A stretch of 64,000 nt of DNA from contig BQMF02000616.1 in NCBI GenBank assembly GCA_027922465.2, positions 62,001-126,000 on the forward strand. The letters are read 5' to 3'. Positions 1 to 64,000 of this stretch are shown here, in pieces. Source of the stretch: Turritopsis dohrnii. Taxonomy: Eukaryota; Cnidaria; Hydrozoa; Anthoathecata; Oceaniidae. Both the position numbers and the translations under genes were made by a program. The notes beneath the pieces are model-generated. The model was not told where the DNA came from and did no database searches. It saw only the letters and a program-made list of their open reading frames with translations. Numbering within the stretch: the first letter of the stretch is position 1; each line of letters starts with the position of its first letter.

Positions 1-180
1 TTTCTGGTCGTTTATGATAAGACCTTTTTTACACTAACTAATAATTTTAACATATTTATCGTTATGCCTACTTTCCACCAGTGAGATATAAAGAAACACA
101 AGCCTCAAACAACTTTGTAGTAACTTTTTATAACTTTAAGTAGAATTGCTGCTACCGTTTTGCTCCACCTGGCTCTTGTT

Positions 181-364
181 TACATTTTAAAACCAATCGT
201 TTTTCACTTTAACAATACACTCAAAACAGAGAGAGAGAAAACTTCAACTTATTATTACCTTTTGCTTTAAAAAGCTTACGCGCTCTGACATGGGTGCTTT
301 CAAAAGTAGAGGGAAATGGTTTCTCTTCTTAAAAAGATCACAAGGAAAGAGATAGAAAAGCACG
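181..364. repeat. Helitron-B fragment, left part of a split copy
   Basis: This stretch matches the middle of the Helitron-B repeats at 37.4, 39.5, 45.9 and 48.3 kb (shared words such as acgcgctct and aaaaagatcacacggga). The match stops at 373 and resumes at 6,523, so the copy was cut by the foldback element between them. Neither terminus of this copy is recognisable. The first 180 bases are AT-rich with no gene that I can see. Confidence 0.7.
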
Positions 365-394
365 CGCTAAATGGGCATACCGGAAAAGTGAGAC

Positions 395-553
395 CCGGGA
401 CCCTAAGGTGGTGGGACCCACCACCCGGGACCCTCCAAATGTGAGGTGGGGGACCCGGGACCCTACTAGCTGTAAGTGGGACCCGGGACCCTATTGACTG
501 TAAGTGGGACCCGGGAACCGGGACCCTAGCCGCTGTAAGAAGTGGGACCCGGT
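395..553. repeat. GC-rich minisatellite in left foldback arm
   Basis: Tandem, imperfect units of roughly 31 bp built round gtgggacccgggaccct and a linker resembling tagctgtaa. It is much more GC-rich than its surroundings. The inverted counterpart lies at 6,405-6,515. Open frames across it are a by-product of repeat periodicity. Confidence 0.85.
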
Positions 554-997
554 TCATTTTGCGAAATGGGATTAATTCAGGGATAAATAAGCCTAGCCTC
601 TTTCATTCTTTCACGTAGAAAGTAATAATGATATAGCAAAACAAATAAGATTTCTCTAACTCGTAGAAGTGTGAATACCTTCGTGTTATTCAAAAATTCT
701 TTTGACGATTCATTTTCCCGAAGTGTGGAAGTTAGAATTTTGTTGATTGCAATATGCAGAAAACAGAAACTGCATTCACTCACTGGTTCATACACAAGAC
801 AGTATCGTTGTAAGAAGTTGAGTAAAGCAGGGCAGCGTAGCTATTGTAAAATAAGGATGAGTACTAATCTATAGATTAGTTAACCGAAGATTTTGATGTC
901 GGAAAACAAAAAAATCATTTTCACATTTCGTGTTTTGAATCTTGCGTGATATTTTCGAAAACAAAGGAATCTTATTTTGTCACGAACATTTTATTGG

Positions 998-2312
998 ATT
1001 TCTGCGAAAGCAAGAAATACCTTACAACCGGCTTTGGTTTTTGGATTTCTGCGTAAGCAAGAAATACTTTACGATCGTCTTTGTTTTTCTGTTTTTTCAT
1101 CTCACTGTCCAAACCTACGCATTTTTGTTTCTTAAATTTCATTGGTTTATAAAAAAGCCGTCTCAATCGTGATTGGTGGATAATGCCCGATTTCTGCGAA
1201 AGGGTGCTAATATAGCCACCTTAACTTCAATAGCGACAGTTTATTGGCTGATTTTCGCCATGCCATGTGATCGTCCACAAAACGTTTTAAAAATGGCAGC
1301 GAAAGAACGTGTGTAGTTTGCTAAAAGTTTCTTTGATGGAAATATGGCTTTAAAAGAAGTTAATACAGCTTATAATTTTATATAAAGAATTGCATTACTG
1401 TTGGGAACTTATCATGTTCACAAAATTAAATTACAGTGTGGTTATTCTGTTTTTTGAAAGAAGTTTTCTTGAAGTTTAAAATATGAAAACAGTGCCAATA
1501 CATGGTGTGTGGAAGAAAAGGTATTTTTTGTTTTATTTTTGCTCCAAGCCTTTTTAAATATGAAAGACCTTCGTGTATTTTGTATGTGTATGCATGTTTG
1601 AAGTCAATTTTTAGAAGCTTTTGGATTTTTAAAGCTCAGCTTAGCTTCCTTTCAGCTCCTCCCCAACATCACCAACATATGCACTTTATACAGCTATTTA
1701 TACTATATTTAGTAGCAATTTTTGGATGTATTCTGGCTATATCAGCTTATCTCTTTTCTCCCTACGTATGTTGTATTTTTTTAACTTTTAGATTAGATAT
1801 GAGCTTTAATTTCTAAGTAATTACTATTGTGATATTTATATTTTTCATTCTGAGGAGATCAATATAGAAACTTTATATATTAGTTTGTGCTGCCCAAACG
1901 ATATGTTGGTTACCGCCAGTATAGACAATCTTTTTATAAGGTTCGTTTTATTTACTGTGGTTAAATTAAAGTTTCGTATTGTGTAGATGCACTTTTTTGG
2001 AGTACGTGGGTGGCAAATATCCAGTAACAATCATTCAGCTTATTCGTACAAAAAAACAGATCTTCATAAATGATCTCCGCGATAGCATAAAGAAAAGCCC
2101 CTTTTTTATGTTATGGTAGGCTGACTTTCTTGACGAACATTGTCAGTCGCATCAATATTTTTGTTTATTTAATGCTGATGCTTCTCGAGCTGAATGATGT
2201 AACTGTCTTAGTTTGGCAGGACTAGTGTGCTATTGTTGCATTTTTGTGGCATTTTCAGCAGCAAAGCTTGCAGAAATCCTTCTGCCCGGTAGGGCATCTT
2301 GTTTTTCTTCGT
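998..2312 (+). mobile_element. Helentron-like repeat A, copy 1 (with truncated tandem 5' end)
   Basis: Begins with a repeated 5' end (atttctgcgaaagcaagaaa at about 1,000 and a variant at about 1,045) and ends at the hairpin-bearing terminus tgcccggtagggcatcttgtt near 2,310. The 5' word GGATTTCTGC recurs inverted (GCAGAAATCC) just inside the 3' hairpin, an asymmetric terminal inverted repeat as described for Helentron/Helitron2 elements. No Rep or helicase coding is present. The inside (1,180-2,250) is AT-rich with no supported gene. Confidence 0.6.
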
Positions 2313-2602
2313 TTTTTTCTTACTGTCCAAACCTAGCGGTTTTTTGAAATTTCGTGCGTGCACTTACATGAAACCAAAGCACCGTGCATGGCATGTCAGC
2401 GATATATTTACAAAAGTTTCTTTGATCAATATTAAATATATTTTAAGACATAAAACATATTTTCAGTTAAAAAAGAAAATTTGTAGAAGAAACTAGTAAC
2501 TATCTTGGACTGTGATCATCGTTTCTTACTGAAAATAAATTCTCAACGTTTTGTAAACAGAAGAGTCAAAAAAGCTTTATAATACAATAACGAAATACAC
2601 GT

Positions 2603-2675
2603 GCTTCCGTGGCGCAGTTGGCTAGTGGATTTGTCTGGTAACTGAAAGGTCGGTGGTTCGAGCCCACCTAGGTCG
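2603..2675 (+). tRNA. tRNA-like sequence (Asn body, anticodon loop reads GGT), probable pseudogene
   Basis: It has a tRNA-like A box (tggcgcagttggc) and B box (ggttcgagccc), with a T arm GGTGG/CCACC. The anticodon loop is CTGGTAA, giving GGT where the sister copies at 5.27 and 5.50 kb read GTT. Acceptor-stem pairing is poor. It lies about 100 bp before a Helentron-A 3' end. Confidence 0.5.
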
Positions 2676-5271
2676 TTCAACATTTTCTGTCGAATTTTAT
2701 AAATTTCATAACATATTTCATTTTTCATGCTTCAAAAGATTTTGCAGAAATCTTTCTGCCCGTAAGGGCATCTTGTTTTTCTGTTTTTTCATCTCACTGT
2801 CCAAACCTACGCATTTTTGTTTCTTAAATTTCATTGGTTCATAAAAAAGCCGTCTCAATCGTGATTGGTGCATAATGCCCGATTTCTACGAAAGGGTGCT
2901 AATATAGCCACCTTAACTTCAACAGCGACAGTTTATTGGCTTGAATTTCCGCCATGTGATCATCCGGGTATTTTTCGACTTCACATTTGCACGCCGTTCG
3001 CATAATGGTAGAAGAAACCGAAGAAACCCACTTAGACTTCCACGTGTTGATTGATCAATATTGAACAGATTTAAAAGAAAATTTAAGGGAGAAGGGCAGA
3101 AATTTATAATTATCTTACAAAGATTGTACTGCGTTGATTCTTTTCTAAAAACAAGCTCTCAATGTTTTATAAAAACAGTGTGTGTAAAGGAATGCTTTTT
3201 TTTGGAAAATGTCTGGGGGATTCTTTTAAGCCTTTCTAAATACCAAAGACCCTTTGTTTCATGTGTGGGTTGTAATGCTTTTTAAGCTCTGGATACATAC
3301 AGCTCAGCTCAGTTTCCTTTTCAGCTCCAACAACATACAAGAATGTTCTGTCCCCTCTGCCAGCCTCTGTGCAACCCATTTTATTTTGATGTTTCTCTAG
3401 AGCTAATATAGCTTATTTACTTGTACAGTTCTTGGCTGTATTATCAATGTCCTGAATAAGGAATGGGGAATTACTATTTATGATAGCAAATTGAAACTTA
3501 CCTTGATTGTCTGTAAATTCTAAATACTGGACGTTCTTTAACTCAAATTTCTGATTTCAGTTATGTTTGCTAATTTTGGTAAGTTTAAGTCATATTTTTC
3601 ATAATCCTAATCTTTGTTTACTTTTTGTGTTTGGGAAGTCTTTTCGTAATTAGGAAGATTGACCGTACATACTACGTAATGAGTGTGATATCTGAAAGCA
3701 TATAAATTTGATGTTATTTTGTTCATTAAGTTCATTAGGAGTTAATGTAAGGTTCGTATTGTGTCAGTTATGCTTTCATAATGCCCTGGCGTGTATACGT
3801 AATTAAAAATTTATTGTTTTTTAAGTTTCTGAATAAATTTTTATAATCTTTTCATGAAATTTAGTTCAGATAATGCATGTTTTTAAATTAAAAAGATGGC
3901 AATGACATATTGTTACTCAAATAAAAGCACAAATTTCTGTTTTCAGTTATGTATGTTGATTTTGTATATATATAGATGTACATTAAAATCTACGCTTTCC
4001 TTTTTGTCCTTAGGAATTCTGTTAGGAAGATTGACAACACATATTAAATTCATAACATTTACATTGATTTACATGCATACTCATTGTCTTATCTGAATTG
4101 ATCACTGAATCCTTAATATCATTTCGTACCAACAAAATAAAGAACATATGTCATTCAGATATAATCAAGTTTATTGATGTTTATTGGTATAAAGTTTTGC
4201 ATAGTGACAATATGTTTTTCCAGATTTTTGGGGAGTACATGATCAGAAATTTAATAAATATATATTGCGTATTAAACTTTTCTTAAATTTCAAGAATGTC
4301 GTAGTCTTTCTTTTTTCATACTTCAGCTGATTTTGCAGAAATCCTTATGCCTGCAAGGGCATCTTGTTCTTTTTCATACTGTCCAAACCTAGCGGTTTTT
4401 TGAAATTTCGTGCGTGCATTTACATGAAACCAAAGCACCGTGCATTGCATGTCAGCGAAAGATTTACAAAAGTTTCTTTGATTACTATTAAATGGATTTT
4501 AAAGAAGATATACATATTTTAAGGTGAAAACAGAAAATATATAGAAGAAACTTATAATTATCTTGGACTGTGATCATTCTTTTCTAACTAAAAAGAAGTT
4601 CTCAACGCTTTGTAAACAGAAGAGTCAAAAGAGCTAATTAAGGTAGAAAGTACGTTTTCTTTGATATTTTATCACTTAATTGATGAAGGAATAGATATTA
4701 ATCAAATAGGTCTACATAAAACTGGGACTTTTAGTTACTTATGGTACTGATTCAATGTACTTTGGCACTTGAAAATAGATATGTTTTTCGTGTCAGTAAA
4801 GCACAGATCAGACTTTCTTATTACTTTCTACGTTTGTTAGCTATCTGTTCTGTCTTTGAACATCAGGTTTTCAAAAATCGAGTTAAAAAAAAGGAAGTTA
4901 TCTGTTCGAATTGATTTTCGGTTTCAAGAAATTATAATTCAAACATACATGTGTTTTTTGAAGAAACGAGTTTTTTTTCTACATAAGCTCTTATAAAAAA
5001 AACGTACGTTATAAACAGCTCATGCATGTATAATTCTTTTGTCTAATAAATTAAATTGCTGGTGTGCTACAATTAGACCCTATTTACACGAGTTAGTAAT
5101 TTTAAACATTATTATCGTTTATGCCTGTTTTCCACCAGTAAGATATTTCATGAAATAAGGTTTACAGAACTTTTAAGAACTTTAAGTAAAATTTAGAAAG
5201 TATTCTTAGTACTTTTGCTGTTACCGTTTTGCGCCATCTGGCTCTTGTTTATATCTATACTGACGTTCATG

Positions 5272-5343
5272 GCTTCCGTGGCACAGTTGGTTAGTATAGT
5301 CAACTGTTAACCGAAGAGTCGGTGGTTCGACCCCATGTAGATG
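5272..5343 (+). tRNA. tRNA-Asn(GTT)-like sequence, probable pseudogene
   Basis: The A box ggcacagttggttag and B box ggttcgacccc are recognisable, and the anticodon loop CTGTTAA gives GTT (Asn). The T stem and acceptor stem have mismatches, so it is likely a decayed or captured copy and not a working gene. Confidence 0.55.
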
Positions 5344-5500
5344 TTCTGAAGTCTTTTTCGAATTTTTAAATATGTCATAAAATATTTCGATTTTGGATTT
5401 TTGCAAAAGCATGAAATACATTACAACCGGCTTTGGTTTCTCTCCTCCGTTTTTTTGTTACTGTCTAAACCTAGCGGTTTTTACATTACAGATACAAGTA

Positions 5501-5572
5501 GTTCTGTGGCGCAGTTGGCTAGTTACTCGGCTGTTAACCGAAAGGTCGGTGGTTTGAATCCACTTAGATCGA
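5501..5572 (+). tRNA. tRNA-Asn(GTT)-like sequence, probable pseudogene
   Basis: Anticodon arm TCGG-CTGTTAA-CCGA gives GTT (Asn); T arm GTGG/CCAC pairs; D-arm region ggcgcagttggctag is conserved. The acceptor stem does not pair well. It sits about 100 bp upstream of a Helentron-A 3' end, the same spacing as the copy at 2.6 kb, which suggests it travels inside the element. Confidence 0.55.
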
Positions 5573-5879
5573 CATTTTTTTGTCAAATTTCATAAATGTC
5601 ATAACATTTTTCATTTTTCATGCTTCAACAGATTTTGAAGAAATCTTTCTGCCCGTAAGGGCATCTTGTTTTTATTTATTTCTTTATTCACCTGCTGCGC
5701 GTAAGTGATGACAGTGTTTGGAAAGAGCTGGTATCCGATCCGATTCGCAAAATTTTCACTACTTTTACGTCACTACTCACATTGTGTATTTGAAAGTTAT
5801 ATCACGCGTTCTCACTCACTACATTTTTCAGCAATGTCAGCAGCAGGTGATCGAGACTTTCAGTCTTTCTTGTTTATAG

Positions 5880-6249
5880 TTGGTTACACATAGTTACAAA
5901 ATGTACTAATTAAAACCAACTGTATAAAACAATAAAATACAATATAACATAACACATACATGAATAAAATATCTATATACGTATTTACTAATATAAAATG
6001 CGTTTGTAGAGGCTAGCGAACAACCGAGTGAGCGCCACAGAGTTTACACGAACAGAATATTTGAACTGACTTAATAGCAGACTTATACTTAGCCAAGTCT
6101 GGTAATGATTTAATCCCGGTAGGAAGATTATTCCAGGCTAAGGAAGCCCGGAAATGAAAAGAGTTCAGCCAATACCGTTTTTTACAACGTGCTAAAAGAT
6201 CTCGATTGAAAAATTGTTTTCCATTTCTGCTGATTCTGGGCATTATCAT
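5880..6249 (-). pseudogene. LINE 3' end: C-terminal reverse-transcriptase ORF fragment
   Basis: The reading frame at 6,249-6,013 encodes 78 residues with the pattern FHFRASLAWNNLPTGIKS, the conserved tail found after the reverse-transcriptase domain in CR1/L2-type LINEs (R..lawN.LP). AT-rich 3' UTR follows to about 5,880. It is a 5'-truncated insertion inside the foldback element and is not the same family as the LINE at 52.9 kb. It cannot be functional. Confidence 0.65.
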
Positions 6250-6404
6250 TTTAACAAGTAATTAATCAACTTGATTGTTGCTATTAAAAAATAAACATAG
6301 TCTTTTCAACAGCTGTCAAATCCAATCTCTTCCGTGTCTAAAATCCAAGATCCTATTAATGACTTGCTTGGTGTCGCGTGTTCTGGGCCTCACTCATGAT
6401 TTCA

Positions 6405-6515
6405 AGGTCCCGGGTCCCACCAATGGCTTCAGGGTCCTGGTTCCCGGTTGTAAGGTCCCGGGTCACGGGTCCCACCAACGACTTGGGGTCCCGAGTCCCG
6501 GGTCTCACTTTTCCG
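6405..6515. repeat. GC-rich minisatellite in right foldback arm
   Basis: Tandem units with ggtcccgggtccca, inverted relative to 395-553. Together the two arrays make the long inverted ends of the foldback element. Confidence 0.8.
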
Positions 6516-6531
6516 GTATGTCCGCTAAATG

Positions 6532-6795
6532 AATGAAGTGAATAAAAAACATGTTCGATAAGAAGCGCATAATAATTAAAAAAAGAAATTAAATTATTTA
6601 AAGAAAAGCAAAAAAATATTTTGTTTCATGATACTCTTTTTTTTTTACTCATTTTGATTTCTCGAAAAAAATTTCACCCGCCTCAGACAGTTAACCAAGC
6701 GTTAGGATATACTTGCAAACCAAACATACTACCACGTTCTGCCACTGCTGCTTTTTGTCCAAAATGTTTAATCAGTTAGTTTCTTTGTCACGTCC
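6532..6795. repeat. Helitron-B fragment, right part of a split copy
   Basis: It continues the copy broken at 373: aatgaagtgaataaaaaaca, the tttcacccg..ctcagacagt block and the gctgctttttgtccaaaatg block are all shared with Helitron-B copies at 46.0-46.4 and 48.5-48.8 kb. Similarity ends near 6,795; 6,796-7,045 shows nothing recognisable. Confidence 0.7.
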
Positions 6796-7045
6796 GTTTG
6801 CAATACACAAGTTATTATGCGCAGGCGCTAAAAACATGCGGTTTTCATAATGGCGTCTGGCTTGGGTTTCCAGTCACGAAAATATAGCAAGATTTTATTA
6901 ATTTATAACTGTTTGTTGTTTAACGCTTCTGCATAATTAGGGCCGCTGACCGTTTTATTTCGCAGGCACAACTATCGTATAAAGCATGTGAGCAATCATC
7001 TGGAACAAAATACACGAGGTTGTTTAGTTATGAAGTGTTGAACTC

Positions 7046-7276
7046 ATGACAGTCGTAGAAGCGAGTTTTTGTGCCTTACAGGGAGAGTGGATTTATGAAG
7101 TTTCAGAAGTTTTCCTGGATATGAATCGAATATATTTTGATAGATTATTAAATTTCCTCAACGTTGATACCAAACATGTCACGAACCCAATTTTTTTCTT
7201 GAGTCACGAAGTTGTGGAAGATGTTGTAAATTTGCAGGCACTGGAAAGATCGAAAATATCTGAAATGCAATGGTAA
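7046..7276 (+). CDS. Unrecognised small ORF convergent with the RAG1-like gene
   Basis: It encodes 76 residues with no domain I recognise, and could be an exon because tgcaatg/gtaaat at its end resembles a splice donor. It lies tail-to-tail with the RAG1-like gene, the orientation of RAG1 and RAG2 in known RAG loci, but the sequence shows no kelch repeats or PHD finger, so I do not call it RAG2. It may well be spurious. Confidence 0.2.
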   Translation: MTVVEASFCALQGEWIYEVSEVFLDMNRIYFDRLLNFLNVDTKHVTNPIFFLSHEVVEDVVNLQALERSKISEMQW

Positions 7277-7351
7277 ATATGTTATTATCTTAAAGAACTA
7301 ACTAATTATATGTCAATGAACTTATACCCGGAACTATTACATGTTTTTGTG

Positions 7352-10300
7352 TTACTCTTCTCTTTCTTTTAGTTTTCTGGATACTATTTCTGGTTTTAAC
7401 TTTTGACCAGCTGGAGATTTCCTGATGAAGTGCTCCTTCATCATAGCCTTCAATTTACAAATATTCGATGGCATTCTGCAGTAAATGGCCTTCAAATTAT
7501 TGAATTCAGGGTGAATGCTTTCACCTCCTTGCTCTGCATACAGGCCAAGTCCTGAACTCCATTTTGAAGCAAAAGGCACTACATGATCCTCAAGTAGATG
7601 CATCTTGGGAGTGACACTTTCAGTTGGCCACTGAACACGGAAGTAACTCATCAGATTGATAATTGCATTATCTGAATGAACAATATTAGCATTAAAGAAC
7701 ATCTCATAGCATTGAGGTCTCCTTATATACTATAAAGTATATATACAAACCTAATTGAGCTAACTTTTCATCATTGAAGAAACTGGTAGAATTCATTAAG
7801 ATATGACATCTGCTGTATTTCAAAAAAAGCTGTTTGAATTGTTGGCATAACATAATTGATTCTTGATGAATTTCAGTACCAGCAAATCCCATATTTTTTA
7901 TAAGAATCGGAATGGAGTTACACAGTTTGATAATGTTCTCCTCCTAGATAATGTAAATTATTTTTTTAGGATAGCTTGAAAAATCAAAATCCTCCAAATG
8001 CTGAAAAAACAAGTCATGAAAACTTGGAAAGTGTTCAAAGTATGATTTACTGATGGTATGACATTAGCTTTAACATTTTATGTACATGGTTGCCAACAAA
8101 GCTTTTGCCATGATACGCTTGTCTGTGGACATGGACTTCTGATAAAAGGTTGTCAATTCGTTTCACACACAGCCCCACATTTCTGTTGACATCGCTTTGC
8201 CTTATTAGTTTATCAATTTGTTTTTCCTGTTACAAAGATATTTGATACATTAAAATCATTATACTTCTGGAAACTAAAAAGCAAAAAGTTGTAAATCACC
8301 TACTTTTTCTTACATCTTTTTCTGTAGATGCTCTAATCGGGGCAGATAAATGGCTTTAATGTCGCTTTCCTTGTCTGGTGCTTTAAGGATATTTTCGGCA
8401 ATTGCGTCATATACTAAAATATTGCAATAATAAATACATTAAAATATAATCTTTTCATTCTGATTTTAAGTGTAAGAGAGTTTGATTTATATTACCTAAA
8501 ATAATTTTTTCATGACAGTCATTGACAGTATTTTGCAGTTCCTTAATTTGGGATTGCAACTCGGCGAAATGTTTAATTTCTTCCATTCCTGCATTACTTG
8601 ACTTTTCTGCAATTTTTAAATCAAGTAAATGACATCGATCTTCAAACATATTGAAGAATTTCAAATATATTCCAAGAGATATATGAAGACCTGGTGGTGC
8701 AACCTAAATTTTGATGAATAATTAAATTTAGAATTGCATAACTATTTCTTTAAAAATATTAATATTATGTTGTACCTGATCAATAGGGATATTAAAGAAT
8801 GGTTCGCTAATTACATTGTTAAACAATTTAGCTTGCTTAATGTTGCTTCCATTTGTTTGGAAATTATTGTAATCTTTTGTAAGAATCTCCAATGTTCGGT
8901 TTTGAAATCTACCACAATCATGGAGAGTCTTTTGCATCTCTGAGGTTGTGATAGTGCAAAACAAGCAACAGTGACGTCCTGCATGAAATAATATCATTCA
9001 TAAATTCACTTCTAGGCTTTTTGTGATGGCGAATGGCCATGACAAGACTTACCATTTGCACCAGTCAAACCATACATGACACAAAGAAATTCGTAGTCAC
9101 CAAACATGAACAACGAATTGGTTTTCTTCTGAAAAGGAAATTTTTAGAAGATAGTAAAGTGTAGTAAGAAAAACTAAAAAGTGTCTTTTCTAACATTAGT
9201 AAGTACTTACTGCCAAAATAATCTCTGTAGCAGATCAATTTCTACTTTGAAACGAGACAGTGTTATGTTTAAATTGATTCTTTTGTCTTTCGATTTGAAT
9301 AGAGAGAAGACAATTGTGTTATTTTTGCTGTTTGGTTTGTCGATGTTGACAACCTGATAACACATCTTAAACGATCCACCACTGTGATCTCCACCAACTT
9401 TCACGTGAATCTCACCGTTACATGAAGGTATTTCAACCAAGCGATTACATCTAGAGAAATGTAAGAAAAGTGTTTATACATGCATTAGCAATCATGTCAA
9501 AATAGTCTACAAAACCTACTTGCTTAAATTATCGATATAGTTGGTAATATTTTCTGGCAAATCTTCAATATATGCCCATGGTGCGGAACAGATTTCATAT
9601 ACACCTTTCTGATATTTTGCTTCAAAGCTCAAAGGTGTCTCTTCTACTTTAAGATTACTTGATGACCAAGAAGATGCTACTTGTCTCTGTTTAGCAGAGG
9701 ATGCGGCTTTGATATTGAATGATTTAAGCCATCTAAAGTTTATGTAATGTTGTTATGAGCTGTATCATATGGTAAATGGAAGTAATAGAATAATGAACTT
9801 GCCTAGCCATTGTCTGTAATTTAGTCCAGGGTATACCAATGTCTGCTTTTAACGCAACCAAAGCTTCAGGGCCAATTTCAATCGGAGAAATGTGTGCTTC
9901 CTCTAAAAATTTTTTTCTCTCTTCTTCTTTAAAAGATTTTACCAGCAAGGAAGTTTGATGGAGTTTTGATGTTGTATCACTTCCTGATGTGTGACTTAAA
10001 CTTTGTTGAAGGATTTTTGTTCGATTCCGTAAAGTGCTCTTTGATGCTGTGGAGTTCGATGTGTAGGCTTTTGGTGTTGTTGTTATAAACAAAGGCTAAG
10101 ATATAGGAAATATAATATATATAAACAATTGTACTTGATGTTCATTTTATTTTTAAATAATACTCTCAAGTTCTGAATAAGGGTGGGTGGAATAAACAGA
10201 GTAAGTAGAAAAAAAATTAGCATGCTTCACATGTATTCCATTTCTCTAACTAACCATTTCTCATTCCCACAGTAACAAGGTTGGAAATGTTTGCAATTAA

Positions 10301-11712
10301 ATGAAAGGCTATTGTTGTAATTTTTCTTTGTAATTCAAAGACATCCTGACCTGTTAATTTGGAACTTGAGAGTATTTTTTTTGGTCCAAATTTTTTAAAC
10401 TATTACAATACAATTTTATTTCATTGAAAACTATATAAAGATCCTTACCCTTGGTCCACCTGACTTAAATTCTGCCAAACCAGTGGTACTTTTAGATAAT
10501 TTATTTTTCTCAACATGCAATACTGCATCCTCTACTTCTCGAGGAATAGGTGTTTTTTCATCCAGTTTCATCCAGTCTACCGACTGGTAGCCTTGTGGTA
10601 GAGTGCTCGCTTCCTGTTCGGGAGGTCGCGGGTTCAATCCCTGACCGAGTCAAGACAGCGACTATAACAGTGTGAATCACTCCTCTCTGCTTAGCACTCA
10701 GCAAGAGAGTAGGAATGATGTCTAGGGTGGTTGTCTAGTTGAGCGGTTTCTGTCATTACAGCTTCCGTAGCCCAAATGGGGACTTTAAATGGTCTAGGAC
10801 CTCCTTCGCAGGACCCTCATTGATAACAGTACCTTAAAGAACTGAAGAGGCTATCCTGGGTAAACATTCGTAAATAAATAAAATAAATAAATTGAAATAT
10901 ATCGGAAATCTTCATTTCTTTTTCGCTGTGTGGGCCAATACAACTTTTTTCATGCAGTATTTTGTTGTCATATTCTGTCATAGAAAATGTAGCTCTACAT
11001 TCTTTAGGACATTCAACTTTAAGGCATAATAGCATGTTATTAACTGTCTTTGCTTCAACAACATCGTGAAAGTTACTGCCACATGTTGGACAAACTGTGT
11101 CTCCTTTATGTTTTCCCTCGATGTGTGGAAAAATACATTCCAAGCAGAACGAATGTTGACAAGATAAGGTTACAGCTTGTTTAAAAATATTGTTGCATAA
11201 TTTGCAGGTACATAAATGAAGATGTGGATTGATAACTTTTGATACATTGGTGTTGGGCAAAGGAACTATTTTGATTATTTCCTTCAATCTATTTAAAACG
11301 GGCCTGGTCCACATAGTGTTGTCAGACTTAGGTCTCCCTCCTCGTCCTTTTCTTTTCACTGGTCGTCCACCTTTTTTGTTTGAAACAGTGGCTAATTTAC
11401 AGATTAAGCAGTCTTCAGTGTGTGCAGTCCACTGGTTTATTTGTAAGCTATTTTCGAAGGTGGTATTTCTCGAAATAATGTTTCTCATTTTTCTCAAACA
11501 CTTGCTGCACATGTTTGGTGTGGGTGTGTTTCTGTTGAGTCATTTGCAATATCGATATAAAAAGCTGTTTTTATTTCTTCTGTCAATTCCTTCACTTCTT
11601 TGGGCTTATCTTCAATACAGATACTGCAAACCCTGCATAACAACACGAGGTTTTCTTTGTGTGTACTTGAGCATGCTATGTTTGAGGGGGTATGATACCG
11701 ATCAATAACCAC
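7352..11712 (-). pseudogene. RAG1L: RAG1-like transposase gene, copy 1 (multi-exon, interrupted by a SINE)
   Basis: RAG1 is the DDE nuclease of V(D)J recombination; relatives are transposases. Read 5' to 3', the first exon (11,712 to 10,449, with a SINE inside) gives an LCRVC motif, a CSKC motif, W..H..DCLIC, then a C3HC4 RING (LCTCKLC...CQHSFCLEC...CPTC) and a VECPKEC module, matching RAG1's N-terminal order. Later exons are about 10,095-9,803, 9,732-9,520, 9,450-9,211, 9,128-9,053, 8,978-8,776, 8,703-8,496, 8,413-8,314, 8,226-8,080, 7,950-7,750 and 7,700-7,352. Candidate catalytic residues are D in GGDHSGGSFK, D in FGDYEFL just before the zinc module GRHCCLFC, and E in AEQGGESIH. There is a frame break near 11,500, a SINE at 10.58-10.89 kb and unclear frames near 8,050, so it is probably inactive. 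The intron after 9,803 starts with GC. Family identity is strong; exon ends are by eye. Confidence 0.85.
10582..10892 (+). mobile_element. tRNA-derived SINE inserted in the RAG1-like gene
   Basis: The head 10,582-10,652 is tRNA-like: A box tagccttgtggtagagtg, B box gggttcaatccc, ends GACT...GAGTC. A tRNA-unrelated body of about 200 bp follows. The tail tatcctgggtaaacatt plus (aaataaat) repeats matches the 3' end of the LINE at 55.70-55.78 kb, so the SINE was probably copied by that LINE family's enzyme. It lies antisense within the RAG1-like coding exon and breaks the frame between the VECPKEC module and the SGGPRV motif. Confidence 0.82.
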
Positions 11713-12149
11713 TAGTACAAAATTTTAAATATTTTCATTAAAAAAATTGGGCCTGCCAAGAAATTTACCCACAGTGTAGAGAAGAGGTATAGGTTTGAGG
11801 ATCAGTAGAGTTTCGTGGCTAATAAACTTTTAAACTTGTTATTGCTAATTCAAAGTAGAGGTTATTTTTGCATGTGGCTGCTTAAATAACTTCGTAGTTT
11901 TCGCGCCAGGACGATCGTTGAATGTGCTTTTTGTTTGCAACATTCACAGAATACGAAACCTTGGTCCAACTGAAATTGGACAATTTACTTTTTTATTGGA
12001 ATTTTGGCTTGATGGAGCCCAAAATAAATGATTTTTTGAGGGTACATGTGACCAAATATGGCGGATTCACCCTAGGCGATCCGTAAACAATTTTTTGAAA
12101 AATCCACGCATGCGCATAATAACATAAACAGTCGTAGCATGATTTAAAC
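11713..12149. other. Spacer, no gene seen
   Basis: AT-rich sequence upstream of the RAG1-like gene. A single CACAGTG occurs at 11,770 but no matching partner or nonamer was found. Any promoter or inverted terminus of the RAG1-like element would be expected here, and none was recognised. Confidence 0.4.
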
Positions 12150-12405
12150 GGACGTGTTGTATTTAGTATTGTTTTCGAAGACAAGTGACCGTGGTCCTTG
12201 GAATATAAAACTAACAATAATAATAAAAACAAAACGTTATTTCTATTGGTTCACCAGCCAAAAAAAGTCACGTTTGATTGGGGTTGCAATGTATTTGCTT
12301 CGAACTCACGTCCCACAGAAAAAAGAAATAATTTCGCTCACAACTCAATCTACCATTTTGCGTTACTTCCAAACAAACAGACAGAATCGGCTATTAATAT
12401 ATAGA
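12150..12405 (-). mobile_element. Helitron-B 5'-end fragment
   Basis: Shares the blocks ccttggaatataaaactaac, gttcaccagccaaaaaaagt and caatctaccattttgcg with the other copies and ends, on the minus strand, with the Helitron 5' terminus TCTATATATTAATAGCCGA..., adjacent to a T at 12,406 as expected for insertion between A and T. The 3' half is missing. Confidence 0.7.
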
Positions 12406-12419
12406 TTGAGGAAATGATT

Positions 12420-12700
12420 CAACTTTTCTCAAATTTCTAGAATGTAATAGTCTTTCTTTTTTTCATAATTCAGCTGATTTCGCAGAAATCCTTATGCCTG
12501 CAAGGTCATCTTATTGTATTTATTTATGCATTTGGATAACGCTCTTTTTCGTGTTTAATAATAGGAATTTTTGTGGCTTTAGTTTCAAAGAGCGAAGTTC
12601 TTCTATTTGAATTTACTGTAAGATAACCTAATTGAATTTCTGCAAAAGCAAGAAATATTTTAAAACCGACTTTGGTTTTCAAATCGAGTATACGCGAGGT
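12420..12700 (+). repeat. Helentron-A fragments
   Basis: A family-A 3' end (gcagaaatccttatgcctgc, then aaggtcatctta) at 12,480-12,515 and a family-A 5' end (aatttctgcaaaagcaagaa) at about 12,635. The remainder to 12,969 is AT-rich with no gene seen. Confidence 0.5.
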
Positions 12701-13490
12701 GTTTGAAATGCAAACCGATCGTCGTGTAGCCAAAAATTGTATACTTCCATTTACATGAAATCAATACATGAAGCGAACAGTTTTTTCATTAAGTTACAAA
12801 CACGATCTTGTTTTTACGTATTTTGTTGTTTTACAAATTGTGATATTTTATTCAGTTATAATGCCGTAACTATTCAGTTTTATAAGAACAAGAGTAACTT
12901 GGACGTTGGGAACGAGGTTGCCTGTAACAAAAGACTCATTTAATACACTGATTTGTTGAGGGTGTTTCCTTAAAGGGATCCTGAGATGAAAAATCATATT
13001 AAATAAACACACTTACTAATTAGAAAGAAAGTCAGGTGTTTGGGTTATATTTTCAAAACCTGAACCATACTTACAAACTCACGTTACTAATACTCACCAA
13101 CTTCTCTATTTTCAAAAGCTTCGAGCTCTTCTCTTCGGCACAAATCAAAATACTAGCTCCAGGACTCTGCGCGGTCAAATGTCTTTGTGACGTCATCTTT
13201 ACCGTGGTTTTGAAAAATGGCTTAACTTAACGTAAACACTCGCGGAAAAATACGTGAGCTTTTTTCTTTCAAATAAATTACAAACATTTATACTATTAAA
13301 ACACAAAATTTTCTAGTATTTTCCCTTCATACAGAAAGTGCGAAGAATTATTATATATGGAATTTGTCGAAAGAAAGTAGCTTAGCAGAATTTCAAAAGA
13401 TTTAAAATCAGAAAGTAAAAGTAAAAAGCAGGTAGTTTATAATTCAGATTACGACGTTAGCATTTAAAACATCATTTTAAAATTTTAAAA

Positions 13491-16356
13491 ATGCCTCACT
13501 GCGCTGCCGTTGGTTGTACAAATCATACAGATACGCGAAAGGATTTGTCATTCCATGCTCTCCCTAGCACAAACAAAAAAGTGTTATGTCAAGCATGGAT
13601 AAACGCGATACGAAGGGAGACACTTCCGAAGGTTTGCTTTCTATGTGCGGAACACTTTGAAGAAAGTTGTTTCGACTCCTCATATGATTGCAAAATGAGA
13701 TTGATGCCAGGGTCATCGCAAGTTAAGAGGAGGTTAAATAAAGACGCAGTACCAACAATTTTTGCTTATAAAAAGAAAATTCAGGAGCGACCATTATCAC
13801 GCAAAAGATGTGAAGTCAAAGATCAACAAACGGTAGGATAAAATTTTATTTTTTTATTCATAGCCAACCTAGCTTTTATTACCATTGCATTCATAGTAGT
13901 AGTTTTTCATCACTGTCACGAGATAATTGTATTTTATGATAGAGGTTAGTTAGTTTTATTTTTCATTTTTTCATTTTTAGATTATGGACGAATTACTTTT
14001 GGAAGACAGCTGTTCGGAAATTCTGCAACCAATTGATTTTGAACCAGTAAATGTAAGCGTTCATTCCCAAACCGACAGTTTGGTGGCAGTGGATGCATCC
14101 ACGCAGACAGACGTAGTATAATACAGCTCATGCTGAAACGTCTGCAGCTTCTTTGAGGATTAGAGAAACTCGGAGTAAATTTACACAGTATAATCTGAAA
14201 GATATTGGTGTAAACGTAAAAGAAACAACTAAGTCTTTGCAGTTTCCAACGCCCAAAAAGCAAAGGTAACATAACAATCTGTTGTTTGCGGAGTTGATTG
14301 TTTTAAAAGAAATTTCAGTTTGTGTAAACCGCATTGCGTATTTTAGATATCAATCAACTTCATCAAGTAGTTACAGTGTCGGTGAAGAATACGCTCATGA
14401 CTTGAATGATATGAATTATGACGGTGGTGAAAGTGATTCAGTTGATGATAGTCATGATTCTGATGTTGAAGGTGATAGTAACTGGGAGGAAGATGTGTTA
14501 AAAAAGAATGCAGAGGGAGTAGGATATGTAAATAACGAAATTGTAAATAATGAATTAGTTGTAAATAGATATGTAAATAATAATGATGAATACGGCGTGA
14601 ATGAAATTTGTGGGGAAAGTAACATAAATGTGGATGCGGTCGATGCTAATGATGTTGAAGATTTTGATGGCTGTGATGATTTAGATAAATCCATTGTCGA
14701 TGCCGGTGATGATGATAAGGATCCGGATTTTGTTCCATCTGTTGACGTTGATGTTTCTTCAGACGAGTTTGTTGATGAGGTTGTAAGTTTTAAGGATCAT
14801 TTGCTCCGTGATAAAGTTTTTTTGATATTTGAAAGTAAATTATATGAACTTTTGAAATACTGTCCGTGTTGTGGTAATGGGTTAGACAGGAGCTTGATTG
14901 AAGATGTTAAAAATCAAGGAAGCCAACTACATTTGAAGTTGAATTGCTTGAATGGATGTGCATTTGAGTGGAAATCACAACCTGAAGTGCCGTCTGTTAA
15001 AGGTCTGGGAAACTTGTTTTTGGCAACAGCCATTGTCTTCTCCGGTTTGCCGTTCAGCAAGTTTGTGCAGTTCGCTTGGTTGCTGAATCTCAAGTGTTTC
15101 TCAGAAAACACGTTCTACAGGATTCGGAAAGACTTTATTTCTCCAGTGGTACGAAAAATGTGACGTAAAGAAAGAAAACGAGTCTTTAGCTGTTTGAAAT
15201 CAAAAGTAAAGGTGGTTGTAATAGGAGATGGAAGGTGTGATAGCCCAGGCCATTCTGCGAAGTATTGCACGTATACATTGATGGAAGCAAATTCTGGGAA
15301 AGTAATCGATACTGTTGTAATTCCTGTTACAGATGTTGCCAATTCAAATGCAATGGAGAAAGCTGGGTTTATCAAAGCAATGATGCATTTGCAAGAAGAA
15401 GGCATAAATGTTCATACGGTTTCTACTGACAGACACACACAGATTCGGAAACTGATGAGGGTTGATCCAAGATTTAAAGGTACTTTTATTAATGTTATCA
15501 ATAATAATGTTATTGCGTAATATTTATTTATACGAAAATACAACATTATGTTATCATATTAGATATCAATCATCAAAATGATCCTTGGCATGTCAGTAAG
15601 GGGATATCGAAGAAATTAAATAAAGCAGCTCAAAAAAAGGCTCATTAAAGCATATTAGAATGGATTCCATCGATAATAAACCATTTTTGGTGGAGTGTCA
15701 CTAGCAGCGATGGAGATCCTGAGCTCATTACCGAAAAATTAAAATCCATTGTATTCCACGTCACTAACAGACACAAATGGCCCGGAAACAGAAAATTTAA
15801 GCAATGTGCCCATGAAAAGTTATCCAAGAATGAAGAAAAATCGATAACTTGGATAGAAGAAGGTTCTGAGGCGCATAAAGCATTAAAGTCAGTCCTTTGG
15901 CATAAGAACCTGTTAAATGATGTTAAGTACCTAACAGAAATTGTCAATACCACCAGTGTCGAAATTTTTAACAATCTAATTCTAAAGTACTTACCTAAAC
16001 AATACCATTTTGAATTCGAGCACATGGAAATAGGCGCATTTCTAGCTGCGCTAGATACTAATGCTAACGTCAACCGAAATCAAGCACAGTTACGTAAATC
16101 AGAGGATGAATCAAAAATAGGCACACCACGTTTTAAAATAGCTTGGCGTAAAGCAACAAAAAAAAGAGTAGCACGTGTTGTATACGAACCCAAAAATTAC
16201 GACTACCTCAGGAAAGGATTCCTGTCTGTTTGCAAACGTGCGGAATTTGGAAAAAAGAGAAAACCTGCTAAAAAGCGAGTTATGGCACCAGAAAGTGGAG
16301 AAACCAAAAATGAGATCATAGAACGTCGACTTAAATATTCTCGATTCCAAAAGTAA
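13491..16356 (+). pseudogene. THAP-domain Kolobok transposase, decayed
   Basis: Exon 1 (13,491-13,832) encodes a THAP zinc finger: MPHCAAVGC near the start, a W-containing middle, CFLCAEHF, and a terminal AVPTIF. Exon 2 runs from 13,981 to a donor after KKQR at about 14,267; exon 3 is 14,346-15,479 and contains an acidic linker, a CPCC...C...C zinc motif and the first catalytic motif VIGDGRCDSPGHS with VSTDRH as the likely second; exon 4 (15,563-16,356) has DPWHVSKGISKKL, INHFWW and a C-terminal FEHMEIGAFLAALD block that may hold the acidic third residue. Splice phases agree across all three introns. Defects: a +1 frame shift near 14,119, TGA at 15,161 and TAA within 15,646-15,648. It would cut and paste the element at TTAA; this copy cannot make a full protein. 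Confidence 0.85.
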
Positions 16357-16467
16357 AGTTGGCATGGCTATGTACAAGATTTTGAATGTAAATATTATAT
16401 AAGTGTGCTAGGAAAATATAGACTGTATTCACAGTATTTAGTTTTCATTGGTCTCTTTATCCCATTC

Positions 16468-17220
16468 CTAGGCCTCTGCAATTTCTGAAATACCATCAGC
16501 TCCTTCGTCATCACCCTCAAAGTTTACATAATTTCCATCAGCTTCTGGAAATCTTTCACGAATGATGGTTACTGCGCATGCAGGTATCACACGACGAACA
16601 TATCTCCCAAGTTTTGAATAAATAAACCAGGAGAATTGTCGATAGGCTGCATAGCGATAAGTTCGGTTTGGTACAGCATCTTCTGGTGGTAGGTGGCAAC
16701 CTTCTCTATCATTCAAACTTACTAAAGCAGCCCAAAGAACATACTTGTTTAAACATGTTGCTTCAAATCCTTCATGCCTGGTGATGCAAGTTGTTTCTGT
16801 TTGAAAAAACTGAAGTTAGAAATTTATACAAATCCATGCCTAATAATTCGTTTGAATAATACTAACTTTTCGAGTGCGCAACTTACCATCATCTAGTTTT
16901 TTTAATCTAATTTCATCAATTTCAGTACAACACAAACATTCTTTATTCAATGGCATCTTCTTACACTCACTACATTTGCACCACGTGTTTACTTCCCTCG
17001 AGAGTCTATCCAATGTTGTTAGATGAGTTTCTAATTCCGTTTCACTTTCTTCCTCTGATTCATTTGTTGTTGTCCAGCTAGAATCTGAAGTTTTTCTATT
17101 TTTTGGTTCAAATTGGTAAGGAGAAATAGACATCCTTAATCGAGAAAGCATAGGAGGAAAAGAAAGCGTATAGTGTGTATTTTTATTATTGAATATTTTC
17201 GTATTATGCACAACTTTCAT
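16468..17220 (-). CDS. P2X7 intracellular (ballast) domain protein carried by the transposon
   Basis: Exon 1 is 17,220-16,887 (donor gtaagt) and exon 2 is 16,796-16,468 (acceptor ..caaacag); the split codon G/AA keeps the frame, giving an uninterrupted protein of about 220 residues. An acidic, Ser-rich N-terminus precedes WCKCSECKKM...CLCC, then CITRHEGFEATCLNKYVL, YRYAAYRQF, LGRYVRRVIPACAV and IRERFPEADGNY. That succession of cysteines, histidine and aromatic residues is the zinc-binding C-terminal domain of the P2X7 ion channel (the ballast). There is no channel part, so it is a free-standing domain, probably cytosolic or nuclear. It runs antisense to, and beyond, the 3' end of the transposase gene in the same element. 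Function is unknown; a role in transposition is only a guess. The start could also be a later Met. Confidence 0.88.
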
Positions 17221-17458
17221 TAACGGTAAAAACTACGTCATACGTGAAAACCGCTGACATAAAGACTGGAACCAAGTGTAAACATTTTTAAAACAAAATG
17301 TCGGAAAGAAAAGATGCACAGCATGGTTTTCTCGAATAAAACTGTCGCTTTGTGTAGAACTAGAAAGGAATTTTTTAAAGCAATTTAGTTGATTGATTTT
17401 ACTTTTTAGTGATCTTGATAAACTTAGATTTTAGATTTTCATCTCAGGATCCCTTTAA

Positions 17459-18754
17459 AAAGATTTTAAAGAACGTTTTAGAAGACAAAATTCAAATAGG
17501 AGCTTAGATCCAATTTGAAGCTATTAAAAAATTAAGTTATGATTTTGTTGTTTTTAATGTGTCCAGGTTTGAAGTTTTAATACAGTTAATCACAATATTG
17601 GTCAAAGTGGTTCTTACTTTTACTTTTATAAAAACTTAAAAATTTGTGTTACTTTGGGTCTGCTTATTCTCAGTCTATTGCGGGGCACTCATAATGGTGA
17701 GAACTACACGCTTTTTTTTATAATAATGGTGTTTTTTCGCTTCATGATGAATATTCTTAACTTTTTAGTCAAAACCATCTTTGAATATACCAATCTTAGT
17801 TGTTTGGGAAAAAATTCATACCACACATATCATGAAATTCAGTTAGATGTAGTGTCGCAACAACACGGAATGGCTCTGCAGCTTCAGGTAGCCGAGGTCC
17901 GCCCTCCTTATGTTTGGGTGGCGGCCCGTATACATGAATAGCGCCAGGGAGGTTTATAACTTTGGTCCGCCAATTGTTGTGCTGGAAGTGGTTATGCACC
18001 TGCTGATAATCATATCTGGAAGTTTAAAGTCTTAAGATTAAGTAAAAAAAAGCTACGTCAAAATTTCAATTTTAGGCACGTTTTTTTTGGTACACCCAGT
18101 ATTTTTAAGACATTCTAACGATAAAACTCAAAAGGCAAAAACCGGGCAAAACAAAGTTTGCACCTACAGTAATGAAGAGCCACGTGAGAGAATGTTTACA
18201 TTGATAATTACAACAAACATAGCATCTAAAACAATACATTCAGACAAAATGAATATTTCAATTAATTCTGACAAAATTTTTAAGATGGCAATATTCTTAA
18301 GACATAGCAATCACTTGTAGCGACCAACACGTAATGGTCGTTGATTGTAGATGGTTGGTATTAGAGGCTTTTTAAAAGTCATCAAAAGTTGTGCTTATGC
18401 CCTCCACCAACAACCCTTACAGTTACTGCTACCATTCATATGATAATTTCGCAAAACTTGACCAGAAACAATGGAAATGGGAATAGGGGAATAGTAAAAC
18501 GATTTCTCGGATGTCAGAACGTCTCTTACAAATACTATTGATCTTTCAAGCAAATCAAAAACAGTATTAATGTGAGTATCAAATACATACTGACTGGTTT
18601 TTATACCGGGTGTGTCAAAAAAGTAAATATTTCTGCGAGATTCTTTGATTAAATTTGATAATGTTAATAAAACGGCTTTGGGGATTGAAACAAATAACAC
18701 AATTTGTCTAATCACCTGATTAGTAAAATTTACCCTAGCAAACTGGATGCAAAC
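17459..18754. other. Spacer with a short inverted-repeat pair
   Basis: No recognisable gene. An imperfect inverted pair with the word acaccc(a/g)gtat lies at 18,078-18,110 and 18,601-18,630, with a third copy at 30,385-30,408, suggesting a small MITE. A 106-residue minus frame at 18,715-18,395 covers one arm and matches nothing I recognise. Confidence 0.4.
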
Positions 18755-18880
18755 TGTTGTATTAGTTACCAGTCCTCTTTATATATATGCGGCCACGTGT
18801 TGCTATACGGCGTGGTCAGCGATAGTCATCAAGAAGATAGGTCATATGTAAGTGTCGTCTTAATATTTCCCACCATCACA
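18755..18880 (+). repeat. 5' LTR
   Basis: 126 bp, identical to 29,926-30,051 except one base (aagaagatagg against aagaacatagg). It contains a tatatatat stretch that could act as a TATA box. Very short for an LTR. Confidence 0.92.
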
Positions 18881-19028
18881 TGGCCCACCGAGCAGGATTA
18901 AGGTTTAGGTTTAAGTATATTTTTGACTTTAAGGTTATTTTTTGATGTCTGGGTTTCCATGTTTGAATTAAGTTCTCGTGTATCTTTGAGAATATTTTTA
19001 TCGAAGTTTGTTTTTGTTGTCTTTCAAA

Positions 19029-19652
19029 ATGGTCGATGTAGAGAAACGAATTAGAACTAGAAAAACTATAGTGACTTCGATTTTTCAACTTTTTGAAACA
19101 CAAGTTAATAGTATTTATGAAATAGACGATTCTGTTGATCTGGACACTGTTATTTCTTATAAGGAAACAATTTATTTACAACTAAAACGTGTGGTTGAGC
19201 TTGATGAAGAGATAAGCGAACTTTTAGTTGATCATGATTCCGAACTAGGGGATCACATTTTCGATTCTATGCAAACACAAGTGAAAATTAAGTCAAAATT
19301 AAAACGTTTGGAACGATTTATAAGTAAAATTTCGAGAGATGAAAGTACACTTAGCGTAACACCGTCTGTGACAGCACCTTCAGCGTCTGTAAAACTTCCA
19401 AAAATAGAGATAAAACGGTTTTCTGGAGACCCCACTGAATGGACGTCTTTTTTTGATTCTTTTGAAGCAGCAATTCATAAGAATGAAGGATTATGTCAAG
19501 TGGAAAAAATGAATTATCTAGTTAATCTATTAACAGGAGATGCTGCTGCAACTATTAAAGGTTTGAAATTGAGTAATGACAACTACGATACTGCTCTGAA
19601 ATTGCTTAAAGATAGATTTTCAGATCCGCAAATCCTGTTTCGTCACATATGA
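19029..19652 (+). pseudogene. gag: BEL/Pao gag, N-terminal part
   Basis: The likely start is the ATG at 19,029. A coiled-coil-like acidic N-terminus is followed by LPKIEIKRFSGDPTEWTSFF and the MNYLVNLLTGDAA block, the conserved Pao capsid-type region (often annotated DUF1759). The frame ends at 19,652 and continues in another frame from about 19,649, so a small indel lies near 19,640. Gag would package element RNA in cytoplasmic particles. Confidence 0.85.
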
Positions 19653-20998
19653 AAGAACTTTTAAATTTTGAATGTATCAGTGACATAAACAATGTCAAAG
19701 AATTGAGATGGTTGTATGATCGTATTGAAGCTCAAATAAGATCTTTAAAACACTTAGGAGTAGAACCGTCAAATTTTGGTCCAATGTTAGTTCCGGTTTT
19801 ACTTTCAAAACTACCAAGTGAATTTCAGCTAATAATTAGTCGACAGTTCGGCAAAGATGTTTGGGACATAGAGATTATCACAAAAGTCTTTAAAACAGAA
19901 CTTGAAGCAAGAGAACGTATTTCTACTGCTACAATTGATAAGGAAAACGAAGTATCGTCTGGGTTTGCGTTACATTCAGGCAACAGTAATTTTAGGAAAG
20001 AAAATAGATTTTATAGTTCCGCAAAATCATTTCTGACATGTGTATTTTGTGATAAAAATCACAAATCTCAAAATTGTTTCATTGTCTCAAACCCTCAGGC
20101 GAGAAAACGCATAATTATGTCACGAGGAAATTGCTTAGTTTGTTTAAAAAGCGGTCATTTTGCTAGAGACTGCAAGTCTAAAATATCATGTTTTAAATGT
20201 AAACAACGCCACCATGTCGCTATTTGCTCTTCTCAAAACAAAAGGTTCACAAATCAGATCACTCTCAATGAACATGAAAGGCAGGTGCCAGAAACACAAA
20301 GTAGTTCTCAAAATATAATTGGCTCCACCCAAAACATGCACAAGGAAGTTTTCTTACGTCAGCAAGAGTCTGTTTTATTACAAACAGCACGTGCCTCTGT
20401 TTTTTCTGTAAACGAAAAATGTTGTAGGGATTTGAGAATTTTATTCGGTAGTGGCAGTCAGCTTTCTTACATTACGCCACGTGCACGTACCTTGTTAAAT
20501 CTAGAAACAATTTCACAGAAAACCGTGAATATAAAAACATTCGGCGAAATACAAACTAGAAAAAAATTAGATTTAGTCAAGTTTGTTGTTAAAACTAAAG
20601 ATAAAAGCATGAATTTATATGTGAATGCACTCGTAAGTGACGTATGTTTTCCCATAGAAGGACAAAATATCAGGTTTGCTACTCAAGAATTTTCGCATTT
20701 AGAAGGTTTAAAATTAGCTGATGAAAACCCTCAAAATCTTCCACTTGAGATTGATATATTGATAGGGGCTGATTTCTATTGGAATTTCTTCAATTCTTCA
20801 GTGATTAAAAGTAGTACAGGAGGCCCTGTTGCTATGTCCTCCAAGTTAGGATGGATATTAAGTGGACCGATTAACTCCAGAAACAAAACCGGGTTGTCTA
20901 CAAATTTGGTTACAAGTACAAAGCAGAGGTTATGGACGAAAAGGTTTCCTTTCAGGATTCACTTAGAAATTTTTGGAATACAGAGAACATTGGCTTAA
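19649..20998 (+). pseudogene. BEL/Pao gag C-terminus, zinc knuckles and protease
   Basis: Continues the capsid region, then three cysteine/histidine clusters (CVFCDKNHKSQNC, CLVCLKSGHFARDC, CFKCKQRHHVAIC) typical of nucleocapsid zinc knuckles, and an aspartic-protease region with ILIGAD and LGWILSGP further on. The expected D-S/T-G active-site motif reads FGSGSQ here (codon GGT at about 20,449), so the catalytic aspartate appears lost. A frame break near 20,930 separates it from the reverse transcriptase. Confidence 0.85.
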
Positions 20999-21764
20999 AC
21001 CCTATTGATTTTTCCGTAGTGGAGAATTTCAAAGAAAACATTAAATTCCAAAACAATTGTTATCAGGTCAGATTACCGTTTAAGGAAAGTCATGATACTT
21101 TAGGTGATCATTACCAGTTAAGTTTAAAACGATTAAAAAGTTTAACTAAAACATTTCAAAATGATCCTGAATTATTACGTAAGTACGATGAAATTTTGAA
21201 TGAACAAATGAAACTTGGTATGATTGAACACGCACCGGACGATGTTCATGTTGGTTACACTAATTATTTACCCCACAGACCTGTTTTAAGACCAGATAAA
21301 TCTACCACTAAAATTAGGATAGTATTTGATGCCAGTGCTAAAGGAGAAACACTGTCACTTAATCAGTGTTTACATTCAGGTCCATCATTAACACCTAGTT
21401 TATACGGCACTCTTTTAAAATTTCGTGCCTATAACATAGCAGTTGTCAGTGATATTGAAAAGGCATTTTTGCAGATTGAACTACATCCTGATGATCGAAA
21501 TTTTGTACGTTTTTTATGGTTTAGCGATGCCAAGAGAATAAATTTTGAAGATTTTGAGAAAAATAATTTGACAGAGTATCGTCTATGCAGAGTCCTATTC
21601 GGTGTTGCATCATCACCATTTTTACTCACTGCTACATTATCCTTTCATGTAAATAGTTATAGCGATGATGAGAAATTTAAAGAAAAATTACTAGAATCTC
21701 TACACGTGGATGATTTAAATTCAGGAGAGAACACAGAAGAAGACGCATTTCAGTTTTACAAAAA
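20932..21764 (+). pseudogene. pol: BEL/Pao reverse transcriptase, N-terminal part
   Basis: Contains the conserved palm motifs of Pao reverse transcriptase: RIVFDASAKG, LNQCLHSGPSL, VVSDIEKAFLQI, FLWF and HVDDL (the YVDD-equivalent box). The frame is cut at 21,764, where the 10-bp target TTTACAAAAA is followed by the MULE; pol resumes after the second copy of that target at 27,123. Confidence 0.9.
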
Positions 21765-21780
21765 CGTACTTTATAAAACA

Positions 21781-21905
21781 TGAACCGACCAGAACCGACC
21801 AGAACCCACCAGAACCCACCATGAACCCACCAGAACCCACCATGAACCCACCAGAACCCACCATGAACCCACCAGAAACCGAACAGAACCCAGCAAAAAT
21901 CCACC
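21781..21905. repeat. Left tandem-repeat arm of the MULE
   Basis: About 25-bp higher-order units (atgaacccaccagaaccca variants) in five or so copies, with an 11-bp substructure. It is mirrored by the array at 27,027-27,110. Confidence 0.9.
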
Positions 21906-22207
21906 AATACGCACAATGAAAAAAGAAAATCGACCAGAGAACGATCAGGAATAGTGGCTTGATACCCTGGCGCCCGTTTCGAGGCTATCATAGACGAAAT
22001 GACTCCATATTACGTCAATCAAACTTCGTTTCCAGGACATTTTGCGATACCCTCATACAGCAGTTGTAAAAATTCACACTTAGCTTGAAGACAAGGGTTG
22101 AAACCATTCCTTAGTCAGAAGGATACAAAGCAAAAACAAGGACAAATCTAGCCAAAACAATAACAACTTTTTTAAATGATAAACACAAGATAAAAAACAA
22201 GGAGCGT

Positions 22208-25200
22208 CTACAAATCTTCAAACAAGCATCCTGCTTCAACCAATTTCGATATTTGGCTGTCTGTTAGATGTGTTTTAGTTTTCTCTGGAACGGTGATGGC
22301 TGCAAAATCAAATTTTTGATCGTGACCTTTTAAACAGTTTGTTAGGTAATGAAGGTATACATTTCCAGTGTTTTTGCGTCGATTTCCTTGAGAATCAGTA
22401 TATTCCCGGACAGCGCTTGTCTTCACTGCAATAACGTCTGCTGACGTAAAGGATATCTTGCATTCTTCACACCTTTTGACGTTGCTGGGAAACGATGATT
22501 TATCTTTTTTGTGTACTAACAGGTAAATCTTGGAACTGGTACGGTTTGGATTGAACACGTCAAGAGCAGGAACAGCAGTTTTACCTTTCGAACTGACTTT
22601 CCACGAAGAGGTAGTTTTCTTAATTTTCAAAGGAGTGACGCAGGCATTTGGTTTTGATACTTGAGAATTTTGACTCACAAATGTATCAGGTTCTGGTAGT
22701 CTGGCACGTCTTTTTTCTCCAGGCTTCTTTTTTGATCCTGCATCTGCTGGTTTAGTGTACTTCTGGAATCCTGTCGGTGAATAGGAAAGAAAGGATTCAA
22801 AATGTTGAGTCTTTCTATTGGCATTCATACGCACCCAATTGACGGGGTTGACAAAAAACTGGCGGTATCCATCTGCAAGACGATATTTTCCTTGCCCAAT
22901 GATAGCTTTCCGAGCTTCATTCAGGTAATTTTCTTGAATCCACTTTGTTAAAGCTATACTAGTGGAAGTAACGTCAGAAGGAATCGCTAAATCACTCAAT
23001 TTCTTTTTCAACAAGCGGTGTTTTAATTCCAGACTATTTGAATAGAATCTTTCCGATATTCCCAGTAATTCTCGAGCTGAATGGACTAGGCATGTTTCGA
23101 AAATCACAAGTCTTTTCTTACAAAACCATTCGTAAAACCCTGGAACTAAATCTTCCCATATATCTTTCAACGATTCTACCTTTACTGCAAGGTCCTCTGG
23201 ATCCAATGCATCAGCAAGACCATCTTGTACAATGCTATTGACTTGGCATCCATATATGTCAGACATTACGCGATTAATCGTTCGCTGGTTTGCGTTCATT
23301 TTTCTAAGTTTTTCTTTGTCAGCACCCTGCAAATGCTGTGTGCACCACATGTGAGTTGCATTTGGTAGTAAATCCACCAATCCCTGTGCAGTAGCTTTGT
23401 CCAGGTCATGTCCAATCTTCTTAATATTTTGCAAATCTGGATTGGCAATGATTAGCTCTCCAACAATGCGGCGAAATGACAGTTGATTTTTTCGGAATTG
23501 CCACTGGCTTGGCCCAGGAAAGTGCGGATGTTTTCCATTTTCATCTATCAATGACTCGTTTTCGTATGACGAGTCAGTCAACCACAATTTTTCAGCAACT
23601 TGAAAGGTGGTATCGACAACAAATGTGGAATTTCCATCAACACAAAATCGTTTCAAATCATTGATCATATGAGGTAGATAATTCACAGAGGAAAAGCTGT
23701 CTTTGTCGAATCTGACGGTTTGAACAAAACTGTCTCCATGAATTAAATCGATTAAAGTCTCTGCTTCACTTTTCTCTGTAGCACTACTTGATGGTTTCAT
23801 TTTTTGTTTTTGGTTGTGAACAAACCTAGGATTGTTGATCATTTCACTGACGGAACCTACTGTGTCGTTCTTTTGGCTCAGCTGCACATAGACCTCATCA
23901 ACAGATGTACCACATGAAAGCTTTTCATGAACTTCAGAAAAAAGTGATGGATCCTTGCGATAGTAGCTAGCAGAATGAGATTTTTTAGCATTTCCATGAC
24001 GTTCAACCAAAAAGTCATCTTGATGTTCGATGCTATCATCGGTCCAGCGTGACAAGTACATGAAGTATGGATGTGGCATGGATTTGGTTACCTTTCTTAC
24101 AACAGCAATCATATTGTAGAATTTGTTCGACTTGCTATGGCGATACTGACGAGTCAATTGATAAACTCTATCTGCATCCACAAACTCTTTCTTGTAAATT
24201 GGCCGTGCAGTGGCAGCTGAATTGTCACGTTTGTTTATAAAATATTTGTTTTCTGCATTTTTATGCACCATTGAACAGGAACCATTGCACCAAAAGAAAT
24301 ATTTGCTGCTGTTTCCACGTTTGCTGTATGCTCCATTGTCATCAGCTCGAGCAGATGCTATGCTGATTTTTTCCATATTTAACGTACACATGAAATTATT
24401 TCTTCGAGCTGCTGAAGGCTTGACATGGGATTCAAATTCTTCTGGGTTATTCAGCAAGACATTGAATATTATCTCCGCCCGTTCAAAGTCAGAGTTCGGG
24501 AGCTGCGTCAATTTTTCCTCATCCAAACTTTTGTTTTCTAATTCCGCATCTGAATCTACGACTACAACAGACCCACTGCCTCTGTCATCCACAGAATCAT
24601 TTTCCAACCTAAATGCATGTATGAGTCTCTTATAAAACAATCCTGCATAAAACAATCACTTGCAACCTCGTACCTAGGCCATCTTTTTAGCGAATGTCCG
24701 TTCATCAAAAGGAAAAGAGACCCTGGGTACGAGGTTGAATCACTTAAAGAGAAAGTTTCTAAAGGCTATGCGAACTGATGTGTTTACTGGATGCCAGTAA
24801 ATTGATGAATATGCTGATTATTTGTTTGTCATTATCAATATGCCTAAAACATTTCAAATGAAACAGAAATTTTAAAATACAATGCTAAAACAAAAGTTTC
24901 AACAATAGGGTGCTTCGTATTTCAACGTGACCATGAAAAGAAGACTTCCGAAAATTTATTAAATGAAAAAAACAACCTCGAACCCAGGGCCATATTTGTC
25001 TCTCTTTCGGTTTTCGCAATTTCATGGCATCCAGTAAACATTTACAGATTAATTAACAAAACAATTACAAACATCAATTAAAATGCAATTACTTACTTCA
25101 CAAAACTGGGAGTAAATTTTGTAATTTCAATTTCTTCCTCGTCACTTTCATGAACAAAACCACCTTCATTGGTAAACTTGGAATTTTCTGAAAAAGAAAG

Positions 25201-25359
25201 ATGTTAATAATTGCTAAAATTGGAATAAGGTATCTTCAAATCGCATAAAAGCATGTTGCTAGATCAAAAATGTGAGTCCATGGCAAAAGGAAACGGTAGA
25301 AAAAACAAATGATAATAATAAGACAGAAAAACAATATTACCTGCTCTGAAAAAACTCAT
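22208..25359 (-). CDS. MULE-type transposase (three exons)
   Basis: Exons 25,359-25,341, 25,187-25,097 and 24,608-22,208 join in phase across GT-AG introns, giving about 836 residues without a stop; the start ATG opens MSFFRA. The DDE region has STFVVDTTF (first D), IGHDLDKATAQGL (second D) and, directly after, WCTQH, the CxxH motif placed between the second D and the E in MULE transposases; a glutamate in KWIQENYLNEARKA is a candidate third residue. The N-terminal third contains a cysteine/histidine cluster (WCNGSCSMVH) and the C-terminus a further CEEC...HYLTNC cluster, probably DNA-binding zinc sites. It should cut the element at its foldback ends. It is the only intact gene in the nested BEL/MULE structure. 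Confidence 0.88.
24662..24737. mobile_element. Tiny palindromic MITE in a transposase intron
   Basis: 76 bp with ends CAACCTCG/CGAGGTTG as inverted repeats and flanking 8-bp duplication AATCACTT (24,654-24,661; 24,738-24,745). Its ends resemble those of the 2.2-kb element at 56,630-58,852. It lies in the second intron of the MULE transposase gene. A related single end occurs near 24,975. Confidence 0.7.
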
Positions 25360-27026
25360 CTTGGCTTCGTCTATTAAGTTCACTTCGATTGAAAAAAGAG
25401 TCTAACGAAAAGCGACTGTTTGCGATCTGCAATAATGAATCGAAATGATGCGTCAGTTTCTTCTCAAATATTCTCATTGAAAAGTGAAACACAAGGCCTC
25501 TATTGTTTTTCTTTATGTTTAAACCCTTTGCCTTTATCGGATTCCGTAAAAATCGCCGAGATTGGTTCAGCAAAATATTTTTTCTCTTAAAGGTGCTACG
25601 TGCTTAAATTTGATAATAGGTTTTCGTAATACAATGTGCCACAATTTTTGTAAATCACGTAAGCATTAATGATTAACGTTTTTAAAACGTTTCAACGTTT
25701 ATAATGACCTAATTTACACAAAGGTTTATTCAATATCAATAAAGAAAAATTCTGGTGTATAAGATAATACATCCACCAAAAGAAACGTGAGGAAATTTTA
25801 TTACATCAACCTGCTATGATGGGTGTTGCAGCTAATCCACGATTTGGAGTTCTTACAAAGAAAGAAAAAGAAAAAAATATAATAATGGAATGATAATGAA
25901 ATAAAATTAAAAAAAATCTTTTTGAATTTTTATGACAAGCTTTTTATGGAGTTTCATTTGTTGTTAGGGTTAGAATCTATCCTTTTATTATTATCAATAA
26001 GAGCTCACATATTTATTGAAAGTGAAAAAAGAAACACAAATGAATAAATATACTTCTAAACCATTTATCGATAGCTTGAGAATTGCAAGAGAATTCACAA
26101 CCTGAATTCAGACTCAGGATGTTCTTATTTTTTTCGAATTTTTTGGTCAAATCTGAGGCTTGTGTTCTTAAGAAGCCGTTTGGCTTAAAGACTTCAGGAA
26201 AGTGTCATAACGACACATATACTCTCAACAACGCAACATTGCCGAATTGCCAATTTTGTTCAAGTTTGACAACATGACCGTCTAATTCGAAATCAGCAAC
26301 ATTCAATTGTGCTTTGTGCAACTTTTATGTGAAATTGCGAATTTGTAAACGACTTCATGTAAACAATGCACGAAATCACGGGTATTTTAAACACTTTACT
26401 CCACCACGGGTGTCCTAAAGTCAGAAAACGTGTATCCCGAGTTACAATTACGAAAGGAACTTTGTTGTATAAAGAACTATAAAAAATGATATGAAGTGAG
26501 CAAGAAAAAATTCACAGTTCTCTGAGTTACAGATGAGTTATTTGCTTCCTTTCAACAAAAGTTCGGTAGCATTCTTATTTCTTACACGAAACTGTTGCAT
26601 GAAACTATTATATCTGTATTATTTGTTAATCAGTTTGAGACAACTTTATTTATTTCAAAATTCCCAACATCAACTATTGTAATAATAGTATAAAAGAAAG
26701 GACCTGAAGCCGATGTTCCACCTAATCGTATACAGGAGACCGGGTGATCCTGGGTCTCATCTATGGCATGTAGGGGTCTGGTTCCCAGTTCCTATATATC
26801 GCATGTCACGATTTAAATAATGCACAGATAAATTTTTATACATAAAAATATGATTTGTTTACTGTACAAGTCAAGGAAATTATTGCGCTTTCAAGTAAAT
26901 CCACTTTGCAAAACTGGAAAACACATAACGTTGTCATTCACGGTAAAATGACACAACTACTGCGCGAAATGAAATTTCTATAGCATTCCATAATCCGATA
27001 ATGTTTTTTTTTTCGTGGATCCTTGC

Positions 27027-27110
27027 TCGGTTCTGGTGGGTTCATGGTCGGTTCTGGTGGGTTCATGGTCGGTTCTGGTGGGTTCTGGTCGGTTCTGGTC
27101 GGTTCATGTT
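27027..27110. repeat. Right tandem-repeat arm of the MULE
   Basis: Tandem ggttctggtgggttcatggt units, inverted with respect to 21,781-21,905. An open frame runs through it into pol by chance. Confidence 0.9.
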
Positions 27111-27122
27111 ATATCAAGTACG

Positions 27123-29878
27123 TTTACAAAAATTCTAAAGAATGCTTAAAAGCAGGTGGTTTTCATCTGCGAAAATTTCGAACAAATTCACAAAATTTAA
27201 GAACACTAGTCCGTGAATTTTACCCTGAGGATAAGTACGATTATGGTAACAAAAAAGAGAAAGTTTTAGGGATTCCTTGGGATGAGGAAAATGATGAATT
27301 TATATTCAAATTCGAAGAAGTTTTGCCAAAATTTTTGGAACATCCCACAAAACGTGAGGTAATCAAGGCAATTGCGTCGATTTACGATCCTTTAGGGATA
27401 ATTAACCCTGTAGTCTTAAAATTGAAAGTTTTGTTTCAGGATATTTGTTTGAAAAAAATAAGTTGGGATGAAAAAATAAGTGATGATCTTTTGAAAGAAT
27501 GGTTGATCATAAGAAATGAATTAAAAGATGTAAGAGAAATAACAGTGGACAGACTGTATTGTTATAACGATGAAAAAGATCCCTTTATCTGTACAGAGTT
27601 GCATGCGTTTTGTGACGCTTCAAAAAGAGCAGTTGGCACATGTTTTTATTTGCGATTTGTGAAACGATCAGGAAAAATATGTTTGAAATTGTTGACTTCA
27701 AAATCTAGAGTTAACTCGTGCCAAAACCACAGCATTCCAAAACTTGAGCTCCAGGGAGCCGATTTGATGTTTCAACTTTTATCGACAGTGATAGATTTGT
27801 TAAAACCTGTTTTCAAATTTACTGGAATTTTTGCCTGGACAGATTCCACCGTAGTCTATCACTGGATCCACAACACTGAGAAAACTTACAAAACCTTTGT
27901 ACAGAATCGTGTGGATAGGATTAGGAATTTGTTAGGTAGTATAAAGGATAAGGTTATGGTTAAGTTTGTCAGGTCTGAAAATAATCCAGCAGACATAATA
28001 TCCCGTGGGTTGTCCCCGCTTTCATTAAAATACCACCAGGTTTGGTTTAAGGGTCCCCAATTTCTATATTGTCCTCAGATACCAGATGACTTGACCATTC
28101 ACAGAAACAGTAATTGTATTGTACTCGATGAGATTACTGACACCTGTTTATTCGGTGAAACTAAACCAAGGGAACAAATAATCGATATGGAAAGGTTCAG
28201 TACTTTAACAAAGATGGTTAGAGTGACAGCTTTTGTCATCCGCTACGTACACAATTTGAAGCAAAAAGTCAGGAAGCGAAAATCCGATATGAATGGACAT
28301 GGGTCCGAAGAATCCGATATGAATGGGCATGGGTCCGAAGAAAACGATATGAATGGACATGGGTCCGAAGAAAACGATATGAACGGACATGGGTCCGAAG
28401 AATCCGATATGAATGGGCAGGGGTCCGAAGAAAACGATATGAATGGACATGGGTCCGAAGAATCCGATATGAGTGGACATGGGTCCGAAGAAAACGCCAG
28501 TTTAACAGTGGCAGAATTGGAAAAGGCGAAAATTTACTTAATCAAAGCAGCACAATCTGAACTAATGAGTCATAAGAACTTTGCACAATGGCAAAAGAAG
28601 TTGAACGTCTTCATTGATGGAGACAGTATTTATCGTTGTCGTGGACGAATTGAGTATGCACCGATTTCGTACAATGCACGTTTCCCAATATTCTTAACAG
28701 TCGATTGCTACATCTCGAAATTGTTAGTTATGGAATCACACTTAGCAGTCAGTCACAATGGATGTCGAGAAGTGTTGACACATTTACGACGTAATTATTG
28801 GATTCCAAAATGCAGAAACTTCATTCGAAAAATTGTGAAAGAGTGCAGAATTTGTAGAAGATTCGAAAGAAGCCCGATCTTGTACCCAGACCTTCCAGAT
28901 TTACCAGAATGTCGATTACGACAAAGTCATGCCTTTGACATCATAGGTATTGATTATGCAGGCCCTGTTTATGTGAAGGACATTTTTAATCGTAATTCTA
29001 AAATGAACAAAGCATGGATTGCCTTGATCACTTGTGCTAACTCAAGAGCAATCTATTTAGACTTAGTGTCAGAATTGTCTGGTGAACAATGTGTAAAGCT
29101 ATTGGAGCGGTTCATATCACGTTATGGAGCGCCAAGCATCATTATTTCTGATAACGGTAAAGCATTCATCAGCGAAATTACTCAGATCTTTATTGCGAAC
29201 AAAAACATTGTTTGGAGATTTAATTTGGAAGCCTCTCCGTGGCAGGGAGGATTCTTTGAGAGAATGGTCAAATCTACGAAGAGATGCTTAAAGAAATTAT
29301 TACTAAACTCTCGTATTACGTATCAAGAAATGTTAACCTTGTTGCTCAAGATAGAGATGATCATAAACAATAGACCTTTAACACACGTGTATGAAGAGAT
29401 CACCGAAGAACCTTTAACACCGAACCATTTAATCTACGGACGAACATTAAACGAGTCAGTTCCTTTACGAGATCAGAAGAAACCTGCTGAATGTACAGAA
29501 AAGCGTTTTGAGCATTTAACGAACATGCTTCAGCATTTTTGGAGACGGTGGAGAGCGGAATATATCACCGAATTACGGGAGTTTCAAAAAAGTAAACGCG
29601 CAGCAAGTGAGTCGACACTGAATGTTAACGACGTAGTTATTGTAACAGATGAAAAGCTTTCGAGAATAAATTGGAGAATTGGACGTGTCTTAGAACTGAT
29701 TACTGGACGAGATTATGTTGTTCGTGGTGCAAAAATATTGACATGTACGACGGAAGGAAAGCACAGTGTTTTGAGACGGCCATTAAACAAGTTGATTTTG
29801 TTAGAACAGCATCAGAAACAGACAGACGATGCCTTATGTTTTGTTGACGACGATGACTTTATCGTGAAAAATTTCTGA
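27123..29878 (+). pseudogene. pol: BEL/Pao pol: RNase H and integrase
   Basis: This frame is open from the MULE junction to the stop at 29,878. It begins with the end of the reverse-transcriptase domain, then ASIYDPLGIINPV, an RNase H region with HAFCDASKRAVGTC and FAWTDSTVVYHWI, a zinc-binding integrase N-terminus (HLAVSHNG...CRICRRF), the catalytic core with FDIIGIDYAGPV, IISDNGKAF and WQGGFFERMVK (DDE), and a C-terminal domain with RINWRIGRVLEL. A 30-bp in-frame minisatellite lies between RNase H and integrase. The domain order is canonical for Pao. Functionally separated from its N-terminal half by the MULE. Confidence 0.93.
28284..28495 (+). repeat. In-frame 30-bp minisatellite in pol
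   Basis: Seven units of 30 bp encode (S/N)DMN-GHGSEE-type decapeptides. The unit length is a multiple of three and no unit contains a stop, so the coding frame is preserved. Units differ by only a few bases, indicating recent expansion. Confidence 0.95.
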
Positions 29879-29925
29879 ACGTTTATTTTATATATACAGT
29901 CCTCTTTTCCCCCTTTTTTTGGGAG

Positions 29926-30051
29926 TGTTGTATTAGTTACCAGTCCTCTTTATATATATGCGGCCACGTGTTGCTATACGGCGTGGTCAGCGATAGTCAT
30001 CAAGAACATAGGTCATATGTAAGTGTCGTCTTAATATTTCCCACCATCACA
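29926..30051 (+). repeat. 3' LTR
   Basis: 126 bp copy of the 5' LTR, with the target duplication CAAAC directly after. Confidence 0.92.
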
Positions 30052-30415
30052 CAAACCCAAACCCTTTATAGTATGCGGCATCTCCCAATATTTTATACAA
30101 GACAGTCTTTATAAAGAAAAATAAATTTTAGCACATTTAATGTTTCTTTCTGGTTTGCAATCAAAACATAAATATTGTTTTGAGACATTTTGTGCGGTTT
30201 TTTGTCCATTTTACAAAGATTTTTACAAGGACGGCTTCCAGTTTTTTGTCCATGACATTTTTCTACTCAACAAAATTTGAAAAGTGATAGACCAAATATA
30301 GGTAAAGGATTTCTCTATTCAGAAATAAAGGTAACTATCTTTCATAGTTATTCAATCGAAAGATGTTTTTTGTGAAACACCGGCACTTTTTTTTGACTCA
30401 CCCGGTATGTATGAG

Positions 30416-32742
30416 CAACAAAATATAAAACCCATGGAATGACCGCAAGCCCGTTCGAGTGAAAAAGTCTGAAACCATGTGTGATGTCCGCGAGTTAAAA
30501 TCAAGTGAAAAGAACAATAGATTTGGCAGCCATTTCCCTTAAATCAAAATAACTTGACATGTGGCCTAAAAAGTTAGTAATTTCAGCAAAGTTCAAAAAT
30601 GTTGAACTGTGAAGCAAAATTGAAAAACATTTTTGCAGCAGGAAGGTCAATATAGGGGCAGCGATTCAGAGAATAACACATTCCAGTTAAGCTATTTTAT
30701 TATTAAACGAATATTTATTTACAGGGTTGTCATTTCAACAAATAAATGCTGTTATCAACCTCCTGCAGAAATATTTATAAGATTCAGGTTTGCAAACATC
30801 AGCGGGAAGATCATTATATTTTTTTGATCCCAGACAGGCACTTTCTCAAAATTGAATGCATATACCAGCATCATTACATCATTACAATAAAATGTTTACC
30901 AAGGAAAGTAAAGATACGAAGCATTCACTCAAATATATATTAATGCCTGTTTGTATATACCTAAATATTTATAATAAATTTTATATAAAAAAGACTTTCA
31001 TGTATGGTTTTCTCTAAACTGTATAACTTATAGTAGATCTTTTCCAAACAAAATATGATTTTTTTTCTCAATTAAAGTGAATATAAATCTGATTTCGATT
31101 AAAAAAGTTTGTATTTAAGTCAAAATAAGTTTTAAGTCTTTGAAAAAGCTGTTTTTGAGCATACTTCAAAAGATTTTATGCAGACCTTGTGTTTCATGAT
31201 CACAAAAAGTTCAAAAGTAAACCTCTCCCTATGCAGATGAATTCCGAAAAAAAATGATAATAGATCATTAAAAATTTATGACAGTATTAAATAATACTGT
31301 GCTCATTTGTGTGACAATGCGGCTTTCACACATTTTTGTCATTCTTCATTGAAAATAAAAAGTAAGCAAAATAACTGCTGATTATTGGAGATTAAGAAAA
31401 TAAGAGAATGCTGGCCAAGCAGAGACACAGAGTAAAACATAAAAGATCATACGAAACATGAGTGACAAGACAAGACTATGAAAGAAATAAAAAATAGACT
31501 TATAATGATTTCATATGGGGAACTTGTTCATTAAAATACTGAATAAATAGACATTCCAGATTTTAAGAGATAATTAGGGTTTATAAACATTATGCGTCCA
31601 TTGCTTGATAATAAGTGCATTACAATCAACACAGAATCTTGTTGATTAATTCAATTTTGAGTAGCACACAATGCACCTTCACAAAGGTAACTAAAATGTC
31701 TTATTACACTTTGAGATGTTGTCTGTTTGGGTGACTATATATAGATTATTATTATTTTTATTTCAGTATTACAAATTCTCAGGCAATACAAGCCTCTACG
31801 AATCGTTCTTGTGTAATTTGTGATCAAATCTTTGCGGGTGATCAGCCCAATATGCGTCTAAAGATTTCTACACACACACACACACATTTGATGAAAACTT
31901 TTCTAAATTGACGGATGTAACTATAAATATAACAGATTACAAAAAATAACATCAACATATGTAATAAATACATAGGTAATGCACCATAACAATGTTATAG
32001 GCCCTTGGCTTGGAGGTAGCAGAGCTCTCATATCTCCTTCCTGACCAATTTAATAACACAAAACACAAAATCAGCTCTAGCAAGGAAACTCATCAGTATA
32101 TAATCACAGTATCACTTATAACGATCACAATATTGAGAATTGCATATGTCTTCGTCAAAATCTATTTCTTCTGAATCACTTATATCGTCAGCAGTTTTTT
32201 CCAAATTTTCTATCTTGTTTTTCTTGAACACGCTCGGGATTTGATGGTTTTTGTCTAGTATTCCGTACAAAGTTTGTATATTATGACAAGTTATGTCAAA
32301 ATAAGGTCATTTCAAATAAAGTTCTGTCAACTTCTGCAATGAAGTACCAAAAAATAGCATTGCAAACAAATATTTTGTTGTAATATTACTTTAAAAAAAC
32401 ATAAGGAATACCTTGGTATTACTTCGCTGTCTAGGTATTTTAATTAAAAAATGGGGGGTAAATTACTTCATTTTTGACTGGGTTTTCCCCTTTATTTTGT
32501 AACAGACGACCTACTTTTTTAAGGTAGCATTAGATAAATTTATGCATATGAATGTGAAAATCTACAACAGACTAATCAGAACATAGTGCAATCTCATAAT
32601 TAAGGTCATATTATCTCTTCTAGAAAAACCTCAATTTTTGTGATTGCACCCGCCATTTTGAAAATCGTGACATCAGACATGGTTACAGACTTTTTCACTC
32701 GAATCCGGCTCGCGGTCATTCCATGGGTTTTACATTTCGTTG
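30416..32742. mobile_element. Non-autonomous DNA transposon, 2.3 kb
   Basis: About 70-bp imperfect inverted repeats at the ends (CAACAAAATATAAAACCCAT at left, matching complement at right; shared core cccatggaatgaccgc and gtgaaaaagtctg) flanked by the direct repeat GTATGAG (30,409-30,415; 32,743-32,749). No transposase inside; the interior is AT-rich with a (CA)n run near 31,873. Confidence 0.7.
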
Positions 32743-33215
32743 GTATGAGACGTGAATTATTGTTAGTGTATATACCAAGACATTGTTTATAAGAGCATCC
32801 AGAAAAGAAAGGTATTTTCTTTTGATCATTTGTTCTAACTGTGTCCAGTTATGATAAGGGTTTCTTCAAGTTTGAGTCACCTAAGTTTTCAATATAAACA
32901 CTTTGATCATCTGCAGCAGTGAGATCAGCTGGAACTTAAGTTGTCAGGGTTTTTTTTGTTGTTGTTGTGACCCCTTTTCGATTCATTTTTTTTATTATTA
33001 TTATTTTCTTACATCTTTTGTCTTTCCTCAGGGTTCCAACATCCTAGTCCCTGTGGTGATTTTCTTTCCGATATTTTCCAATATCAGGTCTATTGATCAA
33101 TTGGAATCATGCCAACACCAGTTATTTCAGCCCTGGCAACATCAGCGAGTCTATTTCTTGTCTGACTTATGTAGTTTATTTTAACGATGAATACCAATTG
33201 TAACTAACTATATTG

Positions 33216-33320
33216 TATTGTATTGTATTTATTGTATTTATCTATTGTTATATTTTTTATTGGGTGAAAAGCCATTTTATGGATCCCTGAAATACATTTA
33301 ATAATAATAATAATAATAAG
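33216..33320. repeat. Microsatellites (TATTG)n and (ATA)n
   Basis: A tattgtattgtatt run at 33,211-33,245 and a taataataataa run at 33,299-33,319. Simple repeats. Confidence 0.8.
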
Positions 33321-33880
33321 TGATTTTGGCAGTAGGAGGATCAATGTCAGAACTACTATTATCGTCTTCACTTTCTCCATTTTTTCAATGTCAGCATTGG
33401 ATGTAACGATTGCTTCATCTCTCCGGTCTTCTTTCAATGTTTACGAAGTAGTGACCTCTATCAATTCGGAATCCATCCAAGCACATTTGTTTAAATATTA
33501 GAATGATCTACATGGGCGCTTTTTATCGTTTGATCTTTGAAACATCTTTTCACTACTGCCAATGATAATTATTGTCTTTTTTGTCAAAAGTAGCAATGTT
33601 ATTTCTTGTTTGGTATTCTTCCCTCATTTACATCTGCTATTCTTAACCGAGAGAGATTTATTGCGTAGTGCACACCAAATGACCAGTTTCATCAGTATTC
33701 AGAATATCTTTTAACTGGTACCCTTCCACGGTCTCCTGCAATCTCTCCGGCAAAGAGCAAAGAGTTTTCATTATTTTTCACTTGGGAAAGAAGTTTTTCT
33801 TTGCTTGGCAGAATGGATTGAATGCTTGTTTTTCCAGAACCAAAATGCTTTCCTAAGCCTCTTGCGCCACACTGTGGAAG
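33310..33880 (-). pseudogene. Tigger/pogo-type DDE transposase remnant
   Basis: On the minus strand several short frames in succession read a helix-turn-helix-like part ending in KTSIQSIL, then LQETVEGYQLKDILNTDETG and, near 33,330, a DPPTAK motif. NTDETG is the first catalytic motif of pogo/Tigger (CENP-B-like) transposases and an acidic PPTA tail is common at their ends. Stops and shifts separate the pieces and most of the catalytic core is missing. Weak but coherent in order. Confidence 0.45.
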
Positions 33881-35015
33881 TAGTTATGCGTAATTTATTA
33901 ATAAAATATTTTCTTTTCGACATATTTAGTTTGTTCCACCAAAATAGACTATCTTTACAACTTTTTTTCTTCTAATTTTCAAAAGTAATATTCGAAAATG
34001 CAATAAAATGGCCAGTCAGAAGAACATCGTGGAATTTTTTAACTACCTAATCACAACAACAAAATTATATAGCTACTTACTTACTGAGCAGATTGGAGAG
34101 GCATATTCGTTTGAGTCATGCATTTAGAGCTATCATGCTTACATGTACATCTAGAAACCTATTGTGGGGCACAATTCGTTAAAATGTCAGCAAGAACCAA
34201 ATAATTTCGATCCTTATTCCGTCCTGCTGCTCTTATGTATAGCATCCCGTGTAGAAATTTTTTACGGGTTTTAATTCTGAAAATGTCATCTCAAAAATGT
34301 TGTCGGAAAATTAATTTACAAAATGACAAACAGAAAGTGCATCAGTGTTATAGTCACTACTTCGTCAATGACGCGGACCATAAAAATACCAGTTATTTTC
34401 TTAAACGTTTTAGAGATGTTTTCCAAATAGCTTCGAGTCTAATTTAGGAGTCAATACAATGGTTCTCCTGATTTTAAAGACCCCCTTAAACAGACACAAC
34501 CTAGATAAAACATTTTTCCAAATTTGTAATCAACACTGGAGCGCTGAACAAAAAAGATCGTTTTACTTAGATCTGAAACACATCAAAAATAAAGAATAGG
34601 CGCTATGCATACGCTTTTCTCACTCTCTAAAATAAATTTCTTTCTGTGTAAAATATTTTTTACGGGATTTGATTTTAAAACTGACGTCTCAAAAGATGGC
34701 TAAAAAAGTTTTAATCACGGAAGTATCGAAAAATACAAAATAAGGCCTAAGTTCGTAATCAGCTTTTGACAATCGAACATTATGGAACAAAGCAACATTC
34801 TAATAGAATTTATTCGATTTCAAAAAGCTTGTTTCACTAAGATTTTGATGAACAAATTTCTCTGGTAAAAACGAAGAAGTACCACAACAAAAACACTAAA
34901 ATTCACGTACCACGAAAGTTTTCCAGCTTAAACAGTTTATATCGTCACAAAGGGAAAGTATTAAAGTATTGATTCCCAAAGTTTCATGCTAGTCAAAGTT
35001 GCCCATTTTTAGAAA
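33881..35015. other. Spacer with a duplicated block
   Basis: The words ttttttacgggttttaatt and atgtcatctcaaaa near 34,255-34,300 recur in altered form near 34,655-34,700 and again near 59,415-59,455, so this is diverged dispersed repeat. A 70-residue frame at 34,235-34,447 lies in it and has no recognisable domain. Confidence 0.4.
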
Positions 35016-37137
35016 ATGGCGCAAGCATCCCTTGATATGCACACGACATACTTGACAAAGCTTTGCCGTGTTTGTGGTGGCTACTTAAGCCAAGAAACTG
35101 GAGAAATTGAAGCCACGAATTGAAAAAGCTTTTAACATTAGTTGTGTGGAAGACGTTTCAGATATCCACCCTGACAAAATTTGTCACAACTGTTATTCGA
35201 AGATAGTAAATATCGACAAACGTGGCACCTCTTTTAACATTTGCTTACCTTTTGCATGGACGCAGCATCCAACATCAAACAATCCTGCAAAGTATGTGAA
35301 CACATTCTGACCAAAAGTAATGGGGGAAGGCGCAATAAAACGGGAAGCCAGCATATTGTTTGGAATGTTCCATGCTGGACAAGAAATTCGATTATTGAGT
35401 TGCAAAAGCTTAATACTCCGAACACAATCAAGTTAAATATCTCGAACATAGACACTGACAAAAACCCACATTTACATTTATGCATTTGCAAACTTTGTCA
35501 CGATAAATTTTCCAATCCCTTCAATATTAACAGTTGCGAACATACATTCTGCTTGAAATGCTTATGTCCAAAAATTGAGGGGCGAAGAAAAGATGACGTC
35601 CGATGCCCTACATGCGAAAAAAATATTTAAAAGATCACCCCAAACGAGACAGTCCTTGGATTAATTAAATGTATCAACGTCAATTGTTCTCGTGGTTGTG
35701 GCTTATCGTTTAAGCAGGACAAATTATCACAACACGAGTCGTGTTGTCAAGGTCCTCCTCCTCCTACTGCTGCTGTTACTCCTAACTACACGATAAGTGA
35801 TGACTTTAAAATTGATGAAAATACAGACATTCCCGGACCTATTGAAGACGCAGCACTACACGTCATTAAAAATAAAATGGTAAAAAAACTATCGACTGTT
35901 GTTTCATTCAAGTCAGGGGGTCCTAGGGTAAGAAGATTTAGACATTTCTTATATCTTAATTAACAACAAATGTTTTTATCAGAGGCAAATACAGAACATA
36001 TAGTTGAATATAGACAAGCAAGTTATTTAAGAAAGAAAAACTTGTAACACTGATAATAAAAGATTGCACTCATCCCTTGATATTTGATTATGTTCTGTAT
36101 TCCCTCATGTATATCTACTGAATAAGATATTGCATTCTTTTCAATTCTATTCAAGTTAAAAATACTCAGAGTTTCACGCTACTGCGATCTTCAGATGCAG
36201 TATTTGCAATGATAAAAATGTCTTGTGCAAGAGTTAAAAAACTCAAAAGTCATTAAGAGGCGTCCGGAGGGACGTGTTTAATGTTATGGAGATAGAACAA
36301 GTTCAACAAGTTCTACGCCATTTTACATCATATCAACCCCAAGAGCCTACAAGCAAAGTTCCCAAGCTTCAAAACAGACTTTAAAAAACAGGTGCAAAAC
36401 ATTAAAGAGCAGTTTGAAAACTTTAGTGGGAGATGATGGTGACTCTCAAATTAAACAAACTGCTGTTCTTTTAAAAACATTCAACGAAAATGAAAGAACG
36501 AAGCTTTTAAGAGAAACCAAAATATCACCCTTGCCATTACATCTGAAGCTATGGTTGGCATGAAATCTGACATGGGCATTCCCTGGCGGAAACTTGCTAT
36601 CATGGCCAGGTTAGGATGATGCGTATACTTTAACATTTAGGTCAAGTCTTGCTGCTCCACATCGAACTTTATATGTGCTTCCTTTAGATGGCTGAAGTCA
36701 TTTGATGTCAAACCAGCATCAATCGGGAAGCAACAATTCGAGAAGCCGAACAGCAAAGATAATACTGTTGTATTCAATCTATTTGAAGCCAAGGACTATA
36801 CAGTCAATCTTAAAGTTGCACTTTCTTGTTTCAAGAGCAAATTGACAAATTGCAAGGCCTTACCTGGGAGTAAGAGATTTACTTATATTATAAATAATTA
36901 TTAATTAGCACTCAGCATTGTTGTTCCTTTATAGCGGCAAAAGAATTCCTGCATTTGTGTTTGGTGATTATGAGTTACTCACCCCATTGTATGGCATCAC
37001 AGGTGCTAATGGTAAGTCAAGGCATGAATGTGTGATCATCGTTGGTGATATATAATATTTAAATAATTGTTATCTAAATCATTCTTACTTCTCACAGGTC
37101 GGCATTACTGCTTATTTTGCACGATAAATAAAGGAGA

Positions 37138-39393
37138 CTAGCCGCCAAGGCAGCGTCGCTCGCCGCCCATGTTCAGCCTGCGTTGTATCACCACCTGCTC
37201 CAAATTATTGCACTTTAAACCAGCGATAAGACTTCCTTTGCTGCTGGCTTTATCGTTTAATAAAGCTCGTTTGCACGTGAAGAGAAATACGTTCCTGGTG
37301 TTTCAAATCTTGCATGTTCTTAACTCAGCCGTTCATTGTCGCGGTCGCATTTAAAATGTTAGTAAACTTTTTTGCTTTACACAATGCATTCCGAACGTGA
37401 ACTTCACGTGGTTTTTATTTACGATTTTAAACCAATCAAATATCAGTTTAACAATACACTCAAAACGCAGAGAGAAAAAACTTTTCAACTTATTATTAGC
37501 TTTTGTTTTACGCGCTCTAACATGGGTGCTGTCAGAAGTAGGTGAAAAAATGGCTTTTCTTCTTAAAAAGATCACACGGGAGGAGAAAAAAATGCACGTG
37601 CTAAATGAATGAATTGAATAGAAAACGTTCGATCAGATTAAAATAGATTAAAAGAAATCGATTAAAAGAAATTAAGACAAAAGCAAAAAAAAATATTTTG
37701 TTTCATGATTCTCTTTTTTTATCGGTTTTTAAATATTTTGATTGCTCGAAAAAAAGTTCACCCGTCTCAGACAGTCACGAAAGGGTTAGGATACACTGGC
37801 AAACCGAACATTCTGCCACTGCTGCTTTTTGTCCAAAATGTTTAATCAGTTAGTTTCTTTGTATTTAGTTGATGTATTGTTTTCAAAGCCAAGTCAACGG
37901 TGGTCCTTGGAATATAAAACTAACAATAATAATAAAAACAAGATGCCCTACCGGGCAGAAGGATTTCTGCAAGCTTTGCTGCTGAAAATGAAACAAAAAT
38001 GCAACCTAGATTCGTCCTGCTAAACTAAAACAGTCACATCATTCAACTCGAGAAGCATCAGCATTAAATCAACAGAAATGTTGATGCGATTGACAATGTT
38101 CGTCAAGAAAGTCAGTCTACATTAACGGAAAAAAGAGGCTTTTCTTTATGCTACGGTAGAGATTATTTATGAAGATCTATTGGTACGAATAAGCGGAATG
38201 ATTGTTACTGGATATTTGCCACCCACGTACTCCAAAAAGTGCATTGACACAATACGAAACTCTAATTTAACCACATCAAACATAATGAATTATATAAAAA
38301 GATTCTGTGTATACTGGCGGCAACCAATACATCATTTGGACAGCACAATAATTATATAAAGTTTCTACATTGATCTCCTCAGGATGAAAAAGATATGTAA
38401 TATCACAATAATTGTTACTTAGAAATTAAAATTCATATCTAATCTAAAAGTTAAAAAAAAAAAACATACATAGGGAGCAAAGAGATATGGTGATATAGCC
38501 AGAATACATCCAAACATTGCTAGTAAATATAGTATAAATAGCTGTATTTAGAGTAATTATGTTGGTGATGCTGGGGGGAGCAGCTGAAAGGAAGCTAAGC
38601 TGAGCTTTAAGAATCCAAAAGCTTCTAAAAATTGACTTCAGACATCCGTACACATACAAATACACAAAGGTCTTTCATATTTAAAAAGGCTTGGAGCAAA
38701 AATAAAACAAGAAATACCTTTTCTTCCACACCATGTATTGGCATTGTTTTCATATTTTAAACTTCAAGAAAACTTCTTTCAAAAAACCGAATAACCACGC
38801 TGTAATTTAATTTTGTGAACATGACAAGTTCCCAACAGTAATGCAATTCTTTATATAAAATTATAAGCTGTATTAACTTCTTTTAAATCCATATTTTCAT
38901 CAAAGAAACTTTTAGCAAACTACACACGTTACTAGTCACACGTTTTTTCGCTGCCATTTTTAAAACGTTTTGAAGACGATCACATGGCATGGCGAAAATC
39001 AGCCAATGAACTATCGCTATTGAAGTTAAGGTGGCTAAATTAACACCCTTTCTTAGTAGTCGGGCATTATGCGCCAATGACGGTACAGACGGCTTTTCTA
39101 TCGACCAATGAAATTCGAGAAACAAATATGCGCCGGTTTGGACAGGATGAAAAAAAAAAAAAACAGAAAAACACGGACGATCGTAAAGTATTTCTTGCTT
39201 ACGCAGAAATCCAACAAAACGTTATCTCTATTGGTTCACCAGCCAAAAAAAGTCACGTTCGATTGGGGCTGCAGTGTATTTGTTTCGAACTCACGTCGCA
39301 CACAAAAAAAGAAATAATTTCTCTCACAACTCAATCTGCCATTTTGCGTGACAGACAAACAAACAGACAGAGAATCGGCTATTAATATATAGA
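37138..39393 (-). mobile_element. Helitron-B, unit 1 of a tandem pair (contains a Helentron)
   Basis: On the minus strand the unit starts TCTATATATTAATAGCCGA and ends with the hairpin GCCGCCTTGGCGGCTAG (here with one change), i.e. 5'-TC ... CTAG-3' with a 3' hairpin, the Helitron signature. It abuts unit 2 directly at 39,393/39,394. Excluding the nested 1,276-bp Helentron it is about 980 bp and non-coding. Confidence 0.82.
37937..39212 (-). mobile_element. Helentron-A inserted in Helitron-B unit 1
   Basis: On the minus strand it starts GGATTTCTGCG and ends with a hairpin (gcccggtagggc) followed by atcttgtt. Deleting it yields aataaa/aacaaaacg, identical to the uninterrupted Helitron-B copies at 12.23 and 40.05 kb, so insertion was between two T residues with no duplication. 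The inverted words GGATTTCTGC and GCAGAAATCC are placed asymmetrically. All of this fits Helentron/Helitron2 biology. Non-coding. Confidence 0.78.
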
Positions 39394-40207
39394 CTAGCCG
39401 CCAAGGCGGCGTCGCTCGCCGCCCATGTCCACCTGCTCTGTATCACTGTATCAATAAACGTCAAATTTCCTTATAAACGGCTCGTACAACCAGAAGCAGA
39501 TTCGAAGTCACAACCTCTGGTAAAACCAATCTTTTATCAGTGTAACAATACACTCAAAACGTATAGAGAGAAAACTTCAACTTTTTATTAACTTTTGTTT
39601 AAAAAAAGTTACGCGCTCTAACATGGGTGCTATCAAACGTAAGGGGAAAATGGTTTCTCTTCTTAAAAAGATCACACGGGAGGAGAGAAGAAAAGGCACG
39701 TGCTAAATGAATCAAGTGAATAAAAAAAACGTTCGATCTGATATAAAATAAAATAGATTAAAAGAAATCGATTAAAGACAACTATTATGACAAAAGCAAA
39801 ATAAAATATTTTGTTTTATGATTGTGATTTTTACCTATAGGTTTTTAAACATTTTCATTACTCGAAAAAAAAGTTCACCCGTCTCAGACAGTCAGGCAAG
39901 GATACGTTAGGATACACTGGCAAACCGAGATGCTACCACGTTCTCCCACGGCTGCTTTTTGTCCAAAATGTTTTATCAGTTAGTTTCTTTGTATTTAGTT
40001 GATGTATTGTTTTCAAAGCCAAGTCAACGTGGAATATAAAACTAACAAAATAATAAAAACGAAACGTTATTCCTATTAGTTCATCAGCCAAAAAAAGTCA
40101 CGTTCGATTGGGGTTGCAATGTATTTGCTTCGAACTCACGTCGCACACAAAAAAAGAAATAATTTCGCTCACAACTCAATCTACCATTTTGCGTGACTTA
40201 CAAACAA

Positions 40208-40239
<32 letters not shown>

Positions 40240-40262
40240 AGAATCGGCTATTAATATATAGA
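39394..40262 (-). mobile_element. Helitron-B, unit 2 of a tandem pair
   Basis: 869 bp with intact 3' hairpin/CTAG end at 39,394 and 5' TC end at 40,262. Together with unit 1 it sits between A (37,137) and T (40,263) of the RAG1-like exon; the exon reads through in frame when the pair is ignored. A (CAGA)n run lies at 40,213-40,240. Confidence 0.85.
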
Positions 40263-40580
40263 TATGCAAAAATCCAAGACTGAGGGAGGCTTGTCAACAA
40301 ATCCAACACTTGCAAACTTGAAATCCGATTATGAAAGTTTTTTGGCTAGTGGAAGCGACCACAAGAAGGCTAAATATTATAATAATGTAATAGATTGTCC
40401 GATGATCAACATTTCTATAACTCAGGTGAGTTTAGGAAATTTTAACTGACATAAAACACCAAGCTCTGAATGAAGTTTATGAACAATGATTTTGTTTGAA
40501 TTTTTCAGGTTGCTTTCCCAGTTCTACACATTTCCTTAGGTATTTACCCAAAGAATGAAAGAAAGAATAGACGCAAATTC

Positions 40581-41478
40581 TGAGCAAGAAAATGTATAGG
40601 ATCATATACCTATTACGCACCACTTCGGAGATATCGAAGGTCAAAAGTTTTGATGGCGTCATAGAGCCCCGTCCCCAAGATAATTTTCCCTAAATGTCGC
40701 ATTCGATTAGGGCCTCAATATAATGGTTTCACACTGACGTCGCACAAAATAAAATCAATTAATCACTCTTACCGCTCAAACTACCATTTTGCTTAGGCTG
40801 TTCAGGTGATTTTTAGAGCTCAATAAGGGCCCCATAACAATTTCTTAGAAAGACGTGGCTATCTGTCAGCTTTCCAACGAGTGGTCGATCGCCTTATAGC
40901 GATTATTTGTTCCAAAGCTATGCCTGATTGAATGCCAGAGATTAAGAGCAACATTTAGACAAGTTTTTCTTACAACTGTGCATGCTGACGAACTATTTTT
41001 TGGGACATAAATTGACATTTAGAGTACATTGAAAAGTCAGGAAAATATTATGGAAATTTAAACGACCATTTCTTTGGAAATACTAATCATTGAACCTCAA
41101 AATTTTCAGGGATGATAGATAATAACTGATTGCCTAAAAAGAAGTAAATATTTTTTCAAAGATTTCATTGCGCATGCGCAAACTATTATTTCAATTATAG
41201 GAGAAGACATATATCATTTAAGTGAATAAACGAATCAAAAGCAACAATTTCATCACTAAAGCATCCTATTAACTAAGTTACCATTAAGGGGAATTGACCT
41301 GAACCATTTCAGAGATAGTCACGTGACCCTTAAAATTTTACAGATCGGTCTGTAAAATCTTTACAATGCAATTTCTGCATAGATAAAAGGAAAACTTTAA
41401 TTAATTAATTATTCAGATCATCAAAATGTTTTCTGTACTTAACTGTCCATGCTCGTTCACACTTGGTCTTGATCACGT
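40581..41478. other. Spacer, no gene seen
   Basis: AT-rich sequence following the last RAG1-like trace. I see no domain, RNA gene or clear repeat boundary. Confidence 0.35.
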
Positions 41479-41872
41479 GACTGAAATGTATTTTACAGAC
41501 TGGTCAGTAAATTACAGGGAAACAAGAAATTACTAAAGAATGATCTGGAAAATAAAACAAAAATAGAATAGAATTAATAGAATTGATTTTTCCAAAAATT
41601 TAACGCTCTTTGTTATCGAAAATTTGCCACAATAATGTCACTGAAGTGTATTTTACAGACTGGTCAGTAAATTTGAGGAAAACAAGAAATTACTAAAATA
41701 ATGCTCGGCGAAATAAAACAAAATAGAATATAATTATTAGAATTAATGTCTTCAAAATTCATCATTCTTCATTATTGGAAATTCGCCATAATCATGTCGC
41801 TGAAGTGTATTTTGCAGACTGGTCAATAAATTAGAGGAAAATGAAAAATTACTAAAATAATGATACAAGGTT
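41479..41872. repeat. Tandem ~160-bp repeat, about 2.5 copies
   Basis: Three successive copies start with tgaagtgtattttacagact near 41,480, 41,641 and 41,801; the third is cut off. Each contains the words caagaaattactaaa and gaaaatttgccacaataat. A diverged single copy is at about 44,300-44,400. These are non-coding. Confidence 0.85.
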
Positions 41873-41879
41873 GCGCTCC

Positions 41880-42018
41880 TTCATGGCATGAAAGGAAGGT
41901 AACAGCTCGTTGTGTTAGTTACACAGACCCAGTTCGAAGGAAAACTCCGAACCAGGCGGGATTTGAACCCACGACCTAGGAATTCTAGTCCTATCGCTCT
42001 ACCAACTGAGCTAAATCC
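41880..42018 (-). mobile_element. tRNA-derived SINE
   Basis: On the minus strand, 42,018-41,950 folds as a tRNA-like head: D arm ttagctcagttggtagagcg, a 5-bp anticodon stem TAGGA/TCCTA, T arm with B box gggttcaaatccc. A tRNA-unrelated tail (cggagttttccttcgaac...) follows to about 41,880. The loop CTAGAAT would read AGA, but the body is not Ser-like, so I call it a SINE head and not a gene. A truncated second head lies on + at 42,119-42,150. Confidence 0.65.
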
Positions 42019-42072
42019 ATCTCTGACGTGATCATCACGAACCGTCGTGATGATCACGTCAGAGATGGATTT
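42013..42072. repeat. Perfect 28-bp palindrome (hairpin) at the SINE 5' end
   Basis: Arms 42,013-42,040 and 42,045-42,072 are exact inverted repeats separated by ACCG. The left arm includes the first bases of the SINE head. Such a structure would form a strong cruciform or hairpin. Confidence 0.95.
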
Positions 42073-42173
42073 CTCTGCAACATTAGTTACATATCGATAA
42101 TGAGGATTGAACACCATGAACCGGTAGCTCAGTTGGTAGAGCGATAGGACAAAATAACATAAAAATAAAATAT

Positions 42174-44083
42174 AACAAGATGCCCTTACGGGCAGAAAAT
42201 TTTCTGCAAAATCAGTTGAAAAATGAAAATATGAAAAATGAAATACTATAATAGCATTCTTGAAACTTGAATGATTTTGAATCATTGAATGGTTGAATAA
42301 TTTCTACAATATATTCCTTTCCTAATTACGTGTTTCTCAGGACATTTTGAAGGCATAATTGACACAATGCGAAACTTTATTATAATGTATGTAACTGCCA
42401 ATATACTGAACAAAATGTTTGTTGATACAAAATAATATAAAGGATACATGGATCCTTTCAGATATCTTAATGAGTATGATCATAACTCATAAACTCAAAA
42501 CATTCTTCCAAGAACATATAAATTTTGGTCATGCAAAATACATTTATAATCGACTAAAATCAACATACATAAAATATAATTAACTCATATCAGAAATTTC
42601 TATTTCAGTTTGATTAACAATATGGCATGCACTTACATTCTTCATCAAAGTTGAAATTCATGATCAGTTTAAAAGAAATCTGTAGGAAGTTTAAGAAAGG
42701 TTGAATGATTTTTACAACATAACATTACATTTCTGATTACATTCATATGTACCCAAAGGCATTGCAAAACTGTAATTGACACTATGTGAAACTTCATTGC
42801 ATATACGTATACACCACCGATAAACTTAATAACATCTGAATGACATAAAACTTCCCTTCTTTTGGGAGTACAAAATCAGCTTATGTTTATATTGATATTT
42901 TCAGATGTTACACAGTGACTACGTACGCAAATCATAAACTTTAAACATTTGATATGTACTATCAATCTCCTTAATTACAAACGTAATTCCCAAAATTGCA
43001 AACACAAAAATCAAACAAAAATTTTGATCATTTAAAATATAGAGGAGTTTCTTAGTGACGTAATGTTTATATACACCAGTGTTCCTTGCTCGATAATTAC
43101 GGTATATTGCAACATAGAATATCATTAATCAAGTCATTTTCCTGTGAGTATGCGCACGCAGCCTCACAGGAAATAAAAGTCTCTTTATACACTTCAAAAT
43201 GTTGTCACTTTATTTGGTTCTCTGGAGTCCCCTTAAAGACAATCGACATTAGAAAGTTTCAATACACATTAGCACTTCTTATCTATTTTCGTACATTGTA
43301 TTTGATTTTTAGTATGTACAAGGTATAAAAGTGTAATTAGCATTGGAAACTCGTCTATATATATATATATACCTATGCATGCTCTAAACTTCTAAGCCAC
43401 CACACACACATATTTATATAACTGAAAGGAAAATTTTGGGTTGTTACATGATTTGCTGTGTATTGAGTTTACAGGCACTTGGGAGATGTTTGAATTCGCT
43501 ACTGTAATTAGGAAAGCCATTTGTAATAAAGGACATTGACAATATATATAACTTAAAAACAAATCAAACATTAAAACATTAAAAAATTATCATCAAACAT
43601 TAAAACATTACTTTAAAGCATCAGTAGACCCACATTTTTGTATGTTGGAGCTGAGGAGGACTCTAAGCTGAGCTTCAGTATCCACAGCTTAAAAAGAATA
43701 ACTGTCTATACATGAAACAAACAAAGATGTTTTGTGTTTTCACTAAAAACAAACAACAAATGTATACCTTTTTTTCACTCTTCTGTTTACAAAATGTTGA
43801 AATCTTCTTTAGAAAAGTATGATCACAGTTAAAAAAAATCGTTTCTTCTATAGATTTTGCTTTCATCTTAAAATATGTATATGCTCTTAAAAATCCATTT
43901 AATATTGTCCAAAGAAACTTGTAAATCTAAAAGGGTTTCTTCGCTGGGTGACATGCGTTGCACGACGTTTTGGTTTCATGTAAACGCACGCATGAATTTT
44001 CAAAAACCCGCTAGGTTTGGACAGTAAGAAAAAAACGAAAAAGCAAAGCCGATTTTAAAATCTTTCTTGTTTTCGCAGAAACC
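42174..44083 (-). mobile_element. Helentron-A copy
   Basis: The minus-strand 3' end with hairpin gcccgtaagggc is at 42,174-42,215 and the 5' end (ggtttctgcgaaaacaagaa) at 44,083. Internal words such as gctgaggaggactctaagct and gcgggtttttgaaaattc match copies at 38.57 and 4.4 kb. A (TA)n run is at 43,356-43,372. The short frames inside it are not supported as genes. Confidence 0.6.
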
Positions 44084-45424
44084 TAATTAATCGAACTAAA
44101 GGTTGAAATACATTACACATTTAGATGGATCAGTTCAAATTGTTTTAAATAAAAGAAAAGGCGATACATAGCGAAATAAATAGAAATATAGTCGCCGTGG
44201 GCAAAGCTGTCGTAAAATAAGAATAAAGTCTCAGTGTGCAATATGTCATAAAAAATATAAATTGACCCATTTAAATAATAAAGTATTCCAAGCTTAATGT
44301 CTTCAAAAATTTAATGTTCTTTGTTATTGAAAATTTGCCACAATAATGTCACTGTATATTTTGCAGAGTGGTTGGTTAGTAAAATCAAGAGCAATAAGAA
44401 CTTCCAAATTAAGAAACAACATAATGACATATAACATATTATCCTGAAATAAATTCATGGAGTTTATAAACAACTTACAATAATGTACACAAAAAGACAT
44501 ATGGCAACAAAACTTTGTTGATACAATGTTCTTTTCAACCATGATGTATTTTGTCCAAGAACATATTTCATTCCAAATTTTCACAAGGTTTTAGTGATCT
44601 TATTGTATGTACATATGGCTTGGATTCATCATTCAAAGTTTGTATTCCTGAAATATCCCAAGCTAAATCATTATGCTTCCATGGAGTAGTTTGAAGTGGA
44701 AAAAAATTTGAATGTGAATTTATCTTTTCTACAGAGTGATAACTTGGCCAAGCATTGTACATTACAGCGACCAATAATTTGTAATTCCCCAAATTACTCT
44801 TTTTTTTAATTAATTCACTGTAACATTTCGGAGCCATAAAAACAGTGTTCACCATCATAATCGTTCACCAATATCTTGCGCATATTGTTTATACTTTCAG
44901 TATTTTCAGTATCTAGACACAGTTTGAGTCAATTCATTCACAAAGTGAAGTAATTTGCACTTCCTATGATAAATCCATTTGTTTACTTTTTTTCCAGTAC
45001 CTTCAACTTTCAGTGAAATATTTATTTTAAATAAAATAAGCATGCTTCTTGCATTTATTGATAAGACACGTATTCACCAGTAATTTTGATATTACATGCA
45101 TTTCTGCTGTGATATTGAAACTTTTCACAGCACAGTTTTGTTTATTATCAAACCTTCATCTTCTTTTTCAAGAATATTTCCCAGAGTAGTCATTTAAACA
45201 CCAATATTGCCCCTAATGCTTTCATGATATAATATTTTGATTGCAATAGTTGGTATTAATACAAGAAAGAAGTCTAAAAATTCTTCTTTAAAGCCTTTAA
45301 AAAGCAACAACTTCTACAAAACATAACAGAAAATAGTGAGAATTAAGAAATCGAGCCACTTTGGGAAAACAATCAAAGTTTACTTCCTTGAAATTAAATC
45401 TTTCTTAATCGCTTTTTAATATTT
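44084..45424. other. Spacer, no supported gene
   Basis: Contains a diverged copy of the 160-bp repeat (about 44,300-44,400) and a 96-residue minus frame at 44,858-44,568 with no recognisable domain. The rest is AT-rich. Confidence 0.35.
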
Positions 45425-45676
45425 TCAGCTGTAAGAATATCGGAAAATCATTTAACCTTGAAAACGTGCCCATACTGCATGAGTGAAAGATGTATTTGGG
45501 TGGGAAAACTGACCATATGTGCATGTACCCAAAATACATTCGCTTAAAAACTCCGGGTAAAAAAATTCTGCTTCTGTCCGAATTTTTTCGTATTGAGTAA
45601 TTGGTCACGTGACTGAACAGCCTATTTTGTGTGACAGACAAACAAACAGACAGAGAATCGGCTATTAACATATAAA
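45425..45676 (-). mobile_element. Helitron-B 5' fragment
   Basis: It ends with the 5' terminus (agaatcggctattaacatat on +), slightly diverged, directly abutting the 3' end of the next unit at 45,677. Only the last 80 or so bases are clearly family B. Confidence 0.55.
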
Positions 45677-46613
45677 CTAGCCGCCAAGGCGGCGTTGCTC
45701 GCCGCCCATGTCCACCTGCTCTGTATCACTGTATCAATAAACGTCAAATTTCGATATAAACGGCTCGTACAACTTGTGTTCAGCCAGAAGCAGATTCGAA
45801 GTCACAACCTCTGGTGTGCAGTCAGTGTTACATCACTGTTACATCAACTATTTTTCAGGTTTTTCATGATGTTTTACTTTTTTATTTTTTTCAAACCAAT
45901 CGTTGATCAGTACAACAATACACTCAAAACGTTGGGAGAAAAAACTTCAACTTTTTATTAGCTTTTGTTTTAAAAAAGTTACGCAATCTAACATGGCTGC
46001 TATCAACAGGTGGAAAATTGTTTCTCTTCTTAAAAAGTTCACACGGGAGGAGCAAAAAAAGGCACGTGCTAAATGAATAAAGTGAATAAAAAACACGTTC
46101 GATCAGAAGCGCATAACGATTAAAAAAATTAAATTATTAAAAGAAAAGCAAAAAAGATTTTGTTTCATGACACACCATTTTCACCTGTCGGGCAAGGAAA
46201 GTTTCGGTTTTTAAACATTTTGATTGCTCGAAAAAAAATTTCACCCGTCTCAGACAGTCTGGCAAGCGTTAGGATACAACACTGGGAAACTGAACGTGCT
46301 GCCATGTTATGCCACTGCTGCTTTTTGTCCAAAATGTTTTATCAGTTAGTTTCTTTGTATTTAATTGATGTATTGTTTTCGAGGCGAAGTTAACGGTGGT
46401 CCTTGGAATATAAAATTGACAATAATAATAAAACAAAACGTTATCCCTATTGGTTCACCAGCCAAAAACGTTCGATTGTGGTTGCAATGTATTTGTTTTG
46501 CACTGACTTGGCAAACAAATAAGAAAATTATTCTTTCACAACTAAATCTACCATTTTGCGTGACATTCACACAAACAGACAAGCAAACAGAGAATCGGCT
46601 ATTAATATATAGA
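45677..46613 (-). mobile_element. Helitron-B full copy
   Basis: 937 bp from the 3' CTAG/hairpin end (ctagccgccaaggcggcg on +) to the TC end at 46,613, non-coding, tandem with the units on both sides. Confidence 0.82.
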
Positions 46614-47282
46614 CTAGCCGCCAGGGCGACATCGCTCGCCGCCCTGCTCTGTATCACCCCGCAGACCCCAATAAACGTCATATTTCCTTATAAATGCTTC
46701 TGAGGTTCAATTCTAATTGCTTCTGGACTGTTTTGACTTCCTTTCCTGCTGGCTTTATTGCTTAATAAAGCTTGATTGCACACGAAGACAAAAACGTCCC
46801 TTGTGTTTCAAATCTTGCATAGTCTAAACTCAGCCGTTCACTGTCGCAGTCGCATTTAAAATGTCAGCAAACGTTTTTGCTTTACATAAGGCATTCCGAA
46901 CGTGAACTTCACGTGGTTTATATTTACGATTTTAAACCAATTAAATATCAATTTAAACAACGATTCCAAAAAGACTACAGCTTCGGTTTTTCAAACATTT
47001 TGATTGATCGAAAAAAATATAACACTGGCAAACCGAACATGCTACCATATGATACCACCGCTGGTTGTTGTCCAATATGTTTAATAAGTTCGTTTCTTTG
47101 TATCTAGTTGCTCTAATGTTTTCAAAGCAAAGTCAACGGTGGTTTTGGAATATGAAATTAATAACAATAATAATAAAAGGAACGTTATCCCTACTGCTTC
47201 ACCAGCCAAAAAAAGTCACGTTCGATTGGGGGTTGCAATATATTTGTTTCGCACTGACTTCGCACACAAAAAAAGAAATGCT
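46614..47282 (-). mobile_element. Helitron-B copy, 5'-truncated
   Basis: Begins with a diverged 3' end (ctagccgccagggcgacatc on +) abutting the preceding unit and loses similarity after aaaaaaagaaatg near 47,282, before the 5' terminus. The following 47,283-47,995 shows no gene. Confidence 0.65.
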
Positions 47283-47995
47283 GATGCTGATCACGATTTT
47301 AAATGTTACCAAAGCCCAAAACCCGCAATTTTGACAAAATGTGTTACTTTTTCACTCTCATATCGTTCACTTCCAATGCCGCCATTTTTAACAGCGAGGG
47401 TGATGTAATACCACCATAATTACTTTGCCAAACATTGTCATACTGCAAAAAAATTGCTTGCACCATTGTTCTGCGGAATAGCCTAGCTCGTTCAGTGAAA
47501 TACAAAATGGCGAAGAATTTTCGTAAACAAATGACATATAGCTAATGGACTTTATGTTCTGTAACACCAACTGTTATCGTTGTTTGGCTCATTTTTCATC
47601 GAAATTAATTTAAATTTACAATAAAAACCCTAAAGCGAGTAACAGACTTCCGCAAAGAGTGGACAGAGTATGACTCTGAGCCTAAAAAACCATTTGTGTG
47701 AAAGCCATATTTCATTTGATTGACTTATTTGTGCACAAAAAAGGAAGGGGAGAATGAAAGAAACAAATCATAAAATTGATAAGGCTTTCCTTCTTGATTT
47801 TTGTTTTGACTGTTTTGTTCACTAAAGTAATTCTTTAAGTTTTTCACATATGCATGTAAACGTCATTCTCATCAATGATGAAAAACCCCATCAGTTGCTG
47901 GTGTCAAGAAAGAGTCCAGTCATGTTCTGCCAGTAGTATGCACTATATGCAACAAGGGAACTATTTATAAAATTGTAAGTACTTATATATATGTA

Positions 47996-49014
47996 CTAGC
48001 CGCCAAGGCGGCGTAGCTCGCCGCCCATGTTCAGCCTGCGTTGTATCACCACCTGCTACAAATTATTGCACTTAAAACCAGCGATAAGACTTCCTTTGCT
48101 GCTGCCTTTATCGCTTAATAAAGCTCGTTTGCACGTGAAGAGAAATACGTTCCTGGTGTTTCAAATCTTGCATGTTCTTAACTCAGCCGTTCATTGTTGC
48201 GGTCGCATTTAAAATGTCAGTAGACTTTCTTGCTTTACACAATGCATTCCGAACGTGAACTTCACATGGTTTTTATTTACGATTTTAAACCAATCAAATA
48301 TCAGTTTAACAATACACTCAAAACGCAGAGAGAAAAAACTTTTCAACTTATTATTAGCTTTTGTTTTACGCGCTCTAACATGGGTGCTGTCAGAAGTAGG
48401 TGAAAAAATGGTTTTTCTTCTTAAAAAGATCACACGGGAGGAGAAAAAAAATGCACGTGCTAAATGATTGAATTGACTTAAAAACGTTCGATCAGATTAA
48501 AATAGATTAAAAGAAATCGATTAAAAGAATCTAAGACAACTATTAAGACAAAAGCAAAAAAAAAAAAAAAAAAATTGTTTCATGATTCTCTTTTTTTTTA
48601 CCTATCGGTTTTAAAACATTCTGATTGTTCGAAAAAAAGTTCACCTGTCTCAGACAGTCACGAAAGCGTTAGGATACACTGGCAAACCGATCATGCTGCC
48701 ACATTCTGCCACTGCTGCTTTTTGTCCTAATTGTTTAATCAGTTAGTTTCTTTGTATTTAGTTGATGTATTGTTTTCAAAGCCAAGTCAACGGTGGTCCT
48801 TGGAATAAAAAACTAACAATAAAAATAAAAACAAAACGTTATCTCTATTGGTTCACCAGCCAAAAAAAGTCACGTTCGATTGAGGTTGCAATTTATTTGT
48901 GTCGAACTCACGTCGCACACAAAAAAAGAAATAATTTCGCTCACAACTCAATCTACCATTTTGCGTGACTTACAAACAAACAAACAGACAGAGAATCGGC
49001 TATTAATATATAGA
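47996..49014 (-). mobile_element. Helitron-B full copy
   Basis: 1,019 bp with CTAG/hairpin end at 47,996 preceded by A, and TC end at 49,014 followed by T. Its 3' half is nearly identical to the unit starting at 37,138. Non-coding. Confidence 0.85.
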
Positions 49015-50464
49015 TAATAAAGAAACGTGACCTAAGCAAATGATGAAAATCAAAGTGTTTTGTATTTGATAATAACAACTGAGAATGTGTGTATTACAGG
49101 ACTTTTTATGAGAATCAGTGTACAACATTGCCTGAGGTTGGTTGTTTTTATGTTTTGAACCTTTTTCAGCCAGAATTTCTCTGATTTTGTTCTTAGCTTG
49201 AAGAACACAGTTTCACATTCCAGTCTCACTTTGTTTGTTCTTTGTGGAACTTCTAGTAAAATAAAAAACATTTTTTTTGAAACATCTTTGCTACTAGCTT
49301 GTTCTTGTTTCCGTTTTAACGATTCAAATTAATTTGTGATTCAATGTAGAAGTAAAATGGTAGCCATTTGGTAGTCACCCAATAAGAGGGTGCAAACAGG
49401 CCAAACATTGCACTATCGTTAATATACTTTTACACATTTATTTTAGACGAGAAAAGAAACACAAGTGAAAATATAATTCAAAAGAATTTACGGCAAGAGA
49501 ACTCGCATCCTTAACTGTTCTTATTTTACAAGACAATTCAGGCTCAGGCTGTTTTTTCTTTTTGGCCAAATCTGAGAATAGGAGTTCTTATAAAATTGTT
49601 TTTATAAAAAAGCATGTATTTTAAAACCTGACATTATATCTTTACTCAAAATTTATTATAAAGATGTACTGTGGAAACTTAGAAGTAAAGTACCATAAAC
49701 TATGTTACAACAGCTACAAAATACCTTGGGTGGAGAATAAAGGGAAAGTGTTGCTGTATGAAAAATCTTTCACAAAGTTTTTATATGAATGAAAAATTGG
49801 TCAATTAAAGAAAAGTATATTTCTAAAGCATTTGCACAAAATGGCTTGTGAACATTGTTCAGTCTGTAGAGCAACTAGATCTCTCCAACTACAAGTCAGA
49901 GAGACCAAGGTATACAACAGAGTTTTCCACATATTGTTTTTATTGACCAAGTCCTACACTTGTAAGAAACAGTAGTGAGTTAGTATTTCATGAAGTTATA
50001 GTTTTACCCTTCCAATCATGTAGTCCAAGAAGATAGTTCTAGTCCTTTAGAAGAGGTTGAAAGTTTGGAAGGTAAGTTCTGCATGGTTTTAAGGTTCGAT
50101 TCCTTCGTTCAGCTGCAAGTAATGTCTGGTGACAGTAACATGAGCATAATGCTGGGTGGCCCATTCCATATAGAACATTACATGTATAAAAAATGAGTAT
50201 TTATTAGTATTAATTAGCAATGATGCAAGACCTAGTGCCATACAGAATCAAAGAAAAGGATAACCACATAAAGGGAAGTTCACAGGAATTTAATTTCGCA
50301 ATTCGCTTAAAGAAGATATACGGACATTTTTTGATCCTTGAGACGTCAAGAAATCTAATGACGAGACATGCAAGAAAGGATCATCAAAAATACTTTTGTG
50401 ATCGATTTGACTAATTAGATTTGAATTTGTATTTGAATTTGAATTTATTTCTTTCTACTAATTA
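49015..50464. other. Spacer with a MITE-D fragment
   Basis: About 49,440-49,620 matches the MITE at 57.73-58.13 kb and the fragment at 26.02-26.19 kb (words ttggccaaatctgag and caggctgt). No gene is supported; the 64-residue frame at 50,220-50,414 has no recognisable domain. Confidence 0.45.
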
Positions 50465-51871
50465 GGGAGCTTAAGCAATCGCAACGGCAACGAAGACGGC
50501 GACGTGTTTAAAAAAAATGCTTTGTTTTCTATGTAGAATTGGTTTTGAAATGGAGTCTACTACTTATAAGACCATCGGGAGAATTTTATAAGATAATTAT
50601 AAGATAATTACATGAAAATTACGTGAAAAGTCATGATTTGAAGTCGTCTGACAACGGAAACGCGATTATAGAGAAAATCTTTTTGTCTTATGTAGATTTT
50701 ATTGAAGCTCGATAACTTTCTAGTCGTTATAAATTTATCAATTGGGTAAGTTCTCTAATAAAAAGAAGTTCTTCAAAATACTATTCACAAGTAATTGCCC
50801 CCGCAGCGAGCGTAAGCGAGCGAGGAGGCATAGTGGTTTCACGAGATAGGTGAATGTCAGTTTCCGATTTTGTTCTTCATCATCTTCATCATCCTCCAAC
50901 TTTCGTGTTGACGTTACACGGTGGAATACAATTATTAGCTGACTTTGCTTTTTTTTCCCGTTTCAAAGCATGGTGCTGTAAGTGGGAGACAGAATGTTTT
51001 TTCGTATCTCTTTCCTAATTTATTATTATTTATACTATGTTATTTAAGAAGTTCGTTTGATAAAATTGCTAAGACATTTTTCATATTACTTTTGTGTTGT
51101 TTTAGTGCAGTGAACGACTAGGATTTTGAAGCACAGCTTGAAATCTGAAATTTTGCCAACAACATTTTATTTTTGTATATATGTTTTAGATCTAAATCTT
51201 TCATTCGATAAATTTTATTCAATGCACTGATTTTTGGCGGATCTTGCCTTAAAAAGATTTTAATTGGATATCTGTGTATGCAAAAAGGCCTACAAATTGT
51301 CGTTCTTCGTGTTTTCCTTCTTTTTTCTGTCCTCCAAACCTGGTGTGATCATGATCAATAAAACCTTCTTATATTTTTTTCTTGTTTTTTATGTAAACTT
51401 TGGCTATTTCTTGTTTTGAATCAAAGTTTGAAACGCAGTTTTCTAATGGATTTTTCGCTTTAATTTTTTTTTTTAAAGTTTTTTTTTTCTTTCTTTTGGT
51501 TTTTACAGAATTTCTTTAACAAATGTTTATCTTATTTTGATTAAAAAATACGTATCCATGGTTTCAGTTCACACATTTCTTTTGTTTGTAGCTAATACTT
51601 TCTGATATTACTTGTTAAGCCTTAATTACACTTTCTGAAAGGTATAAATTAGCATCAGTGTGACATAGGACTAAGACATAACAAAAAGTAACAAAGTTTT
51701 TCTTTGTTTTTGTTTCCGTTGTATAGCTTGCAATGTATAGCTTGCTGTGTGTACAAATTGGAATGCTTGAGCGCGGGGGCATTTTTAGCTAAAGCTACAT
51801 GCTAGTTTTATTATTTTGTTCTTTTTTCTTACGTCGTCGTCCACGTTGCCGTCGTAGTTGCTTAAGTTCAC
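50465..51871. mobile_element. Non-autonomous element with GGGAGCTTAAGCA ends
   Basis: The left end GGGAGCTTAAGCAATCGCAA is matched by an inverted, diverged right end (gttgcttaagttcac) at 51,857-51,871, each followed by a CG-rich acggcaacg/cgttgccgt block. No target duplication could be fixed. A second inverted repeat pair (gcccccgc at 50,797; gcgggggc ending 51,780) suggests another element nested inside. No coding. Confidence 0.5.
51590..51810 (-). repeat. Repeat C, inverted relative to 58.93-59.30 kb
   Basis: The complement of this stretch matches 58,930-59,297: ctagcatgtagctttagcta, tgcccccgcgctcaagcatt and the acaaagtttttc and gcttaacaagtaatatta words are shared. It is a dispersed family with one end at about aaactagcatg. 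Confidence 0.65.
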
Positions 51872-52326
51872 TATTATTAGAACTCACTATTATACGCGAA
51901 GAAAATACGAGGACAAAAAAAAGTTTCATTAATTTCAACTCCCTGAAAATTTCAAATTCAAGAATCAAAATTTTATTTAAAAGACTTTCGTGATCGGCTG
52001 AAAACAAAAAATTTCACGAGAACTGAATTTCGCAGTTGACCAAAATTCTTCATTCCTCGGGTAATAAAAGTCACGTAAAACGAAATTTAATGAGTTTTTC
52101 TAGAGTTATTTTTTCAATTTTCTCCTCTTCTATTTTTCCAATTTCGAAAAAAAATACATCATTGGAAAGAGGGAAACAATAAGGTTTTCAATGATATAAA
52201 AATTATCATCCAATGATCAGAATTTATTGACATATAAACGATTATAATTCTTGTTGCCACTTTTTTGAAACACACTGTATATACTTATAATGTTTAACGT
52301 ATCTTTATGGTTGTAATGCCACTACA

Positions 52327-52876
52327 CTGGCTGCTTTCACGCAAGAGGAAAGAAGCGTGCTGGCAATGCCTGAATATCAACATATCATTTCAATACGCAA
52401 TCGGCTGTATTGGCGATAGCGAGCATTTTGATGCTTCAACAGTTTATATGCTTGTTGTACGGAAGTAGTAAAAAACGATGTAAAGAACCAGTGACATTCT
52501 TTCAACAAGACAACTTTGCAGAGGAATTACTGTCACCCGACGTTCGATGCACCACAAAAACATACAAAGTGCGCAAACTATCAAAGCTCAAAAGAACTAA
52601 GCTGCGGATGCGAAGAAAGTGGATGCAAAAACGAAGAAGTTGCAAATGTTTCATAAACGAACTCTCGTGCACAAAGATATGCAAATGTATTTATGAGAGA
52701 ATGGAAAAGTTGACGAATCAGAATCAAGCGAGGAAGATTGGAATGATGATGTTGATGACAGCTTTAAGGTCTCGACTCTTGGAATCGGACATTGACACCT
52801 CAGATGCTGAGAAACAGTTGAATAATTATATTTTTAAACAGAATATCGATAAATTTATTAACAAATTTAGCTACTA
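52327..52876 (+). pseudogene. Remnant of a repetitive gene with a C-terminal cysteine-rich motif
   Basis: Disconnected frames read a degenerate LLYGSSKKRC region and then, across a frame shift near 52,610, a LSCGCEESGC part followed by SCKCFINELSCTKICKC. A CGC..GC...C.C....L.CT..C.C pattern closes a family of repetitive proteins common in invertebrate genomes, resembling tesmin-type CXC motifs. The reading frame 52,410-52,877 is probably partly spurious. The LINE begins immediately after it. Function unknown. Confidence 0.4.
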
Positions 52877-52879
52877 ACA

Positions 52880-53816
52880 CTCTCAGAAACTCATTTGAAA
52901 TCAAACGATACAAATGGTATTTGAGAAATCCAGGGGTTTAACTTTGCTAGTCGACACAGAGAAAATGGTCCCGGAGGCGGCGTTGCTGCTTACATATCAG
53001 AAAATATTGCATTGGAAAGAAAGGAGAATCTAGAACATAAGGAAATTGAATGTTTATGGTTGGAAATTATTGTTAAAAAGTCCAAGAACTTCCTTGTGTG
53101 TATTTTTTTATCTACTCCCCGATGGATCTCACTATTGCAGTAAGAACTTCGATGATCATCTTACCGAGATGTTGTCATTAGCCACATCAACTGACAAAGA
53201 AATAATACTCCTTGGGGATGCTAATGTTGATTACTTAAAACGAAATGTAAATTGTTCTTTTAAAGATTCCTTGACTGTGCATGGTTTTACGAAAACAATT
53301 AAAAACGCTACAAGAATAAATCAATCCACTAGTTCACTAATCGACATTATTGCTACAAATATGACGTCAGTAATTAAGGAAACAACCGTCATTCCTATTA
53401 CGTTTAGTGACCATGATATGGTGGGGTGCGTGAGAAAACTAAATCATGTTAAATTCAAACCCAAACAAGTTAATTGTAGAGATTATCGTAAACACAATAA
53501 AGATGCTCTTTGTCAAGATCTAGAGTCGCAGGACTGGGCCGTTGTTTTCTCAACTAGTGATAAACTTTCGGCCTGGGAAGGATTAAAGTCAATCTTAAAG
53601 TCCACCTTTGACCACCATGCCCCAATTATTGAGAAACGCATTCGTGGGAAACCTTCACCATGGCTAACAAGTGAAATCAAATCTTTCATGAATGACCGGG
53701 GCAATCTGCTAAGGACCGCACAAAAATCAAATAAAGTCGACGACTTTGAAAAATACAAGCACAAACGCAACAAAGTGAATCTCTTAATTAAAAAAGCCAA
53801 ATCAACGTACCATTAA
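52880..53816 (+). pseudogene. LINE ORF2, endonuclease part
   Basis: In successive frames: SETHL, ASRHRENGPGGGVAAYISEN, LWLEI, then (from 53,100 in another frame) DKEIILLGDANVDYL, SSLIDIIATN and ITFSDHDMVG. These are the ordered motifs of the AP-like endonuclease of non-LTR elements (the GDxN and SDH boxes). Frame breaks near 52,915, 53,110 and 53,815 make it inactive. Confidence 0.85.
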
Positions 53817-53999
53817 ACGAAAACGCTTCTGACCCTGACAATTTTTGGAAGTCAATTAAGTCGATTTATAAAGTAAAAAGTCGTGAGAAACAGCAACACC
53901 AGTTTTTTCAGTTTGACGGTTGTAAAACAAACAACAGCAACGATATTGCAAATGGCTTCTGTAAATTTTTCAGCACCATTGTAAGTCGCATGAAACATA

Positions 54000-55601
54000 A
54001 GTTTATACCGCTAATGAATTTCATCTGAAGAAAGCAAAAAAAAACTTGTTAGTTGCACCAACAAACGTTTTCAATTCAAACTTGTGTCACCTTCTGAGAT
54101 TGAAAAACTACTGAAAAGTCTTAAACGTAAAAAATCAACTGGAATTGATAATGTACCTGCTAATCTTCTAAAAGATACCGCAGCAGTTATCTCTGCATCT
54201 TTGTCTCATGTGATAAATCTTTCACTTAGGTCAGGGGTTATACCCAGGGATTGGAAAATTGCCAGAACATTACCGCTTTACAAATCAGGAACCAAATCGA
54301 GTTTTGATAATTACCGCCCAATTGCTATACTACCAGTACTCTCTAAGATCGCAGAAAGGGTCGTGCATATACAATTTATGAACTTTCTGGAAACAAACAA
54401 TCTATTGTCAGACCGTCAGTTTGGTTTCAGAAAGAAACGCTCAACTGAAACAGCTTCAACCATATTTGTTGATGATATTCGTAGTAAGGTTGATAAAGGG
54501 GAATGGGTCGGCGCAGTCTTTGTTGACCTTTCCAAGGCCTTTGACACTTTAAGTCACGTTAAGTTATTAACAAAGTTGGAATCATATGGGGTAAAAGGAG
54601 TCGAGCTTGAATAGTTCACAGACTACTTGTTTGACCATCACATTTGCGTCAGTTATTATACTTCAACATCACTCCTCCAACCAGTTACATCTGGAGTACC
54701 ACAGGGTTCCATTTTGGGCCCATTACTATTTATTATCTTCTTCAATGACATCACGGATGTAATGAAAAAAGCAAAACTTATTAAATACGCTGATGATATT
54801 GTTTTGTATTTTGGATCAAAGGACGTCATAGTTATTAACAACACACTCACCGATGAATTGAAATGCTTAGCAGAATGGTTAGATGAAAACGAACTATTGA
54901 TAAACTTAAAGAAAGGAAAAACTGAATGTCTACTTTTCGGCACAGCACAGAAACTAAAAAATCAAAAAGACTCGTTTAAAGTTTTTTACAAGGAAGTTGA
55001 GGTCTTTGAAACAAAATTTTATCAATATTTGGGTGTCGAATTAACCAGCTCGTTATCTTTGGCGACGTATTTCCAACAGTGTTATAAAAAGGCGGCGGGT
55101 CGATTACGCCTTCTTCACAGAGTCCGACCATTATTGACACCTTTAACTGCTAGATCCGTTTATGTTTCGATGATCATACCAACACTAACGTATTGCTCTA
55201 TTTTAAACCTGAATCTAACTAAAACACAGACCGATAATCTCAAGTCACTTGAACGACGAGCTAATAATATAGTAAACCGAGCAAACAAAATTAAGCTACC
55301 AATACCGTCAATTATAAATTTCACAAATAAACGTGCCTGTACACTGGTTCGGTCATGCTTGGAAAATAAACTCTTGGTTGATATGAACACTAAATCTAAA
55401 TTGATAAGTCATATCAATCAAACTCGAAATAATAACTATATGTTGAAGCTACCATCTATGAGAACTGAATATGGCAAATGTTCATTTTGTTTTATGGCCG
55501 CCAAAATATTTAATACCTTGCCTCTGGAACTTCGAAAAGCTGAAGGAAAGTCATTTCTAGATGCTTTAGAGACTTATTTTGGGCATAACGATTCAGGATA
55601 G
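54000..55601 (+). pseudogene. LINE ORF2, reverse transcriptase
   Basis: Frame 54,084-54,614 and frame 54,627-55,601 are the same frame separated by a TAG at 54,612, where FxDYL follows. Motifs in order: KSTGIDNVPANLL, PLYKSGTKSSFDNYRPI, FGFRKKRSTE, FVDLSKAFDTL, SGVPQGSILGPLLF, and the catalytic YADDIVLYF near 54,788, then WLDENELLIN and a C-terminal thumb-like region. This is a CR1/L2-type enzyme that makes cDNA at a nicked target. The TAG and upstream shifts make this copy defective. Confidence 0.88.
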
Positions 55602-55785
55602 ACTTTGTTTATGAGAAATTCAATTTTTACTAATTTTAATAATTCTTAGCTATGTTTTATCTGTAATTTATCAGCAGGACGCACATTGATAGCAAATGTA
55701 AATTTGAAGTGCTTATCCTGGGTAAATATTAGAATAAATAAATAAATAAATATTAGAATAAATAAAAATAAAATAAAAAATAACA

Positions 55786-56629
55786 CACGATACGCTTTTC
55801 CCGATAGCTCATTTTACCTGTAATTAAGCTACTCGCTGAATTATTTGTGTTTACTAGTCGATATTCATGAAAATATAATTAACTTCAAGGAAAAAACAGA
55901 ATCTAGGATAAGGAACACTAGAGATTTCAATTTATCGAAAAGTTCTCGATACGACTCGATAATTTAGTATTTGCATAGCTTTTCCTAGTTTTTAACGTTA
56001 TGAAAGTGTTTTAGTGCATGTTGGTAATTATATTGTGTTTATATGCATGGTTGAAATTTTTAAACTATTATATTACAAAGAAATATTAGAGAAAGCACTT
56101 AACACGAAAAAACACGAAAAAAACACGATTGCGCTATATTTGATGCTCAATTTCTCGAAAACTGCAGAGTTACCAGCTTGGTAACATTTATTTTTGAATT
56201 CGGCATGTTTAAAATCACTAATTTATATATATACTTTATATATATTTATATAATTTATATATATACCTTTGTCCCGAGATTTGGGGTACGAAAATTTTAT
56301 TAAGAGCTTTTAAGGCGCATTGGCCCACGGCTGATAAAAAAATGTACTACCAACCGTTACAGAGATATCATCGTTCAAAGAGTTTTATGACGTGACAGAC
56401 CCGTTCCCAAACCCAAATTTTTCGTCACCCCATCATCTGTATCACGGACTCCAACAAACGTCAGTTATCCCTATTGGTTATTGAGATAATTTTCCCTAAA
56501 TGCCCATGTTCAGCCTGCGTAGAGTTCACGAAAAATAAAACTAAGGAATTGGCAATAATGACATGACAAAAGTAGCATGACATTGCAGCTCAAAACACAG
56601 ATCTAAAAAATGAATGAGATGGCATGAAC
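55786..56629. other. Spacer, no gene seen
   Basis: AT-rich with a tatatatata-type run at 56,225-56,275 and a short Helitron-B-like word set (tgcccatgttcagcctgcgt) near 56,503. Bases 56,621-56,629 are the target duplication of the next element. Confidence 0.5.
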
Positions 56630-58852
56630 CAACCTCGAACCCAGGGTCTCTTGCCTTTTCGATATACGGATGGCGACAAAGAAGACCCTGGCGAACGCTA
56701 CTGAATTAATGAATTCTATTGGCTGAAAATATTACAAGACCGCAGGATTTTCGAGCAAAAAGAAGAAATCATCCGAGTTACTACTGAGGAAGATAAGAAT
56801 TAGAGTCTGAAAATTTAATCATTCAAAATAACATTATTTCAGCTATCATTTCATTTCACAAAGCACTAGTATGGTAGCATTATGTATTTACAATGAGAAA
56901 GGCTAACAACAAAAAGTTCTTAAAATAATCAGCAAGTGAACAAGATCAATTTTCATGCTCTTTTGACTGATAAAACAACAGAATAGTAATGAATTATGGT
57001 AGTCTTTTTTAGAAGAATATAGTTTCTAAGAACTTCAATTGTAGGCTCACACACATGTGCTAAAATTTAAGAGCATATTCAGAGATATGAGGATGAGCAT
57101 CTTCAATCATTTCTGGGAGGAAAAAAAGAATTTTTTTGACACAATTTTTGAATATTATCAACAGTAAAACTACAGAAATCACAAATACATGCAAATACAT
57201 AGCTGAAACATTATTTGTTGATCACAGATTGACCTATATTTCCATATCTAAATATCATAGAATCATGAAATTTATGTAGCTAATTTCCATTCACTCAGAA
57301 TATAAATCACAACGTTTCTGAAGCAAAATTGTTCAATATGTGGGTTTAAACAAAGCGTTGCAATCCAGAAATGGAATCAAAAACTAAAACAAGCATGTGT
57401 ACATACATAGAATGAAAATGTAATCTAATTTTTACTTTACGGTATATGACAATTTTTAGGATTTTCATAACAAGGTATACATTGACTTAATAATTCTATA
57501 TCTTAAGCTGTATATCGTTTAGCAAAATACATAACAGGATAAAGGTAAACTTTACATAATTTTTAAGTATACTAATAAGTATATATTAACACTTGAGAAA
57601 GACTTCATAGGTTAAAGAAGAGTGAACATTTTATAAGTTGTGTTTTTCTGTCTTCATTTGTGACAGACGTATACTCAATAATACTTAGGACACTTACAAG
57701 AAGAAGTTATAGAGCTTTTTCGAAATACACGCTTTTTTTTATATAAGAACAATTTTATAAGAACACGAGCCTCAGATTTGGCCAAAAAATAAGAACAAAA
57801 TAAGAACAACCCGAGGCTCCAATCATTGAATTTTCTTGGAAAATAAGAACACTGGTAAATGGTTTAGAAGTTTATTGGTTATTTTTCACCTCCAATAAAT
57901 GGGCGAATGGGTCATTATCGAACAGCAACTATACTTTTTACCAGTTGTTTTTAAAAAATATTTATATTTTACTGGAAGTTCCATAAATAAGAAGAACAAA
58001 ATGAGGCTGAAATTTGAAACTGTGTTCTTAAATCAAAGAACAAAATAAGAACAATTCAGGCTAAAAAAGGCTCCCAAAAATAAGAATAGCCAGCCTCAGG
58101 ACAGATTTTACTGGTTCTTATAAAAAGAAGCGTGTATATAGACATACATCTATGTCATCCAATGAACTTAGCAAATTTTGATATAAATAACAATGTTGAA
58201 TCATTTAATATATTTGAATAAGTTCTTCATCCCAAATATTATTTAATGAGAATCTTCTCTCACCACTGCACTGTTGCTTATCTTCATAGTTTGTTTTTAC
58301 TTCTTGTGTGCCTTTATTGGTTATTTATAGTTTCTTTTGTGGAAGATTGAACCTCAATACACTCAAGTTTTAATTTTCTGTTCATTTTTTTACTTTTGTC
58401 CACTCTATACATGGTTTCTGTGTGTCTCCAAAATATAAACACCACAGCTCGTTACAAAGATAAAATCCACACAACACCACACGAATTTTGCAATCTCCCT
58501 TTTATCATTCAAGATTTTCGAATGTAATAACCTTGATAAGGAATAAAATCTTTATCAAATCAGAAACACCGTCTTTCCAGAATGCTGTTGAAGTCTTGGA
58601 AATATGTAAACAACTTTAAAGTTTTGCAGAAAGGAGCTCGAGTGAACTCGACGAATTATATTTGGTCTCTATATTGGTTGTAATGTGACTATGTAAAAAA
58701 CTGAATGCACGAGACAAAATTTCTTCGGCACACCTCTTATAAATATTACACAGATTTTGTGTAGTTTTCATGTCACGTGACCAGCGTTCGCCAGGGTCTT
58801 CTTTGCCGCCATCCGTATATCGAAAAGGCAAGAGACCCTGGGTTCGAGGTTG
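56630..58852. mobile_element. Non-autonomous MULE-like element, 2.2 kb
   Basis: About 70-bp inverted ends starting CAACCTCGAACCCAGGGTCT, differing by one base between arms, flanked by the 9-bp duplication GGCATGAAC (56,621-56,629; 58,853-58,861). No transposase inside; the interior is AT-rich and contains a nested MITE. The 9-bp duplication fits the MULE group. End sequences resemble the 76-bp MITE at 24,662. Confidence 0.85.
57728..58134. mobile_element. MITE-D, nested in the 2.2-kb element
   Basis: 407 bp with inverted ends CACGCTTTTTTTTATATAAG / complement, flanked by TA dinucleotides (57,726-57,727; 58,135-58,136), as in Tc1/mariner-type MITEs. Inside, agaacaaaataagaaca and ctcagatttggcc words repeat. 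Partial relatives are at 26.0 and 49.5 kb. Confidence 0.7.
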
Positions 58853-58929
58853 GGCATGAACCAATGCAGGAAAAGAGTCAGAGGCAAATAAAGAACTATT
58901 TTATTAATATCTACAATTTAACAAAGAAA

Positions 58930-59297
58930 CAATTTAAACTAGCATGTAGCTTTAGCTAAAAATGCCCCCGCGCTCAAGCATTCCAATTCAATTTATACAG
59001 ACAGCAAGCTATACATTAACAGCGGAAACGAAAACAAGTTTTTGGCCGAAAAAAAATGTTTGGGTTGATTTGGGAACTGATATGAGGCAAAGTTATAAGC
59101 TTAAATATTTCGACAAAATCAGTTTTTGGCATTTCAAAACCAACTTGCAATATGCAAACCAAATAGATCTACACTTAAACAGATGAAAATATGCACAAAA
59201 CTTTGTTACTTTTTGTTATCTCTTACGTCTCAGTTACACTGATGCTAATATGCCTTTCAAAAAGTGTAAATCAGGCTTAACAAGTAATATTAGAAAG
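58930..59297 (+). repeat. Repeat C copy
   Basis: Inverted counterpart of 51,590-51,810. Its right edge is interrupted by a Helitron-B terminus at 59,300. Confidence 0.65.
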
Positions 59298-59299
59298 TA

Positions 59300-59395
59300 C
59301 TAGCCGCCCAGGCGGCGTCGCTCGCCACCCATGTTCAGTATGCGTCCAGTTCACGAAAAATTAAATTAAGGAATTGGCTCCAAAAACTGATAAAA
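59300..59395 (-). mobile_element. Helitron-B 3'-end fragment
   Basis: Starts with the hairpin end (ctagccgcccaggcggcg on +), preceded by A, and quickly leaves the family consensus into a variant also seen at 56.51 kb (ttcacgaaaaataaaactaa type). The remainder to 60,436 is AT-rich spacer with no gene seen, apart from a diverged repeat near 59,415-59,455. Confidence 0.6.
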
Positions 59396-60436
59396 AATGT
59401 ATGGGATGGTTTTAACTCAGGTAAAAATTGTGTACGGGTTTTAATTTCGGAAATGTTGACTATAAGGGTGAGCAAAAAATGTCATAGAATGTTCAGCAGA
59501 AACATAAATTCTCATGAAAAGGTGTTGACAATACTACAAAGATCGCATAAACAAATAAATAAATAAACCAAATAAAGGTTATCTTTAATCACTTTTGCAA
59601 AAGTGTATATCGACTTCGTTAACCGTCTTCCAATGCGTTTTTTGGTTTAGTCCATTTATTCTTGGAAATAATAATTCTCGGTGAATAGCGAGTGCATTGC
59701 ATCTACGTACGCATGCAGTTGGAATTATCGGATCTTCCGAAAAGTGAATTTTTAAAAATTGATGACATATCATTCGTAAGAGAAACCAAAGAATCTAAAA
59801 AAATAAATAAATAAAGTTAATGTTAAATTTAAAATCGGAAATGTGCAGCTGACAATATATCTTCGAACTAAACTTTCATTCACAATTACCTTGACAATGC
59901 TATCTAGACTATAGTAGATACGGTTATCCATAGGATACTGTCCCATGAACTACCAACTACCAACACCAAGTTGACCTCAATACTATACTATAAATCTAAA
60001 GAATCTGAATAAATATAAGTTAAAGATAATGAATTAAGTTAATCAATTTTGTTAGTTAGGAAAGAAGATGTGATTTATTTATTAACAGTTCGCTTTGTTA
60101 TTAATAAACACCTGCTCGTTCCCAGCCAATTTCTCAATTGTTCTATTTCTGCTGACATCAGCATATTCCATTCATTATCATTAACACAGAGACAATAACC
60201 TCTTTATCCTCAATAAACTAAATGAACTAACTTTAAGGAATAGTAATCTCTCAAACTGACAAAGAAGTTTTCTCTTAAACCATAACCTGTAATGTCATTT
60301 CACAAAACACAGTGAAATAAAGATCAAAGGAAGTATGTAACAACTTTTATTCCAACTCTACCTAAACTCTCATTTAGATAACAACAGATTTCTTATAGAA
60401 TAAGATTCGCAAGTGATTTGTACGGTGGCCCACAAG

Positions 60437-60590
60437 TGTCACGGCAAAACATTTTCTCACGGCAAAACTTTCTTTTCTCACGGCAAAACATACTTTTCCA
60501 CGGCAAAACTTTCTTTTCTCACGGCAAAACTTTCTTTTCTCACGGCAAAACATACTTTTCCACGGCAAAACATTTTTCGCGACAAAACCG
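60437..60590 (+). repeat. Minisatellite directly upstream of the integrase gene
   Basis: Seven to nine tandem units of about 20-24 bp with the core cacggcaaaac, alternating with tttcttttct or atacttttc. It ends 17-30 bp before the integrase start codon. It could be a subterminal transposase-binding array or the promoter region; neither is shown. Confidence 0.85.
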
Positions 60591-60606
60591 AAAACCCTAA
60601 AGACGC

Positions 60607-61821
60607 ATGTCTGTTGCGAATCGTATTAATGGTGCAGTTATGGAAGCTGATAACGATAACAATGACTTTCCCCATGAACCTGACGATGATACAGACGAAG
60701 AAGAATTATTGAGATGTTATTTCGATCTTGGATACACTTACGTGGAAATCCTTGCTTTTTTAAAAACATACCATCACATCGAAGTTAGTTTGAGTACCTT
60801 AAAGAGAAAAATAAAAAGATTGGGTTTGCAACGTCGAAACCCAGATTACAATATGAACGAATTGCGGAATAGAGTGCGAAGTATGTTAGATGGTCCATCA
60901 AATCTTCTTGGTTATAGAAGCGTTTGGCACACACTACAAAGAAATGGTTATCGAGTACCTAGGGTTGCTGTAGCTCAAGTTTTAAGAGAGTTAGATCCTG
61001 AAGGCGTAGCAAATAGGGCGAGAAATCGATTGAAAAGGCGAGAATATCAAAATATCGGACCGGGATATTCATGGCATTGTGATGGCTACGATAAGTTAAA
61101 ACCTTTTGGCTTTCCCATACACGGTTGTATTGACGGATATAGCAGGAAAATATTGTGGCTTCATGTCACACGTTCAAACAATTTCCCTAGCAATATAGCA
61201 GCGTATTTTCTTGAGGCAGTCCAACAATTTGGAGGTTGCCCTGTTGATTTAATTACTGACAGCGGAACTGAAAATGGAATGATGGCAGGAATACAGGCCT
61301 TCTTTAGAGATGACCCTGGCAGTCACCATTATGTTCCCTCTCCTCGAAATCAACGGATAGAGGGTTGGTGGTCATATTTTCGTAAGTCTCATGCTTCATG
61401 GTGGATAGATTTTTTTAAAGATTTGTGCAGTCAAAGAATTGTAAATTTAGAAAATCCGGTACATACAGAAAGTCTTTGGTTTTGTTTTAGCAGTTTGCTG
61501 CAAGCTCAATTAGATGACTTAAAAGTACATTGGAACACTCACTATATTCGCGGTTCGAGATATGATACTGTAAGAGGAAGACCAGATTCTCTTTTTTATT
61601 TGCCTGCACTTCATGGAGGCACACCGGACCTCTTGTTAGCAGTCCCTGAAAACGAAATTGAATATGCAAAAGCACATCTCGTAGACTCTCATGATGATAA
61701 CATATATGAAGAATATTTTCAGTATGTTGTAACTAACACGAATGCTCATATGCCCAGTAATTGGAGAGAGGCTCTAGCTCTTTTCAACCACCTTGTAAGC
61801 ATCTCACTATCAGAAATGTGA
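60607..61821 (+). CDS. IS3-like (IS3EU-type) integrase/transposase
   Basis: An uninterrupted frame of 404 residues. An acidic N-terminus precedes a helix-turn-helix (residues about 45-80, STLKRKIKRLGLQRR), a second HTH-like part typical of IS3 OrfB (LLGYRSVWHTLQRNGYRV), and an integrase core: first D in WHCDGYDKLKPF (about residue 157), second D in LITDSGTENG, E in NQRIEGWWSYFRK. Similar proteins are repetitive in fish and invertebrate genomes and have been grouped with IS3-like eukaryotic transposons. The start follows a minisatellite by 17 bp. All three catalytic residues are present, so it may be active. It faces the HECT gene 470 bp downstream. Superfamily naming is from memory of the family. 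Confidence 0.8.
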   Translation: MSVANRINGAVMEADNDNNDFPHEPDDDTDEEELLRCYFDLGYTYVEILAFLKTYHHIEVSLSTLKRKIKRLGLQRRNPDYNMNELRNRVRSMLDGPSNLLGYRSVWHTLQRNGYRVPRVAVAQVLRELDPEGVANRARNRLKRREYQNIGPGYSWHCDGYDKLKPFGFPIHGCIDGYSRKILWLHVTRSNNFPSNIAAYFLEAVQQFGGCPVDLITDSGTENGMMAGIQAFFRDDPGSHHYVPSPRNQRIEGWWSYFRKSHASWWIDFFKDLCSQRIVNLENPVHTESLWFCFSSLLQAQLDDLKVHWNTHYIRGSRYDTVRGRPDSLFYLPALHGGTPDLLLAVPENEIEYAKAHLVDSHDDNIYEEYFQYVVTNTNAHMPSNWREALALFNHLVSISLSEM

Positions 61822-62289
61822 TGTATGTACTTGGAAACTACGTTCAGCGACAGAGTTCATGGTTTGTATTGCAAAATGTATTTGGATGTAGACACATAAA
61901 AACAATTTTAAAACAAACTTTCTAATATGTATTTTCATATATTTTTATAATCAGGTTCTTATGTTCAGGTTCAGGTTCAATATTCCAAATGTTACGGTGA
62001 CAAAGAACTATCCAGATAAAAACATAACAAGGCTTTGAAGAGTAAGATATAGTAAGATATATAACAGAAGAATACATAGAAACTCAATGTTGCACAATGA
62101 GTCGCACTATTTAACAGGAAACAGTCATTATTTTGGCACTAATCTTGACTATGCAAGTATAGATATATTTCCTTTATCTCAAAAAAGTGAACAAAATCTA
62201 AACAACAAAGAGAAAAACAAAACATTATGAAGATCAAGCAAAAATAACAAACAAAATAGAAATTAATACAATGTAAGACCCAAAGAATG
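61822..62289. other. Intergenic spacer between convergent genes
   Basis: 468 bp of AT-rich sequence holding the 3' ends of the integrase and HECT genes. The words ggttcaggttca occur near 61,965. No terminal repeat recognised. Confidence 0.5.
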
Positions 62290-63980
62290 CTAATGTCTAC
62301 CAAATGCATAGCCTTTGCAATATGCAAGGATAAATACTTCCTTAAATTTCTCTTCAGTGTCCATGTGTGCTACAGGGAAAATTATCTCCATACTGCATGC
62401 CCGAACAATAGGAAAACAGATGGTGTGGTTAGGACTCCTTTGGAGGCAATCATGATCAAATTTCACAGTTACCGAAAGGTCTTCAGCATAATGTTGTTGT
62501 CCAGTTAGCCAACCCAAAATCCCTTTAACTGTCATTTCAGGTGTCATCTCAGTGTCCTCAGGTTTCTCATCATCATCCCACGTAAGCTGAGTTTCTAAGC
62601 CTGAACACTCACTACTTTCAAAGCTTATTAGTGTGTCTTGAAAGGAATCAATCAACTTCTCTTCAATAACTCTTTTAGACGAACCTTTTTCTGAATATTT
62701 AACAGATAGAATTGAAAATAAATAATTTGAATCTACTTTTGGATCTTGCTTCTTTACAAAGAAATCCCGACAGTAACCAGGGTAGGTAGATATCAGATCA
62801 GCAAGGCCAAGTAATTCTAGGCCTTTTAAGAACTCTTTCATGCACACACTTCTTTTGCCAACAAAGCTCACTTTCAGAGACTCAACAATTTGATCTACAT
62901 GATCGCTATCAATTTTGCCAGTGTAGTCATTATCAAGAATCAGTGTAGAATATCCAACACAGTCCTCTTTTACACAATCAAGTACTTCAAGTTCATTAGA
63001 TGAAAGATCTGAATTTGTGACACTTAACAGATCTGTTTCTTTATATAGCATTTTGTAAGCACATTCATCCAAAAAACTGGGCAATCTTCCTCCTAATGCT
63101 ATCGAAAGTGTCCATTTCGCAATTTCAGTGTAGAATAGATGGGTATACCATTGCTAAACAGGTCATTTCCAATTAATCCGATTACTGTAGTCAAAAATTC
63201 TTTTGTTAATGCTCCCTGATCTACACCCATTTCTCCCTGGTATTTTACTGTAAGACTGAATTTTGGTGATATACTTTTTGCAGTGTTTTGCCAAATACGA
63301 AAGATTCTGTTTAAATCGGCACCTCTTCGAACTGAGATAAAAAACTGATCCGATTTGTCAATTTGCTCATTTAACAAAAACACAATATCTTTTGTAGAAT
63401 TTATATTTGATGTATTGCTTTCCACTGGCAAGTTAGTAATGACAGGGTGATTACATTCTACCAAATTAGAAGCTGCCGATGAACTAATAAATGGATTTAT
63501 AGGTTGTACTGAGTTAGAGGCTGCAGGTGAACTGATGGATGTTGGAGCTGAAGGTGTAAGTTCAAAAATATCATTTGGCAATTCTGGAAATAATTGATCA
63601 TCAAAGTTATAAATATTGTCTACACTTTCATCACTGTCACCTGCTGTCACTGCCATGTTTGCTATCTTCATATCTGATCGAGAACATAAGTAAAGAACTA
63701 TTCGTTTAAAATCTTTACCCAGAGCTTTCTTGTATAAGTTTAATTTGAATGGCTCAGTTGTGGATCCAGGCATATTATTAGCAACTCTTCCATCATCAAA
63801 CATAATAACATATTCTTCACTAGAATCAAAGTTTCCATCAAAAGCCGACCATTTCTGCAATGCTCTATCAAGTATTTCACTATATGTTGCATTTTTTGAA
63901 ACATTTACTGGCAGTCTTTTCCCCCATTTAGTTTTTAAAATACCATCAGCCATTCGTTTTATACCAATTTGTATAATCAC
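62290..63980 (-). pseudogene. HECT-domain ubiquitin ligase-like gene (G2E3-type)
   Basis: Two frames, 63,980-63,099 and 63,084-62,290. The first opens with a region around VIMFDDGRVANNMPGS, has a Ser/Pro-rich linker, then ISVRRGADLNRIFRIWQ and VKYQGEMGVDQGALTKEFL, the start of a HECT N-lobe. The second continues IALGGRLPSFLDE in a different frame and ends in a C-lobe with CFPIVRACSMEIIFPVAH (candidate catalytic Cys at residue 230 of this segment) and a FGRH terminus. HECT enzymes accept ubiquitin on that cysteine. The frame break near 63,100 may be a deletion, or a missed intron. Genes of this G2E3-like type commonly multiply with integrase-type repeats. The upstream end may extend past the window. 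Confidence 0.75.
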
Positions 63981-64000
63981 ATCTACACTTTCGTTTTTTT

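Follow-up and report, generated by a model that had tools for sequence, protein, structure and literature searches.

A locus of the hydrozoan Turritopsis dohrnii raises the question of whether a gene with the zinc fingers, RING, and catalytic motifs of RAG1, all in RAG1 order, is RAG1 itself. An earlier note on the window (the whole 64,000-nucleotide stretch of DNA that was analyzed) described a RAG1-like gene at 7352..11712. That identity has to be replaced, as the gene encodes a transposase of the Chapaev superfamily, neither RAG1 nor RAGL. We consider it very probable (about 95%) that 6789-12156, whose gene is on the minus strand, represents an autonomous Chapaev cut-and-paste DNA transposon that is now dead. 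The element is a genuine RAG1 relative of a kind already described.

Domain order of the gene and its broken frame

All of the motifs that the note had named were found on the minus strand, in the order and range that it gave. The N-terminal half contains LLCRVC (11643), HP..MCSKC (about 11512), QWTAHTEDCLIC, the RING, and VECPKEC, and the core contains GGDHSGGSFK (about 9400), FGDYEFL (about 9110), GRHCCLFC (about 8979), and AEQGGESIH (about 7540), with FGDYEFL and GRHCCLFC on two separate exons. As had been proposed, a single gene holds the two halves, each of which corresponds to RAG1, and the correspondence extends to the three catalytic residues. The coding features, and the insert that interrupts them, are as follows.

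11506..11643, minus strand: first part of the Chapa-type zinc-finger region (LCRVC ... HPxxxC), with a frame break close to the 3' end; PF12560 match below cut-off, RAG1 alignment
10892..11512, minus strand: Chapa second part (CSKC, W-x-x-H, C-x2-C), basic GGRP stretch, RING, post-RING finger VECPKEC
10569..10891 (approximate bounds), plus strand: SINE-like insert of about 320 bp, within the coding exon that follows the post-RING finger
10449..10568, minus strand: coding exon ending SGGPR, at the place of the GGRPR of the RAG1 nonamer-binding domain
9803..10095, minus strand: coding exon, pre-core helical region; GC-AG intron next
9520..9732, minus strand: coding exon, pre-core region
9211..9450, minus strand: core exon, first catalytic D (VGGDHSGG; RAG1 D600); DUF1280 match
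9053..9128, minus strand: core exon, second catalytic D (FGDYEFL; RAG1 D708), with a frame break close to the start
8776..8978, minus strand: core exon, C(2)C zinc motif (CLFC)
8496..8703, minus strand: core exon, LH motif (PGLHISLG) and helical insertion
8314..8413, minus strand: core exon, helical insertion
8051..8226, minus strand: core exon with RQAYHGKSFVGNHVHK
7751..7943, minus strand: core exon
7352..7671, minus strand: last core exon, H(4)H (HLLEDH), catalytic E (AEQGGES; RAG1 E962), stop codon

Two Pfam models scored above their cut-offs, RING (PF00097) at 10817-11536, between the N-terminal fingers and the core (33.5 bits; cut-off 21), and the DUF1280 transposase (PF06918) on the GGDHSGG exon (39.2 bits; cut-off 25), and the motifs are therefore not due to chance. 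The RAG1_imp_bd model (PF12560) scored 17.4 bits on the first exon, below its cut-off of 23.3. The finger pattern is complete, and the N-terminal half was collinear with residues 142-376 of mouse RAG1 (phmmer, E 4e-7). Because ordinary RING proteins match this half equally well (best 3.7e-7, phmmer), its link to RAG1 rests on collinearity beyond the RING, and the added weight for that link comes from the fingers before and after it. A start codon in frame with the first exon was not found.

RAG1 was the best fold match for the predicted structure of a Hydra relative, P0001, and equivalents of D600, D708, and E962 as well as the RAG1 core fold are present on that model, which is the structure of the Hydra protein and not of the window's own. 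In structural alignments the P0001 core was 13-16% identical to RAG1 and BbRAGL. Alignment with one RAG1 sequence by hhalign gave a probability of 14.6 (E 0.0018) or 43.6 (E 3.9e-5), and a profile of 46 relatives searched against PDB sequences did not find RAG1 at E up to 10. A search of PDB with the core as a single sequence returned just two weak, unrelated matches. Because the profile and hhalign results are weak, the link between this core and RAG1 is one of fold and motif order rather than of strong identity (about 15%).

The gene has about 10 introns. Splice signals were exact or nearly so at all nine introns examined, with GT-AG or GC-AG exactly at the coordinates in four and within one or two bases in five. 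At the tenth exon junction, near 8313/8226, the frame is not kept with plain splice sites. Frameshifts within the Chapa region and before the second catalytic D, together with the insert, leave this copy (copy 1) with no intact reading frame, and its protein can no longer be made in one frame.

At the point of the insert, a second Chapaev copy in the window has one open stretch, and the Hydra relatives P0001 and P0033 are continuous (by eye). The tRNA-like head of the insert matched the Rfam tRNA model end to end at 20.6 bits, below the cut-off of 29, and ARAGORN called no tRNA within 10569-10891. Eighty-five bp of the insert, in its tail, recur at 55674-55751. The insert looks like a tRNA-derived SINE.

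Element ends, target site, and family

The motif range of 7352..11712 was correct, but it is not the extent of the unit, which reaches from 6789 to 12156 when the ends are included and has a broken reading frame.

6789..12156, gene on minus strand: Chapaev transposon with both ends, 5368 bp; ends set by four empty target-repeat units
6785..6788, no strand: target site duplication TTGT, left; single TTGT in the four empty units
12157..12160, no strand: target site duplication TTGT, right; single TTGT in the four empty units
6789..6799, plus strand: terminal inverted repeat CACGTCCGTTT, left (gene 3' end); 11/11 against the right end
12146..12156, minus strand: terminal inverted repeat CACGTCCGTTT, right (gene 5' end); 11/11 against the left end

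The repeat family that served as target has at least six copies in the window, among them 37600-37941, 39702-40216, 46068-46613, 47024-47279, and 48459-49015, and copy 1 splits one repeat into halves at 6524-6788 and 12157-12406. TTGT is the exact four-base overlap of the left and right repeat parts in the empty units at 37859, 39989, 46355, and 48752; the unit at 47024-47279 has no clean empty site and was left out of the four. Because the overlap in the empty units is TTGT and the element has TTGT at either flank, its bounds are placed at 6789-12156. Just two exact copies of CACGTCCGTTT occur in the window, and these are the two element ends, which gives CAC..GTG termini. Within the two 1-kb stretches around the gene ends, an 11/11 inverted pair arose in 894 of 2000 shuffles and one with a 4-bp duplication in 8 of 2000, and the real sequence of these stretches holds eight such pairs, one of them with a duplication. 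As 11/11 pairs are common by chance, the repeat match by itself does not establish the ends, which are supported by the empty sites and the CAC start. A 17-bp block at 6811/12107 was considered as the terminus and dropped, as the empty sites put the ends further out.

These results also bear on whether the locus is a host gene domesticated from Chapaev. About 10 introns and long conserved exons would be compatible with a domesticated gene. However, perfect ends, a target duplication with empty sites, frameshifts, a coding exon interrupted by an insert, and a further copy that is likewise broken all argue against one, and we regard domestication as highly improbable.

Chapaev DNA transposons with a Chapa domain plus a RING were reportedly described by Kapitonov and Jurka in 2007. 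The window exons carry the Chapaev hallmarks GGD, GDY, CLFC, LHIS, HLLEDH, and GGES, in columns that are conserved in relatives. The 3-bp TWA duplication typical of Chapaev3 is absent, and the element has the 4-bp TTGT. According to PMC4079192, Chapaev elements are recognized by duplications of 3-4 bp, by termini of the CAC..GTG form, and by the motifs C(2)C, LH, and H(4)H; DUF1280 is assigned to Chapaev transposases, in the same clade as RAG1 (PMC3985635). The C-terminal exons did not fall in an unrelated DDE family, a placement that the earlier note had named as counting against its reading. The Chapaev account in PMC4411706 (Kapitonov and Koonin, 2015) includes elements with a Chapa domain, RING, and core. 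The window element shares with Chapaev the order Chapa-type fingers, RING, core, together with CAC..GTG ends, a 4-bp duplication, and a DDE core with C(2)C, LH, H(4)H, and DUF1280. Possible differences from published Chapaev families are the approximately 10 introns and end blocks spaced 11 and 22 bp. Because PMC4411706 describes such Chapaev elements, the central claim, RAG1 domain order in Chapaev, is already in print. The earlier note's premise that only N-terminal fragments occur outside deuterostomes is outdated, judging from these Chapaev elements (PMC4411706) and from RAGL in molluscs and nemerteans (PMC7204232).

A RAGL/ProtoRAG-type transposon or a domesticated RAG1-like gene would also have the order of N-terminal fingers, RING, and core seen here, and would fit RAG1 being the best fold match. 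RAG1 and RAGL resemble the element further in the D-D-E residues and the CAC ends, and, in the description of ProtoRAG and protostome RAGL in PMC7204232, in N-terminal fingers, a RING in many, and a GGRPR-like stretch. RAGL transposons are reported there from molluscs and nemerteans, and partial ones from cnidarians. However, RAGL differs in its 5-bp duplications, its linked RAG2-like gene, and a core much closer to RAG1. The duplication here is 4 bp, not 5; no match to a RAG2-like kelch gene was found among 18 scanned ORFs in or overlapping the element, and beyond the gene the element has just about 560 and 510 bp. Transib, represented by the HzTransib structures 6pqn to 6pqy, has no Chapa or RING (PMC4411706) and, like RAGL, makes 5-bp duplications (PMC7204232). 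The core matches DUF1280 and has about 15% structural identity to RAG1, in contrast to the >30% given for RAG1's closest transposase relative (PMC4411706). A RAGL-type origin is therefore very unlikely.

An intact Chapaev would be expected to work through one protein that binds the CAC-starting ends as a dimer and cuts beside them with a D-D-E active site in an RNase H fold whose zinc site is formed by C(2)C and H(4)H, as in RAG1 and Transib. The freed element would be joined to its target with a 4-bp stagger, producing 4-bp duplications. The Chapa-type fingers and RING are the counterparts of the N-terminal fingers and RING of RAG1 and probably have ubiquitin-ligase and regulatory roles. The locus provides a bounded element with RAG1 domain order in a transposon whose core similarity is distant and in which no RAG2 was found. 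It supports the published view in which an ancient transposase already possessed the fingers and RING, rather than RAG1 gaining them late.

A second copy and relatives

The window contains one further copy.

35020..40553, plus strand: second diverged, broken Chapaev copy; RING and catalytic exons adjacent; insert at about 37140-40258

Copy 2 is 35-58% identical to copy 1 over matched pieces of at least 40 residues and has the same exon order: finger, RING, GGPR, pre-core, core. Its N-terminal half has two frame changes and a stop. A search for the ends of copy 2 did not find them. The insert in copy 2, perhaps Helitron-like, is roughly 3.1 kb, runs from near CTAGCCGCCAAGGC to near CTATTAATATATAGA (by eye), and contains two copies of the target repeat.

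The N-RAG-TP transposon of Aplysia was reportedly described by Panchin and Moroz in 2008. Like the window element, N-RAG-TP places a RAG1-like N-terminal part in a transposon, in this case of a mollusc; it differs, by second-hand description, in having the N-terminal part only. It is perhaps a Chapaev fragment. PMC8355894 characterizes it as composed entirely of RAG1 N-terminal-like sequence, and it could accordingly be asked whether an element of this type came by chance to lie beside a separate DDE transposon, the more so as an insert separates the halves of copy 1. However, both halves lie inside one element bounded by terminal inverted repeats and a duplication. In copy 2 they again lie next to each other and share the GGPR and WLK exon boundaries with copy 1, and in P0001 and P0033, which are predicted gene models, they are fused. 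The separation of RING and catalytic exons in sister loci, which the earlier note had considered, was thus not observed, and chance juxtaposition is hardly credible.

A search with the core found 87 homologous proteins. The best were from Hydra vulgaris (48% identity) and Hydractinia, followed by those of echinoderms, lancelets, an acorn worm, sponges, and corals; viral_contigs yielded no confirmed relatives. The tree in PMC4411706 shows four clades, whose hosts include Hydra, Nematostella, lancelet, Helobdella, and Aplysia, and its text names lancelet and sea anemone as carriers of Chapaev. The best matches, being in hydrozoans, suggest a cnidarian host, but horizontal movement of Chapaev has been described (PMC4079192). 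Two H. vulgaris proteins, LOC124815234 (P0001, 48% identical to the window copy over the core) and LOC124812501 (P0033), have a RING and a DUF1280 core in one predicted protein; both predictions are partly truncated, whereas the window copy is broken. DUF1280 was detected in 45 of the 46 aligned relatives, any single RING model in at most 4, and RAG1_imp_bd in 1. Because the last two are so few, most relatives, as predicted, have no detectable N-terminal half, and the full architecture is found in a minority. Many of the gene models may be truncated.

When the N-terminal 290 residues were searched, with the length set by the whole protein, P0088 was the sole protein returned at E up to 1; Hydra P0033 was missed, so the reach of this search is limited. 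P0088, of 913 aa, has 4 matched stretches of RAG1_imp_bd-like finger units in tandem and no match to DUF1280. From its sequence, RAG1_imp_bd-like fingers would seem to occur apart from transposases also.

Unequal end blocks

Behind the CAC block, both ends carry a second conserved block, GTTATTATGCGCA[G/T]GCG, 16/17 identical between them.

6811..6827, plus strand: conserved second block GTTATTATGCGCAGGCG, separated by 11 bp from the left terminal inverted repeat block
12107..12123, minus strand: conserved second block GTTATTATGCGCATGCG, separated by 22 bp from the right terminal inverted repeat block

The second block starts at position 23 from the left end and at position 34 from the right, and none of 1501 shuffles that kept the base composition of the two 49-base stretches produced such a match. 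V(D)J recombination signals have 12- and 23-spacers. The difference between gaps of 11 and 22 bp is the same, one helical turn, but the absolute gaps are not to be taken literally, because they shift with the choice of block limits; with an end block of 7 bases, the gaps become 15 and 26. The spacing comes from one copy, on which a family trait looks the same as a single indel. We offer only as a tentative and rather unlikely proposal that this Chapaev family uses bipartite, unequal ends of this 12/23-like form, a CAC block and a 17-bp block with gaps of 11 versus 22 bp. If general, this would be a 12/23-like asymmetry, read by a RAG1-type nonamer-binding-domain region, in a RAG1-related transposon without RAG2, and such asymmetry outside the RAGL lineage would be either ancestral or convergent. 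If other copies also have unequal blocks, a simple transposon could serve to test how the 12/23 rule originated. A literature search confined to the open literature found no report of asymmetric Chapaev ends or spacers, and the end pattern of the element had no match in viral_contigs or genome_contigs. A weaker inverted copy of the second block, ATTATGCAGAAGCG, with 3 mismatches, lies on the minus strand at 6924-6937, 136 bp in from the left end, and is possibly a further putative binding site.

Other elements occur in the same window. A THAP domain (58.8 bits) followed by long ORFs at 13461-16356 (plus strand) is possibly another transposase gene. BEL/Pao-type retrotransposon ORFs (Peptidase_A17, integrase) occupy 18990-29878 (plus strand), and between them, on the opposite strand at 22208-24655, is an 815-aa ORF with no Pfam match above cut-off. 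An open 406-aa frame at 60601-61821 (plus strand) encodes an rva_4 integrase core (96.9 bits).
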